From Candidatus Omnitrophota bacterium (lineage in GTDB: Bacteria; Omnitrophota; Gorgyraeia; Zapsychrales; Fredricksoniimonadaceae): a stretch of 53,342 bases of DNA. The stretch spans positions 1 through 53,342 of the forward strand of contig CAJBYM010000091.1 of the NCBI GenBank assembly GCA_903959815.1. Reading direction: 5' to 3'. The notes beneath the pieces were generated by a model. That model saw nothing but the letters and a program-made list of their open reading frames with translations, had not been told where the DNA came from and made no database searches. Both the position numbers and the translations under genes were made by a program. Below, one piece after another: positions 1 through 53,342 of this stretch; position 1 is the stretch's first letter, and every line of letters starts with the position of its first letter.

Positions 1-813
1 CAGCCTCAGCTTGTGGTGCGTTTTATGATGGTCAAGAGTGATAAAGAGATCAATCGCGGTGTTATGATCGGTGGTATTTTCATTCTGATGATGACGGGCG
101 TTGCGTTCGTCGTGGGTGCTTTGTCGAATGTGTTCTTTCTTAATGATCCGCGTTTTGCGAAGATCGCGATGGAAGCGGCTGGCGGGAATATTGACAAGAT
201 CATCCCACTTTATATCAATAGCGCGATGCCAGTATGGTTTGTTTATGTGTTTATGCTGACACTTTTGTCGGCCGCGATGTCCACATCGAGTTCCCAGTTT
301 CATACCATGGGCACGGCGATCGGCCGTGACGTGTTCGAACGGGTGATCTTGAAAGGGAAGGGGTCGCAGAATACTATTTTGATCACGCGCATCGGGATCT
401 TGCTGGGCGTCCTGGCGACGGTGACATTGGGTTATAAGATGCCGCCTGGCATTATTGCAGTGGCGACAGCTATTTTCTTTGGTTTGTGTGCGAGCACGTT
501 CTTGCCATCTTATGCCGGAGCTCTTTTTTGGAAAGGCATGACCAAGGCCGGGGCTGTGAGCAGTATGGTGGTAGGGTCATTGACCACGGTTCTTTTATTC
601 TTGTTTGTTCATAAGAAAGAGGCGGAGGCGATCGGCCTTTGCCAGTTGATCTTTCAGAAGCCGACCTTGGCTCCGATGCCATGGCCTGTTGTTGATCCGA
701 TCCTGATCGCGTTGCCGATCTCGGTGGTGACAGCGGTTGTTGTCAGTTTGATGACCAAGAAATTCGCCAAAGATCATCTGGCGCATTGTTTTAAATATAT
801 CGTTAAGAAGTAA
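1..813 (+). CDS. Sodium:solute symporter (SSS family), C-terminal part
   Basis: The frame is open from base 1, so the 5' end lies outside the window; 270 codons remain before TAA. The product is an inner-membrane secondary transporter of the SSS/PutP type, which couples solute uptake to a sodium gradient; the substrate cannot be told. Visible support: the starting loop QPQLVVRFMMVKSDKEIN is the family's typical cytoplasmic loop, and AAMSTSSSQFHTMGTAIGRD (about residues 90-110) resembles the conserved helix near the second sodium site. About six hydrophobic segments follow (roughly residues 20-45, 75-100, 120-140, 150-170, 178-198 and 232-255). The C terminus is short and basic, ending VKK. 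A strong terminator follows at once, so this gene ends its transcription unit. Confidence 0.9.
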   Translation, partial: QPQLVVRFMMVKSDKEINRGVMIGGIFILMMTGVAFVVGALSNVFFLNDPRFAKIAMEAAGGNIDKIIPLYINSAMPVWFVYVFMLTLLSAAMSTSSSQFHTMGTAIGRDVFERVILKGKGSQNTILITRIGILLGVLATVTLGYKMPPGIIAVATAIFFGLCASTFLPSYAGALFWKGMTKAGAVSSMVVGSLTTVLLFLFVHKKEAEAIGLCQLIFQKPTLAPMPWPVVDPILIALPISVVTAVVVSLMTKKFAKDHLAHCFKYIVKK

Positions 814-834
814 AAGTTATACAGTAATAAAGTT

Positions 835-875
835 AATATCCCCGGTGAGGAAACTTGCCGGGGATATTTTTTTGT
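835..875 (+). terminator. Rho-independent terminator of the symporter gene
   Basis: An 11-bp perfect stem (835-845 with 858-868, arm AATATCCCCGG) encloses a 12-nt loop and runs into a T-rich tract at 867-873. It lies 22 bp after the symporter stop codon. Confidence 0.9.
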
Positions 876-946
876 TGCAGGGAACTTTTAGTCTGTCTGC
901 GTTGTCTAATCAAATGAAGGGATAAAAACAAACGCAGGAGGCAGTT

Positions 947-1552
947 ATGTTGAACATGTTTAAGATCGTCACAGTGGTGGTTTTTGCAGGGCTTCTTTTT
1001 CTTTATAATCCCGCAGAGGCCTGGGCCCGTTCAGACCGGGATGGGTCACGTCACGACTACCCGCATTCTCGCTCATATCCCTATGGCAAGCTTACGCTAG
1101 GGGTTCCGCTTAATTCTATTAGCATCGGTTTTGGAGGAGGGAAGTATTACTATGGGGCCGGGTTGTTTTACCGCCCGTATCAGCATAAGTATATTGTTGT
1201 GCCTCCGCCCGCAGGTGTGGTGGTTTATTCTATACCTCCTCAATATAATCAAGTCATTATCGACGGCGTGATCTATTACACCTATAATGGTGTGTACTAT
1301 ACGCGTGTTCCCCAGGGTTTTCAGGTTGTTCAGCCGCCGTCTGTTGTGGTTGAAGCAGCTACGGTATCTACGAGTTTTTCCTTGAATGAGGAAGAAGTTT
1401 TCACGGTTAATATTCCGTTGCCTACCGGCGGGTATAAGCCGGTTGTGATCAAGCGTGATGGTGAAGGCTTTCAGGGGCCCCAGGGCGAATTTTATCCCGA
1501 GTTCCCGAAAGTGGAACAATTGAAAGTGATGTACGTTAGTAAAGTTAAGTAG
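947..1552 (+). CDS. Secreted DUF6515-like protein
   Basis: A 201-aa protein with a signal peptide (hydrophobic residues 6-20, likely cleavage near AEAWA). After a basic, His/Arg/Ser-rich stretch (residues 28-50) comes a Gly/Tyr-rich part (YYYGAGLFYRPY) and then a Tyr/Val/Pro-rich part: VVPPPAGVVVYSIPPQ, GVIYYTYNGVYYTRVPQG, FQVVQPPSVVVE. That pattern is typical of the DUF6515 family of periplasmic or outer-surface proteins, whose function is not known. The start is supported by a good ribosome binding site (CAGGAGG, 8 bp upstream). It precedes the sigma-factor gene by 19 bp in the same direction, so it may be co-transcribed with the stress operon. The family name is from recalled motifs, not a search. 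Confidence 0.75.
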   Translation: MLNMFKIVTVVVFAGLLFLYNPAEAWARSDRDGSRHDYPHSRSYPYGKLTLGVPLNSISIGFGGGKYYYGAGLFYRPYQHKYIVVPPPAGVVVYSIPPQYNQVIIDGVIYYTYNGVYYTRVPQGFQVVQPPSVVVEAATVSTSFSLNEEEVFTVNIPLPTGGYKPVVIKRDGEGFQGPQGEFYPEFPKVEQLKVMYVSKVK

Positions 1553-1571
1553 TGTTTTAACGGAGAGCAAG

Positions 1572-2108
1572 ATGCTTGAGCTTGGGCCTGATGTGATATG
1601 CCGCGCACAAGAAAATGATATGGCGGCATTTGAAGAGATCTACCGGCATTATGCGGGCATGGTTTACCGTGTGGCGCTACGCATGACCCGTCGCGTCGAA
1701 GATGCCGAAGAAGTGACGCAGGAAGTTTTTGTAGCGGTTCACCGGCACTTGAAGACGTTTGAGGGTAACGCGCAGTTAAAAACATGGATCTATCGTATCG
1801 CGGTCAACTGCTCTTTGAATGCGCTTAAGAAAGGCAAAAGGAATCCCGAGGTTGCGTGGGATGACGGGCTTGATCCCGAGGATCCACACCAGGGCGTGCG
1901 TGATACGATCGAGAAAGAGGATCGGGAGGCGAAGATCTCATCGCTTTTGGAAAGTTTGAACATGGACCAGAAGATGTGCCTTGTTTTAAGAGCGCAGGAA
2001 GGGTTGAGTTATGATCAGATTGCGCGGGCATTGAATGTCAATATCAATACCGTGAGATCCAGGATCAAGCGTGCACGTGAAACATTGCTGGCGTCAGGAA
2101 AGGTATAA
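1572..2108 (+). CDS. ECF RNA polymerase sigma factor (RpoE-like)
   Basis: A 178-aa extracytoplasmic-function sigma factor that would direct RNA polymerase to an envelope-stress regulon. Region 2 spans about residues 15-85: FEEIYRHYAGMVYRVALRMT, the DAEEVTQEVFVAVHRHL helix and the TWIYRIAVNCSLN motif that melts the -10 element. Region 4 (about residues 125-175) holds LSYDQIARALNVNINTVRSR, the helix-turn-helix that reads the -35 element, ending KRARETLL. Length is normal for the family. The start ATG is preceded by GGAGAGCAAG, a fair ribosome binding site. The next gene encodes its probable anti-sigma factor, and chaperone and efflux genes follow, as in self-regulated RpoE-type operons. No promoter of its own was identified. 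Confidence 0.93.
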   Translation: MLELGPDVICRAQENDMAAFEEIYRHYAGMVYRVALRMTRRVEDAEEVTQEVFVAVHRHLKTFEGNAQLKTWIYRIAVNCSLNALKKGKRNPEVAWDDGLDPEDPHQGVRDTIEKEDREAKISSLLESLNMDQKMCLVLRAQEGLSYDQIARALNVNINTVRSRIKRARETLLASGKV

Positions 2109-2160
2109 AATTCCCCTCCCCCGCGAGCGAAGCGAGTGTGGGGAGGGACAGGGAGGGGGC
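2109..2160 (+). repeat. GC-rich inverted repeat between sigma and anti-sigma genes
   Basis: A C-rich arm (CCCCTCCCCC) and two G-rich arms (GGGGAGGG and GGGAGGGGG) flank GCGAGCGAAGCGAG, forming a strong hairpin. It looks like a dispersed palindromic repeat. Its last G-rich arm (2150-2159) also serves as the ribosome binding site of the anti-sigma gene, so hairpin formation could limit translation of that gene. This is inference from sequence alone. Confidence 0.55.
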
Positions 2161-2168
2161 TAAGATAT

Positions 2169-2648
2169 ATGAAATGTCAGGACATCCAGGATCAGTTGTT
2201 GGCCGATTTTCTTGACCATGAACTTCCGTCAGATAAGAAGTCTGTGATCGAAGGGCATTTGCTGGACTGTGCGCATTGCCGTGAATTCTTCGCTGCCGTG
2301 AATAAGGTCAATGACCCGTTGGGGGCGGATGAAGCGGTTCAGCCCGATGCGCATGTTTGGGCCAGGGTTCGTGATCAAGTCGAGGCGACGCCTTTCTCTA
2401 TGGGGGAAAAGATCCGCGCTTGGTTTGAAGAGGTGCTCTGGGGGTTCAGACCGACGTTTGTTTATGGGAGTATTGTTGCGGCCATGTGTGTGATCCTGAT
2501 CGTTCCAATAGGGTTATACCGGCAAGAAGCGATCGCCATGGCGGATAAGGAAGAGTTGATGCAGCTTGTTTATGTGGATGATAGCATGACCACAGCGACC
2601 GGCGCTGAAGGCATTGGCAACGGGACTGTTGTTGAGCATTGGTTATAG
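2169..2648 (+). CDS. Zinc-finger anti-sigma factor
   Basis: A 159-aa single-pass membrane protein expected to bind and inhibit the sigma factor encoded just upstream. The N-terminal cytoplasmic part carries an H-x3-C-x2-C motif (HLLDCAHC, about residues 31-38), the hallmark of zinc-binding anti-sigma domains. A transmembrane segment follows at about residues 105-128 (FVYGSIVAAMCVILIVPIGL), leaving a short periplasmic tail of about 30 residues. A GTG 33 bp upstream is in frame, but the residues it would add look like translated repeat, and the ATG at 2169 has a G-rich ribosome binding site at proper spacing. The short periplasmic tail leaves little room for a sensor domain, so sensing may depend on a partner such as the chaperone encoded next. 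Confidence 0.88.
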   Translation: MKCQDIQDQLLADFLDHELPSDKKSVIEGHLLDCAHCREFFAAVNKVNDPLGADEAVQPDAHVWARVRDQVEATPFSMGEKIRAWFEEVLWGFRPTFVYGSIVAAMCVILIVPIGLYRQEAIAMADKEELMQLVYVDDSMTTATGAEGIGNGTVVEHWL

Positions 2649-2672
2649 GTTATATAAAAAGGAGAGGTGCGT

Positions 2673-3176
2673 ATGAAAAGTAATCATGGTGTTTATGTAT
2701 TAATGGCAGCGGGAGCAGCGGTTTTGTTGTTGGCAACGCCGTCGATCGCGATGGACAAAGACATGGGTGCGCCTATGGGGCATGGAGCAATGGGCCCGGG
2801 CCACGGTCCGAAAAATGAGAAAGCGTTCTGGAAAGAAGAAGAAAAGTCTTTGGGATTGACCGAGGAGCAGCGCGCGAAGATGAAGGTGATCCGTGAAGAG
2901 ATGAAAGCACAACAGGAATCGTCGCGCAGTGAGATGAAGGCTAAACATGAAGCTTTGCGTCAGGAATTGGATGCGGAAAAGCCCAATCGCGGCAAGGCTG
3001 AGGCGCTCGTCAAGGAGATCGGCGCGCTTGAACAGAAGATGGGGCTTGGGCGCGTCAGTATGATCTTTAAGATCAGAGAGATCTTGACGCCGGAACAGTA
3101 CAAAAAATTGCAGGCGTTCCATGAAAAGAAGAAGGCAGAAATGAAAGAGCGCCATGGCAAGAAGAAGGCTGAGTAA
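2673..3176 (+). CDS. Spy/CpxP-like periplasmic chaperone (LTxxQ motifs)
   Basis: A 167-aa exported, mainly helical protein. A signal peptide covers about residues 1-26 (ending SIAMD), followed by a Met/Gly/His-rich linker (MGAPMGHGAMGPGHGP) that could bind metal. The rest is highly charged helix with two LTxxQ signatures, LTEEQRAKMK and LTPEQYKKLQ, which define the Spy/CpxP/ZraP family of periplasmic chaperones and metal-stress proteins. It ends in a lysine-rich tail. A GTG six bases upstream is possible, but the ATG at 2673 has the better spacing from AAAAGGAGAG. Downstream, its TAA overlaps the ATG of the tolC-like gene by one base (TAATG), so the two are translationally coupled. Confidence 0.85.
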   Translation: MKSNHGVYVLMAAGAAVLLLATPSIAMDKDMGAPMGHGAMGPGHGPKNEKAFWKEEEKSLGLTEEQRAKMKVIREEMKAQQESSRSEMKAKHEALRQELDAEKPNRGKAEALVKEIGALEQKMGLGRVSMIFKIREILTPEQYKKLQAFHEKKKAEMKERHGKKKAE

Positions 3177-4441
3177 TGATAAAAAGAATCCTGCCATGCA
3201 TAGGACTTTTATTTCTCGGGCTTGTTCCCATCAGTGGATTGGCTTTCGGGGACGAGGTCCTTTCATGGCAGGATTGTATTAAGGAGGCGCGTGCACAACA
3301 TCCGGATCTTGTTTCGGCACGGGCCAAGCTCGATCAGGCCAAGGCGAATAAAGGGATCGCCCGCAGCACAGCGCTTCCACAGTTAAGTGCCAGCGCCGGG
3401 CTTAGTACGGGTAAGACCCAGGGGAAAGACAGCAGCAAGTCCTCCTCGTATGGTGTCAGCGGTCGGCAATTATTATTTGACGGTTTTAAGACGGCGAACG
3501 ACCTCGCTGCGGCCCAGGAGAACATCAAAAGTTCTTCGTATAATTATCAGATCGTTTCTTCCAATGTCCTATTGCGTTTGAAGACAGCGTATGACGGGCT
3601 TTTGACCGCTCAGAAATTAATGGATGTGACCCAGGACATTGTGGCTCGTCGTCAGAAGAATATGGATCTTGTAAAATTGCGTTACGACGCCGGACGGGAA
3701 CACAAAGGGGCCTTTCTGACGGCTCAAGCGAATTTTGCCCAGGCACAGTTTGAGTACGAACAGGCGGGGCGGAACCTGGAATTATATCAACGGCGCTTGA
3801 GCAAAGAATTGGGACGTTCAAAATTTGTTTCTTTGGCGGTGTCGGGTGAGATGGATGTGCCGCAGGCGGACCAGGATAAACCTGATTTTGATGTTCTCGT
3901 CGATAATACCCCACTTTTAAAACAATTTGTAGCTCAGAAAGAAGCGGCCCGTTTGGGTGTAAAGTCGGCCAGGGCTGATTTCCTTCCTCAAATTTATGGT
4001 GATGTTGGCGCAGGTAAAACGGGTGATACCTGGCCTCCGCGTACGGGCGATTGGTCGGCCGGTATCAGTGTTTCATTTCCTTTGTTCCAGGGGGGGCAGA
4101 ATCAGGCGTCTCTAGCCAGAGCCAAGGCTGTGTATGAGCAGGCTCAGGCGGATGAACGCAGCGGGCGCGATGGTGTGATCTTTACACTCGCCCAGGCATG
4201 GACCGCGTGGCAGGATGATGTGGCCCAGGTCATGGTTGAAGAAAAATTCCTGGACGCGGCGGCGCTTCGCTCCAAGATCGCACAAGGTGAATATTCGACA
4301 GGCCTTATTGCGTTCAATGACTGGACACTGATCGAAGATGCTCTGGTGAGCAATCAGAAACAGATTCTTCAGGCGAAAATGGGTGCGCTCATTTCCGAAG
4401 CGAATTGGCTTCAGGCTAAAGGGGAGACGATCGATGAATAA
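3176..4441 (+). CDS. TolC-family outer-membrane efflux channel
   Basis: A 421-aa outer-membrane protein that would form the exit duct of a tripartite pump with the adaptor and MacB encoded next. The signal peptide (residues 1-25, LFLGLVPISGLAFG) is followed by two OEP repeats. The first starts LSWQDCIKEARAQHPDLVSA and the second starts near VDNTPLLKQFVAQKEAARLG; each has a long helix and a strand motif (LPQLSASAGLS, LPQIYGDVGAG). SAGISVSFPLFQGGQNQASL is the usual strand-to-helix junction of the second repeat. Length matches the family. It overlaps the chaperone gene by one base and the adaptor gene by 8 bases. Confidence 0.93.
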   Translation: MIKRILPCIGLLFLGLVPISGLAFGDEVLSWQDCIKEARAQHPDLVSARAKLDQAKANKGIARSTALPQLSASAGLSTGKTQGKDSSKSSSYGVSGRQLLFDGFKTANDLAAAQENIKSSSYNYQIVSSNVLLRLKTAYDGLLTAQKLMDVTQDIVARRQKNMDLVKLRYDAGREHKGAFLTAQANFAQAQFEYEQAGRNLELYQRRLSKELGRSKFVSLAVSGEMDVPQADQDKPDFDVLVDNTPLLKQFVAQKEAARLGVKSARADFLPQIYGDVGAGKTGDTWPPRTGDWSAGISVSFPLFQGGQNQASLARAKAVYEQAQADERSGRDGVIFTLAQAWTAWQDDVAQVMVEEKFLDAAALRSKIAQGEYSTGLIAFNDWTLIEDALVSNQKQILQAKMGALISEANWLQAKGETIDE

Positions 4442-5399
4442 GCGTAATATTGTCTTTATGATCATAGGCGTGGCGTTTCTTGCCGGCGGATGGATGTTGT
4501 GGAGCAGGGCTAAGACACCGCAAGTTAAAGAAAAGGTCGCTTCACCTTTTTACGGGTCGATCGAGAAGTCTATTTCCGCGACAGGAACAGTTCAGCCGCA
4601 AAATCGTCTTGAGATCAAGCCGCCTATTCCGGGCCGGATAGAAAATATCTTGGTTGAAGAAGGGCAGAAGGTCAAGACCGGAGATGTCCTTGCTTTGATG
4701 AGTTCGACGGAGAGGGCCGCTCTTTTGGATGCCGCGCGTTTGCAGGGAGAGGATAAGCTCAAGGATTGGGAAGAGATCTATAAAGCCGCGCCCTTGATCG
4801 CGCCTATTGACGGGGAAGTGATCGTTAAGGCCGTCAATCCGGGGCAGACCGTGACCTCAAGCGATGCGGTGATCGTTCTTTCGGATCGTCTTATTGTTCA
4901 GGCACAGGTTGATGAGACGGATATTGGTAAGGTCAAAGTGGGACAGGCCGCGGTCATAGGTCTTGATGCTTATGCGGACATGCAGGTTAAGGCCAAGGTC
5001 GATCATATTTATTATGAGTCAAAGACGGTGAATAATGTGACGATCTATCAGGTTGATATTGTTCCCGAAGAAGTACCTTCGGAGTTCCGTTCGGGCATGA
5101 GCGCTAATGTGCGGATCGTTCAGGATAAGAAAGAAAATGTTCTTTTGCTTTCTCTTGAGGTTGTTAAACAGGATCAGGGTAAGAGTTTTGTTTGGATCAG
5201 TCAGGGTCATGGTGAAAAGCCTGCCAGGGCAGAGATCCGTACGGGTCTTTCCGATGATAATAATATTGAGGTCTTGGGCGGGCTTAATCCCGAGGATAAG
5301 GTCGTTTTAAAATTAGACGTGAGTTCATCCAAACGTTCCAAAGGGGCTAAAACGGCTTCCAGCCCATTTATGCCAACGCCTCCCCGGGGCGGGCGTTAA
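4434..5399 (+). CDS. MacA/HlyD-family periplasmic adaptor with a very short hairpin
   Basis: A 321-aa membrane-fusion protein linking MacB to TolC. It has an N-terminal anchor (IVFMIIGVAFLAGGWMLW), a lipoyl half-motif (PPIPGRIENILVEEGQKVKT), then after only about 30 residues the second half (APLIAPIDGEVIVKAVNPGQ). Beta-barrel and membrane-proximal domains follow (VDETDIGKVKVGQAAVIGLD; GEKPARAEIRTGLSDDNNIE). In classical MacA a long alpha-helical hairpin separates the lipoyl halves; here it is nearly absent, so contact with TolC must differ. The start at 4434 (MNKRN) gives a proper membrane anchor; longer in-frame starts read through the tolC 3' end. The C terminus is Pro/Arg-rich. Confidence 0.88.
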   Translation: MNKRNIVFMIIGVAFLAGGWMLWSRAKTPQVKEKVASPFYGSIEKSISATGTVQPQNRLEIKPPIPGRIENILVEEGQKVKTGDVLALMSSTERAALLDAARLQGEDKLKDWEEIYKAAPLIAPIDGEVIVKAVNPGQTVTSSDAVIVLSDRLIVQAQVDETDIGKVKVGQAAVIGLDAYADMQVKAKVDHIYYESKTVNNVTIYQVDIVPEEVPSEFRSGMSANVRIVQDKKENVLLLSLEVVKQDQGKSFVWISQGHGEKPARAEIRTGLSDDNNIEVLGGLNPEDKVVLKLDVSSSKRSKGAKTASSPFMPTPPRGGR

Positions 5400-5409
5400 G
5401 ACAGGACCT

Positions 5410-7365
5410 ATGCTTGAGTTAAAGAACGTTACAAAAACATACCGCATGGGCAGTGAAGATGTCAGAGCCTTGCAGGATGTGTCGGTGAAGATCGCGGCCG
5501 GCGAGTTTGTCGCTATCATGGGGCCGTCGGGATCCGGAAAATCGACCATGCTGCACATTTTAGGTTTTCTTGATCGTCCTGATTCCGGGTCCTACATCTT
5601 TAATGGTCAAGATATCAGTGTTCTTAGTGATGATGAATTGGCTGTGATGCGTAATCAGACGGCGGGTTTTGTTTTTCAGCAGTTCCATTTATTGCCGCGT
5701 TTATCGGCCGTAGATAATGTAGCTTTGCCTTTGATCTATGCCGGTAAACAGCATTTGCGGCAAAAAGCATTGGACCGGATCAAGGATGTGGGGTTGGCAT
5801 CCAGGGCAGAACATCAGCCCAATGAGCTTTCCGGCGGTGAGCGTCAGAGGATCGCGATCGCCCGCGCGCTTGTTAATGAGCCGCTGATTATTTTTGCCGA
5901 TGAGCCAACGGGGAATCTGGATACCAAGAGTGAAGCTGAGATCATGGAGATCCTCAAAGCTCTTAATGCGGCGGGTAAGACTGTTGTTATGGTCACGCAT
6001 GAGCGCGAGGTGGCGGAGCATGCCAAGCGGATCATTATGATGCGCGACGGTAAGATCGTTTCTGACGAAATCAAGGTGCCACAAAGAAAATCTGGGGACA
6101 CACACTTAATTCATGAATTAAGTGTGTGTCCCCAGATTTCTGCTACGGGGCGGGCTGAGTTGGCGGATCATATCCGTCAGTCGGTTCGCTCTATTCTGGC
6201 GAACCGTTTGCGCTCTTTGTTGTCTATGCTCGGTATTTTGATCGGTGTGGCCGCAGTTATCGCCATGCTTGCCCTTGGGCAAGGCGCTAAAGATTCTATT
6301 GCGAAAAGGCTTTCGTCGATGGGTTCAAATCTTTTGATGGTCAGGCCGGGATCCTCTCAGGCGCATGGTGTTTCTTTGGAGGCGGGTGCGGTCACGCGTT
6401 TTACGCTGGACGATGCCGACGCGATGACGCATCTTTCTGAGGTCAAGCGTGTGTCGGCTTCGGTCCGGGGACGTGCCCAGATGGTCGCTGCGGATAAGAA
6501 TTGGAATACCCAACTTCAGGGCACAGGGGTGGATTATCCGCTGATGCGATCCTCAGTGCCGACCTCCGGCCGGTTCTTTACGGCGGAAGAACTTAGGATG
6601 CGGGAACGTGTTGTTCTTTTGGGCATGACGGTGGTACGGGAACTTTTTCCCGATACAGATCCTGTGGGCAGAACGGTCAAGATCAATCGTGTTGCGTTTA
6701 AAGTGATCGGCGTTCTTCCGGAGAAAGGCGCAACCGGCTGGAATGATGAGGATGATGTGGCCGTGATCCCGGTTACGACAGCGATGTACCGGCTTTTGGG
6801 TAAACAGTATGTGGATTCGATCGATGTTGAAGTGGCGGACCCCGCTCTGATGGACCAGGCACAGGCGTCGCTCAAAGCTATTATCATCAAACGTCAGCAT
6901 TTGGATAAGGACAAAGAAGATTCATTTCAGATCCGTAATATGGCCGAGATCCAGGCAACGATCGAAAGCACAACACAGACCATGACATTGCTTTTGGGAT
7001 CGATCGCGGCCATTTCACTTTTGGTCGGCGGTATCGGGATCATGAATATTATGCTCGTGTCTGTCACCGAGCGCACACGCGAGATCGGCCTGCGCAAGGC
7101 GATTGGTGCGCGCAAGATCGACATTACAACACAATTTTTGATCGAATCTGTTCTGATGACGGTTGCTGGTGGGATCATGGGTGTGATCCTGGGCGTTGGC
7201 ATTGCGATGATGTTATCGTTTTTTGCCGGATGGGCGACCACGATCTCGATCAGCTCGATCGTGATGGCGACCACCTTTTCGATCGTTGTGGGTATCGTTT
7301 TTGGTTTACGTCCTGCCATTCAGGCGGCTGAATTAAATCCCATCGAAGCCCTGCGTTACGAATAA
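5410..7365 (+). CDS. macB: MacB: fused ABC ATPase and FtsX-type permease
   Basis: A 651-aa inner-membrane protein that drives the tripartite pump by mechanotransmission. The N-terminal ATPase shows Walker A GPSGSGKST (residues 38-46), the ABC signature LSGGERQRIAIARAL (about 140), Walker B IIFADEPT (about 160) and H-loop VTHE (about 195). After a linker comes the MacB/FtsX permease: a first transmembrane helix near residue 270 (LLSMLGILIGVAAVIAMLAL), a large periplasmic domain, and three C-terminal helices beginning with LLLGSIAAISLLVGGIGIMN and containing TERTREIGLRKAIGA. The linker (about residues 227-244) is encoded by a perfect 52-bp palindrome that keeps the frame, so it was tolerated as added linker. 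It lies 10 bp after the adaptor gene, in the same operon. Confidence 0.95.
   Translation: MLELKNVTKTYRMGSEDVRALQDVSVKIAAGEFVAIMGPSGSGKSTMLHILGFLDRPDSGSYIFNGQDISVLSDDELAVMRNQTAGFVFQQFHLLPRLSAVDNVALPLIYAGKQHLRQKALDRIKDVGLASRAEHQPNELSGGERQRIAIARALVNEPLIIFADEPTGNLDTKSEAEIMEILKALNAAGKTVVMVTHEREVAEHAKRIIMMRDGKIVSDEIKVPQRKSGDTHLIHELSVCPQISATGRAELADHIRQSVRSILANRLRSLLSMLGILIGVAAVIAMLALGQGAKDSIAKRLSSMGSNLLMVRPGSSQAHGVSLEAGAVTRFTLDDADAMTHLSEVKRVSASVRGRAQMVAADKNWNTQLQGTGVDYPLMRSSVPTSGRFFTAEELRMRERVVLLGMTVVRELFPDTDPVGRTVKINRVAFKVIGVLPEKGATGWNDEDDVAVIPVTTAMYRLLGKQYVDSIDVEVADPALMDQAQASLKAIIIKRQHLDKDKEDSFQIRNMAEIQATIESTTQTMTLLLGSIAAISLLVGGIGIMNIMLVSVTERTREIGLRKAIGARKIDITTQFLIESVLMTVAGGIMGVILGVGIAMMLSFFAGWATTISISSIVMATTFSIVVGIVFGLRPAIQAAELNPIEALRYE
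6088..6139. repeat. Perfect 52-bp palindrome inside macB
   Basis: Every base from 6088 to 6139 pairs with its mirror around the 6113/6114 centre. Each arm reads AAATCTGGGGACACACACTT followed by AATTCA. It resembles the TGGGGACA-type dispersed palindromes seen in many bacterial genomes. It lies in frame in the linker between the MacB ATPase and permease and encodes about 18 residues (KSGDTHLIHELSVCPQIS). Confidence 0.9.
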
Positions 7366-7393
7366 CATATTGTTTAGTAAGTTCAGAGGATGT

Positions 7394-7957
7394 TTATTCT
7401 TGGTGTAGGGGCGGACCTTGTGTCCGCCCGAGGGTTGGCTTTTTCTGATCTGGATTCTCCTCATCAAGAGCCCATGCCACAGGATTGTTAACAATATATT
7501 CCTGAACTCGAATCAGATCTTTGTCGTTGCGGATCACGTGATCATAAAACGACCTTTGCCAGAATGTGCTGTCAAATTTCTCCCATCCGTATTGATGTAC
7601 TCCGCGAATGTATTCATTAGTGCTTATAGATTTAAAGGCCTGTATCACACGACTTAATGCAATGCCTTTCTCTGAAATAACTATCCCATGAATATGGTTC
7701 GGCATCACAACGAATGAATCAAGGCTGACCTGACCAATCCGCCGTGGCATATCCAGCCAGATCGAGGCGATCATTCGGCCGGCACCGTTTAAGTGCACGA
7801 CATCCTTAATGACCTCACCCAATAAACATCTTTTTCCGTGAACACATATTGTTACAAAATAATATCCAGCAGTTGAATAATCATATTCAGCAAGACGTAG
7901 ACTTTTGCGCGATGGGGATTTTTTGTGGCCGGGAGTAATACCAGATTTATTTGTCAT
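7394..7957 (-). CDS. REP-associated tyrosine transposase (RAYT, Y1_Tnp)
   Basis: A single-domain HUH nuclease of the IS200-like Y1 superfamily, of the type that acts on REP palindromes. Visible features: the start motif RLAEYDYSTAGYYFVTICV, the metal-binding HUH motif in VVMPNHIHGIVI, and the catalytic tyrosine in VQEYIVNNPVAW, with the RSFYDHVIRNDKDL motif just before it. Length (187 aa) fits RAYTs. The ATG at 7957 is chosen; a TTG 21 bp upstream is also in frame and no clear ribosome binding site is seen. The last codons (GRTQGPPLHQ) run through the flanking REP palindrome, so the C terminus is partly REP-encoded. REP copies lie on both sides, the usual RAYT arrangement. Confidence 0.92.
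   Translation of the reverse strand: MTNKSGITPGHKKSPSRKSLRLAEYDYSTAGYYFVTICVHGKRCLLGEVIKDVVHLNGAGRMIASIWLDMPRRIGQVSLDSFVVMPNHIHGIVISEKGIALSRVIQAFKSISTNEYIRGVHQYGWEKFDSTFWQRSFYDHVIRNDKDLIRVQEYIVNNPVAWALDEENPDQKKPTLGRTQGPPLHQE
7405..7431. repeat. REP palindrome at the 3' end of RAYT 1
   Basis: GTAGGGGCGGACCTTGTGTC followed by CGCCCG: a stem GGGCGGA/TCCGCCC with a short loop, headed by GTAG. The GTAG head plus GC hairpin is the standard REP layout. It overlaps the last codons of the transposase and has close relatives at 8081-8142. Confidence 0.88.
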
Positions 7958-8080
7958 AAGAATTAATAATAATTCCAATGTGGTGCCGGCACAAGAGTGT
8001 TTTTATGCTGATGGAGGTATGGCGAATTGTAACTCATAGTGCGACAAAAATACGCTTCATAACCAACCGCTACTTCGTTG

Positions 8081-8142
8081 GTAGGGGCCGACCTTGTGTC
8101 GGCCCGTTGCCCAACAAGGGCGGACACAAGGTCCGCCCCTAC
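8081..8142. repeat. BIME: two inverted REPs upstream of RAYT 1
   Basis: A REP starting GTAGGGGCCGACC (8081-8106) faces an inverted REP ending GGTCCGCCCCTAC (8118-8142), with 11 bp between. The right-hand copy has the stem GGGCGGAC/GTCCGCCC, as at 7405; the left-hand copy carries compensatory changes (GGGCCGAC/GTCGGCCC) that preserve pairing. The stretch 7980-8080 between transposase and BIME shows no other feature. Confidence 0.9.
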
Positions 8143-8199
8143 GTTCAGGAAAGATATTTTTTCAATGCGCCAATATTTACAAAATATTTAACGGGCCTC

Positions 8200-8230
8200 T
8201 TGACAAGTATACCGACCAGTCGGTATACTT
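8200..8230 (+). promoter_or_regulatory. tetR promoter with overlapping TetR operator
   Basis: The -35 TTGACA (8200-8205) and -10 TATACT (8224-8229) are 18 bp apart. A 12-bp inverted repeat, AAGTATACCGAC / GTCGGTATACTT with a 2-bp centre (8205-8230), fills the spacer and covers the -10: a classic TetR-family operator placed to block polymerase. The expected transcription start, 6-7 bp after the -10, falls on the tetR ATG at 8236, which implies a leaderless mRNA. Confidence 0.92.
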
Positions 8231-8235
8231 ACAGC

Positions 8236-8787
8236 ATGGCTAAGCAGGGTAATTGCCGCAAAGAGATATTGGATGCCGCGCAAACGGTTGTGATGGAGGC
8301 CGGGGCGGGGCATATGTCGCTGGACATGGTCGCGAAGAAGGCCGGTGTCAGCAAGGGCGGGCTCATGTATCACTTCCCGACGAAAGAAAGCCTGCTCAAG
8401 GCCATGATCTTGCGCATGATCGAACAGTTTTATGCAGACAGGGAAGAGAAAAAGAATGCCATAAAAAAGCCGGCAGGTCGTTTGTTAAAGGCAGGGATCA
8501 TGGCGACCCTGGAGCGTGATCAGAAAAGGGATCGCATGAGCCTGGCCATTTTGGCCGCGGCTGCGCATGCGCCCCATCTGCTTCAGCCTTTGCGCGAGGC
8601 TTATCGTGTGCACATGAAAGAAATGCAGCAAGGAGATCTTAAGTTTGAGCGAGCGGCTGTTGCTTCTTTGGCCGCAGATGGACTGATGTTGCATGAATTA
8701 TTGGGAATTTCCTCGTACACTGTTGCGCAAAAGAATAGCATTAGGGACGAAATGATGGGCATGATCGATGAAGGGGTTCTTCGATGA
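8236..8787 (+). CDS. TetR-family repressor of the RND efflux operon
   Basis: A 183-aa regulator. The N-terminal DNA-binding domain has the family pattern: RKEILDAAQTVVMEAGAGHM, SLDMVAKKAGVSKGGLMYHF (the helix-turn-helix) and PTKESLLKAMI. The C-terminal ligand domain (about residues 75-183) is helical and matches the TetR_C_6-like type, with DRMSLAILAAAAHAPHLLQP. The start at 8236 is chosen because translation from farther upstream would run through the promoter, operator and REP sequences. The ATG coincides with the predicted transcription start. It is the first gene of the efflux operon (its TGA overlaps the next ATG), and the operator upstream suggests autorepression relieved by a pump substrate. 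Confidence 0.93.
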   Translation: MAKQGNCRKEILDAAQTVVMEAGAGHMSLDMVAKKAGVSKGGLMYHFPTKESLLKAMILRMIEQFYADREEKKNAIKKPAGRLLKAGIMATLERDQKRDRMSLAILAAAAHAPHLLQPLREAYRVHMKEMQQGDLKFERAAVASLAADGLMLHELLGISSYTVAQKNSIRDEMMGMIDEGVLR

Positions 8788-10265
8788 CGTATATAAGAGA
8801 AATCATGAAATGCGGTTGTCTTAGCGTTCTTGTAGCGTGTGCCGGGTGTGTTAGCGGCCCTGCGCTTAAGTCGCCGCAGTTTATAGCTCCGACGGGATAT
8901 ACCACTTTACCGATGCCGGATAAAACCATGGCATCGCCTGTTGAAGGGGGCGCGGCGCAGGCATTCACGCTGGGCGCCAGGATCCCCGAGGCCTGGTGGA
9001 CGCTTTTTAAATGTGAAGAACTTGATCAGGTGATCAAGATGGCGCTTGAGGGCAGTCCCAGTCTTGCGGCAGCAGAAGCTTCGTTGCGTCAGGCCCAGGA
9101 AGGTTTTAATGCCCGCTCAGGTACGCGCACATATCCGTCTGTGAATGCAGCTTTAGGGGCCAGTCGTCAGAAAAGTTCTCCTGCGTCGGCCGGGATGTCC
9201 GAGGGTAAGGGCAGTATTTTTGATCTTTATAATGCATCTGTCGGGGTGTCGTATACGTTTGATATTTTTGGCGGGGCAAAGCGCGAATTGGAAGCATTGG
9301 CTGCGCAGGTTGATTATGAGAAGTTCCAGATGAAGGGTGTTTATCTGGCCTTGACCTCCAATATTGTTACGACGGTGATCAGGGAAGCATCGCTCCGTGC
9401 CCAGCTTGAAGCGATCCAGGAGATTCTGGCCACGCAAGAAGAGCAACTTGAGATGCTCAATAAGCAATTGGTTCTTGGCGGGATCTCGCGTACGTCGGTA
9501 TTGGCGCAGCAGACACAGATCGAACAGACCAAAGCCCTGTTGCCGTCATTGGGTAAAGAACTGGATCAGACGCGTCATCGCTTGACGGTGTTGATCGGGA
9601 AATTGCCCAGTGAAGGCGGCAGTATTCCACAGTTCGATATCCAGAAATTAAATTTGCCGACAGATCTTCCGGTGAGCTTGCCGTCTTCGCTGGCGCGTCA
9701 GCGTCCGGATGTTCAAGCGGTTGAGGCGCTTTTGCATGCGGCCGGCGCACGCGTTGGAGTAGCCACTGCGGATCTTTATCCGCAGGTAACACTCTCGGGA
9801 GCTTTCGGGGCTATGGCGACACAGCCGGGGGATCTTTTCAAGATGGATAATATGGCCTGGAATATTGGCGGCGGATTGGTCCAGCCTCTTTTTAATGGCG
9901 GCGCTTTACGCGCCAAACAGCGGCTGGCTGTTGCGGCCTATGATCAGGCGGCGGCGCAATACCGTCAGACCGTGCTCTTGGCGTTTCAGAACGTGGCGGA
10001 TGTTTTGCGCGCCTTGGATGCAGATGCGGCCATGCTCAAGGCTCAGTCGGATGCGGAAGCGGTGGCGGCGGAGTCATTGTCACTCACACAAAAACAATTT
10101 GAAGCCGGGGCGTTGAATTATGTTGTTTTATTGGACGCCCAGCGCCAGTATCAACAGGTAAAGATCGGTCTTATCCAGGCACAGGCCGCGCGTTTTGCGG
10201 ATACGGCCGCATTGTTCCAGGCGCTGGGTGGCGGCTGGTGGAAAGGAGATGTTTCAAATGATTAA
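8784..10265 (+). CDS. RND efflux outer-membrane lipoprotein (NodT/OprM family)
   Basis: A 493-aa outer-membrane channel for the pump encoded downstream. A lipoprotein signal is visible (SVLVACAGC, with lipidation at one of the cysteines near residues 19-22); a start at the ATG at 8805 would suit it equally. Two OEP repeats follow: AWWTLFKCEELDQVIKMALE with the long helix up to about residue 260, and the NodT signature LPSSLARQRPDVQAVEALLH at about 300-320, followed by VATADLYPQVTLSGAFG. The WNIGGGLVQPLFNGGALRAK strand near residue 360 is typical. The ATG overlaps the tetR stop by 4 bases and the 3' end overlaps the adaptor gene by 8. Confidence 0.93.
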   Translation: MTYIREIMKCGCLSVLVACAGCVSGPALKSPQFIAPTGYTTLPMPDKTMASPVEGGAAQAFTLGARIPEAWWTLFKCEELDQVIKMALEGSPSLAAAEASLRQAQEGFNARSGTRTYPSVNAALGASRQKSSPASAGMSEGKGSIFDLYNASVGVSYTFDIFGGAKRELEALAAQVDYEKFQMKGVYLALTSNIVTTVIREASLRAQLEAIQEILATQEEQLEMLNKQLVLGGISRTSVLAQQTQIEQTKALLPSLGKELDQTRHRLTVLIGKLPSEGGSIPQFDIQKLNLPTDLPVSLPSSLARQRPDVQAVEALLHAAGARVGVATADLYPQVTLSGAFGAMATQPGDLFKMDNMAWNIGGGLVQPLFNGGALRAKQRLAVAAYDQAAAQYRQTVLLAFQNVADVLRALDADAAMLKAQSDAEAVAAESLSLTQKQFEAGALNYVVLLDAQRQYQQVKIGLIQAQAARFADTAALFQALGGGWWKGDVSND

Positions 10266-11388
10266 ACGCATGGTGATCATGCTTCTTGCCGTCGGAGTTC
10301 TCTTTGGCGGTATTTTCGGGTACAAGGCTTTTATGCGGGCCATGATGATGAAATACATGTTCAGCGGCGGTGTGCCTCCTGTTGTTGTTTCGGCGGTGAA
10401 GGCAGAGTCGTTACCCTGGCAGCCGCGCATCAGGGCGGTGGGAAGTATCAGGGCGGTGCGCGGTGTTGATGTCACCACCGAGATCCCTGGCATTGTCGAG
10501 AGCGTGCATTTTGCTTCCGGGGATGATGTGAGATCCGGAGCCTTGCTCGTGAAACTTAATACGGATACGGACCGGGCCCAGATGCAGGCGCTGCAGGCGG
10601 GTACGGAATTGTCACGCATCATTTATGAACGCGATCAGAAGCAGCTTGAAGTTCAGGCTGTGAGCCAGGCTGTCGTCGACGCAGATGCTGCAGAATTGAA
10701 GAACCGCCGGGCTCAGCTCGCCCAGCAGAAGGCATTAACAGCCAAGAAGTTCATCCGTGCACCTTTTTCAGGACGCTTGGGGATCAGCACCGTCACGCGC
10801 GGGCAGTATGTGAACCCTGGGGAAAAGATCGTGACATTGCAGCTTTTGGATGCGGTGTATGTTGATTTTTATTTACCACAGCAGGACCTTTCCCGCATTT
10901 CCGTCGGACAGGCGGTTGATGTGGCCACCGACACGTACCCGGGGCGTATTTTTGCAGGCAAGGTGACGGCCATTAATCCCAAGGTCGAGGCGGATTCACG
11001 CAATGTTCAGATCCAGGTCGCGGTTGATAATCCCAAGCATGAATTATTGCCGGGCATGTTCGCTGCCGTTGAAGTTTTGGCAGGTCAGCCCAGGGATTAT
11101 GTGACCGTGCCGCAGGCGGCGGTGGCGTTCAATCCGTATGGCGAGACCGTTTATCTGGTCCATGAAAAAGAAAAAGATGCCGAAGGCAAGCCTGTTCTGG
11201 CGGCAAAGCAGGTGTTCGTTACGACGGGTGAAGCACGCGGTGATCAGGTGAGTCTGACCCATGGCATCAAGGCCGGCGATATGGTTGTTACTGGCGGGCA
11301 GATGAAGCTTAAGAACGGCAGTGTGGTCATCATTAATAATGAGGTGCCGCTGTCCAATGATGCGGCTCCAAAACCGGTTGATCAGTAA
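10258..11388 (+). CDS. RND efflux periplasmic adaptor (MFP)
   Basis: A 376-aa membrane-fusion protein. An N-terminal hydrophobic anchor (MLLAVGVLFGGIFGYKAF) precedes VVSAVKAESLPWQPRIRAVG, the usual start of the mature domain. Lipoyl halves are GIVESVHFASGDDVRSGALL and FIRAPFSGRLGISTVTRGQY, separated by a helical hairpin of about 75 residues (QMQALQAGTELSRIIYERDQ onward), which is much longer than in the MacA-like protein at 4434. The beta-barrel (LPQQDLSRISVGQAVDVATD) and C-terminal domain (VTVPQAAVAFNPYGETVYLV) follow. The start at 10258 is set by AAAGGAGA 8 bp upstream. It lies within the efflux operon, 9 bp before the transporter gene. Confidence 0.93.
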   Translation: MIKRMVIMLLAVGVLFGGIFGYKAFMRAMMMKYMFSGGVPPVVVSAVKAESLPWQPRIRAVGSIRAVRGVDVTTEIPGIVESVHFASGDDVRSGALLVKLNTDTDRAQMQALQAGTELSRIIYERDQKQLEVQAVSQAVVDADAAELKNRRAQLAQQKALTAKKFIRAPFSGRLGISTVTRGQYVNPGEKIVTLQLLDAVYVDFYLPQQDLSRISVGQAVDVATDTYPGRIFAGKVTAINPKVEADSRNVQIQVAVDNPKHELLPGMFAAVEVLAGQPRDYVTVPQAAVAFNPYGETVYLVHEKEKDAEGKPVLAAKQVFVTTGEARGDQVSLTHGIKAGDMVVTGGQMKLKNGSVVIINNEVPLSNDAAPKPVDQ

Positions 11389-11397
11389 GGCAGGGTC

Positions 11398-14300
11398 ATG
11401 AATTTTACCGACATTTTTATCAAGCGCCCGGTTCTCGCGACGGTGCTGAGCCTTCTTATTTTGCTTTTGGGGCTGCGCTCTATCGATCTTCTGGGCGTGC
11501 GTGAATATCCCAAGACAGAAAATGCGGTGGTGAGCGTTACGACCGTTTATACGGGTGCTGACCCTGCGCTGGTGGCGGGTTTTATCACAGCACCCCTCGA
11601 GAATTCTATTGCCCAGGCCAATGGCATTGATTATATGAGCTCTTCCAGCATGCAGAGTGTCAGTATGATCAAGGCCAATTTGCGTTTGAACTATGATGCC
11701 AATAAGGCTATTACAGAGATCAATACCAAGATCAATGCGGTGCTCAATGAATTGCCGCGTGATGCCCAGCAGCCGTCGATAACTGTCGAGGTCGGGGCGT
11801 CGGTGGATTCCATGTACATGGGGTTTTACAGCAAGGTTCTGCCGACCAACAAGATCTCGGATTATCTGATCCGTGTGGTTCAGCCGAAACTTCAGGCGAT
11901 CGAAGGTGTGCAGACGGCGGAGATCCTGGGCAAGCGTCAGTTCGCGATGCGCGTCTGGCTTGATCCGGTGAAGATGGCCGCGCATGGTGTGAGCGCGGTT
12001 GAGGTGCGCGGTGCGCTCGAAGCCAATGATTTTATTTCTGCCGTCGGACGTACCGAAGGGCAGATGGTGACGGTGAATTTGACGGCAAGTACGGGCCTTC
12101 ATTCTGTGGATGAATTCAAGAAGCTCGTCATCAAGTCGGTTAAAGGCGCTATCGTGCGTCTGGAGGACGTGGCGAACGTGACGCTTGGCGCCGAGAACTA
12201 TGATGTGTCTGTCGCTTTTGACGGTGAGAGCGCTGTCTTTGTGGGTATCAAGGTGGCGCCCAGCGCGAATCTTCTGACGGTCGTTGACAGCGTACGCAAG
12301 GCTTTCCCTGCGATCGTTCAGCAACTTCCGGAGGGTCTTGAAGGTCGTGTTATTTACGATGCGACCAAGTATGTGAACAGTTCCATCGAGGAGGTTATCA
12401 AAACCCTTCTGGAGGCGCTTGTTATTGTTACGGTTGTGATCTTTTTGTTCCTGGGATCGTTCCGCAGTGTTGTTATTCCGACGATCGCCATGCCGCTTTC
12501 TTTGATCGGCACGCTTTTTATGATGCTCATGTTTGGTTACACGATCAATCTTTTGACATTGCTTGCGCTGGTTCTGGCCATCGGCCTTGTGGTTGATGAT
12601 GCGATCATTGTCGTCGAGAATGTGCACCGTCATGTGGAAGAGGGGCTTTCTCCGCTGGAAGCATCATTGAAAGGAGCGCATGAACTGTCGGGTTCGATCG
12701 TGGCGATCTCGATCGTGCTCATCGCGGTTTATGTGCCCGTCGGCTTCATGGGTGGCCTGACCGGCGCTCTTTTTACAGAATTTGCTTTCACGCTCGCCGG
12801 AGCTGTAGCGATCTCGGCGGTGATCGCGCTGACGCTTTCGCCCATGATGTGTGCGAAGTTCCTCAAGCCGCACGTGTCCAACGGGCATCAGACCTTTGCG
12901 GGGTTCATGGATCGTCAGTTCGATCGTTTGAAAGACAGCTATGGCCGGATGCTGCATCGCGCGCTCAATTATCTGCCGGTCATCATTGTTTTTGCCATGA
13001 TCATTCTGGGCAGTAATTATTTTCTTTTTATGGCGTCAAAGAGCGAACTTGCGCCCGCCGAGGATCAGGGCTTTGCGCTCTCGTTCTATTCGGGGGCGCC
13101 CAGTGCATCGCTCGAGCAGACACGGCTTTATTCACGGCAGATCTACAAGATCCTGTCAGCTTATCCGGAAACGGATCATGTGTTCCAGGTCGAGGGCATC
13201 AGCGGGTTAAATAGCGGCCTTGCGGGTGTGGTGCTTAAGCCGTGGGAAGAACGTAAGCGGCTGACGACTGAGCTTTTGCCGGATATCCAAAAAAAGCTAG
13301 CCGGGGTTGCCGGTGTTAATGCGGTCGTGTTTTCGCCGCCCGCGCTGCCTGGCGGCGGTGAAGGGATGCCTGTGCAGTTTGTCATTGGCACGACGGATGG
13401 TTTTGATCAGCTGAGCGCTGTTTCCGAGGCCATGATGGAAAAGGCACAGAAAAGCGGCATGTTCATTTTTGTGGACAATGACCTTAAGATCGACAAGCCG
13501 CAGACCGAGGTTGTGATCGACCGTGACAAAGCGGCGCAGTTGGGGCTGACGATGCGCGATATCGGCGCGGAACTTGGTTCTATGATCGGCGGCGGGTATG
13601 TGAATTATTTCAGTTTGGCCGGACGATCGTACAAGGTGATACCGCAGGTCAAGCAAGGCCAGCGCTTGAATGCCCGGCAGTTGAAAGATTATTATATCAA
13701 TACACCCAGCGGCCGCGCGGTGCCGCTTTCAACCATTGTGACGTTAAAGACAACGGTTGTTCCCCAATCGATCAGTCACTTTCAGCAGATGAATTCTGCA
13801 ACGATCTCGGGTGTGCCCATGCCGGGTATTCCGCTCAGCCAGGCGCTCGAGAAATTGAAAGAGATCTCCAAAGAGGTTTTGCCGCAGGGTTACACCGTTG
13901 ATTACAGCGGTCAATCGCGTCAGTTCGTGAAAGAATCCAGCGCCTTGGTCATCACATTCTTTTTTGCGCTTCTCATTATCTTTCTAGTACTTGCGGCGCT
14001 GTTTGAAAGCTTCCGTGATCCTTTGATCGTTCTGATAACGGTGCCTATGTCCATTTGCGGGGCCATGATCTTTATTTGCCTTGGGGTGGGAGGGGCCAGT
14101 TTGAATATTTATACCCAGGTCGGGCTTATTACGCTGATCGGGCTTATCAGTAAACACGGGATCTTGATCGTGCAGTTTGCCAATGACCTTCAGCGGGAAG
14201 GTAAGTCGAAACGCCAGGCTGTGGAAACGGCGGCCGCGATCCGTTTAAGGCCCATTTTGATGACAACGGCGGCCATGGTGTTCGGTGTTATGCCGCTCGT

Positions 14301-14451
14301 TTTGGCTACGGGGGCCGGCGCTGCGGGGCGTTTTAGCATTGGTCTTGTGATCACCACAGGCATTGCCATCGGCACGGCCTTTACTCTCTTCGTTGTTCCC
14401 GGCATGTATATGCTTCTTGCCACTGATCACCACACCGAAGGAACTTCGTAG
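11398..14451 (+). CDS. RND multidrug efflux transporter (HAE1, AcrB/MdtB-like)
   Basis: A 1017-aa inner-membrane proton-driven exporter. The N terminus MNFTDIFIKRPVLATVLSLL is typical of this family. Proton-relay residues are present: the double Asp in IGLVVDDAIIVVEN (TM4) and Lys in GLISKHGILIVQFAN (TM10). Two periplasmic loops and 12 hydrophobic helices fit the duplicated RND fold. Length is normal. It is the last gene of the TetR-controlled operon. Its final codons (GTS, stop) and stop codon lie inside a 35-bp palindrome (14438-14472), which suggests that insertion of a palindromic repeat rewrote the C terminus. The large antisense open frame within it is a codon-bias artefact. Confidence 0.96.
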   Translation: MNFTDIFIKRPVLATVLSLLILLLGLRSIDLLGVREYPKTENAVVSVTTVYTGADPALVAGFITAPLENSIAQANGIDYMSSSSMQSVSMIKANLRLNYDANKAITEINTKINAVLNELPRDAQQPSITVEVGASVDSMYMGFYSKVLPTNKISDYLIRVVQPKLQAIEGVQTAEILGKRQFAMRVWLDPVKMAAHGVSAVEVRGALEANDFISAVGRTEGQMVTVNLTASTGLHSVDEFKKLVIKSVKGAIVRLEDVANVTLGAENYDVSVAFDGESAVFVGIKVAPSANLLTVVDSVRKAFPAIVQQLPEGLEGRVIYDATKYVNSSIEEVIKTLLEALVIVTVVIFLFLGSFRSVVIPTIAMPLSLIGTLFMMLMFGYTINLLTLLALVLAIGLVVDDAIIVVENVHRHVEEGLSPLEASLKGAHELSGSIVAISIVLIAVYVPVGFMGGLTGALFTEFAFTLAGAVAISAVIALTLSPMMCAKFLKPHVSNGHQTFAGFMDRQFDRLKDSYGRMLHRALNYLPVIIVFAMIILGSNYFLFMASKSELAPAEDQGFALSFYSGAPSASLEQTRLYSRQIYKILSAYPETDHVFQVEGISGLNSGLAGVVLKPWEERKRLTTELLPDIQKKLAGVAGVNAVVFSPPALPGGGEGMPVQFVIGTTDGFDQLSAVSEAMMEKAQKSGMFIFVDNDLKIDKPQTEVVIDRDKAAQLGLTMRDIGAELGSMIGGGYVNYFSLAGRSYKVIPQVKQGQRLNARQLKDYYINTPSGRAVPLSTIVTLKTTVVPQSISHFQQMNSATISGVPMPGIPLSQALEKLKEISKEVLPQGYTVDYSGQSRQFVKESSALVITFFFALLIIFLVLAALFESFRDPLIVLITVPMSICGAMIFICLGVGGASLNIYTQVGLITLIGLISKHGILIVQFANDLQREGKSKRQAVETAAAIRLRPILMTTAAMVFGVMPLVLATGAGAAGRFSIGLVITTGIAIGTAFTLFVVPGMYMLLATDHHTEGTS

Positions 14452-14472
14452 GTTCAACCTACGAAGTTCCTT
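14438..14472. repeat. Palindromic repeat family B, copy 1
   Basis: Arms of 17 bp (AAGGAACTTCGTAGGTT and its complement) flank one C. The copy supplies the stop codon of the RND gene. Copies 2 and 3 lie at 24404 and 25879. With no T-run directly after it, it reads as a dispersed repeat more than as a terminator, though it could still slow transcription. Confidence 0.88.
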
Positions 14473-14526
14473 ATGGCCCCCTTTATTAAAAAATACTAGA
14501 ATTTATTGGAAAGGTTTTATATATCA

Positions 14527-14580
14527 AAGATAATGTAACCAGATAGTATTCATATACTTTTATTCCAATAAGAAACACCC
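14527..14580 (+). promoter_or_regulatory. Conserved upstream region of the adhesin genes, copy 1
   Basis: AAGATAATGTAA, then CATATACTTTTATTCC and AATAAGAAACACCC up to the ATG, nearly the same as at 25983-26036. A -10-like TATACT is at 14553-14558; no clear -35 and no Shine-Dalgarno sequence is seen. The match between the two copies covers promoter, leader and signal-peptide codons. Confidence 0.6.
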
Positions 14581-17500
14581 ATGGCCTGGCTTGTGCCGCA
14601 TAAAAGAATAATAAAAATATTATTTATTGTTCTATCCCTCCTTGGCGGAGCATTACCCGCATTCGCTGCTAAAGATTACAATATCAAAAACGACAGCACC
14701 TCTTTCTTTTTTGTCAGCGGGACGAGTGGTAATGTCGGCATTGGCACGATCGTTCCTGTCGGAAAACTGAATATTGAGGGGGGTGCCGCGGCATCGTCCA
14801 GGATCGTCAATATTGGCGGTGCTTTCGCAGATCTTGATGGTTCACGCACCGGGCTTTATGTGGATGTGACAGCACCTGTGGTTGGTAATTTTGGTGCCAG
14901 CGGTTCCTGGTCGCAGGTGCGCACAACGGCTGCGAGCGGAATTTATGCGAGTGCGATCACGGGTGCTTACACCGAAGCCATGCATCAAGGGGCTTCAACG
15001 GTTTCGGATCTGATGGGGCTTATGACGCTTGCGAACCAGGTTGGCAGTGGTCCGGTGACCAATGCGTATGGTGTTTATCCGCAGGTCTGGAAAGGGTCAG
15101 CGCCGGGTGCGATCCAGAATGCGTACGGCATGTATTATCAAGGCGTGCCCAACGCCAACGGGGATACCGGCATTACGACCGGCACACTCGTTAATCAGTA
15201 TGGTCTGGGCATTTTGCATTTGACCACAGCTACAACGCGCAACATCGGCATCCTGTTGGATGATGACACGGTGGGCGCCTTGACCAGCGGTGATTTCGGT
15301 ATCCTTCAGGAAGACACAGCCCCCAATTCTTTTGCCGGGAATATCGGCGTCGGCACGACCCAGGTGACCGCACAGCTGGTCCTTGGTTCTGATGGTACGA
15401 CGCTTGTCGATAAACATTGGAACAAGGATACGACGGCCGCTACGGCCAATGAATCGCACTATGTGGTCGGCAAGAGTGATGTGAATATTACGACGCCCGC
15501 GCCGGTGGAGAAGTTCAGGTTCTTTGCCGGGTACGGTGGTTTTCAGGAAGTGGGCCAGATCGCGGTCAGTTCGCCCGGGATCGTGACCGGTTCAACGTTG
15601 GGCGGCGCGATCGATTTTTATACACAGGGTGTGGATAACCTTGTTAAAAGGATGACCATTGACAGTGTCAACGTTGGTATCGGGACGGATGTTCCTCTCG
15701 CCAAACTTCATATTGCGACAGACAATGCGTTCCCCGATGCCATGCCTATTACGGGCAGTGATCTTTACGTTAAAGGCAATATTGAGCTTGATGGAAAGAT
15801 CTATGGTGATGGGTCGGCGCTGACGAATCTTGGTCTTGCGGGTTATGTTCCTTATACGGGTGCGTTGAGTAATGTAGATTTGGGTATTTATACGTTGACA
15901 TCGGGTGTTATTTATTCCCAGGATGCGACCAAGGTTTATAAAGCCAAGTTGGAGCCTGTTAAAGGTTCAGGGATTTATACGGTCCTTGAGTTGTCTACGA
16001 CAGACAGTACCGGCGTGTTGAAAAAGAATTTTAAATTTGGAACAGATCCGGCTTACCCAACATATTCGAATATCTGGGCGCCGGGGGTGGCAAGTCCTAC
16101 GGGTACAAATTATGCCTGGCAAATGAAGGATACCGGTAATGAGGTCTGGTTTAATTCTACAGGTATGACTGTGTTTGCCATAAGCAATATTGAGAAAGTC
16201 ACAATTAATAGCGGTGGTTTGGGTGTCAATTATGTTTATAGCTCGCCTGCTATGCCGGCTAAGTTGTCGGTCAAAGGAGGCGGGACAACGACAGGGCTTT
16301 CGTTCCTTACGGTTGATTCTGGAGATGTCCAACGGTTTAAGATCCATGATAACGGAAATGCTGAATTTCTTACGGGCAATGTGGCTATAGGTACGAGCAG
16401 CGCAGTCCAGGTTCTTGATGTGCGCGGCAGTCAGTATGTGTCTGGTAATCTCGGCATCGGGACGACGACGCCAGTTTATAAACTGGATGTTTTGGGAAGT
16501 ACGGCTTACCCGGTTCGAATAAAAGGTTCTACGGGTGGTGGATTAATTTTAGGTGAATACAATAATGAATGGGGTGGGTTTTGGGCGGCTAGTGTCACGC
16601 CCTCTTCTGGCAACTTTGCCTTGATTGCAAGTTTTAGAGGAACTTCATTTAACGCACCTGATGGTACTGAAATTGGTTTTGGTATTAACGCCAGCAGGGC
16701 TATGACAATAAATTCTTCTGGCAACGTCGGCATTGGCACGACGGCTCCTGTTGCCAATTTACACATCGGAGCGGGCACACCCAGTTTGAGTGCTGATTTA
16801 AGTTCCAAGAGCGTGCTCATCAAAGGCAATCTCGAAGTCGACGGCAAGATCTACGGTGATGGGTCATTGCTGACAGGCGTGGCAACGACCGCGGCTCTTA
16901 CGACGAATTATGTGACCAAGATGGGGGCATTCTCCTTGGCTAATTCAGCGATTTATTCAGATGCGAATGGCAGCGTCGGCATTGGAACAACAATACCATT
17001 AGCAACCTATGGCGGTTTAGATATTTCATCCGGAGGATTAAGTTTAGTTCTCGGCGCTGATAACATCTTAACCACGCGTACCAATTCAACGGCTAAGAAT
17101 GGAAGAATTGGATCTGCCCACTATCTTAATGCTGAAGAGCCGATGGCAATGCTTATTGCAACAAGTGGTTCAACTAATGTGCTTAGCGTCGGCGGCGGAA
17201 CATCTTTAATGAACGCGGCGACCCAGATCGATTTTTATACAGCGACGAATACGACGACGACTACAGGCACGAATAGAATGACGTTAGACGCCAATGGCAA
17301 TGTCGGCATCGGGACGACAATTCCCGCAAACATGCTCGATGTCAGCGGCAACATAAGGATTAACAGTTCCAATAGCATTCTTAAGTTCCGAGACAGCGGC
17401 ACAACGCAAGTTGCGCAGATACAATTGAATTCAGCCGGCAGACTGGGGTTCTTTGATGACAGCAGTCTGGAGAAAATGACCATCTTGACACATTCAGGGG

Positions 17501-19065
17501 CTGATCAGGGCTACGTGGGTATCGGGACGACGACACCTGTTGCTAATCTTCACATCGGCGCCGGAACGCCATCTCTTGCCGCCGACCTTTCTACCAGCAG
17601 CGCGCTCATCAAAGGCAACCTCGAAGTCGACGGCAAGATCTACGGGGACGGGTCTGCACTGACGGGTTTAAGTTCAAGTCAATGGACGACGACAGGGTCA
17701 AATATTTATTACAACGCGGGGAATGTAGGTATTGGGACAGCCACTAATCTTTTATCAAAGCTCCAGATTTGGATGGCCGATACTCATACGACAGGGGCAT
17801 ATACAGGCCCTGGCACACTGCTTTTGTATAACAACCAGAATAATGCTGATGAGCAGGGTGCTGCGTTGATGTTTGGTTCTAATTATGAGGATGGGGCTGG
17901 TCAGCAATTCACCACGCGTGCAGGGATCAAGGGTGGTACGGATGCGGCGGGCAATACCGCAGACGGATATTTGGCGTTTTATACGACAACTGGCGCTGCG
18001 AACAATAATCTGGAAAGAATGAGGATCACATCTGCTGGCAACGTCGGGATCGGCACCACGACGCCTTTACAGGCTTTACATGTATTTGTCACTAGTGGAC
18101 AACCCGCTTTGTTTTCTGGATCTAGTCAGAGTGGTGGAACGATAAGATTGCAGGCGACGGGTTCGACAGGATTTTCTGGTGCGAACTTATATGATGAAGC
18201 CGGCGTCTTGTCGGGTTCGTTCCAATATGGGAATACTGCGGCAGCTGCATTTACAGATCAATTTGTTATTGCATCCAGGAAGTCGACAACACCTGTCATA
18301 TTTTATCAAGGCGGATACACGTCAGGATATGAAAGATTAAGGTTGGATACCGCAGGCAATATAATTATGACGGCTAACGTCGGTATCGGCACTACAGATC
18401 CGGCTGCAAATCTTCACATCGGCGCTGGCACGCCCACTTTAAGTGCAGATTTGAGCTCTAACAGTGCGCTGATCAAAGGCAACCTCGAAGTCGACGGCAA
18501 GATCTATGGTGACGGGTCATTGCTGACCGGCCTGACAACGACCGCGGCTCTTACGACGAATTATGTGACCAAGATGGGGGCATCTGCTCTCGCCAATTCG
18601 ATCGTTTATGACAACGGTACGAACGTAGGTATCGGTGTGGCTAGTCCTAGCGCGAAGCTTGAGGTCAACGGCACGCTGATCGTGGGTGGCAGCAGTGACA
18701 CCTATTTTAACGGCAATGTCGGCGTTGGATCAACGTCTCCGATGTCATCTTTGGATGTTAAAGGTTCCTTTGCGGTGTATCGTGCCGCAAAGTCAGCCAG
18801 TGCGACCAGCGCGGGTGAGACTATTATTGGCGTGACGGATACAAGTGCGACACGGACGATCACTCTGGCGACGGCGGATGTCAAGGCGGGACGTGTGGTC
18901 ATCGTTAAGGATGAGTCCGGTGGGGCCGGGGCGAACAATATCACGATCGCGACCGAAGGCGCACAGGCGATTGATGGGGATACATCGGATACAGCTTTGA
19001 AGATCACGGTGGGATATGGTGTGGTGCGGCTTTATTCGGATGGAAGCAACTGGTTCACGTTCTGA
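14581..19065 (+). CDS. Giant secreted stalk protein with GNVGIGTT repeats (1494 aa)
   Basis: A large exported protein, probably a surface fibre or adhesin. The signal peptide runs to about residue 31 (VLSLLGGALPAFAAKDYNIK). The body is a chain of repeats carrying GNVGIGTTxPVANLHIG, a Ser/Leu stretch, GNLEVDGKIYGDGS and LTG, alternating with variable beta-rich inserts; such repeats are known from tail-fibre-like and trimeric stalk proteins. The C terminus (about the last 100 residues: SLDVKGSFAVYRAAKSASAT onward, ending SNWFTF) resembles phage-type fibre tips. No transmembrane anchor is seen, so attachment to the cell is unknown. Its 5' region is a near copy of that at 26037. No Shine-Dalgarno sequence. 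Confidence 0.85.
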   Translation: MAWLVPHKRIIKILFIVLSLLGGALPAFAAKDYNIKNDSTSFFFVSGTSGNVGIGTIVPVGKLNIEGGAAASSRIVNIGGAFADLDGSRTGLYVDVTAPVVGNFGASGSWSQVRTTAASGIYASAITGAYTEAMHQGASTVSDLMGLMTLANQVGSGPVTNAYGVYPQVWKGSAPGAIQNAYGMYYQGVPNANGDTGITTGTLVNQYGLGILHLTTATTRNIGILLDDDTVGALTSGDFGILQEDTAPNSFAGNIGVGTTQVTAQLVLGSDGTTLVDKHWNKDTTAATANESHYVVGKSDVNITTPAPVEKFRFFAGYGGFQEVGQIAVSSPGIVTGSTLGGAIDFYTQGVDNLVKRMTIDSVNVGIGTDVPLAKLHIATDNAFPDAMPITGSDLYVKGNIELDGKIYGDGSALTNLGLAGYVPYTGALSNVDLGIYTLTSGVIYSQDATKVYKAKLEPVKGSGIYTVLELSTTDSTGVLKKNFKFGTDPAYPTYSNIWAPGVASPTGTNYAWQMKDTGNEVWFNSTGMTVFAISNIEKVTINSGGLGVNYVYSSPAMPAKLSVKGGGTTTGLSFLTVDSGDVQRFKIHDNGNAEFLTGNVAIGTSSAVQVLDVRGSQYVSGNLGIGTTTPVYKLDVLGSTAYPVRIKGSTGGGLILGEYNNEWGGFWAASVTPSSGNFALIASFRGTSFNAPDGTEIGFGINASRAMTINSSGNVGIGTTAPVANLHIGAGTPSLSADLSSKSVLIKGNLEVDGKIYGDGSLLTGVATTAALTTNYVTKMGAFSLANSAIYSDANGSVGIGTTIPLATYGGLDISSGGLSLVLGADNILTTRTNSTAKNGRIGSAHYLNAEEPMAMLIATSGSTNVLSVGGGTSLMNAATQIDFYTATNTTTTTGTNRMTLDANGNVGIGTTIPANMLDVSGNIRINSSNSILKFRDSGTTQVAQIQLNSAGRLGFFDDSSLEKMTILTHSGADQGYVGIGTTTPVANLHIGAGTPSLAADLSTSSALIKGNLEVDGKIYGDGSALTGLSSSQWTTTGSNIYYNAGNVGIGTATNLLSKLQIWMADTHTTGAYTGPGTLLLYNNQNNADEQGAALMFGSNYEDGAGQQFTTRAGIKGGTDAAGNTADGYLAFYTTTGAANNNLERMRITSAGNVGIGTTTPLQALHVFVTSGQPALFSGSSQSGGTIRLQATGSTGFSGANLYDEAGVLSGSFQYGNTAAAAFTDQFVIASRKSTTPVIFYQGGYTSGYERLRLDTAGNIIMTANVGIGTTDPAANLHIGAGTPTLSADLSSNSALIKGNLEVDGKIYGDGSLLTGLTTTAALTTNYVTKMGASALANSIVYDNGTNVGIGVASPSAKLEVNGTLIVGGSSDTYFNGNVGVGSTSPMSSLDVKGSFAVYRAAKSASATSAGETIIGVTDTSATRTITLATADVKAGRVVIVKDESGGAGANNITIATEGAQAIDGDTSDTALKITVGYGVVRLYSDGSNWFTF
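16725..18640 (+). repeat. Near-identical stalk modules in the 1494-aa protein
   Basis: Three DNA-level modules (about 16725-16925, 17515-17700, 18380-18600) encode GNVGIGTT, ANLHIGAGTP, LIKGNLEVDGKIYGDG and LTG. The first and third continue into almost the same AALTTNYVTKMGA segment. High nucleotide conservation, beyond what protein constraint needs, suggests recent duplication or gene conversion. Confidence 0.8.
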
Positions 19066-19080
19066 CGGCAACAATAATGT

Positions 19081-19132
19081 GTAGGGGCACGCCATGTCGT
19101 GCCCGAACGTGGTGCACGGGCATCGTGCCCGC
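19081..19132. repeat. BIME upstream of RAYT 2
   Basis: GTAGGGGCACGCCATGTCGT and CGGGCATCGTGCCCG: two REP-type hairpins in the 87-bp gap before the transposase. The GTAGGGGC head is shared with the REPs near RAYT 1, while the stem sequence (GGCACG/CGTGCC) differs. Confidence 0.85.
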
Positions 19133-19152
19133 ATATGGCGCAATAAGGATAT

Positions 19153-19800
19153 ATGCAAGAACGCAAGAATATACGATTGAAAGCATATGATTATTCACAA
19201 TCGGGTGGATATTTTTTGACCATGTGTGCATTCAAGAAATTAAGTCTTTTTGGTGAAATTGTTGATGGGCGTATGGAATTAAATGAATGTGGGCGGATCG
19301 TCCAACAGTATTGGTTGGAGATCCCGTTGCATTTCAAAGGCATACAATTGGATCAGCATGTGATCATGCCGAATCATATTCACGGTATTATTTTTATGGA
19401 TGATGACCGGACAACGTGGGGGAATATGCCGGATAGCGGGACAACATCGGGGGGCACGCCATGGCGTGCCCCTACACATCAGGGGGGCCGAGAACGGTTC
19501 GGAAAACCATTATCCGGATCGATCTCAACGATCGTCCGATCATTTAAATCATCGGTGACCAACCGGATCAATGAACAGCGTAATATATCAGGAGCTTGTG
19601 TTTGGCAACGTGGATTTTATGATCACGTTATACGTGATGTGAATGATCTGAAACGTATTCGTGAATATGTGCTGAACAATCCTTCACAATGGGCAATGGA
19701 TGACGAAAATTTGGGGCAGGTTCGAATAGTAGAGAATTCGAAGTATGCGGAGGTAAAGAAAAAGGGCAAGATCAAAATGATCTTACCCGTGAACCGGTAA
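19153..19800 (+). CDS. REP-associated tyrosine transposase 2 with internal REP
   Basis: A 215-aa Y1 HUH nuclease of the RAYT type. Motifs: LKAYDYSQSGGYFLTMCAFK at the start, HUH in VIMPNHIHGIIF, then RGFYDHVIRDVNDLKRIREY with the catalytic Tyr in REYVLNNPSQW. Between the HUH motif and the second half lies an extra segment, TTSGGTPWRAPTHQGG, encoded by a perfect REP palindrome of the same type as the BIME upstream; family members normally lack it. The frame is intact, so the enzyme may still work. The last ~20 codons run into the predicted sRNA of RNA unit 1, and the stop codon lies inside its anti-acceptor segment. Ribosome binding site AAGGAT. Confidence 0.9.
   Translation: MQERKNIRLKAYDYSQSGGYFLTMCAFKKLSLFGEIVDGRMELNECGRIVQQYWLEIPLHFKGIQLDQHVIMPNHIHGIIFMDDDRTTWGNMPDSGTTSGGTPWRAPTHQGGRERFGKPLSGSISTIVRSFKSSVTNRINEQRNISGACVWQRGFYDHVIRDVNDLKRIREYVLNNPSQWAMDDENLGQVRIVENSKYAEVKKKGKIKMILPVNR
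19451..19472. repeat. REP palindrome inside the RAYT 2 coding sequence
   Basis: A perfect 22-bp palindrome (each arm GGGGCACGCCA) followed by CTAC, the inverse of the GTAG head. It matches the REP at 19081 in inverted orientation and is read in frame as GTPWRAP. Confidence 0.9.
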
Positions 19801-19821
19801 CTCGTGAAGCAGGCCTCCGAC
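19757..19821 (-). ncRNA. Predicted antisense sRNA of RNA unit 1
   Basis: Predicted ~65-nt RNA read leftwards from promoter 19828-19855. Its start (minus TGTCGGAGGCC, 19812-19822) can pair over 11 nt, with one G-U, with the anticodon arm of the tRNA-like RNA (19941-19951). A second segment (minus GAGTTACCGG, 19794-19803) can pair over 10 nt, with one G-U, with its acceptor/D-stem strand (19966-19975). It ends in a hairpin (19764-19774 with 19778-19788, one G-U) and a 5-T run. The annotation rests on promoter, terminator, complementarity and conservation of the same layout in unit 2; transcription is not shown. Confidence 0.55.
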
Positions 19822-19827
19822 ACATTA

Positions 19828-19855
19828 AGTATATTGCGCGCTGTCATTTTTGCAA
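19828..19855 (-). promoter_or_regulatory. Promoter of predicted sRNA 1
   Basis: Minus strand: -35 TTGCAA (19850-19855), 16-bp spacer, -10 TATACT (19828-19833). The predicted start is near 19821, directly at the anti-anticodon segment. The same arrangement is found in unit 2 (TTGCAA, 17 bp, TATACT). Confidence 0.6.
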
Positions 19856-19856
19856 G

Positions 19857-19897
19857 AAAAAAACGGCCTTAAGAATGCCGACATCACTCTTAAGGCC
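19857..19897 (-). terminator. Terminator of tRNA-like RNA 1, with complementary loop
   Basis: A 10-bp stem GGCCTTAAGA/TCTTAAGGCC (19865-19874, 19888-19897) is followed on the minus strand by seven T. The loop contains minus TGTCGG (19878-19883), complementary to CCGACA in the enlarged anticodon loop of the tRNA-like gene just upstream. Confidence 0.85.
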
Positions 19898-19903
19898 TAG
19901 TAA

Positions 19904-19978
19904 CGCCCCGGGTGGGATTTGAACTCACAACCTGGTCTTTTGTCGGAGACCCGCTCTATCCATTTGAGCTACCGGGGC
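19904..19978 (-). tRNA. tRNA-like gene 1 (Arg-type body, abnormal anticodon loop)
   Basis: A 75-nt cloverleaf on the minus strand. Acceptor GCCCCGG/CCGGGGC is perfect, with discriminator G. The D-arm is GCTC/GAGC with GG in the loop. The T-loop is TTCAAAT, with a T-stem that has one A-C mismatch (GTGAG/CCCAC). Acceptor and D-arm resemble bacterial tRNA-Arg. The only good anticodon stem, GGTCT/AGACC, encloses an 8-nt loop (CCGACAAA) with no U at position 33; reading the CCG Arg anticodon after a T would break this stem. CCA is not encoded. It has its own promoter and terminator. It may be a non-decoding tRNA mimic or a decayed tRNA. Confidence 0.6.
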
Positions 19979-19990
19979 GAACTTGTTGTT

Positions 19991-20018
19991 AATGTAACAT
20001 AATTTGATGATTTGTCAA
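19991..20018 (-). promoter_or_regulatory. Promoter of tRNA-like RNA 1
   Basis: Minus strand: -35 TTGACA (20013-20018), 16-bp spacer, -10 TACATT (19991-19996), giving a start about 5 nt before the tRNA-like body. The -35 lies within TTGACAAATCATCAA, a motif also seen at 21172-21186, 25115-25129 and 46595-46609. Confidence 0.65.
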
Positions 20019-20039
20019 TATGATAAATGGGAACGAACC

Positions 20040-20825
20040 ATGTTTAAATGCCTAATCTTCATGATCCTTTTTTTCATCGCGACCCCGGCCCGCGCGGATA
20101 TCACGACCGGTCTGGTGGGGTGGTGGAAGTTTAATGAGGGTACCGGAACTTCAGCGACAGCTGACTCCAGTGGTCAAGGTAATAATGGGGTCTTGACAGG
20201 ACATGCTCCTTCGTGGGTGCAGGGTAAGCTTGTGAATGCACTAAGTTTTAATGGAACAAGCCAGTATGTTCAGATCTCAGGAGCAACTGATTCTTTAAAA
20301 GATGTTACTAAAACCAGTTTTACTTTTGTTGCTTGGGTAAAACCTTTGAGTTTTCCACCGTCTTGTATTGATACAAGCACAGTTTACTATGGTCTGGTAA
20401 TACGTCCAGGATATCATACAGGCTTGATATATAATTGTACGGGTAGATTTGCTGGTTTTGTGTGGATGACCAATCTTACGACGCGTAGTTTAAGCTCACC
20501 TGCATATACTTTTGGTTCATGGCATCATGTTGTCCAGGTTGTTGATGATGCTGCCAAGAATTTATACCTTTATGTTGATGGAACTCCTGTGACAGGATCG
20601 CCGGTTTCGTATTCCGGGACCTTGTATGATTATGCAACAAGTTCGTATAACGTTGGAGCTGCGGATCCGGCAAATATGAGTTGGTCATGGTTGGCGAATG
20701 CTGTGATCGATGATGTTCGTATTTACAATCGTGCTTTGTCCGCTGCAGACGTAAGTCAGCTTTATGCTTTAGGTGTGGCTCGCATCGGCGGCGGCCAGAT
20801 CTCGAATGCAAGGATAGGGAATTGA
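20040..20825 (+). CDS. Secreted LamG/concanavalin-like domain protein
   Basis: A 261-aa exported protein. The signal peptide (MFKCLIFMILFFIATPARA) is followed at once by a LamG_3-type jelly roll: GLVGWWKFNEGTGTSATADS, ALSFNGTSQYVQISG, FTFVAWVKPLSF, GSWHHVVQVVDDAAKNLYLY, VDGTPVTG, and the closing strand AVIDDVRIYNRALSAADVSQ. Such domains usually bind carbohydrate or surface ligands. The C-terminal tail (RIGGGQISNARIGN) has no known match. The start at 20040 is set by the signal peptide; ribosome binding is weak. It is divergent from tRNA-like gene 1, with its ATG 62 bp from that gene's 5' end, exactly as the adhesin at 21208 lies from tRNA-like gene 2, so unit plus surface gene look like one cassette. 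Confidence 0.88.
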   Translation: MFKCLIFMILFFIATPARADITTGLVGWWKFNEGTGTSATADSSGQGNNGVLTGHAPSWVQGKLVNALSFNGTSQYVQISGATDSLKDVTKTSFTFVAWVKPLSFPPSCIDTSTVYYGLVIRPGYHTGLIYNCTGRFAGFVWMTNLTTRSLSSPAYTFGSWHHVVQVVDDAAKNLYLYVDGTPVTGSPVSYSGTLYDYATSSYNVGAADPANMSWSWLANAVIDDVRIYNRALSAADVSQLYALGVARIGGGQISNARIGN

Positions 20826-20916
20826 TATGATGGATGGGAAAATACCCCACTCAGCCCCGGGCGCTGATGCCGCCCATGGCGGCTTCGGGGGTGTATTGCC
20901 GGGATTCCCCGACAAT

Positions 20917-20986
20917 ACAAAAGGGCAAGACCAAATTGATCTTGCCCCGCGATCCTGTAGCTGAAACGGAGATGTCCTCCTGACCG
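20917..20986 (-). ncRNA. Predicted antisense sRNA of RNA unit 2
   Basis: Predicted ~70-nt RNA. Its 5' part (minus GTCAGGAGGAC, 20974-20984) is an exact 11-nt complement of the anticodon arm of tRNA-like gene 2 (21109-21119). Minus GCTACAGG (20954-20961) complements its acceptor/D-stem strand over 8 nt, and minus TCCGTTT lies opposite the D-loop AAATGGA (one wobble). It ends in the stem GGGCAAGA/TCTTGCCC (20923-20930, 20940-20947) followed by four T. Compared with unit 1, the pairing bases change on both sides. Confidence 0.55.
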
Positions 20987-20992
20987 AATTTA

Positions 20993-21021
20993 AGTATAGA
21001 ACGATGAGGAAAATATTGCAA
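20993..21021 (-). promoter_or_regulatory. Promoter of predicted sRNA 2
   Basis: Minus strand: -35 TTGCAA (21016-21021), 17-bp spacer, -10 TATACT (20993-20998). The predicted start is near 20986, a few bases before the anti-anticodon segment. Confidence 0.62.
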
Positions 21022-21065
21022 TAAAAAATCAGCCTTAAGAACGACCTGACTCATTCTTAAGGCCT
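21021..21065 (-). terminator. Terminator of tRNA-like RNA 2, with complementary loop
   Basis: An 11-bp stem (21031-21041 with 21054-21064, one G-U) is followed on the minus strand by a T-rich run. The loop contains minus AGTCAGG (21045-21051), an exact 7-nt complement of CCTGACT in the anticodon loop of tRNA-like gene 2. The stem is shared with unit 1, but the loop has changed with its partner. Confidence 0.85.
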
Positions 21066-21071
21066 AAGTAA

Positions 21072-21146
21072 CGCCCCTGGCGAGAATTGAACTCGCACCT
21101 GTCCTTTAGTCAGGAGGACCGCATTGATCCATTTTGCTACAGGGGC
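21072..21146 (-). tRNA. tRNA-like gene 2 (Arg-type body, 9-nt anticodon loop)
   Basis: A 75-nt cloverleaf paralogous to gene 1. Acceptor GCCCCTG/CAGGGGC and T-arm GCGAG-TTCAATT-CTCGC are perfect. The D-arm (GCAA/ATGC) has one mismatch but keeps GG in the loop. The anticodon stem GTCCT/AGGAC encloses a 9-nt loop, CCTGACTAA. An Arg CCT triplet preceded by T is present but would lie partly inside this stem. No encoded CCA. Promoter, spacing and terminator match unit 1. The intact acceptor and T-arm argue against simple decay, yet the loop is not that of a normal decoding tRNA. Confidence 0.6.
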
Positions 21147-21158
21147 GAACTTGTTGTT

Positions 21159-21186
21159 AATGTAACATATTTTGATAATTTGTCAA
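21159..21186 (-). promoter_or_regulatory. Promoter of tRNA-like RNA 2
   Basis: Minus strand: -35 TTGACA (21181-21186), 16-bp spacer, -10 TACATT (21159-21164). The 20 bp from the -10 to the gene are the same as in unit 1 (TACATTAACAACAAGTTCGC). Confidence 0.65.
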
Positions 21187-21207
21187 CGAGTTAAATGGGT
21201 TTGATCT

Positions 21208-24200
21208 ATGTTTAAAGGCCTCATTTTATTTTTTCTGATCCTAGCCGCAGGCTCGGTTTTTGCCGCGGGTCCGAATTTCAATGACATCACGATCAAGCCC
21301 GTTACAGCGAACAGCGCTGGCAATGTCGGCATCGGCACGACGGCACCCCGCAATCTTCTTGATGTGAACGGCACCGCTTCTGGTGCAGCAGGGATCTATT
21401 TGAATGCCGCGGTGCCAGGATCGACGACAAATACCCTTTATAACAGCGGTGGGTCGCTTTACTGGAACGGTTCGGCAGTTGGCGGCAGCGGGTCGGGTAC
21501 GGTCAGCAGTGGAACGTCGGGGTATTTTACGTACTATCCTTCGACGGGAACGACGGTGGATGACCAGTCACTGCTTTATACTGATGGTACGAATATTGGT
21601 ATTGGAACTACGCTGCCGAAGATGCGTCTTGATATTCCCGGTTATAGCACTGCCAATTCACAGTTACGTGTGGGGAATATTGAATACCAGACGTATGCGT
21701 CGAACAATGTGACCTTTGGCGATAATGTTTATTATGATGGTGCGTCTTTTCGTTATCGCAATAACGGTTACGCGGTCCAGTTTTATATGTACAACGGCAT
21801 GTTCGAAGTAAGGACCGTGCCTTCAGGTACGGCAGGGAGTGCGGCGTCTCCGACGCAGCATTTTATCGTGACCAATGATGGCAATGTCGGTATTGGCGGC
21901 AATCAGGATCAGAATTCCCTTACAGGTTCGGTGTTAACGGTGCTGAACGCGGGCAATGTGGGTATTGGCACGATCCTTCCTTTGGCCAAACTTCATATTG
22001 CGGGCGACGCCATTGCGCCTAATGCCATGTCGATCACCGGCAGTGATCTTTTTGTGAAAGGTAACATTGAATTTGACGGCAAGATCTATGGTGATGGATC
22101 TGCGTTGACAGGTCTTGCGATCGGGTCAGGCACGGTTAATAGTGGTGCGGCAGGTTTCTTTGCTTATTATCCGTCGGCCGGAACGGCTGTTAGTAGCCAC
22201 TCAGCACTTTATACGAATGGGACGAATGTAGGTATTGGAACGAGCTTGCCGAATAATAAGATCCATGTCGCGGGGCTCATTAATTTTAATGACGCGGAAT
22301 TTAATACTCTTTTAGGTTATCGCACAGGGTTGAGGCTCGTTAATGGCGCGCAATATAATGTTTTTGTAGGTTATGAATCAGGGATGTCGGGTGCTGCGAC
22401 AACGCTTGCGGCGGATAATAATACGGCGGTTGGTTATTGGACTCTTTATTCCAACACGTCGGGCAATGAAAATACGGCTATGGGGAACCAGTCTCTTAAG
22501 AATAATACAACGGGTGCTTTGAATACGGCTTATGGTTCAGCGGCTCTTTTTAATAATACAACAGGTGGGAATAATACTGTCAGCGGGTATGGAGCTCTTT
22601 ATTCTAATTCAGGGGGTAGTTATAACGCTGCTAATGGTACTTACGCCGCATTCTTTAGTACGGGTAGTAATAATACGGCGTTTGGTACGAGTTCGCTTTA
22701 TTCTAATAAAGCTGGTTCTAATGCTACGGCAATTGGGTATCAGGCGATGTATTATGCGAATAATACTACAACGCCATTTACAAATTATAATGTCGCTGTT
22801 GGCTATGAAGCATTAAGGGGATCGGAGACAGCGGCAAATAATATAGGTAATAATAATACGGCTTTAGGCTATGTATCCTTGTGGAGTGATACATCTGGTG
22901 GGAGTAATACAGGCAATGGTTATGCGGCATTGTATTCCAATACGACGGGTTCTAATAATGTTGCTTTAGGTTATGAAGCCGGTCGTTATCAATCGAATGG
23001 TTCAACGGCGCTTACTGATCCTGAGAATTCTGTTTATATAGGGTATGCTGCTAAAGGGAAAGATAATAGTGATAGCAACTCGATTGTCATAGGATACGAT
23101 GCTACAGGCTTAGGGGCCAATAGTGTTGTTTTGGGTAATAATTCTATTACGACAACAGTATTAAAAGGCAATGTGGGTATTGGTAGTACGAATCCTGTGA
23201 GTCCGTTGAATGTGGCGTCGACCTTATCCACTTCCGGTGGTTACGGTGGATATTTTGCTACCACAGGAGCTGGGAGCTCAGACCTGGGTGCGGGGACGAA
23301 GCTTAGATCTTTTTATTCACTTTTGGCTGCGGGGTATACGGGGAATTCTGGTACGTCTGCCATGGAGTTTGTCAATCTTACAGCCGGAACCGGAACAAAT
23401 CCTTTTTCGGGCACAGGCAGGGCTAATTATGGGTTATTGGGGGATTCACGAGCGTCTACCAACGGGACCAATGTTGGTGCCTATCTTCAGGGTATTCAGG
23501 GCAAAAAGAATTACGGGATCATAGGATTAGCACCGCTCAGTCTTAATAGCCCGACGGATAATATTGGTGTTCTCGGCTTTGCTTTGGGGGCTACAAATAA
23601 TGTGGGCGGGTTTTTCAGCCTGTTTGAGAATACGGAGCCCACCTTTGAGTCTGCGGCATTGATCGCCGATAATGCGGCGCAAACATCCCCCATTTTTCTG
23701 GCCAGAGACAACGGGACGAAGGTGTTTGTGATCAATGATGGCGGCAATGTCGGCATCGGGACCACGGTGCCGGTCGCTTTACTTGATGTCGATGGGTCTA
23801 TTTATGGGAATACGGCACGTTTTGGCGGTAACAGCAATTACAGTGAATTTGAAGCAGACGGAACGCTTAAGATGGTCGGAGATGCGACGGTTTGGAATGA
23901 TCTGGTGGTGCCGGGTCTGATGGTGCGGACTCAAGGCAGCAGTGATCCGACCTTAGATATTTTTCAAACGCCGATCCGGGCTTATGCTTTTGCCGATGGC
24001 GCAAGCAATGAAGTCTTTCTGTCTTTTCAAATGTCTCATACTTATAAAGAAGGGACCGATATTCATCCGCATGTTCATTTCTCGCCCAACAATACGAATA
24101 CAGGCAGTGTGCGTTGGTGCATTGATTATACCTGGAGCAATATCAATGCGGCGATGCCCGCCTCTACGACATCGTGTGTGAATACAGCGGCATCGGGTAC

Positions 24201-24396
24201 GCAATTTGATCATCAGATCGGGAGTCTTGGAACGATTACAGGAACAGGTAAAATGATCTCGAGTGTTCTTGTGGCTCGGCTTTATCGTGAAGGGGGAAAT
24301 GGAGCGGATACCTATAATGATAAAGCTTTTCTCTTGTCCGTAGATATCCACTACGAGGCAGACACCGAGGGCTCGCGTACAACCCTGGCGAAATAA
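21208..24396 (+). CDS. Secreted adhesin with YadA-head-like repeats (1062 aa)
   Basis: An exported fibre-like protein. Signal peptide MFKGLILFFLILAAGSVFA, then GNVGIGTTAP stalk repeats. The central part (about residues 380-650) consists of 14-20-residue repeats such as NTAVGYWTLYSNTSGNENTA and NNTAFGTSSLYSNKAGSN, a left-handed beta-roll pattern known from YadA heads and tail-fibre-domain proteins. The C terminus (about residues 890-1062) holds a distinct domain with HPHVHFSPNN and VRWCIDYTWSNIN, a type found in phage structural proteins. Its ATG is 62 bp from tRNA-like gene 2, divergent. The first codons (ATGTTTAAA) match those of the LamG gene. A family-B palindrome follows its stop codon. 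Confidence 0.85.
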   Translation: MFKGLILFFLILAAGSVFAAGPNFNDITIKPVTANSAGNVGIGTTAPRNLLDVNGTASGAAGIYLNAAVPGSTTNTLYNSGGSLYWNGSAVGGSGSGTVSSGTSGYFTYYPSTGTTVDDQSLLYTDGTNIGIGTTLPKMRLDIPGYSTANSQLRVGNIEYQTYASNNVTFGDNVYYDGASFRYRNNGYAVQFYMYNGMFEVRTVPSGTAGSAASPTQHFIVTNDGNVGIGGNQDQNSLTGSVLTVLNAGNVGIGTILPLAKLHIAGDAIAPNAMSITGSDLFVKGNIEFDGKIYGDGSALTGLAIGSGTVNSGAAGFFAYYPSAGTAVSSHSALYTNGTNVGIGTSLPNNKIHVAGLINFNDAEFNTLLGYRTGLRLVNGAQYNVFVGYESGMSGAATTLAADNNTAVGYWTLYSNTSGNENTAMGNQSLKNNTTGALNTAYGSAALFNNTTGGNNTVSGYGALYSNSGGSYNAANGTYAAFFSTGSNNTAFGTSSLYSNKAGSNATAIGYQAMYYANNTTTPFTNYNVAVGYEALRGSETAANNIGNNNTALGYVSLWSDTSGGSNTGNGYAALYSNTTGSNNVALGYEAGRYQSNGSTALTDPENSVYIGYAAKGKDNSDSNSIVIGYDATGLGANSVVLGNNSITTTVLKGNVGIGSTNPVSPLNVASTLSTSGGYGGYFATTGAGSSDLGAGTKLRSFYSLLAAGYTGNSGTSAMEFVNLTAGTGTNPFSGTGRANYGLLGDSRASTNGTNVGAYLQGIQGKKNYGIIGLAPLSLNSPTDNIGVLGFALGATNNVGGFFSLFENTEPTFESAALIADNAAQTSPIFLARDNGTKVFVINDGGNVGIGTTVPVALLDVDGSIYGNTARFGGNSNYSEFEADGTLKMVGDATVWNDLVVPGLMVRTQGSSDPTLDIFQTPIRAYAFADGASNEVFLSFQMSHTYKEGTDIHPHVHFSPNNTNTGSVRWCIDYTWSNINAAMPASTTSCVNTAASGTQFDHQIGSLGTITGTGKMISSVLVARLYREGGNGADTYNDKAFLLSVDIHYEADTEGSRTTLAK

Positions 24397-24403
24397 CGAC
24401 CCG

Positions 24404-24436
24404 CAGGAACTTCGTAGGTTCAACCTGCGAAGTTGG
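24404..24436. repeat. Palindromic repeat family B, copy 2
   Basis: AACTTCGTAGGTT, C, AACCTGCGAAGTT: 13-bp arms with one mismatch (24408-24434), just after the adhesin stop codon. Its left flank CCGCAGG is shared with copy 3. Confidence 0.85.
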
Positions 24437-24445
24437 TTGGTTTCC

Positions 24446-24473
24446 TTGACATACACATTATAGTGTGTATACT
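24446..24473 (+). promoter_or_regulatory. Promoter/operator of the MazF-type toxin-antitoxin pair
   Basis: -35 TTGACA (24446-24451), 16-bp spacer, -10 TATACT (24468-24473). The spacer holds the inverted repeat TACACA/TGTGTA (24452-24457, 24464-24469), and GTGTGTATA recurs at 24476-24484, a plausible operator for the ribbon-helix-helix antitoxin. Confidence 0.85.
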
Positions 24474-24498
24474 TAGTGTGTATAAAAGGAGGGTTGTT

Positions 24499-24726
24499 AT
24501 GATCCGTATGAATATTATGATGCCTGAAGATCTCGCCGAGCATTTAAAGACCGTACCGAATAAAAGCCGTTATATTGCAGAAGCACTGGGGCAGAGGATA
24601 CTTCGGGAGCGTTCACAGAAGTTACGCGAGCTTCTCCGTGAGGCGTATGCTGAAAGTGCCGTTGAAGATCGAGTGGTCGAGCGCGCCTGGTCTTCGACGC
24701 TTGATGATGGGGGTTTTGGCGCATGA
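24499..24726 (+). CDS. Ribbon-helix-helix antitoxin (MazE-like)
   Basis: A 75-aa protein. The N-terminal IRMNIMMPEDLAEHLKTVPN fits a ribbon-helix-helix strand and first helix, followed by KSRYIAEALGQRI. The C-terminal part (RELLREAYAESAVEDRVVER, then SSTLDDGGFG) is charged and would bind and block the toxin. The start is set by AAAGGAGGG at 7 bp; the longer in-frame start would run through the promoter. Its stop overlaps the mazF start by 4 bases (ATGA), as usual for such pairs. Autoregulation through the inverted repeat in the promoter is likely. Confidence 0.85.
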   Translation: MIRMNIMMPEDLAEHLKTVPNKSRYIAEALGQRILRERSQKLRELLREAYAESAVEDRVVERAWSSTLDDGGFGA

Positions 24727-25082
24727 CACCTATTCATCGTGGTGATGTCTGGCTTGTGAGTTTGGACCCGACCATGGGGGCGGAGATCAAGAAAACACGC
24801 CCCGCCGTAGTTATTTCTAACGATATTGCTAATCAGTATGCCGCGACCATTACGGTTTTTCCCGTGACCGATCGCGGTGATAAGGTCTTTCCTGTTGAAG
24901 TAGAGATCCCCGTTAAGACCGGAGGTCTTATCAAACCATCCAAGATCAAATGTCAACAGATCCGCACCGTTGATAAACTCAGATTGGTGCGATTTCTCGG
25001 TGTACTCTCGGATCGCACAGTCCATGCTGTTGAACGCGCGCTGTGCCTGCATCTGGCGATCGATCCCTCCGTTCATCCTTAA
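24723..25082 (+). CDS. mazF: MazF/PemK-type mRNA interferase toxin
   Basis: A 119-aa endoribonuclease toxin expected to cut mRNA at short specific sequences. Family motifs: RGDVWLVSLDPTMGAEIKKT, RPAVVISNDIAN, ATITVFPVTDR and KPSKIKCQQIRTVDKLRLVR. The arginine of TRPAVVIS and the Thr/Asp of VTDR match conserved positions. Length is normal for the family. It is coupled by overlap to its antitoxin. The pair sits between two family-B palindromes inside the adhesin island, where it could stabilise the island against loss. Confidence 0.93.
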   Translation: MTPIHRGDVWLVSLDPTMGAEIKKTRPAVVISNDIANQYAATITVFPVTDRGDKVFPVEVEIPVKTGGLIKPSKIKCQQIRTVDKLRLVRFLGVLSDRTVHAVERALCLHLAIDPSVHP

Positions 25083-25114
25083 TCCGCGTTTGGCGAGTCG
25101 GCCCAAAGATTTAT

Positions 25115-25142
25115 TTGACAAATAATCAATACATGATAATTT
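25115..25142 (+). promoter_or_regulatory. Possible promoter upstream of higB
   Basis: TTGACA (25115-25120), 16-bp spacer, TAATTT (25137-25142). The -35 lies in TTGACAAATAATCAA, shared with the tRNA-like promoters and 46595. A second candidate nearer the gene is TTGTTA with TACACT just before 25210. Confidence 0.45.
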
Positions 25143-25221
25143 GATCACACCCCTTTTTCGTCATTGTTTCAAAAATCCCCCTTGTTATATGTACCAAAGA
25201 TGATACACTTAAGGTGGTGTT

Positions 25222-25569
25222 ATGCGCAGAGTCGAGCCTGTTGAGGTTGTGTTTTACAGGACAGAAGGAGGAAGAGAACCTTTAAGGGATTGGTTAAGGT
25301 CGTTGAGCCTGGTGGAAAAGAAATTGATTGGTGAAGATATAAAGACAGTTCAGTTTGGTTGGCCTATAGGAATGCCGGTTGTAGAAAAGTTGGATCATGA
25401 CTTATGGGAAGTTCGTACAACATTAAAGAATGGAATTTGTAGAATATTATTTACTCTTCATGGAAATAATATTGTTCTGCTGCATGGCTTTATGAAAAAG
25501 AGCCGTAGGATCCATAAAGACGATCTTGCTGTGGCACATGCAAGAATGCGGAATATTAAGAGAGGTTGA
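25222..25569 (+). CDS. higB: HigB/Gp49-like RelE-superfamily toxin
   Basis: A 115-aa toxin of the phage Gp49-like/HigB group, whose RelE-fold members cut mRNA on the ribosome. Motifs: VEVVFYRTEGGREPLRDWLR, GWPIGMPVVEKLDHDLWEVR, TTLKNGICRILFTLHGNNIV and LLHGFMKKSRRIHKDDLAVA. LWEVR and HGFMKK are the hallmark stretches of the family. Toxin precedes antitoxin, the usual HigBA order. The stop is 5 bp from the antitoxin start. Codons look ordinary for the region. Confidence 0.92.
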   Translation: MRRVEPVEVVFYRTEGGREPLRDWLRSLSLVEKKLIGEDIKTVQFGWPIGMPVVEKLDHDLWEVRTTLKNGICRILFTLHGNNIVLLHGFMKKSRRIHKDDLAVAHARMRNIKRG

Positions 25570-25574
25570 CAACA

Positions 25575-25859
25575 ATGAAAAACAAGCATATTGGAAGCAG
25601 CTTTGATGCCTTTCTCAAGGAGGAAGGTCTTTTGGAACAGGCTCAGGCCGCCGCTGTTAAAAGGGTTATTGCTTATCAGGTTAAGGAGATGATGAAGAAA
25701 CAGCATTTGAGCAAGAAAGAAATGACGGCCAGGATGCACACAAAAAGCAGGATTCATCTCGACAGGCTATTGGATCCCGACAATGTGTCTGTTACTTTAT
25801 TGACGCTGGGAAAGACGGCCAATGCTCTTGGCAAGAAACTGGAGGTTCAATTTGTTTGA
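25575..25859 (+). CDS. higA: HigA-like XRE antitoxin
   Basis: A 94-aa helix-turn-helix antitoxin. The N-terminal part (SSFDAFLKEEGLLEQAQAAA VKRVIAYQ) is helical. The XRE domain is VKEMMKKQHLSKKEMTARMH, SRIHLDRLLDPDNVSVTLLT, LGKTANALGKKLEVQF, with KKEMTARM as the first and SRIHLDRLL as the recognition helix. The start at 25575 has GAGAGG at a suitable distance; the upstream TTG overlaps the toxin stop. It should neutralise HigB and repress the operon. Confidence 0.9.
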   Translation: MKNKHIGSSFDAFLKEEGLLEQAQAAAVKRVIAYQVKEMMKKQHLSKKEMTARMHTKSRIHLDRLLDPDNVSVTLLTLGKTANALGKKLEVQFV

Positions 25860-25878
25860 GTCTTGAAAGAAATCCGCA

Positions 25879-25909
25879 GGAACTTCGTAGGTTCAACCTA
25901 CGAAGTTAG
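25879..25909. repeat. Palindromic repeat family B, copy 3
   Basis: Perfect 13-bp arms AACTTCGTAGGTT/AACCTACGAAGTT around one C (25881-25907), 21 bp after higA. Like copy 1 it is followed by TATGGCC and then the conserved adhesin leader. Confidence 0.9.
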
Positions 25910-25982
25910 TATGGCCTCCCAAAAATCCCTTCCAATTTTATTTAAACTATATTAGAATTCATTAGAATTTTTTCATATGTAA

Positions 25983-26036
25983 AAGATAATGTAAGTAGTT
26001 AACAGTCATATACTTTTATTCCAATAAGAAACACCC
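25983..26036 (+). promoter_or_regulatory. Conserved upstream region of the adhesin genes, copy 2
   Basis: Shares AAGATAATGTAA and CATATACTTTTATTCC with 14527-14580. The -10-like TATACT is at 26009-26014, which would leave a leader of about 16 nt without a Shine-Dalgarno sequence. No normal -35. Confidence 0.6.
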
Positions 26037-29000
26037 ATGGCCTGGCTTGTGCCGCATAAAAGAATAATAAGAATATTATTTATTGTTCTATCCCTCCTTG
26101 GCGGAGCATCGCCCGCATTCGCTGCTAAAGATTACAATATCAAGAACGATAACACTTCCTTCTTCTTTGTCAGCGGGACGAGCGGCAATATCGGTATCGG
26201 AACAACGGTGCCGGTGGGTAAACTGAACATTGAAGCTGGCGCTACGGCTCCTTCCCGGGTTTTGAATATCCAGGGGACATTTGCTGATCTTGCGGGCACT
26301 CGGGCCGGGCTTTATTCCGACATGACCGCATCTGTCACAGGTGCGGGTTTTGCGACCGGTTCCTGGTCTGAGATCCGTACGACCGCGGGCGTGGGCGAGA
26401 CGTATCCTGGCATGGTGGCAGGTTCTTATTCCGAAGCGCTGCATTCCGGGGCATCCACGGCAACATATCTTGCGGGCGTGATGACGATCGTCAATCAGTT
26501 CGGCAGCGGTCCGGTTACGAACGCTTATGGCCTTTACCCGCAGATCTGGAAAGGATCAGCTCCGGGCACGATGCAGAATGCTTACGGCCTTTATTACGAA
26601 GGCGTTCCCCACGAGAATCCTGAAACGCATGCAATTAATGGCACGATCACGAATCAATATGGTATTGGCATCGGGCATTTGACCGAGGCCACCAACAATG
26701 TCGGTTTGATCCTTGACGACAATACACCGGGTGCGGCTACGGCAGGCTCTTTCGGGATCCTTCAGGAAGCAACAGAGCCTAATTCGTTCGCCGGCAATGT
26801 CGGCATCGGTACGACGAATGTGGATGCTCAGCTGGTCATGCAGAACACCGACGGTATCGCCCGTATGGACGCGCAAAGGTTCCGTTTCTTCGGCGGCACG
26901 GGGGCTTTTCAGGAAGTGGTGCAGATGGCCGTGACAGTACCCGGCCCTACGGCGGGGGCGATGGATATTAATACCCTTGGCGTCGACGGACTTGTCAAGC
27001 GCATGACGGTCGACGATACGAAGGTGGTGTTTACGACCAATGTGGGCATCGGCACAACTGCGCCTGTGGCCAGGCTTCACATTGCTAACGACAACACCGT
27101 GCCCAATGCCATGCCGATCACCGGCAATGATCTTTACGTTAAAGGAAATATTGAATTAGACGGCAAGATCTACGGTGACGGGTCGGCGTTGACGAATCTG
27201 ACCGCCAGCGGAGCGGCGGGTGCGACGACAAATGTTCAGTATAACAATGCGGGATCGATGACCGGTTCGAATAATTTTGTATTTGACGGAACAAATGTGG
27301 GGATTGGGACGACGAACCCAACAGTTAAAATGCATGTTGCGGGAACGAGTACAGCAACGAATATGTATATTGAAGGATTAGTAAATGGGACGGCTCATGG
27401 GTATGCGAACAGGTTCGCTTTGGCTAGTGGTGTGAGTTTGTGGTTTTATGACAGCAATGTTGAGATCGGCAAGTCAGGAACAAGTTTATTTTTTAATGTT
27501 GGTGGGACGGAGAAATTGCGTATTACTAATACTGGCAACGTCGGTATTGGAACCACAGCGCCTGTACAGGTGCTCGATGTTCGCGGTAATCAGTATGTTT
27601 CCGGCAACATGGGGATCGGGGCGATAGCGCCGAGCAACAAATTGCAGGTTGTTGCGACCAGCAATTACAACGGGTTGTTTGTGTCCGCTGGAGATGTTTC
27701 TCCTTATAGCGCGCGCATCGCCACATTCAGGTATGCCGGTAACAGCAATGATGTGGTCATTGAGAATAGTTCAGGCAAAGCCGGGATTCAGGCTAGGAAC
27801 AGTGATACGAGTGTAATGGACCTTTTGCTGCAGAATAGCGGCGCGAATGTCGGCATCGGCTCTGCTAATCCCCGCGGTAGACTTGATATTGGCACAGGTG
27901 TTATTTATGGCGATGGGTCAGGGCTGACCAATCTTTCCGGGTCTGGCTGGACATCAACGACCGGCAAGGTTTATACCACGACGTCGACGGATAACGTTGG
28001 CATCGGGACGACGGCGCCGCTGTATTTATTGGATGTTAACGGCACAGGAAAATTCACCGGTAATCTTGCTGTGCCTGCTGGGACCGTTGGAAGCCCGGGC
28101 CTAAAGATCGGTTCAGGTACGGCAGGCCTTATTGGTGCTAATACGAATGATATCGCGCTTGTATCCAATGGTGTCAATGTTGCTACCTTTATAGCGGCAT
28201 CAGCAACCGACGTCCGATTCCAGATAAATACCACAAATTTCAGCACCGCATTCACCCAGTATGAAGGGACTTGGTTCGGGACCAGTAATCCTACGATCTT
28301 CCAGCCGTTGTCACCTGCGACCGCGCATGATGTTGCTATTACAGGGACGCAGAATACGCCCACCAATGGTGTCGTAATTAAGGCTGCCGGGAATACAGGG
28401 GTCGGCACCACGGCACCTGTGGCCAAGCTTCATGTCGGTACAGGAACACCCGCAGGATCAGCGGACCTTTCTTCCAATAGTGCATTTATCAAAGGTAATC
28501 TCGAAGTCGACGGGAAGATCTATGGCGATGGGTCGTTATTAACAGGTATTACGTCCAGTCAGTGGACGACGAGCGGCAGTGATATCTACCGTAGTTCGGG
28601 CAATGTTGGTATCGGGACAGGTGTTCCTGGTGGGAAGCTGGATGTGGCAGGCGCTATCGTCACGAGTAATAATGGAGGTCTTTTCCTTAATTCTTCAACA
28701 GGTGTTACGGCGGATGCAGCTCTCTACAACACTTCATTTATGAATATACAGGTTCCGGCAAATTATGGTTCCGGTGGAACGGATAGAGAGACGTTGCTTA
28801 CCGCTCAAGTTACTGGGTCTAACAGCCTTTTTGCGATTGGCAATGGAACAAATGGGGATAATGTATTTGTTCCATATTTTCTCTTGAGGAATGCGGATGA
28901 TTCAAGAAATGCAGGTGCTTTTGTTGGACAGAAGAAAGATGATCTGGCATTTACTGGAAGTTTATATGCCCCCGCTTTATCTTTCTCAGGCCGGACCATT

Positions 29001-32000
29001 TCTTCTCTAAATCTCGATAATTCGCCGATTGCCATATTTTCAACCCGCGGGAATTACGGGCAGTTTACGATCTGGAATGACGGGCGTCTGATCATTGAAA
29101 AAGATCAGGGCTATAACATCTCTGGCATTTTTGTGGCCGATCCTGGCAGTCAGATGGTAAAAATAACGAATAAAGACGCGGCTACATCTGGCATCAAGAT
29201 CATCGGTGCGGCGGGCCAGACGGCTGATTACATGAAGATAGAAACTTCGAGCAGTGGTTCTATCCTTAACGTGACAGCCGCCGGGAATGTGGGTATCGGA
29301 ACGACGACGCCGTTACAGAGGCTTGAGGTTGCAGGAGGCTTGCTTTTGAGCGGGGGTTCATTGGGCGCTCCGCTTATTCTCAACGATAACAATTATATTT
29401 TTGGTGGAGGAAATACCGTTGGTGCCAATGCGATATTTGGTGTTGTCCCGAGTCAAACAGAGCTTTATGCCAGAAATAATATTCTTAGGATATATTCTGC
29501 AGGCGGTGGTGCAGCTTATATTTCTGTAGTTTCTGGCAACGTCGGCTTTGGGACGACAACGCCTGTTGCCAATCTTCATGTCGGATCCGGCGCACCGACC
29601 CTTTCTGCAGATCTTTCTACGAACAGCGCGCTCATTAAAGGTAATCTCGAAGTCGACGGCAAGATCTATGGTGATGGTTCTGCATTAACGGGGATCAGTT
29701 CGAGCCAGTGGATTACGACGGGCAGTGATATTTATTACAGTACAGGGAACGTGGGTGTCGGGACTACGGCGCCTACTTCACCATTGACGGTGAAGGGAGG
29801 GACATCGGAAAGTACGACATTTGCATCTATCACTGGCACGTTGACATCGACGGCCGCGAGTTCGATCAATGCTGTTTCTGTTGTGGCTACCTTAAGCCCC
29901 GCGAGCAGTTCAGCGATGAATTTCCGTTCTCTTTCAATGTCTAATACTTTTGATACTACTGCAGCTTTTACTGGAACTGGAACGCAGGCGCCTGCTGCAG
30001 GTTGGTTCGAAAGTAGGGTTGTTCGCGCTGGGAATGTGACGCAAATGAACTCTGCTTTTGCTATCGGCTTAATTATGGGTTCCGCTGGAACGTCTATGGG
30101 TACTGTGGGTGAGGTCAATGCCGGGTTGTTTCAGCCGGTCAATTCATTTAGCAATTCGGTTGTTGCTACGATTAGCAATGCGTACGGGCTTCACATTGTT
30201 GATTCTGTGAAGAATAATCTTGTGATGACCAACCAGGCTGGTATAAGTGTTCCGGCGTTGACGGCGGCAACCAATAACACTCTTTTGCTCCTTGGAACGT
30301 CGACGATACCTGCGGGCAATTATGCTCTTTATAATCCTTCAACAAGTAACAATTATTTTGGAGGGAATGTGGGCATTGGCAGTACTTCTCCGGCTAATGC
30401 ATTGGATGTCACTGGACGGATAAAGGCATCTAGTTTGATATATTCTGGATCATCTTATTATGGCCAAGATAATCTATATGGTTATAGTGCGTATGCTGTT
30501 CAAGCTGCAGGTATCCTTACTTTACACACTAACAGTACAAGTATTATTTTGAATGTTGGTGGTTCGAGTGAAAAGATGAGGATTACGTCTGGTGGCAATG
30601 TCGGTATCGGCACTACAACGCCTGTTGCCAATCTTCATGTCGGATCCGGCGCGCCGACCCTTTCTGCAGATCTTTCAACGAACAGCGCGCTCATCAGAGG
30701 CAATCTCGAAGTCGACGGCAAGATTTACGGCGATGGGTCGTTATTAACAGGTATTACGTCCAGTCAGTGGACGACGAGCGGCAGTGATATCTACCGTAGT
30801 TCGGGCAATGTCGGCATTGGTACGACGAATCCAAGAGGGAGAATTGAAACAAGTTTATCAACAGATGATTATACAAATACTAATGGTGCTGGCGCTGCAA
30901 TAATCATGTCTAGTCCGACGGGGTCACAAAATGTCGTTTATTCAGAAATTGGTGGATCAATGGTGGCGAAATGGAGAACCGATGTCGTTGGAAATGTAAA
31001 TTGGATAGCTGGGAAATCCGGTGGAGCCCATTTCTTCTTGACTGGAGGGGATTATGGAACGGGAAAGATCAGGATGTATATCCCTGACAATGGGAATGTT
31101 TTTATTGGCGGTGATATGCCAGCATACAGTGGTTCTAATTCCAGTTTAGCGGTAGTGCAAGGTAACGTCGGTGTTGGGACGACAACGCCGATTGCAAAAC
31201 TTCACGTCGGCGCAGGCCGTATTAATAATTCTTTTGTTGATGGTGTGGGAGGCACAACAAATCCTCAGATCTTAAATAGTCAGACTTCCGGAGTGGCTTC
31301 AATAGGTCTTTCGGTTGCAGATGGGACACATGGTGCCCGTGTTAATTTGTTTCTTAATGAAACTTCGGGTGTGTGGGGGCTTGGAGAGACTTATGAGAGT
31401 GGCGGGAGCTATCCATTTGTTTTAGTTTCGGGTGGTGTTGAGCGTTTTCGTATTAATACATCCGGCAATATTGGTATTGGGACTTCTATTCCTCTGGCTA
31501 AACTTCACATCGCGACTGACAACGCTGCGCCCAATGCCATGCCCATTACTGGCAACGATCTTTATGTGAAGGGCAATATCGAGCTTGACGGCAAGATCTA
31601 CGGCGATGGCTCGGGCTTGACGAATCTTTCCGCCAGTGGAGCGGCGGGCGTTACGACGAATGTTCAATACAACAGTGCGGGTTTGATGGCCGGGTCGAAT
31701 AATTTTGTATTTGATGGAGCAAATGTGGGGATTGGCATTATATCCCCAGCAGCAACCTTAAACATTGTCGATGGGGGGACAGGATCAGTTAATAGTCTTA
31801 GAGTAAATAATGCTTTCAATGTAACGGGAGACGGTATTATTACTTGGGGAAATGGTGTAGCCAATGGATATATGACATGGGATACCGGTAATGCAACTGT
31901 GGGCAGTCAAAGTGGTAAAGATTTTATACTTGCAGCTGGTGCGGGAGAGAAAATGAGAATATTAAGCGGTGGAAACGTGGGCATCGGGACGACGAGCCCG

Positions 32001-34979
32001 GTTCATCGTTTAGAAGTAGTGATGACTGCTCCTTATCAAGAATTTGGTTTTGATGGGGATAATCTTAAATCTAACGTATATCTGGGGCAGAGAAAGGTTC
32101 TTTCATACGATAGAGATGGTGTCGAGAAACTTATGATTAATGGAGGTCTTGCTTCTAGTTCAATAGTTTTTTCTATTAATGATAGCGAAAAGGCCAGAAT
32201 TGCCAGTTCTGGTAACGTCGGCATCGGGACTACAGCGCCTGTTGCCAATCTTCATGTCGGATCCGGCGCGCCGACCCTTTCTGCAGATCTTTCTACGAAC
32301 AGCGCGCTCATCAAAGGCAATCTCGAGGTCGACGGCAAGATCTACGGCGACGGGTCTCAATTGACAGGTATCACGTCCAGTCAGTGGACGACAAGCGGCA
32401 GTGATATTTATCGCAGTTCGGGCAACGTCGGTATTGGGACGACGAGCCCTCTATATCCTTTGGAAGTGAATGGTAATATCAAGGGTACTACTATCCTTGC
32501 TGCGGCCGGTTCGGCAACGGGGCCTGCTTATGTCTTTAGTACGGATGCCAATTCTGGCATGTATAGTATCAGTGATAATAATATTGGTTTTGCTATTGGC
32601 GGTTCCAACGCAATGACGATTAATAGTAGTAGCAACGTGGGGATCGGGACAACCGGGCCTTCCGGGAAGCTTGACATTAATCTTGGTGCCGGGAGTGTGA
32701 CGAATACGGTCAATATTCGAAACACTTCTTCTAGTGGTTATGCGTCAGTTACGATGCTGGATGAGCGCAATAATACGGCTTATGTTGGTCAGTGGGGGCT
32801 TTATGGAACAGGGTCAAATAATGGGAATATGTTTTTTTATAATACGACCGGTGGAGGTATCGGCTGGTACATAGGGAGTGGTTCTCCGTCGAGTGATCTG
32901 AGGATGTTCATTAATAGCTCGGGGAATGTGGCAATTGGCACGGCAAGTCCTGTTGCGGCGCTCCATGTTGGTGCTGGCACACCTGCTTTGAGCGCGGATT
33001 TAAGTTCCAAGAGCGCGTTCATCAAAGGCAACCTAGAAGTCGACGGCAAGATCTACGGGGATGGGTCATTGTTGACCGGGATCACGTCGAGCCAATGGAC
33101 TACAACAGGATCCCACATTTATTACAATACGGGGAATGTGGGCATCGGCTCAGCAGCGCCCTCGGCAGCCCTCAATGTCTTTAATACGGCTGATCAGCTC
33201 CGTCTTTCATATAATTCGGCTAATTATTCCATCCTCAATACGAATAGCAGCGGTAATCTTTATGTGAGGTCAACGGGGAAAAATATTTATTTGGGGGATT
33301 CTTCGGCGAATGCGCAACTTTTGTATTTCTACCAGGGAGCAAATGGGACCTCTGGCAATGTTGCATGGATTAGGGCGGATTATAACAAGTTCTTTCTAAC
33401 TAACCAGAATGGCCCAGTTGTGATTGAAGCTGCAACAGATGAAACCCATGCTTTGCAAATTCAAGAGTTTGGCTCGCCCTGGGATAAATTAAATTGGTGG
33501 TTTGACGGCAGTTCAGGCACAGGGACGGGCATGTGGATGCATACCGGGACAACTTCAGGGAGTATGAATTTCAAATTAGGCGAAGCCGCAGGGGTTTCCA
33601 ACTTTAAGATTTTGGATAACAGTTCTAATGTGAGGTTAATCGTTAATAGCTTGGGCAATGTGGGCATTGGGACGACAGCGCCTGTTGCTAATTTGCACGT
33701 CGGTGCTGGCACACCTGCTTTGAGCGCGGATTTAAGTTCCAAGAGCGCGTTCATCAAAGGCAACCTAGAAGTCGACGGCAAGATCTATGGCGATGGGTCG
33801 TTATTAACAGGCATTACGTCCAGTCAGTGGACGACGAGCGGCAGTGATATTTATCGCAGTTCGGGCAATGTCGGCATCGGTACGACGAGTCCTGTCGCGC
33901 AGCTTGATGTGACGGGAAGTATCCGGTCTGATAGCGGAGCTTTTTATCTTTATTCGGGGGCGACCTACAGAGGCAGTTTTGGAGATACGTTAAACTATAC
34001 CGGGATTTGGGGTGATGGCAATGGTACCACGATAGATCCCAACATTGCTATAAAATCAGGTAATATCGGCATCAGCACGACGGTGCCGAGGGCGAAGTTA
34101 AATATCGCACAATCATCATTGGTTGGGTATGACAATGAGTTCCTTCGGTTTGATGAAATAGGGAATACGGGGGTCAACGGACAATCTATCGGTTTTCATT
34201 TTGCTAATGATACGTGGACTTTGGCGCGTATAAGCGCCAATCGCATAGGCACGGCGGCGGCAGGGAGGTTGACGTTTTCTACATATGGGACTCCTGCGGC
34301 ATTGACAGAGCGGATGACAATAGATAACGCCGGCTATGTCGGTATCGGGACGACGGTGCCGACACAGATTTTGGAAGTTGCTGGTAATGTTTATGCCAAA
34401 AGCGCGGCCGGCACCAGCCCGCGTTTGAGTTTCTCCAACGGAACGATCACAGGCTATATCGGGATTGATAATGCCGGTGGGGCGGTCGATCTTTCTGCAG
34501 ATACGGCCCATCCCGTCCGTATCGAAACCAGTGGTGTGGAGCGCATGCGGGTGGATGCCGCAGGCAATGTGGGTATCGGCACTACAACTCCTGTTGCCAA
34601 TTTACACATCGGTGCTGGTGGGCCAAGCCTCTCCGCCAATCTTTCCTCCAAAAGCGCGCTGATCAAAGGCAATCTCGAAGTCGACGGCAAGATCTACGGC
34701 GACGGGTCATTATTGACCGGGATCACGTCCAGCCAATGGACGACGAGCGGGGGCGATATTTATCGCGGGTCGGGCAATGTTGGTATTGGAACGGCGGCTC
34801 CCGTTGGGAATTTGAATGTGAAGGCGGCTTCCGGTTTAAGCCAGGTGACGATCGACGGGCCGAGCGGCGGATGCCTGATGATCCGCGACACCAATGGCAC
34901 GGGCTGGACGGAATGTTACACCTTGGGCGGGACATTGACATGTTCGGTTGATGCGGATGGGGTTTGTGATGGATCGTAG
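26037..34979 (+). CDS. Giant secreted stalk protein with GNVGIGTT repeats (2980 aa)
   Basis: The largest gene here, coding for an exported fibre-like protein. The first ~60 residues, including the signal peptide (LSLLGGASPAFAAKDYNIKN), are nearly those of the 14581 protein, and so is the following domain. The body then carries many repeats: GNVGIGTTxPVANLHVGAGT, DLSSKSAFIKGNLEVDGKIY, GDGSLLTGITSSQWTTSGSD, IYRSSGNVGIGT, interspersed with variable inserts likely to form knobs. The last ~60 residues carry Cys pairs (GGCLMIRDTNGTGWTECYTL, ending DADGVCDGS), unlike the other family members. There is no membrane anchor. Its stop overlaps the next gene's start by 11 bp. The frame is intact over 8.9 kb despite the repeats, so the gene is under selection. 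Confidence 0.88.
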   Translation: MAWLVPHKRIIRILFIVLSLLGGASPAFAAKDYNIKNDNTSFFFVSGTSGNIGIGTTVPVGKLNIEAGATAPSRVLNIQGTFADLAGTRAGLYSDMTASVTGAGFATGSWSEIRTTAGVGETYPGMVAGSYSEALHSGASTATYLAGVMTIVNQFGSGPVTNAYGLYPQIWKGSAPGTMQNAYGLYYEGVPHENPETHAINGTITNQYGIGIGHLTEATNNVGLILDDNTPGAATAGSFGILQEATEPNSFAGNVGIGTTNVDAQLVMQNTDGIARMDAQRFRFFGGTGAFQEVVQMAVTVPGPTAGAMDINTLGVDGLVKRMTVDDTKVVFTTNVGIGTTAPVARLHIANDNTVPNAMPITGNDLYVKGNIELDGKIYGDGSALTNLTASGAAGATTNVQYNNAGSMTGSNNFVFDGTNVGIGTTNPTVKMHVAGTSTATNMYIEGLVNGTAHGYANRFALASGVSLWFYDSNVEIGKSGTSLFFNVGGTEKLRITNTGNVGIGTTAPVQVLDVRGNQYVSGNMGIGAIAPSNKLQVVATSNYNGLFVSAGDVSPYSARIATFRYAGNSNDVVIENSSGKAGIQARNSDTSVMDLLLQNSGANVGIGSANPRGRLDIGTGVIYGDGSGLTNLSGSGWTSTTGKVYTTTSTDNVGIGTTAPLYLLDVNGTGKFTGNLAVPAGTVGSPGLKIGSGTAGLIGANTNDIALVSNGVNVATFIAASATDVRFQINTTNFSTAFTQYEGTWFGTSNPTIFQPLSPATAHDVAITGTQNTPTNGVVIKAAGNTGVGTTAPVAKLHVGTGTPAGSADLSSNSAFIKGNLEVDGKIYGDGSLLTGITSSQWTTSGSDIYRSSGNVGIGTGVPGGKLDVAGAIVTSNNGGLFLNSSTGVTADAALYNTSFMNIQVPANYGSGGTDRETLLTAQVTGSNSLFAIGNGTNGDNVFVPYFLLRNADDSRNAGAFVGQKKDDLAFTGSLYAPALSFSGRTISSLNLDNSPIAIFSTRGNYGQFTIWNDGRLIIEKDQGYNISGIFVADPGSQMVKITNKDAATSGIKIIGAAGQTADYMKIETSSSGSILNVTAAGNVGIGTTTPLQRLEVAGGLLLSGGSLGAPLILNDNNYIFGGGNTVGANAIFGVVPSQTELYARNNILRIYSAGGGAAYISVVSGNVGFGTTTPVANLHVGSGAPTLSADLSTNSALIKGNLEVDGKIYGDGSALTGISSSQWITTGSDIYYSTGNVGVGTTAPTSPLTVKGGTSESTTFASITGTLTSTAASSINAVSVVATLSPASSSAMNFRSLSMSNTFDTTAAFTGTGTQAPAAGWFESRVVRAGNVTQMNSAFAIGLIMGSAGTSMGTVGEVNAGLFQPVNSFSNSVVATISNAYGLHIVDSVKNNLVMTNQAGISVPALTAATNNTLLLLGTSTIPAGNYALYNPSTSNNYFGGNVGIGSTSPANALDVTGRIKASSLIYSGSSYYGQDNLYGYSAYAVQAAGILTLHTNSTSIILNVGGSSEKMRITSGGNVGIGTTTPVANLHVGSGAPTLSADLSTNSALIRGNLEVDGKIYGDGSLLTGITSSQWTTSGSDIYRSSGNVGIGTTNPRGRIETSLSTDDYTNTNGAGAAIIMSSPTGSQNVVYSEIGGSMVAKWRTDVVGNVNWIAGKSGGAHFFLTGGDYGTGKIRMYIPDNGNVFIGGDMPAYSGSNSSLAVVQGNVGVGTTTPIAKLHVGAGRINNSFVDGVGGTTNPQILNSQTSGVASIGLSVADGTHGARVNLFLNETSGVWGLGETYESGGSYPFVLVSGGVERFRINTSGNIGIGTSIPLAKLHIATDNAAPNAMPITGNDLYVKGNIELDGKIYGDGSGLTNLSASGAAGVTTNVQYNSAGLMAGSNNFVFDGANVGIGIISPAATLNIVDGGTGSVNSLRVNNAFNVTGDGIITWGNGVANGYMTWDTGNATVGSQSGKDFILAAGAGEKMRILSGGNVGIGTTSPVHRLEVVMTAPYQEFGFDGDNLKSNVYLGQRKVLSYDRDGVEKLMINGGLASSSIVFSINDSEKARIASSGNVGIGTTAPVANLHVGSGAPTLSADLSTNSALIKGNLEVDGKIYGDGSQLTGITSSQWTTSGSDIYRSSGNVGIGTTSPLYPLEVNGNIKGTTILAAAGSATGPAYVFSTDANSGMYSISDNNIGFAIGGSNAMTINSSSNVGIGTTGPSGKLDINLGAGSVTNTVNIRNTSSSGYASVTMLDERNNTAYVGQWGLYGTGSNNGNMFFYNTTGGGIGWYIGSGSPSSDLRMFINSSGNVAIGTASPVAALHVGAGTPALSADLSSKSAFIKGNLEVDGKIYGDGSLLTGITSSQWTTTGSHIYYNTGNVGIGSAAPSAALNVFNTADQLRLSYNSANYSILNTNSSGNLYVRSTGKNIYLGDSSANAQLLYFYQGANGTSGNVAWIRADYNKFFLTNQNGPVVIEAATDETHALQIQEFGSPWDKLNWWFDGSSGTGTGMWMHTGTTSGSMNFKLGEAAGVSNFKILDNSSNVRLIVNSLGNVGIGTTAPVANLHVGAGTPALSADLSSKSAFIKGNLEVDGKIYGDGSLLTGITSSQWTTSGSDIYRSSGNVGIGTTSPVAQLDVTGSIRSDSGAFYLYSGATYRGSFGDTLNYTGIWGDGNGTTIDPNIAIKSGNIGISTTVPRAKLNIAQSSLVGYDNEFLRFDEIGNTGVNGQSIGFHFANDTWTLARISANRIGTAAAGRLTFSTYGTPAALTERMTIDNAGYVGIGTTVPTQILEVAGNVYAKSAAGTSPRLSFSNGTITGYIGIDNAGGAVDLSADTAHPVRIETSGVERMRVDAAGNVGIGTTTPVANLHIGAGGPSLSANLSSKSALIKGNLEVDGKIYGDGSLLTGITSSQWTTSGGDIYRGSGNVGIGTAAPVGNLNVKAASGLSQVTIDGPSGGCLMIRDTNGTGWTECYTLGGTLTCSVDADGVCDGS
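28400..34800 (+). repeat. Seven near-identical stalk modules in the 2980-aa protein
   Basis: Modules at about 28400-28620, 29540-29765, 30595-30830, 32215-32440, 32930-33145, 33655-33890 and 34565-34795 share long DNA stretches. For example, the 86 bp at 32970-33055 and at 33702-33787 are the same. They are spaced irregularly, separated by unrelated inserts, and provide obvious substrates for recombination. Confidence 0.88.
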
Positions 34980-37062
34980 AATGCAGACAGCTTTATTTCT
35001 TTGTGTTGTCATGATCTTTGGCGGAGCTGTATCCGCTGGCGCGGCTACGTCAACATTACCGGTTGATGCGAACGGCAATGTTGGCATCGGGACCACGGTT
35101 CCCGGGTATAAACTTGAGGTGAATGGTTCTTTAAATGCGACAAGTCTTTATGTTAATGGCACAGTCGTCAGCACAAGCCAGTGGACCACGAGTTCATCGG
35201 ATATTTATTTTAACACGGGCAACGTGGGGATTGGAACGACAACGCCGAGATCAGCTCTCTGGGTCTTTAATGATCATACAGGTACGGGTGACTTGCCGGG
35301 GAGTGTTGGTAGTAGAAGTGTTGCTTTGGTTTTGCAGTCAGATGCAACGGCAGCAGATTCACGGCCTGGAATAGTTCAATACGGGCTAAGAACAGCGGGA
35401 TCTGGAATCGCGTATAGTATAAATACCGCCTATATTGGAAGCAATGAAAGTAATGTTGTGAGGGCCGTGACGATGGGGGTTTTGGGGACTGTGGGTGTAA
35501 GTACCCATAGTGTAGCCTATGCTTATTTGGATAGTAGAGCGGATGGCACATATAATAATGCAACTTTGAAGATCGATAATAACAACAGGGTAGGTGTTGC
35601 ATTAACAGGTGAGACAAGGCCGGTCAGTGCGCTTGATGTTGCTGGCGGGATGTCTATTGGTGCGTATGCAGGTGTTGATGCTGCTCCAAGTAATGGATTG
35701 ATCATAAGTGGTAACGTCGGCATCAGCACGACTAGTCCAAGACAGGTTTTGGATGTGGGGTCGGGAAAGATCACAGGAGGAACGTATAGTGCGACAGCGA
35801 ACAGGGCCATTCTGGATTTAAGTGCCAACAATCATGCTACTAATGGAGGCGCATCCTTTTTTTACAATCAGGGGGGGCGTTTTAATATTTATGAGTGGAC
35901 TATAAAAGGAACCGACGACATATTCTTTCAAGCGACTCCTGCGACAGCTTCAGGGTATGGTTTCTTGGAAGCCTGGACTAGTGCGGGTTTGGTTGTTGGC
36001 ACCGGAGGAAACACGGCGCCTATCCTTTTTCAGATCAATCGTGTTGAGAAAATGAGAGTAGATTCTCAAGGCAACGTGGGCATCGGCACAACAGCGCCGG
36101 TTGCTTTACTCAATGTGGTGGACGCATCCAATACTGCCGCGGTTTTCTCCCTGACCAATAATACGGCGACGACCCTTGGCAATGGGGCCAATACGCTTGG
36201 GATCCTGGATTTGCAGTCAACCAGCATGACAACGGGCAATTTCTTGAATATGGAGCTCAATGCCATGACCAGCGGCAAAGGCATCAATCTTACGTCAACT
36301 TCGACAGCCTTCACAGGGGATCTGGCCAGTCTGACTGCTTCCGGCAGTAACGCGGCGGTGACCGGCAGTGTTCTTAAAGTTGGTCTGACCGGGGCTAATG
36401 CGACAGGGACCGCGCTTAATGTAACAACCGGCGCGACGTCGGGATTTGCACTCCGGGTCAATGATGATGGCACATATACGGATACGTCGGCGTTCGTTGT
36501 GCTTACAGATGGTAATGTCGGTGTGGGCACCGCCGTCCCAATAGGGCTTTTTGATGTTAATCGCAAGTTGACAGTTTTGTCTGGAGGAAATGTGGGGATA
36601 GGTTCTGTTGTTCCTTCGCAGGCCCTGGATGTGGCTGGAAATATTAAAGTATCGCAAGGTGTCGAGATCACGTCAGCGCCGTCCGCAGACCAAACGATCG
36701 GCGGGTTTTATGCGACATTCATGGCGGGCGAGGATCTGGTATTTGGTAACGTGGTTTATATCAAGTCTGACGAGAAAGCGTGGAAAGCTAATGCTGGCAA
36801 TGAAAGCACCGTTCCTGTTGTGGCTATGGCCATGGGAAGTATTTCAACGAATGCCACAGGCAAGTTCTTGCTCCTGGGGTTGGTGAGGAATGATGCCTGG
36901 ACTTGGACTGTGGGGGGGAAGGTTTATTTGGATACGACATCCGGAGCGCTTACCCAGACGCCTCCGACGGGAACTGACAAGGTGGTCCAGATCATTGGGA
37001 TCGCGACACACGCTGACAGGATGTTCTTTAATCCAGAGCGGGTTTATGTCACGCTAAATTGA
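34969..37062 (+). CDS. Secreted stalk protein with phage-like C-terminal domain
   Basis: About 697 aa. Signal peptide MQTALFLCVVMIFGGAVSAG, then stalk repeats (GNVGIGTTVPGYKLEVNGSL; GNVGISTTSPRQVLDVGSGK; GNVGIGTTAPVALLNVVDAS). The middle (about residues 395-510) is Asn/Thr/Ser-rich. The C-terminal ~140 residues (AGEDLVFGNVVYIKSDEKAW, NDAWTWTVGGKVYLDTTSGA, VVQIIGIATHADRMFFNPER) form a domain resembling those at the tips of phage structural proteins. The start at 34969 has GGATGGGG at good spacing and overlaps the giant gene by 11 bp, so translation is probably coupled; an ATG at 34981 is the alternative. One base separates it from the next gene. Confidence 0.85.
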   Translation: MDRRMQTALFLCVVMIFGGAVSAGAATSTLPVDANGNVGIGTTVPGYKLEVNGSLNATSLYVNGTVVSTSQWTTSSSDIYFNTGNVGIGTTTPRSALWVFNDHTGTGDLPGSVGSRSVALVLQSDATAADSRPGIVQYGLRTAGSGIAYSINTAYIGSNESNVVRAVTMGVLGTVGVSTHSVAYAYLDSRADGTYNNATLKIDNNNRVGVALTGETRPVSALDVAGGMSIGAYAGVDAAPSNGLIISGNVGISTTSPRQVLDVGSGKITGGTYSATANRAILDLSANNHATNGGASFFYNQGGRFNIYEWTIKGTDDIFFQATPATASGYGFLEAWTSAGLVVGTGGNTAPILFQINRVEKMRVDSQGNVGIGTTAPVALLNVVDASNTAAVFSLTNNTATTLGNGANTLGILDLQSTSMTTGNFLNMELNAMTSGKGINLTSTSTAFTGDLASLTASGSNAAVTGSVLKVGLTGANATGTALNVTTGATSGFALRVNDDGTYTDTSAFVVLTDGNVGVGTAVPIGLFDVNRKLTVLSGGNVGIGSVVPSQALDVAGNIKVSQGVEITSAPSADQTIGGFYATFMAGEDLVFGNVVYIKSDEKAWKANAGNESTVPVVAMAMGSISTNATGKFLLLGLVRNDAWTWTVGGKVYLDTTSGALTQTPPTGTDKVVQIIGIATHADRMFFNPERVYVTLN

Positions 37063-37063
37063 T

Positions 37064-38464
37064 ATGAAAAAAGCTACATCTTCTTTTCTTTTCTCATTCT
37101 GCATTGTGTTGTTTCCATTCTCTGCTGATGCCGACAGTCTAAAGACTTTCTCCGGTTTGGCCAAGGCCAGCATAAAGACAGTTAATGTTACGGCTGCTGC
37201 ATCGGTGAAGACCGTCGGCGATGTCTGCATGGATGCCGCGGGGTTTGTTGTCACAACGAGGCAGGTCACTGATATCACGGAAACGGGTGCGATCAGCGGC
37301 GGTACTATTCTGTGCGGGGGGAGTTCGGCCGTTACGGCACGGGGTGTGTGCTGGAGCACTTCAGCCAACCCTACAACAGCAGACAGCAAGACAACGGATG
37401 GGACGGGTACCGGGGCTTTCACGAGCACTATTACCGGCTTGACCTCTGGTACGCCTTATTATGTCAGGGCTTATGCCACAAATACTGAGGGGACCGTTTA
37501 CGGCAATCAGTATCTTTTTACTCCTTCGAGGTTGCCGATGATCTGTCTTGTGGAGTGGAAGCAGAATGGAAATGTTTACACGAGTGTTGATGGTGGTTCG
37601 ACATGGACGACGGCAACTACATCCGGGATGGGTTCGGGTGCGAATGCAGCCTCGATCGGCATTTTGCCTAACCGCACACATATTATTCTTGTTGCCAATT
37701 CTACGGGTGCAGAGGGGTTGTGGTTTAGTACTAATGGGGGCACTACATTTGGGAGTGAAAATACGACGTATACTGCTGCTTATACGGCAAAAGTATGGGT
37801 TACGTCAACGACTATGTATGCAAATGGTGGCGCGGATAAAAGTGTATGGTATTCCACTAACGGGACATCTGTTGCGAAGTATGTAAGTGATTCTTCGTAT
37901 TATGTTTCTGACGTTTGTGCTTCGTCTAATGGTCAATATCTTGTCAGGGCGGGGGGGTATGATGCGAGTCCGGTGAAGCGCAGTGTAGATACCGGCGCCA
38001 ACTGGAGTGATGCGTCAGGTATTTCGCAGGCCGCATACGGATGTTTCATGAGCAGTGATGGAGCGACGGTCTTTGTGGGAACTTATAATAAGACGGATAT
38101 GCTTTATAAGAGTACAGATTATGGTGCGACGTTTGCGAGCGAGGGGCGCACAAGTGCGAGTGCGGTTACGACGTTCATCAGAGGTAGTTCAGACGGGAAG
38201 TATCTTTTAATGATCGCAGCCGGAAAAACGTGGGTTAACAATAATTATGGCAATTCAGCGAATTGGATCGAAGTTTTGACTGGCGTTACCACGGAACGTA
38301 TGTTTCCGGGTGGCAATGTTTCCCCTAGCGGGAAATATATGATTCTGGGGGAGAGTACGACGGCAGGAACGTATTATTTTTCAGATGATTTTGGTGTTAA
38401 TTGGTCGACTAAAACGGTCAGTGGGGTTACGGCAACATTTTTTGGTTGTGCGGTCATGGATTGA
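37064..38464 (+). CDS. Secreted FN3-like and Asp-box (BNR-like) repeat protein
   Basis: A 466-aa exported protein (signal peptide SFLFSFCIVLFPFSADA). Residues about 70-145 carry a fibronectin-III-like pattern known from secreted bacterial proteins: TARGVCWSTSANPTTADSKT, GTGAFTSTITGLTSGTPYYV, RAYATNTEGTVYGNQY. The rest shows Asp-box-like repeats of a beta-propeller (NVYTSVDGGSTWTTA, LWFSTNGGTTFGSE, KRSVDTGANWSDAS, LYKSTDYGATFASE, YYFSDDFGVNWSTK), as in sialidase or BNR proteins. No catalytic residues can be assigned, so binding is as likely as catalysis. It follows the stalk gene by one base and probably shares its mRNA. Confidence 0.8.
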   Translation: MKKATSSFLFSFCIVLFPFSADADSLKTFSGLAKASIKTVNVTAAASVKTVGDVCMDAAGFVVTTRQVTDITETGAISGGTILCGGSSAVTARGVCWSTSANPTTADSKTTDGTGTGAFTSTITGLTSGTPYYVRAYATNTEGTVYGNQYLFTPSRLPMICLVEWKQNGNVYTSVDGGSTWTTATTSGMGSGANAASIGILPNRTHIILVANSTGAEGLWFSTNGGTTFGSENTTYTAAYTAKVWVTSTTMYANGGADKSVWYSTNGTSVAKYVSDSSYYVSDVCASSNGQYLVRAGGYDASPVKRSVDTGANWSDASGISQAAYGCFMSSDGATVFVGTYNKTDMLYKSTDYGATFASEGRTSASAVTTFIRGSSDGKYLLMIAAGKTWVNNNYGNSANWIEVLTGVTTERMFPGGNVSPSGKYMILGESTTAGTYYFSDDFGVNWSTKTVSGVTATFFGCAVMD

Positions 38465-38467
38465 TAA

Positions 38468-38683
38468 TTGCGCATAATTGCGGTGCCTCTTTGTGCGACT
38501 TTCCCAACTTCAAAAACATATGTCCGCTCGCTTGACATCAGTGAAGAGACCGGGTTTTCATTCTACGATGCGATGATCATTGCCGGTGCCCAGGAGGCGG
38601 GGTGTGGTGTGATCTATTCCGAAGATCTACAGCATGGCCGCACGCTCGGGGGCCTTAAGATCGTCAATCCCTTTAAAGATTAA
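38468..38683 (+). pseudogene. Truncated PIN-domain (VapC-like) toxin remnant
   Basis: An open frame of 71 codons starting at a TTG and lacking a normal N terminus. The C-terminal half is clearly PIN-like: TGFSFYDAMIIAGAQEAGCG, VIYSEDLQHGRTLGGLKIVN, PF. These include the conserved Asp of the FYDAMI and SEDLQ motifs. The first half, with the first catalytic Asp, is missing and replaced by unrelated residues. It begins 3 bp after the preceding gene. No antitoxin is visible, so this is most likely a leftover of a VapBC module cut by an insertion. Confidence 0.8.
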
Positions 38684-38744
38684 AAATTCCCCTTTATCGT
38701 TCATTAGATTTCCAATGCCTGTTTTGAATAACCCATAATTAATG

Positions 38745-38777
38745 ATGTATTTAATACCATAATGGTATTAAATACAT
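38745..38777. repeat. 33-bp perfect palindrome
   Basis: 16-bp arms (ATGTATTTAATACCAT and complement) around a single A. It could be a protein-binding site, an insertion scar or a cruciform. No second copy was seen in the window. Confidence 0.85.
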
Positions 38778-39071
38778 ACATAATCATGTCTTCTACTACA
38801 AACTCATCAGTTTAGAAATTATCATTCTTCAAAAGGTGCACACTCAATGCTTTCAAGCACAGGGGGGGGGCGTGCATGTTAAATGAACGCGCTACAGTGC
38901 CAAAAGCGCCTGTTTTAGTATAAATATTCAACAAAATAGAAATATTCAAATTTAATAGCATTATTTTCAGTCGGATTTAAGGCGGGTTTTTCGACGGGGG
39001 ATCTTGCTTTAAATTAATCTAAATATTAATACAAAAATTTTAACAAAAAAATAGAATTAATATTTGTATAT

Positions 39072-39111
39072 AAGACAATGAAGATGTCTTCAATATTCAT
39101 CTTATTGTCTT
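39072..39111 (+). other. Hairpin in the leader of the 281-aa protein gene
   Basis: AAGACAAT/ATTGTCTT and AAGATG/CATCTT form a 14-bp stem with one bulge, about 85 bp before the ATG. No T-run follows, so it is not a terminator. It may be an RNA stability or regulatory element. Confidence 0.5.
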
Positions 39112-39195
39112 TGAGAGAACTCCGAAGGGCGGGTTTTGTGCATCGCGGGCCAACTCCTGTCTTAATAAGTACTTGTATCTCTGATTAAAAACATC

Positions 39196-40041
39196 ATGTA
39201 CAAAAAATTAATACGTATATTTTTTGTATTATTATTTCTTATAGGCGGAGCATTACCCACGAGCATAGCGAATGCCGCCAAAAACTTCAACATAAAAAAT
39301 AACACCACCCCGATTTTCTATGCCGAAGGTTCTTCCGGAAATATTGGCGTCGGGACAACCACACTCTCCGCACTCTTAACAGTTGGAACGACACCTCCGG
39401 GCACTATCTCCGGGGCACTACCTACCGCAGCGATCAAGGGTAACCTTGTTGTCGATGGCATCATTTACGGCAACGGTTCTCAGCTGACCGGTCTTTCCGG
39501 TTTGGGATGGACGACTAGTTCCGGCAATGTTTATCTCACTACATCCAGCGATAATGTGGGTATTGGCACGACTTCTCCTCGGGAGAAACTCGAAGTTGTA
39601 GGCAACATCAAGCTTTCCGGTGTGATCCAGCAGAACTCGGGTGACTTGGCTGAAAAGATGGCGCTTAGCCGTATCGCTTTGACCGGGGAGCTTCGCCCAG
39701 AGCCCGGGGATGTGGTTTCTATTGGCTTTGACGGGGGCGTGCGTAAGGCCTCCGGGGCCTCGTCCACGATGGTCGTCGGTATTGTGTCCACTAGCCCGGC
39801 GCATCTCTTAAAAGACAATTTAAATGACGCGGTTGCCATTGCGCTAAGCGGTGTGGTGCCGTGTAAGGTCAGCGACCAGAATGGCCTGGTGCGTCCGGGA
39901 GACCTGTTGGTTTCCTCGGATAGGCCGGGCTATGCCATGAAGGCGCCAGCTGACCCGCTGCCGGGTTCTGTGATCGGTAAGGCGCTCCAGGCACAAAAGA
40001 AGCCGCAGGATCTGATCGATATTGTTGTGATGTTGAGATAA
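39196..40041 (+). CDS. Short stalk protein with Peptidase_G2-like C-terminal domain
   Basis: A 281-aa exported protein and diverged member of the stalk family: signal peptide FFVLLFLIGGALPTSIANA, then AKNFNIKNNTTPIFYAEGSS (compare AKDYNIKND in the giant proteins), one GNLVVDGIIYGNGSQLTG module and one DNVGIGTTSPREKLEVVG. The C-terminal half (SGDLAEKMALSRIALTGELR, PEPGDVVSIGFDGGVRKASG, ASSTMVVGIVSTSPAHLL, GVVPCKVSDQNGLVRPGDLL, PGYAMKAPADPLPGSVIGKA) resembles the Peptidase_G2-like or intramolecular-chaperone domains at fibre C termini. That assignment is from recalled motifs. It has no Shine-Dalgarno sequence. The next gene follows 9 bp later. Confidence 0.78.
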   Translation: MYKKLIRIFFVLLFLIGGALPTSIANAAKNFNIKNNTTPIFYAEGSSGNIGVGTTTLSALLTVGTTPPGTISGALPTAAIKGNLVVDGIIYGNGSQLTGLSGLGWTTSSGNVYLTTSSDNVGIGTTSPREKLEVVGNIKLSGVIQQNSGDLAEKMALSRIALTGELRPEPGDVVSIGFDGGVRKASGASSTMVVGIVSTSPAHLLKDNLNDAVAIALSGVVPCKVSDQNGLVRPGDLLVSSDRPGYAMKAPADPLPGSVIGKALQAQKKPQDLIDIVVMLR

Positions 40042-40050
40042 CGGAGAAAA

Positions 40051-43000
40051 ATGATGTTTCATATGATCAAGAAAACCAATGGGACAAAAGTTATGAAGAC
40101 ACAAACTTATATCAGACATGTTTTTCTGGTTGTTTTATTTCTACCACTGGCGTTGTATTCTTCGCGCGGATGGTCTGCAGATAATATTTTTACTAACAAT
40201 GTTGGCGTCGGAACGACGGTTCCTAACAATACGTTGCAGGTTGCCAATCTCATCACATTTGATAATACGAATCTTAGTACTAAGGTTGGTTATCAGGCGG
40301 GGAATAATATTGTAACGGGGGCAATTAATAATACGTTTGTCGGATATCTCGCTGGGCTTTCGGGTTCGGGGACATCGACGAATGCCGCGGATGATAATAC
40401 AGCTGTTGGTTATCAGGCGTTAAAAGTTAATACGACAGGAAGTCAAAATACAGCGATCGGGGCCAGCGCGCTGGAAACCAATGCATCCGGCAACAGTAAT
40501 ACGGCCGTGGGCCATAAGGCGCTTCAAAGTAATACCGGCAGTAATAACGTGGCTGTTGGACAGGCCGCTCTTCAGAGTAACGGTTCAGGTAATCAGAATG
40601 TGGCGATTGGGTTTGGGCCGCTTTTGTCCAATAGCGATGGCAGTAATAATATTGCCTTGGGGCTAAGTGCGGGTCGTTTCTTGGCAGATGGTTCAACAAC
40701 CAATACGACGGCTGATTATGGTTTATACATTGGAGCGAGTACAAAAGCTTCACTGACAAATATGCAAAATGAAATTGTTATTGGATATAACGCGACGGGT
40801 ATCGGGTCTAATACGGTTGTGTTGGGCAGTGATGCTGTTGTCAAGACGGCATTGAAAGGCAACGTGGGTATCGGGACGATCCTTCCTTTGGCTAAACTTC
40901 ACATTGCTACGGATGCCATTGCACCCAATGCCATGTCGATCACAGGAAGTGATCTTTTTTTGAGGGGCAACATCGAGCTTGATGGCAGAATTTATGGTGA
41001 TGGATCCCAGTTGACGGGGATCACGTCCAGTCAGTGGACCACGACGGGTAGTGATATTTATTATGCAACAGGTAATGTTGGCGTTGGCACAACACTGCCT
41101 GTTGGCCTGCTGGATGTTAACCGCAAGTTTACGATTTTGAGCAATGGCAATATTGGCATTGGCAATGTGGCGCCGACAGCTAAGTTTCATGTTGTAGGTT
41201 CGGGATCCCAGATTCTTTTTTTGATCGGATCTTATTTTCTTATGACAGCAGATGGTGTTTTGAACTGGGGTTCGGGTTCGGCGAGTCAGGGATTGTTAAG
41301 TTGGGATACAGACAAAGTAATGGTGGGTGGGCTTTCAGGAAATGCATATGTCTTATGGGCCAATGGTGCAGAGAAAATGCGTATCGAAACAACCGGGAAC
41401 GTTGGCATTGGCACCACGATGCCTGTTGCCATGCTTCATATTGGTGGTGCTTCTGCCCCTAGCGCTATGCCCAATACGGGCTCAGATCTTTTTGTGAGGG
41501 GCAACATCGAACTCGACGGTAGAATTTATGGCGACGGATCGCAGTTGACGGGTTTGAGTTCAAGTCAGTGGACCACAACGGGTAGTGATATTTATTATAC
41601 GACAGGGAATGTCGGCATCGGTTCTGCTTCACCGCGCGTGAAACTCGATCTTGGTGGTGACGGGGTGATCTTAGCGACGGGAACGAACGGCTCTGGCTGG
41701 ACGGAATCCGGTCTAGGTGCAGGCACGCGCATGATGTGGTATCCGCGAAAATCTGCGTTTAGGGCAGGGGCTGTTGACGGGGCGCAATGGAGTGATGCGA
41801 ATGTGGGATCGCAGTCAGTGGCGATGGGGTATAACCCAACAGCGAGTGGAGGCACGTCGATAGCTTTAGGGAATTATGCTCAGGCAAGTGGAGATCGTTC
41901 TGTTGCCATGGGGAATATAACAAATGCAAGCGGCTGGGCTTCAACGGCCATGGGGAATACAACAAGCGCGGAAGCCTATGTTCAAACAACGTTGGGCGCT
42001 TATAATCTTCCCAAGGGCGGTGAAACTCCTGGCTCTTGGGTTACGACGGATCCGCTGTTTGTTATAGGTAATGGCACGGGCTCGGCAGGTAGTCGTTCAA
42101 CTGCGATGATGGTTTTAAAGAATGGCAATGTGGGCATCGGGACCACGGCGCCACGCAGTTTGCTCGATGTTAACGGTGCAGTTAGGACGGAGGGGATTGA
42201 TTCAGGGAGTATTGTTGCCAGGAGTGGGAGCACGATCGGTGTCAGCAGCATCTATGGTGCTTCCAGCTTGGGCGCGGCTGATCTAACGCTCATGTTCCCG
42301 ACAGGGTCACAGAACTTTATAACGACCGCTTCATCGGGGGGCAATGATGGCCAGCCTTTTTTGATCAAGGCGATGAGCGCAGCTGCCGGTCCAGATCTTG
42401 CAGGAGGGAATCTTTATCTGGCCGCAGGTGATTCCATGGGGAATAAATCGTCCAATATTTATTTGCAGACATCGACGGCCGGGGCATCGGGTTCTGTGCA
42501 GCGTTCTGTTTCTACGAAAGTCACGGTCAATGGCGATGGCAATATGGGTATCGGGACGACCGCGCCGGGCAGTCTTTTAAGCTTGGGCAATTATACAGGT
42601 GACCCAAACGATGCTACCGCGCTTGCTGCATCGCAGGTTCAAATTAATGATTTCCCGACAACAACGGCAAATCAAAAGCAAACATCTTTTTGGGTTATCA
42701 GTCAACCTACCGTTACCTCAAATAGTTCAGCTGCAAATACAGTTTTCAGTAGCACTTTAACGGTGCCGTCTAGCTCGACATACAATTATAGTTCGTTAGC
42801 TGCTGCACAGAATTCTTTAAATATTGCTGGCTCTGGAACTGTTTCTTATCTTACGGGAGGTTCTAGTATAGTAAATAATACATCGACAGGAGTTATTTCT
42901 GAGGCAGTTGGATCAAAAGCTGGTGTCAACAATATGGTAACGGGATCAGCTATAACGAGAGCTAAAGGTGCTTATAATTGGATTTGGAATGGGAATCCAT

Positions 43001-45429
43001 CAATTAATGCCACGATCACAGATGCGTATGCAGCTTATAACAAGAATGTTGCTTCTGGTCTTAGCACGACAACATCTGCTTATGGTTCGTGGAATGAGGT
43101 GAGCACTCTTGGAACAGCCACGATCGGTACTGCTTACGGCATATTTGCAGATGTTGTTAATTCAGGAGGGACTGGCACTATTACTACGGCGTATGGTTTA
43201 TATCTTGGAAATATTGCCGGGATGACACATTATGGCATTTATCAGAGCGATACATCAAATAACTATTTTGGCGGCAATGTCGGAGTTGGGACGACGACTC
43301 CTGTTGCAAATCTTCATATTGGCGCGGGTACGTCCAGCCTTTCGGCCGATCTTTCTACAAACAGCGTCCTCATTAAAGGCAACCTTGAAGTTGATGGAAA
43401 GATCTATGGTGATGGGTCTCAGTTGACGGGGATCGCATCCAGTCAGTGGACAACAACGGGGAGTGATATTTATTACAACACGGGGAATGTCGGCATTGGT
43501 TCAACCGTGCCTGCGCAAAAACTGGATCTGGCCGGCAATATTATGGCCACGTCTGCTTTGACCACAAAGATTCAGATTATTTCGACGGGCGATGGTTCGA
43601 CGGGGCGTTCTTTGATCCAGGTTCTTCGTAACAGTGGGACGGAGTTGGGTTGGGACTTTGGGGTTAATGTGGCCAAAGATGGGAATGATAATTTTACGTT
43701 CAGGGAAGTGGGTGGTGCGGGTAATACGCTGGCCAGGATCATGATACAGAAAGTGACCGGGAATGTTGGTATTGGCTCAACGGTTCCGGGCTCTCTCTTT
43801 GACGTTGGTGGTACAGCATGGCTGCGTGGATCGGTGGGTGGAACGGGGTTGTATGTAAGCTCCGAGGGCAACGTGGGCATCGGCACTACGGCGCCTGGTG
43901 AGATCTTCCACGTGTCTGTAAATGACGATACCTTCAGGTCGGCGATCTTTGAAAATGTCAGCTCAGGTACATCGTCACAGATGTTGCTTCAGGTTCGCAG
44001 TGAGGCTGATTTGAATCGATCCCTTCGTTTCGGAACGTTAGGGGCAAACTTTCCGACGGCAGGAAGTTATCGCCAAGACAGCGGGGTTGTTGCAGCTGAA
44101 TCGAACCTCGCGGGTGGCTTGTCTTTGATCGCTCGAAATACTTCTGGCATTATGACATTTACGACAGGCGGCTTTGACGGTGAAAGAATGAGGATCACAA
44201 GTGATGGCAACGTCGGCCTTGGGACCACGGTGCCCTTATCAAAGTTAGGTCTTGTAGGGATCGGGACAACTTCAGCCACAAGCGGCTTGAATGTAACAAA
44301 TAGTATAGGTTCTTCGAGTTTGAAAGTGCTTGATAGCGGTTATGTCGGTATCGGCACAGCGGCTCCAACCAATAAATTCCATGTTTATAATACGGGGAAT
44401 ACCGAAGCGGTCATGTTCGTGGAGCAGGCCAATTCCCTGACGGGACAGAAGGATGTCTTTACGATCGAGGATAAGGATGTGGGTGGTGGTCAGCAGGATG
44501 AAAGTTCTTCATTTAAGGTTATCAGGTCAGGAGACATTAATGGTGCGGATGATGGTTTTTCCCTGGTTGAGTTGACGTATAGTGCGGCAACCAATGCTGT
44601 TGATGATCGACATTTTTATGTAGCAGGCCGATTGGCAGATGAAGGGGCGGTGAAATGGGGTGTTGATATTTATGATGGAGATGTCTGGACGACGGGGTCG
44701 ATCAAGGCCGGTGCGACGGGCACAGATTGTGGGGCGACGGGTGCCGCTTGTTTTAGTGCGCCTACGATAGCACTTGTTACATCAGGTAATTCTTATATTA
44801 ATACAGGTGGGAACGTCGGCATTGGGACGACGATCCCCAGGGCCAAGTTGGAGGTGAATTATGGCGGGGGTCTTTGTTTGGGTGATGTCGGCTACGGGAA
44901 TAACTGGCCAGGTCTTGCAAGTTGCGGTGAGATGACCACAACAGGGTATGCGTTTGTACAGGCCTCGACTGGAGCGTATACGCTCATCAATAAGAACAGT
45001 ACAACTGGTTATATTGGTTTTCGCATTGCTAATGCCGATAAAATGGTGATCAATCAGGATGGTAACATCGGCATTGGTACAACGGTGCCTACGACAAGAT
45101 TGCAGATCAACGGGCAGTATTATTCCAAGCGCTACGCGGCGACGACCAGCATTGATTGGGCTAATGGCAATACGCAGTCACTGACTTTGGCGAATGATTC
45201 CAATACGCTTACGTTCTCCAATGGTCAGGATGGTGCTAAGTACACGTTAATGCTCAAGCAGCCCGCGAGCGGAAATGCAGGCACAGTGTCCTGGCCTGCG
45301 AGTGTGCGCTGGCCCAGTGGCAGTGCTCCTTCGCTGACGACAAATAGTGGCAAGACAGATTATATTGGGTTTATTTATAATGGCATTGATAGTAAGTACG
45401 ACGGGGTTGCGGCTGTATTTGATTTCTAA
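40051..45429 (+). CDS. Giant secreted stalk/adhesin protein (1792 aa)
   Basis: An exported fibre-like protein. After a 14-residue extension comes a signal peptide (HVFLVVLFLPLALYSSRGWS); a start at 40093 is the alternative, though CGGAG sits before 40051. The head near residues 75-260 has YadA-like repeats (NTAVGYQALKVNTTGSQNTA, NTAVGHKALQSNTGSNNVAV). Stalk modules follow (GNIELDGRIYGDGSQLTG, later ANLHIGAGTSSLSADLST), plus a second beta-roll-like patch (VAMGYNPTASGGTSIALGNY) near residue 590. The C-terminal ~110 residues (GQYYSKRYAATTSIDWANGN onward, ending AAVFDF) resemble phage tail-fibre tips. It probably shares an mRNA with the 281-aa protein. Confidence 0.87.
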   Translation: MMFHMIKKTNGTKVMKTQTYIRHVFLVVLFLPLALYSSRGWSADNIFTNNVGVGTTVPNNTLQVANLITFDNTNLSTKVGYQAGNNIVTGAINNTFVGYLAGLSGSGTSTNAADDNTAVGYQALKVNTTGSQNTAIGASALETNASGNSNTAVGHKALQSNTGSNNVAVGQAALQSNGSGNQNVAIGFGPLLSNSDGSNNIALGLSAGRFLADGSTTNTTADYGLYIGASTKASLTNMQNEIVIGYNATGIGSNTVVLGSDAVVKTALKGNVGIGTILPLAKLHIATDAIAPNAMSITGSDLFLRGNIELDGRIYGDGSQLTGITSSQWTTTGSDIYYATGNVGVGTTLPVGLLDVNRKFTILSNGNIGIGNVAPTAKFHVVGSGSQILFLIGSYFLMTADGVLNWGSGSASQGLLSWDTDKVMVGGLSGNAYVLWANGAEKMRIETTGNVGIGTTMPVAMLHIGGASAPSAMPNTGSDLFVRGNIELDGRIYGDGSQLTGLSSSQWTTTGSDIYYTTGNVGIGSASPRVKLDLGGDGVILATGTNGSGWTESGLGAGTRMMWYPRKSAFRAGAVDGAQWSDANVGSQSVAMGYNPTASGGTSIALGNYAQASGDRSVAMGNITNASGWASTAMGNTTSAEAYVQTTLGAYNLPKGGETPGSWVTTDPLFVIGNGTGSAGSRSTAMMVLKNGNVGIGTTAPRSLLDVNGAVRTEGIDSGSIVARSGSTIGVSSIYGASSLGAADLTLMFPTGSQNFITTASSGGNDGQPFLIKAMSAAAGPDLAGGNLYLAAGDSMGNKSSNIYLQTSTAGASGSVQRSVSTKVTVNGDGNMGIGTTAPGSLLSLGNYTGDPNDATALAASQVQINDFPTTTANQKQTSFWVISQPTVTSNSSAANTVFSSTLTVPSSSTYNYSSLAAAQNSLNIAGSGTVSYLTGGSSIVNNTSTGVISEAVGSKAGVNNMVTGSAITRAKGAYNWIWNGNPSINATITDAYAAYNKNVASGLSTTTSAYGSWNEVSTLGTATIGTAYGIFADVVNSGGTGTITTAYGLYLGNIAGMTHYGIYQSDTSNNYFGGNVGVGTTTPVANLHIGAGTSSLSADLSTNSVLIKGNLEVDGKIYGDGSQLTGIASSQWTTTGSDIYYNTGNVGIGSTVPAQKLDLAGNIMATSALTTKIQIISTGDGSTGRSLIQVLRNSGTELGWDFGVNVAKDGNDNFTFREVGGAGNTLARIMIQKVTGNVGIGSTVPGSLFDVGGTAWLRGSVGGTGLYVSSEGNVGIGTTAPGEIFHVSVNDDTFRSAIFENVSSGTSSQMLLQVRSEADLNRSLRFGTLGANFPTAGSYRQDSGVVAAESNLAGGLSLIARNTSGIMTFTTGGFDGERMRITSDGNVGLGTTVPLSKLGLVGIGTTSATSGLNVTNSIGSSSLKVLDSGYVGIGTAAPTNKFHVYNTGNTEAVMFVEQANSLTGQKDVFTIEDKDVGGGQQDESSSFKVIRSGDINGADDGFSLVELTYSAATNAVDDRHFYVAGRLADEGAVKWGVDIYDGDVWTTGSIKAGATGTDCGATGAACFSAPTIALVTSGNSYINTGGNVGIGTTIPRAKLEVNYGGGLCLGDVGYGNNWPGLASCGEMTTTGYAFVQASTGAYTLINKNSTTGYIGFRIANADKMVINQDGNIGIGTTVPTTRLQINGQYYSKRYAATTSIDWANGNTQSLTLANDSNTLTFSNGQDGAKYTLMLKQPASGNAGTVSWPASVRWPSGSAPSLTTNSGKTDYIGFIYNGIDSKYDGVAAVFDF

Positions 45430-45471
45430 GATCTTCAAGAACCTATTTGATGGCAGGGAGGAAAGATTCAG

Positions 45472-46575
45472 ATGCTTTCTTTAATTAATGCTATGCAAAG
45501 ACATGTTTTTCTAACTTTAATTTTATTTATGTTTTCCTTTAATGTTGCTTATGCGGATATCCGCAATGGCCGTATTGGACATTGGTTGTTAGATGAGGGC
45601 AGCGGTTCATATGCGTATAACTCTAGCGGCGGGACCAATACGGGGACCCTTTATAATACACCGACATGGACAACAGGTCAGTTCGTGGGTGCTTTGAGTT
45701 TTGACGGTGTTAATGAATATGTAGGCATTCCTAATGATGTTACCGGTATCCGTACGGTCAGTTTCTGGATGAAGCCTGCGGCCAGTGAAGTTTATCCTTT
45801 GGGTCTAACACAGAATAGAGAGGGCGTGGTCAGTAAATGGGGTTATTTCTCCGGAGGGACGTGTGCGTTGACAAGGTATGTTAATGGCACGGCGGCCACA
45901 GAAACCCTTGGTTCTGAAAAGCTAAGTAATAGGAGCTTCACGACAGATCTTTCGCTTTGGTCTTGGGCAAATGGTGCTTCTGCGGTTAGAGACACAGTTG
46001 ATTATTATTCCAGTCCGGCCAGTGCAAAGGTCACAACGGCTGCCGGACAACAGAATAATTTTTATCAAACAGGTTTGCCTTCTTTAACCGCAGGTGCGTT
46101 GTATAAATATTCTTTTTGGGCCAAAGGATCGACGAGTGCGGTTGTTGCGCCTATTATTCAAGAGTGGGGGACTTTTGCTGTTATTTATTTGCCAGAGATG
46201 GCTTTAACGACGGGCTGGCTTCAGTACACGTACTATTTCTTTTCAGATCGCACAACCTCCAGCGCTTATTTGAATTTTCAAGGCCCCGCTACGGCTATTT
46301 CTTATTGGGTGGATGATCTGTCTCTTAAAGAGGTAACAGGTGATTCAGCATCGGTCACGAATGATACGTGGAATCATTACGTGATCGTGACAGATGCGGC
46401 TTTTTCCGCAGAGAGCATGTCTTTTGGGCGCGTTGCCACTAACTTGGGGACCTATAAGTATTTGACGGGAAGTATCGATGATGTTCGTTTTTATAACCGC
46501 GCTTTAACGGCAACTGAAGTTGGAGAGCTTAATTTGAATAAAATCACAGCAGATAGCTTCTTTCTTCTTTTTTAG
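45472..46575 (+). CDS. Secreted LamG protein with nested carbohydrate-binding module
   Basis: A 367-aa exported protein. Signal peptide HVFLTLILFMFSFNVAYA. The LamG domain starts GRIGHWLLDEGSGSYAYNSS and ALSFDGVNEYVGIPND, but is interrupted at about residue 143 by a segment with a CBM_4_9-like pattern (LSNRSFTTDLSLWSWANGAS, PASAKVTTAAGQQNNFYQTG, LTAGALYKYSFWAKGS, AISYWVDDLSLKEVTG). It resumes at about residue 290 (TNDTWNHYVIVTDAAF) and closes with GSIDDVRFYNRALTATEVGE. A nested carbohydrate-binding module inside a lectin fold points to glycan binding. A ribosome binding site GGGAGGAAAG is present. It resembles the 20040 protein in the LamG halves. Confidence 0.85.
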   Translation: MLSLINAMQRHVFLTLILFMFSFNVAYADIRNGRIGHWLLDEGSGSYAYNSSGGTNTGTLYNTPTWTTGQFVGALSFDGVNEYVGIPNDVTGIRTVSFWMKPAASEVYPLGLTQNREGVVSKWGYFSGGTCALTRYVNGTAATETLGSEKLSNRSFTTDLSLWSWANGASAVRDTVDYYSSPASAKVTTAAGQQNNFYQTGLPSLTAGALYKYSFWAKGSTSAVVAPIIQEWGTFAVIYLPEMALTTGWLQYTYYFFSDRTTSSAYLNFQGPATAISYWVDDLSLKEVTGDSASVTNDTWNHYVIVTDAAFSAESMSFGRVATNLGTYKYLTGSIDDVRFYNRALTATEVGELNLNKITADSFFLLF

Positions 46576-46687
46576 CAGGAACTCGTTATTGACATTGACA
46601 AATAATCAATAATCGTATAAGTTTATTGGATCGCAATGGCTTTTATCTCTATATATAGGGAAGGTGGATATTTCTTTTGGCGCTTCC

Positions 46688-46716
46688 TTGCCATTCTGTC
46701 GCAAATATGGTATTCT
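46688..46716 (+). promoter_or_regulatory. Probable promoter of the pilus-like operon
   Basis: -35 TTGCCA (46688-46693), 17-bp spacer, -10 TATTCT (46711-46716), placing the start about 17 nt before the ATG at 46740. A second candidate lies upstream at TTGACA 46595-46600. The rest of the 165-bp gap shows no gene. Confidence 0.6.
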
Positions 46717-46739
46717 TTTAACATCCGGACTATCTTTAA

Positions 46740-48110
46740 ATGACAAAATTTAACAAGATACTAATTATATTAGTATTATTAGCTTTTCAGGCAGGATCAG
46801 CTTTTGCTGCGCTCAATTTGAGCGTTGTATCTGTTGATGGTACAAACTCTTTACGTTTGGGCCGGGTGCAGCCCGGTTTGGATAACAAGAAAGAACTTCG
46901 CGTCAGGGTTACGTCAACGGATGGGGTTCAGTACCAGGTGTTCCAAAGACTTGTTGGCCCGATCGTGAATGAAAAAGGCGAAAGCCTTGATAATCAGGCG
47001 ATCGAAACAGCGACAAGGGCTAATTCAAATAGTTCAGGAACGCTCTATTTGCAGAATATTGACCGTTTGGGTTTTGGCGAGCAGCTTCTTTATACATCGG
47101 TTCAAAGCGGACCGAGCGACCAGTTTGAGACCGCGTATGCACTGCGGCCTGATCTTTTAAATACGACAGGGAATTTTTCCGGCACGATCGCATTCACGGT
47201 GCGCCCTATCGGTGGAGGTTCCCAGCAGCAGGTTTTGGTTAACTTGTTCCTGGAAAGTTCTGCGGATTGGAAAGCATCGGTTGAGGGTAGTCGTATCCCG
47301 GGCCGGGTCAGGATCAAGGATACCGACACGGCCGATAAGCCATCTGATTTTGTGAAGATTTCTTTTTCCGGGAATCTGGGGCAAGAAGTTCGGATCTATC
47401 AGGAAGCTGATGGTTTGCCGCAGAATGAAATGGCTGAAGAGGTGGGGCGGGATGTGATCCAGTATTCCGTTGCAGGGAATTCGACAGCCGATATCCGCGT
47501 GAGTGATGTAGCAGCCCTTGATCGTAAGCGCGTGCTGATCTATTCAGGGAACAAGTCTCAAGATGAGCTTTTGCTTTATTTTTTGATGGCGCGCGATAAG
47601 GTTCAGGATCAGAACGCCGGCATTTATAGTGGAAGAATAAAATATATTATTGAAACAGATAAAGGGCAGGAAACATTTCCCATCGATCTCGAATGCCAGA
47701 TCCAGCCGGTATTCACGATGGATGTCGACCTTCCCATTGAGGGTGTAAGTTTCTCTAATATATTGCCGACTACACCTGCGGTGAATAAAGAAATCCAGGT
47801 GAGAGTTCGGTCTAATTTACACAAGCCTTATCAGGTGATGCAAAGCCTCATATCACCGATGGTTAATGAAAAAGGTAATGAGGTTAACAAGGAATATTTT
47901 ACAGTTCAAGTCGTTGTCCCGGCAGGACAAAAAGGTAATACCCGACAGGCAAACTTCGTATCCATGGAAACAGGTGAGTATCCTATTTTTTATTCGGATA
48001 ACGAAGGCAGTTCGGCTACCTTTAAAGTAGTTTATAGATTGCAGGGATATTCCCAAATGAGCGCGGGCAATTATGCGGCCCCGATTAGATATTCGTTGAA
48101 TCAAAACTAA
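46740..48110 (+). CDS. Secreted two-repeat beta protein of the pilus-like operon
   Basis: A 456-aa exported protein (signal peptide LIILVLLAFQAGSAFAA). Its first and last thirds are repeats of one domain: ELRVRVTSTDGVQYQVFQRL, VGPIVNEKGE near residue 55, and EIQVRVRSNLHKPYQVMQSL, ISPMVNEKGNEVN near residue 350. Between them is a third beta-rich part (KPSDFVKISFSGNLGQEVRI; GIYSGRIKYIIETDKGQETF). I do not recognise a named family. It resembles subunits or adhesins of chaperone/usher-type fibres, and its place at the head of an operon with pilin-, chaperone- and usher-like genes supports that. No Shine-Dalgarno sequence is seen; 22 bp separate it from the next gene. Confidence 0.7.
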   Translation: MTKFNKILIILVLLAFQAGSAFAALNLSVVSVDGTNSLRLGRVQPGLDNKKELRVRVTSTDGVQYQVFQRLVGPIVNEKGESLDNQAIETATRANSNSSGTLYLQNIDRLGFGEQLLYTSVQSGPSDQFETAYALRPDLLNTTGNFSGTIAFTVRPIGGGSQQQVLVNLFLESSADWKASVEGSRIPGRVRIKDTDTADKPSDFVKISFSGNLGQEVRIYQEADGLPQNEMAEEVGRDVIQYSVAGNSTADIRVSDVAALDRKRVLIYSGNKSQDELLLYFLMARDKVQDQNAGIYSGRIKYIIETDKGQETFPIDLECQIQPVFTMDVDLPIEGVSFSNILPTTPAVNKEIQVRVRSNLHKPYQVMQSLISPMVNEKGNEVNKEYFTVQVVVPAGQKGNTRQANFVSMETGEYPIFYSDNEGSSATFKVVYRLQGYSQMSAGNYAAPIRYSLNQN

Positions 48111-48132
48111 AAAACGTTACAAGGAGTGAAGT

Positions 48133-48750
48133 ATGAAAAAGTTAATCAGTTTAATGGTCATGGGTTTATTCGTGCTGGCACAGGCCGCTCCGGCGGGTGC
48201 TGTGACGAATACCACCACGTTCACGTTGACGGCACTTATGCCCGCAGCATCTGGTTCGAATATTGCGGCGTATAAGTATCCGGGTGGCACACTGGTTTCA
48301 GGTACAGCGCTGGATTTCGGCACATTGGCGATCCCGCAGGGCAGTACGTTCGGGTCATTTTTGGCGTCGAATTATTATGCCATCACGGTTACTCCGGCCA
48401 GCGGCGGCGGTTCACCGACGACCACAGTGACGTATACCGAAGGCAACAATCCTAATTCTGCAACCGGTGGCCATGGTCTTGGATATAAATCCAACATCAC
48501 GTTCATGAAGGTTATCGGCGTTGTTGAAACGCAGGCAGGATCGCATGTTCCGCAAACATTGCAGGTGACGACAACAGCGGTAACGATCACACCTGCTGAT
48601 TTGACCGCGGGTGGTGTTACGGGCTATTTGAAGATGTATGTTGCTGTTGCGGATGGTTCCAATACGGCCTCGAATCCGGGCGAGCCTTTTACGGCGCTTG
48701 ATGCTTCGGGTACATATGGCGGCACAGTTGTGGTTAGTGCAACCATCTAA
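48133..48750 (+). CDS. Pilin-like secreted subunit
   Basis: A 205-aa exported protein. Signal peptide LMVMGLFVLAQAAPAGA, then TNTTTFTLTALMPAASGSNI, an all-beta Gly/Thr-rich body (GTALDFGTLAIPQGSTFGSF; YYAITVTPASGGGSPTTTVT) and a C terminus GTYGGTVVVSATI that resembles the final strand of spore-coat-U or chaperone/usher pilins. No cysteines are present. A strong ribosome binding site (AAGGAG) suggests high expression, fitting a major structural subunit. It precedes a PapD-like chaperone gene by 17 bp. The minus-strand protein at 52599 has a similar start (STSFQLTVTMPP). Confidence 0.72.
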   Translation: MKKLISLMVMGLFVLAQAAPAGAVTNTTTFTLTALMPAASGSNIAAYKYPGGTLVSGTALDFGTLAIPQGSTFGSFLASNYYAITVTPASGGGSPTTTVTYTEGNNPNSATGGHGLGYKSNITFMKVIGVVETQAGSHVPQTLQVTTTAVTITPADLTAGGVTGYLKMYVAVADGSNTASNPGEPFTALDASGTYGGTVVVSATI

Positions 48751-48767
48751 GAGTTAAGTCATACGCA

Positions 48768-49568
48768 ATGATCAGAACTGTTTTATGCATCTTATGTGTT
48801 CTGTGTGCTTTCACCGGAACCGCTAAAGCTCAGTTTGTCCTTGAACAGGGCAAAGTGTCTTTGGCGGTTTCCGGCGGGGAGCGCCTTAATGGTTTTGTGA
48901 CGATCCATAACAATTCCAAAGAAGAAGCGCTGCTAAAAGTTTATTGGGAAGATTTTGAGTACATCACGCCTTATGATGGCTCTAAATCTTTTGCTCCGGC
49001 CGGCACATTGCCATCAACGGCAAGCCAGTGGATCAGTTATTCCCCTCAAGAATTCAAGATATCTGGTTTTGGCGCACAAAAAGTGCAGTATACTATCAGT
49101 GTTCCCGAGAAAGTCGAAGGCGGACATTATGGCGTGCTTTTCTTTGAAAGAGTTAACTCAGATGTAAAGACGACAACGGGAGTTAAGGTCGTATACCGGA
49201 TGGGGTCTTTGTTCTTTATTGAAGCCAAAGATAAGATCAAGCAGGCAGTCTTTAACGCGATGAAGATCGCCGCAGGTTCGCTCACAGGAGCTTTGACGAA
49301 TCAGGGCAACGCTGTTCTTGTTCCGCGTACAACGTATTACATCATGGATCAAGATGGGCTTGTGGCTGATCGCGGTGATGTGAAGAATCTTTATATTCCG
49401 CCGGGGGTAACGGCGCCTTTTTCTATTGCTTTGCCAGCGGGTTTGCAGCCTGGCGCGTATACGTTTTTTGTTAACGCAGATCTTGAGGAGGGTGATGTTG
49501 TTGTCCAGGAAATAGCGTTCTCTAAAGATGCGGCAGGCCGTATTACGATGGGACACACTGGTCCTTGA
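48768..49568 (+). CDS. PapD-like periplasmic chaperone
   Basis: A 266-aa exported protein. The signal peptide CILCVLCAFTGTAKA is followed by QFVLEQGKVSLAVSGGERLN and GFVTIHNNSKEEALLKVYWE, a first immunoglobulin-like strand set typical of pilus chaperones. QEFKISGFGAQKVQYTISVP and GGHYGVLFFERVN match the stretch just before and after the domain-1 edge strand. The second domain (AAGSLTGALTNQGNAVLVPR, VTAPFSIALPAGLQPGAYTF) is also Ig-like. It would fold and cap the pilin subunit before export. A diverged member: the usual Arg/Lys anchor pair could not be placed with certainty. Confidence 0.75.
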   Translation: MIRTVLCILCVLCAFTGTAKAQFVLEQGKVSLAVSGGERLNGFVTIHNNSKEEALLKVYWEDFEYITPYDGSKSFAPAGTLPSTASQWISYSPQEFKISGFGAQKVQYTISVPEKVEGGHYGVLFFERVNSDVKTTTGVKVVYRMGSLFFIEAKDKIKQAVFNAMKIAAGSLTGALTNQGNAVLVPRTTYYIMDQDGLVADRGDVKNLYIPPGVTAPFSIALPAGLQPGAYTFFVNADLEEGDVVVQEIAFSKDAAGRITMGHTGP

Positions 49569-49615
49569 TATGAGGCATGTGCGAGTTATCTTTCTTCCGG
49601 ACAGTTCAAATCTTT

Positions 49616-52600
49616 ATGATCCTAAAACGGCTGATATGTCTTGTTAGCCTTATCCTAACGGTTCAGGCATACCCTGTTGCCGCTTCCGAACCATCCCATG
49701 TTTACCAATATTATCTTAATGAAGGCATCAAAGCCTTTGAGCGCCATAATGATGAAGAAGCATCGCGCTATCTGACATGGGCGCGCGAACTCGATCCTTC
49801 CTCCCGGGAACCAGATCAATATTTAAAAGCTTTGAGTGAGCGTCAGCGTTTTGAGTCAGAAGCTGCGGATAGTTCACGCGTGTATTTCCCTTACTTTGAA
49901 GAAATGCTGGAAAAAGGTAAAGCGGCGCTCGAGCGTAAAGATTATGGATCGGCCAAGCAATATTTCTACACGGCGCATCTTTTAAACCGGAATGCGCCTC
50001 AGCCGCTGGAGTATCTTAATCTGGTGAAGCGTTCGCAGGAAGACCGTGTTGTTTTTGTGGACCGTTCGAAAGTGATCGCCCAGGCGTTAGATCAAGTCCA
50101 ACCGTCTCAGGTGACAGTTTCGCCCAAGAAGGTGATCTCGCCGAGAACGGTGGCTCCCGTTGCACGCAAAGCCTTGGATGCGCAGAGTGTTCCTGTTCTC
50201 GAGGAAGCTTTGCCTGTGCGTGTTGCAGGTGTTAAGCCAGCCAAGAGTCAGATCGACGTGATCTCTTTGGATGAGATCATGCAAAATGCGCATAATGGCA
50301 GAGTTGTGATCAAGCTCGACCTGTGGTCGTCTTTGATCATTGAAGGCAAGAACATTCAGAAATTCCTGATCGTTGATCAGGGTTTCTTTACGGCTAAGAT
50401 CATCACCCGTGATCAGGTTCAGGTCGATGCGCAAAAACGGGGCAGTACATTTCTTCATATATGGGATGATGCGGGTCGACGTACTATTTATATAGAAATA
50501 GTTTTTCCGAAATCCATGGAAGGGGATGCGGCGCCATCCGTCGCGGCCGTGGAGCATGCTCAGCCGTTTCGGGTGTATTATGCCAATGAATGGGGTTCTT
50601 ATTACACCGGCAATGATATTCCCGGGATGAAGCGCAAGAGTTTGACCTATCAGCAGAATTTTGGAGTTGAAGGACAGTCGCCGTACGGCTTTTTTGACAC
50701 CGCGGGTACAACCGTCGGCCTTGATCCGATCATGCATTTTTCTACATATACGGCGGGCTTAAGCAATATTCCGTTACAGGGTGTGACGAATTTTAATCTG
50801 CGTGTTTTTGATGCGGCAAGGAACTTGTCGCCGCTGACCTTGCCGCGGACATATTTGCGAGGTGTATTCGCCGATGTGGGGATCTTTGACAACACCATCG
50901 GCCTTTCTGCAAGCCATGGAAAAGAGTTGGGTATTTTTGGTTATTTTTCACAGGGTGGGACGGTGGTGCGTAATGCGTACGTTGATGCAGGTCAGATCTC
51001 GCTTTTTCCCGGTGATCGTGAAAAACATTATGCTTTGAATTATGTCAGAGGTTATGGTCCTGAGCATGGGGCATCGATGGCGGACCAGGTTGTTTCTATC
51101 GAGGGGCGCCATACATTTGATCAATTGACCTTAAGCGGTGAGTTGGCGCGTGATAAAGCGCATAATGCATCCTTGGCCGGCATGCAGTGGGGTAACGGAG
51201 TTTTTCAAACGGGTTTGAATACCAGAAAGATCAACAGGGAATTTACGACGCCGATCAGTGCGCCATCCAATCAAGGCGAGACGGGTGTGACGTGGGTCAC
51301 GAATACAGATCTTGAAAAGGTTAGGGCCAATACATTCGTGGATGTGTATGAGAATCATCTAAATCCCAATCCGAATGATCCCAAGGCTCTCAATTATGAT
51401 ACGAGCGCGCATGTTAATGTGCCTATGGGAGAGGCTTATGCGCTCGATACGAACGTCCATTATTTGGATATGCTCGGAGATCTTTCACCACGGCGTTATG
51501 CATCCGGGGATATGAGACTCACGCGCAGCTATGGCGTCTGGGGCGGAAGAAAAGGGGCGGTTTATCTCGGGAATTCTTATCAAAGAAGCCGTTTTGCTTT
51601 TGTGCCTACCGGCGAATATGACCGTTATGGGGTTATCACGGGCTTGCAGATACCCTTGACGGGTTCTTTATCTTATTATGCGAATTACGAATATTCCTGG
51701 CTGCGTGAGCCGTCTTCAGACGAGCGCTATAATCCTAATGTCTTGAGCACCGGGTTGTCTTATAACAAGGCTTTTACGCAGAAGCTTTCGGGCAATTTTT
51801 CGTTGGCGTATCGCAATGAAGAAGGTTTGGGTGGAAATAATAGTTTTCTCGCCGGAGAAGACAGCATCAGTGGGGGTGCGGGCATTTCGTATAATGCCAC
51901 GCGTGATGTGAACCTTTTCTTGGATACCCGGTTGCGTAATGTGTGGGCTCAGATAGCAGACAATGCTTCTTATAATGACCTGGACCTTCGCATGGGTTTA
52001 CGCGCGAACTGGGGATCTCCGCTATATTGGGATCCTGAGGGCACGATTGAAGGCATTGTGTTCAAGGACAAGAATAATAATGCTAAATATGATAAGGAAG
52101 AAGAGGGTATCGTCGGAGTTAAAGTTAAAGTGGGTGATCAGGAGGCCCTGACAGATCCTAAGGGCTGGTATCATTTGAAGATCAAGGCCAAGAAAGTTCT
52201 GGTGACGCCTGTTCTTGAGAGTGTTCCTCCAGGATTTATTTTCTCAACGCCCACATTCGCCAAGGTTGAGATCAGACAGGGACTCCGAGACCGTGCTGAT
52301 TTTGGTTTGACGTCGCAGTCGGGGATATTTGGTATTCTTTTTGTGGATCATAATGCCAACGGTATTCCGGATCAAGGAGATGACTTTAAAGGTCGCGCCA
52401 AACTGATTCTAGACGGCAAGGTCATTGAAGTGAGCGATGCACAGGGTACTTATTTCTTTAAAGATGTTTCACCGGGTAAGCATAAGCTCACTATCGACAT
52501 GCCGTCTTTGCCGGCTGAACTTATTCCGTTGGTAAAACTTCAGAATGAGATTGTTGTCACCGAAGGTACGACGTATATCTTTCACATTCCTATGAAGATC

Positions 52601-52627
52601 AAAGAGCCACAACCGACTGCACCATGA
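49616..52627 (+). CDS. Usher/secretin-like outer-membrane protein with SdrD-type C terminus
   Basis: A 1003-aa protein with an unusual domain chain. Signal peptide RLICLVSLILTVQAYPVAA; two TPR-like helical pairs (residues about 28-125: YYLNEGIKAFERHNDEEASR, GKAALERKDYGSAKQYFYTA); a pilus-formation N-terminal domain as in CpaC-type secretins (212-295: VVIKLDLWSSLIIEGKNIQK, STFLHIWDDAGRRTIYIEIV); a large beta-barrel-like part (about 310-800); and two SdrD_B/CnaB-like repeats with Asp/Asn loops (FKDKNNNAKYDKEEEGI near 813, FVDHNANGIPDQGDDF near 908). It probably exports or anchors the pilin, like an usher. A start at 49577 is possible, but 49616 gives a cleaner signal peptide. Its 3' end overlaps the minus-strand gene by 29 bp. 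Confidence 0.75.
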   Translation: MILKRLICLVSLILTVQAYPVAASEPSHVYQYYLNEGIKAFERHNDEEASRYLTWARELDPSSREPDQYLKALSERQRFESEAADSSRVYFPYFEEMLEKGKAALERKDYGSAKQYFYTAHLLNRNAPQPLEYLNLVKRSQEDRVVFVDRSKVIAQALDQVQPSQVTVSPKKVISPRTVAPVARKALDAQSVPVLEEALPVRVAGVKPAKSQIDVISLDEIMQNAHNGRVVIKLDLWSSLIIEGKNIQKFLIVDQGFFTAKIITRDQVQVDAQKRGSTFLHIWDDAGRRTIYIEIVFPKSMEGDAAPSVAAVEHAQPFRVYYANEWGSYYTGNDIPGMKRKSLTYQQNFGVEGQSPYGFFDTAGTTVGLDPIMHFSTYTAGLSNIPLQGVTNFNLRVFDAARNLSPLTLPRTYLRGVFADVGIFDNTIGLSASHGKELGIFGYFSQGGTVVRNAYVDAGQISLFPGDREKHYALNYVRGYGPEHGASMADQVVSIEGRHTFDQLTLSGELARDKAHNASLAGMQWGNGVFQTGLNTRKINREFTTPISAPSNQGETGVTWVTNTDLEKVRANTFVDVYENHLNPNPNDPKALNYDTSAHVNVPMGEAYALDTNVHYLDMLGDLSPRRYASGDMRLTRSYGVWGGRKGAVYLGNSYQRSRFAFVPTGEYDRYGVITGLQIPLTGSLSYYANYEYSWLREPSSDERYNPNVLSTGLSYNKAFTQKLSGNFSLAYRNEEGLGGNNSFLAGEDSISGGAGISYNATRDVNLFLDTRLRNVWAQIADNASYNDLDLRMGLRANWGSPLYWDPEGTIEGIVFKDKNNNAKYDKEEEGIVGVKVKVGDQEALTDPKGWYHLKIKAKKVLVTPVLESVPPGFIFSTPTFAKVEIRQGLRDRADFGLTSQSGIFGILFVDHNANGIPDQGDDFKGRAKLILDGKVIEVSDAQGTYFFKDVSPGKHKLTIDMPSLPAELIPLVKLQNEIVVTEGTTYIFHIPMKIKEPQPTAP

Positions 52628-52844
52628 TCCTGCGGTCATTCCGTGTTATTTCCTGCTGCTGTACTTTCTGCTGAGAATTATCCTGGAATACGGACTTTTG
52701 CTGCTCCGGAGTATTTGTAGCCTGCATCATGATATGGGGCGGCATTGTGACTGTGAGCTGAAATGATGTTGATCCTGCGAAAGCGGGAGAAGCAAGGGCG
52801 ATGATCGCTACACTGACGATAAACTGAAGTAGTGGTTTAAACAT
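52599..52844 (-). CDS. Small secreted protein behind a c-di-GMP riboswitch
   Basis: An 81-aa protein. Signal peptide LLQFIVSVAIIALASPAFAG, then STSFQLTVTMPPHIMMQATN, which resembles the start of the pilin-like protein at 48133, and a Gln/Lys-rich tail (PEQQKSVFQDNSQQKVQQQE). The family is not recognised; it could be a minor pilin-like subunit or a short secreted regulator. The start has GGGAGGG 5-6 bp upstream, and that ribosome binding site can pair with CGCCCTC farther up. The leader is about 300 nt and includes a GEMM riboswitch, so expression should follow c-di-GMP. It converges with the usher-like gene. Confidence 0.75.
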   Translation of the reverse strand: MFKPLLQFIVSVAIIALASPAFAGSTSFQLTVTMPPHIMMQATNTPEQQKSVFQDNSQQKVQQQEITRNDRRIMVQSVVAL

Positions 52845-52847
52845 TTT

Positions 52848-52881
52848 CGCCCTCCCGGTTGATGAAGAGAAAGAGAGGGCG
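52848..52881 (-). promoter_or_regulatory. Hairpin sequestering the ribosome binding site
   Basis: On the minus strand CGCCCTC (52875-52881) pairs with GAGGGCG (52848-52854), burying the GGGAGGG ribosome binding site. Upstream, a further hairpin AACTGATCG/CGATCAGTT (about 52894-52916) lies between this and the aptamer, giving a plausible expression platform for translational control. Confidence 0.7.
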
Positions 52882-52919
52882 CAGTTATTAACGGAACTGA
52901 TCGTAGAGCGATCAGTTAC

Positions 52920-53020
52920 GGCGGCCAGACGACCGTTCTCATTGTGTCAATGAGGTTAGGTTCATGGCTTTGCGTCCTACTCTTTCGAGTAGTTTGCCGA
53001 CCCAGACCATAGGTCTGCCC
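52920..53020 (-). promoter_or_regulatory. c-di-GMP-I (GEMM) riboswitch aptamer
   Basis: The minus-strand core (52966-52998) reads GGCAAACTACTCGAAAGAG then TAGGACGCAAAGCC. It matches the GEMM consensus: GGCAAAC, a stem capped by a GAAA tetraloop (CTACTC-GAAA-GAGTAG), and GGACGCAAAGCC. It is followed by CCTAA, the usual start of the tetraloop-receptor strand, and a hairpin CTCATTG/CAATGAG. The closing stem was not resolved with certainty. Confidence 0.82.
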
Positions 53021-53146
53021 CCAAAAAGGGGGTCGTGTTGTAAAATCCGTTAGGATTTACGAGCTTTACGAGGCCATCCGGACCAACGGTCCGGAATTAA
53101 AAAATCAGTTACCTCAAAAAGAACAGACGATACCAAACCTAAAATA

Positions 53147-53175
53147 AGTATATCATCTGTATTTTTCATATGCCA
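53147..53175 (-). promoter_or_regulatory. Possible promoter of the riboswitch transcript
   Basis: Minus strand: -35-like TGGCAT (53170-53175), 17-bp spacer, -10 TATACT (53147-53152). It would give a leader of about 295 nt, which also includes hairpins ATTCCGGACC/GGTCCGGAT and CCCCCTTTTTGGGGG before the aptamer. In 53176-53342 only an A/T-rich sequence without a supported feature is seen. Confidence 0.5.
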
Positions 53176-53342
53176 TGTCATGCAAGCCAGAAAGCATGTT
53201 TATTTTAAGATCGAGAAAGCGTTTCCTTGGGTCACAAGCTATTGCAGTACATACATTTAATTCTTAGATTAAATATTTATATATTAAAATTATTTTTAGA
53301 ATGATGGCTTGGAAAAAGGCCTCCTTTGCATGTGAAGCGTCA

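Follow-up and report, generated by a model that had tools for sequence, protein, structure and literature searches.

In plasmid copy control, CopA/CopT and RNA I/RNA II are overlapping transcripts of opposite strands that control a replication primer or an mRNA. Among toxin-antitoxin (TA) systems, those of type VIII are RNA-RNA systems, represented by CreTA and SdsR/RyeA (PMC10767807, PMC8501985). CreT, the RNA of a mini-ORF, works on tRNA supply and is kept repressed by Cascade and a CRISPR-like guide (PMC10767807, PMC8501985), and SdsR and RyeA are overlapping RNAs of opposite strands. In the type I system hok/sok (PMC4147584), the mRNA of a toxin protein is targeted by an antisense antitoxin encoded on the opposite strand, and its own 3' end masks its active part until 3' processing. 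The Bacillus cereus pseudo-tRNA tRNA-Other (PMC3399842) is tRNA-like, stands outside translation and is part of a larger RNA. The literature searched, with most subscription journals and all preprints outside its scope, describes no system that pairs a free-standing RNA of tRNA shape with a tandem antisense RNA of its own, nor an equivalent tRNA-like RNA with an antisense or TA role.

The window analysed in this work is a stretch of 53,342 nucleotides from a Candidatus Omnitrophota bacterium (contig CAJBYM010000091.1). Its minus strand carries two units, each with promoter 1 (P1), a tRNA-like RNA (RNA 1), terminator 1, promoter 2 (P2), a partner RNA (RNA 2) and terminator 2, in this order:

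19991..20018, minus strand: unit 1 P1, TTGACA-16-TACATT, with TG ahead of the -10
19904..19978, minus strand: unit 1 tRNA-like RNA (Rfam tRNA 49.6 bits, ARAGORN, model R1 158.7 bits), anticodon arm GGGTCTCCGACAAAAGACC
19857..19897, minus strand: unit 1 terminator 1, hairpin and T run
19828..19855, minus strand: unit 1 P2, TTGCAA-16-TATACT
19757..19826, minus strand: unit 1 partner (antisense) RNA, with its 5' end predicted from P2
19822-19812, minus strand: unit 1 partner, anti-anticodon segment TGTCGGAGGCC
19803-19794, minus strand: unit 1 partner, anti-acceptor/D segment GAGTTACCGG
19788-19757, minus strand: unit 1 terminator 2
21159..21186, minus strand: unit 2 P1, TTGACA-16-TACATT, with TG ahead of the -10
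21072..21146, minus strand: unit 2 tRNA-like RNA (Rfam tRNA 52.3 bits, model R1 154.4 bits), anticodon arm GGTCCTCCTGACTAAAGGAC
21023..21064, minus strand: unit 2 terminator 1
20993..21021, minus strand: unit 2 P2, TTGCAA-17-TATACT
20919..20991, minus strand: unit 2 partner (antisense) RNA, with its 5' end predicted from P2
20985-20974, minus strand: unit 2 partner, anti-anticodon segment GGTCAGGAGGAC
20961-20954, minus strand: unit 2 partner, anti-acceptor/D segment GCTACAGG
20948-20919, minus strand: unit 2 terminator 2

The position and part order of both units, as given in the original prediction, were borne out by the tRNA models, the promoters and the terminators, all four of which were located; by chance, 2.5 promoters and 1.5 terminators would be expected there. 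A palindrome, TTGAtnAATnATCAA, spans the -35 element of P1 throughout the family, and P1 is conserved in alignments A3-A5. We infer that both units are transcribed as separate RNAs from P1 and P2. Among the ORFs of the window, no same-strand coding gene lies directly downstream of the units. In a search of 4227 Rfam families, RNA 1 matches tRNA (RF00005, gathering score 29, exceeded by both window copies) and the partner RNA matches nothing; there is no T-box riboswitch match at E values up to 1. A sub-threshold match to Plastid-ycf2 was seen on the reverse strand.

Within the window, the partner RNA is antisense to two parts of its tRNA-like RNA, the anticodon arm (about 12 nt; TGTCGGAGGCC against GGTCTCCGACA in unit 1 and GGTCAGGAGGAC against GTCCTCCTGACT in unit 2) and the 5' strand of the acceptor/D region (8-10 nt; GAGTTACCGG / CCGGTAGCTC and GCTACAGG / CCTGTAGC, respectively). 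Cofolding of the cognate pairs yields gains of 15.1 and 12.0 kcal/mol, whereas the crossed pairs gain 1.7 and 0.0 kcal/mol, and the cloverleaf is predicted to be disrupted by the partner RNA. A further and shorter complementarity, overlooked in the original prediction, lies in the loop of terminator 1, which in unit 1 (TGTCGG, 19883-19878) complements the anticodon loop CCGACA and in unit 2 (GTCAGG, 21050-21045) complements CCTGAC.

In covariance-model searches, which had been set beforehand as the test, three families of Candidatus Omnitrophota yielded 44 intact units and one remnant. Both complementarities are kept in all 44 intact units while the paired letters differ, which indicates that the RNA-RNA match is under selection and strongly supports the earlier suggestion of an antisense-controlled tRNA mimic. 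The mean complementary run is 12.6 nt in cognate and 7.5 nt in non-cognate combinations, with mean duplex energies of -23.2 and -12.6 kcal/mol, respectively. None of 20,000 label permutations, overall or within families, equalled the cognate pairing, although shared ancestry is incompletely removed by such tests. Within one genome, the energies are -23.5 kcal/mol for cognate (n=21) and -13.6 kcal/mol for non-cognate pairs (n=30), and paralogues of one genome are largely orthogonal in pairing; such pairs would serve as ready-made RNA switches. A compensatory change distinguishes sister loci that share the cysS|tmk site, with CCCTTCACTAAGG / CCCTTCACGAAGG in the arm and CCTTAGTGAGGG / CCTTCGTGAGG in the partner. 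The match of the partner to the acceptor/D strand measures 11-16 nt in 6/6 units of family f5 and 9/10 units of family f15. Because the runs are lengthened more by G-U pairs (27 units) than by A-C mismatches (11 units), the strand given here is indicated to be the transcribed one. Taken as evolutionary evidence, the 44 co-varying pairs argue strongly for mutual recognition of the two RNAs. The units are also cleanly separated by covariance score, with at least 106 bits for units and at most 79 bits for ordinary tRNAs in family f1. Some other matches in the phylum (for example L137, L167, L169-L171, L173, L175-L179 and L181-L192) proved on inspection to be ordinary tRNAs.

RNA 1 has a cloverleaf with the canonical T loop and D arm of a functional tRNA; a typical T-loop motif is present in 42/44 units, and the D stem and GG are likewise kept. 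Positions -1 and 73 are paired in 42/44 units (C:G in unit 1 of the window), and in most the acceptor helix extends beyond this pair. The units, both window copies among them, encode no CCA; an encoded CCA is also absent from some host tRNAs. U33 is found in only 24/44 units, as is a purine at position 37, each compared with 30/30 host tRNAs, for which the register was partly picked by these two features. Because U33 and R37 are often missing, the acceptor helix is mostly extended and CCA is not encoded, the tRNA-like RNA, judged by its sequence, is not an ordinary decoding tRNA. The anticodons called by ARAGORN are odd, 'gaca' in one window unit and Val gac in the other. A decoding tRNA-Val was rejected: the anticodon NAC is common, yet many units do not preserve U33 and R37. 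Arg identity (A20, C35) combined with an expanded tRNA-Arg loop was considered as well, and dropped since a 7-nt register accommodates the loops.

We hold it about evenly probable that the module is an RNA-only, type VIII-like TA pair in which a toxic or translation-inhibiting tRNA mimic is unfolded by an antisense RNA. RNA 1, a tRNA mimic with its own terminator, would be an RNA toxin or a dedicated translation inhibitor that acts through its resemblance to tRNA. RNA 2, expressed from a separate and constitutive-looking promoter on the same strand just downstream, would be antisense in trans to the 5' half of RNA 1. Before 3' trimming, the complement in the terminator loop may mask the anticodon arm of the primary transcript, as in hok mRNA; such masking is a guess, and the L-shaped geometry of tRNA may keep the terminator loop from its own anticodon. 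Since RNA 2 would neutralise the active form of RNA 1, loss of the module or a shifted RNA ratio would free the toxin. A simple mis-decoding toxin is unlikely, since an extended acceptor helix would disfavour both charging and the binding of EF-Tu. More tentatively, and at somewhat less than even probability, the module may represent a new class of RNA-only module, with a tRNA-mimic toxin and an unfolding anti-tRNA antitoxin whose specificity is rewritten in step at the anticodon arm, the terminator loop and the antisense RNA. If RNA 1 is toxic, it would be a new kind of toxin, and the tRNA shape would be usable as a weapon or a brake. To our knowledge, the small RNAs of this uncultured phylum are almost unstudied.

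Like CreTA and SdsR/RyeA, the module has two RNA components encoded close together, and in 44/44 units these are mutually complementary non-coding RNAs that would interact physically. A further likeness is that CreT, too, works on tRNA supply. The module differs from CreTA in having a tRNA mimic as its first RNA; the window units showed no CRISPR repeat, and the partner, which has no repeat-like handle, complements the tRNA-like transcript and not a promoter. Unlike SdsR/RyeA, the antisense RNA is in tandem on the same strand and would act in trans. A putative antisense antitoxin, possible masking of the active part by the target's own 3' end and possible activation through 3' processing resemble hok/sok (PMC4147584), whereas the module lacks an ORF or toxin protein, both of its genes lie on one strand and the target is a cloverleaf. 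It shares tRNA likeness with tRNA-Other (PMC3399842), for which neither an antisense partner gene nor a co-varying loop family is described. The module also resembles CopA/CopT and RNA I/RNA II in its loop-loop recognition and in the loop diversification that leads to independent specificities.

In other genomes, units occupy the intervals cysS-tmk, gcvPA-gcvPB, thiL-tsaE and that of proC with an MTAP-like gene, or follow dnaK or an rRNA operon (gene names read from translations). Occurrence is patchy, with 0-3 intact units per f1 genome, and clean empty sites are found after dnaK and at cysS|tmk and gcvPA|gcvPB, where the unit is inserted between abutting operon genes. The patchy occurrence, unrelated neighbours and empty sites are compatible with TA-like genetics. 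Because flanking genes differ everywhere, empty sites exist and some units follow rRNA operons, the proposal that the units regulate the divergent surface genes found no support; neighbours in other genomes are unrelated. A less likely alternative is a non-toxic regulatory pair, in which the mimic would act on translation as a decoy or small RNA and the partner would be its dedicated, threshold-setting sponge. For example, the polypyrimidine arm could bind purine-rich Shine-Dalgarno sites or the mimic could occupy tRNA enzymes; across the 44 units, each of anticodon-arm positions 27-33 is 89-98% pyrimidine, in contrast to the mixed composition of host tRNAs. In family f15, moreover, at least 7/10 units, across several genera, sit after an rRNA operon, a region often missing from short-read MAGs. 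There the tRNA-like RNA is preceded by a conserved promoter motif of its own (GTTAGATTT..CGTCTATT), and a strong sigma-70 promoter is retained for the partner; the placement after the rRNA operon looks like that of a settled regulatory gene and not of a selfish module. However, the arm changes with the partner between loci and paralogues, so that a conserved third-party target cannot be read from it, and the patchy occurrence also argues against such a pair.

The same empty sites and unrelated flanking genes, together with loops that diversify as incompatibility determinants do, would fit a small mobile RNA element modelled on antisense-controlled replicons and transposons, in which the element would spread by way of the tRNA-like RNA, as intermediate or primer, and the partner would cap copy number. 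We consider this improbable, as the empty-site comparisons contain no target-site duplication, the units share no ends beyond their functional parts and no linked recombinase or reverse transcriptase, near-identical recent copies are absent, and units have long been retained vertically at the same site. A phage origin was rejected: phage records gave no meaningful match, and an exact-pattern search of viral contigs gave no hit. Orientation raises another reading, that the antisense unit tunes the adjoining operon in cis through interference or processing: of the 22 f1 units whose two neighbours are visible, 19 run antisense to the pair, and the next start codon is often no more than about 20 bp away; f5 follows the same trend. 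This is very improbable, because the neighbours have no common function, f15 lacks the bias, and the bias is explained by the two strong terminators, which would be polar in sense orientation. Least credible are ordinary or decaying tRNA genes with chance complementarity downstream; the tRNA model is matched and the nearest host genes are tRNA-Arg-like, but the co-variation seen in the permutations refutes this reading, and the score gap and the deviations at U33, R37 and the acceptor helix run against it.

The addiction logic of the proposed TA pair is informed by just two degenerate copies, and no intact tRNA-like RNA without a partner occurs among the units found. In the sole partnerless copy, G021d (L124), U8 and most of promoter 1 are missing as well, and at L138 a decayed partner remains where the 5' half of the tRNA-like RNA is gone.

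Both copies of the arrangement put forward in the original prediction, in which promoter, tRNA-like gene, terminator, second promoter, short RNA and terminator follow one another on the minus strand, were found with all their parts: P1, a tRNA-like RNA (RNA 1), a strong terminator, P2, a partner RNA of ~70 nt (RNA 2) and a further terminator.

19757-20018, minus strand: unit 1, paralogue of unit 2
20919-21186, minus strand: unit 2, paralogue of unit 1
P1 in both units, minus strand: TTGACA-16-TACATT
P2 in both units, minus strand: TTGCAA-16/17-TATACT

The two tRNA-like RNAs score 49.6 and 52.3 bits with the Rfam tRNA model, and no Rfam family covers the partner. In these units, ~12 nt of the partner are complementary to the anticodon arm and 8-10 nt to the acceptor/D 5' strand. 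Cofolding predicted gains of 15.1 and 12.0 kcal/mol for the cognate pairs, with the cloverleaf opened, but just 1.7 and 0.0 kcal/mol for the crossed pairs. The complementarity between partner and tRNA-like RNA had been anticipated, whereas the partial repeat of the anti-anticodon that we found in the terminator 1 loop (TGTCGG and GTCAGG) had not. Read on the opposite strand (21071-21146 and 19903-19978, plus strand), the tRNA-like genes give sub-threshold matches to Rfam Plastid-ycf2 (28.1 and 21.6 bits), presumably reflecting that family's resemblance to an antisense tRNA.

In each of five relatives retrieved by blastn, every part recurs but the anticodon sequence differs. Covariance models built over three rounds located 29 loci in 17 of the 32 genomes of the window's own family (f1), six in a second Candidatus Omnitrophota family (f5) and ten in a third (f15), spread over 10 of its 108 genomes. 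Units score 106 bits or higher in f1, where ordinary tRNAs do not exceed 79; the corresponding bounds in f15 are 109 and 87 bits. An exact-pattern scan of ~85,000 prokaryote species matched only Candidatus Omnitrophota, and viral contigs gave no match; the pattern derives from f1, so that distant forms would escape it.

The covariance-model search also yielded the further units with compensatory changes on which the original prediction had staked its support: the partner complements its own anticodon arm in all 44 intact units, with mean runs of 12.6 nt (cognate) versus 7.5 nt (non-cognate) and mean energies of -23.2 versus -12.6 kcal/mol. The terminator 1 region does likewise (7.5 versus 6.1 nt; -14.0 versus -8.8 kcal/mol), and none of 20,000 permutations equalled either pairing, even when shuffling was confined within families. 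Among units sharing one genome, the means are -23.5 (cognate) and -13.6 kcal/mol (crossed). A second part of the partner matches the acceptor/D strand in 27/44 units at p<=0.05; the match spans 11-16 nt in every f5 unit and in 9/10 f15 units. Allowing G-U lengthened the runs in 27 units versus 11 for A-C, which supports the transcribed strand given here. In a pair of sister species with a unit at the same cysS|tmk site, a single anticodon-loop change is matched by a single partner change. At the level of sequence, these comparisons establish the two-RNA architecture and the co-variation of the pair.

U33 and a purine at position 37 are near-universal among tRNAs. Each is present in 24 of the 44 tRNA-like RNAs, and both occur in 30/30 host tRNAs, a slightly circular figure as the host register was partly chosen by these features. 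Both T loop and D arm are typical of tRNAs; positions 27-33 are pyrimidine-rich, a -1:73 pair is present in 42/44, and the acceptor helix runs on into leader and trailer in most units. CCA is not encoded, as is also true of some host tRNAs. We read RNA 1 as a tRNA mimic rather than a decoding tRNA. At L119:5351-5585 (f1), ~70 nt are inserted in the T arm, with terminator, partner and complementarity still present.

The anatomy suggests that the purpose of the partner is to take the mimic apart, and on the simplest reading it would neutralise something harmful or strongly active. No intact tRNA-like RNA lacking a partner occurs among the units found. In the sole partner-less copy (locus L124), most of P1 is gone, as is U8, and at L138 the tRNA-like gene is half destroyed while a decaying partner is still there; these two cases match toxin-antitoxin logic. 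A serious rival, above all for f15, is that RNA 1 is a non-toxic regulator and the partner its dedicated sponge. In f15, at least 7 of 10 units follow the 5S gene of an rRNA operon, lying 64-250 bp (once 860 bp) downstream on the same strand (L193, L194, L196, L199, L200, L174, L180). There the tRNA-like RNA has a 5' leader hairpin and a different promoter motif, conserved but non-standard, GTTAGATTT-N~12-CGTCTATT, whereas the partner retains a strong sigma-70 promoter; this difference would fit a model in which the effector is regulated and its antisense partner is made constitutively.

Among the closest known systems are the toxin-antitoxin pairs of type VIII. CreTA and SdsR/RyeA likewise consist of two RNAs (PMC10767807, PMC8501985) but include no RNA shaped like a tRNA and no trans-antisense RNA encoded in tandem against one, both of which the units have. 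Bacillus cereus has a pseudo-tRNA, tRNA-Other, for which, unlike here, no antisense gene is described in PMC3399842. The hok mRNA needs 3' end trimming before it is active and accessible to Sok (PMC4147584); by analogy, the complement in the terminator loop could keep the anticodon arm bound within the primary transcript, although the geometry makes this intramolecular contact uncertain.

Units in f1 lie among unrelated housekeeping or surface genes, antisense to both neighbours in 19 of the 22 cases with both visible (simple ORF finder calls), and f5 units share this orientation, as expected if the terminators would be polar in the opposite direction. Alone among f1 units, the one at L119 runs in sense with both of its neighbours. 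At empty cysS|tmk and gcvPA|gcvPB sites and after dnaK, the genes abut or overlap where relatives have a unit. The empty site after dnaK in genome G013 (L133, around 3420) carries a short palindrome, GGGGACAGTCCCC, at the position that a unit occupies in a relative, as if the spot hosted different small elements.

A Y1_Tnp (IS200-like/RAYT-type) transposase gene (19153-19797) adjoins unit 1, with REP-like repeats ggggcacgccatggcgtgcccc close by, and similar genes flank the units of two other genomes (G003 and G022). The window also encodes a series of very large surface-type proteins (14581-19062, 21208-24393, 26037-34976 and 40051-45426), most without a Pfam match and one with a YadA head repeat, and a c-di-GMP-I riboswitch aptamer (52917-53008, minus strand, 62.4 bits).
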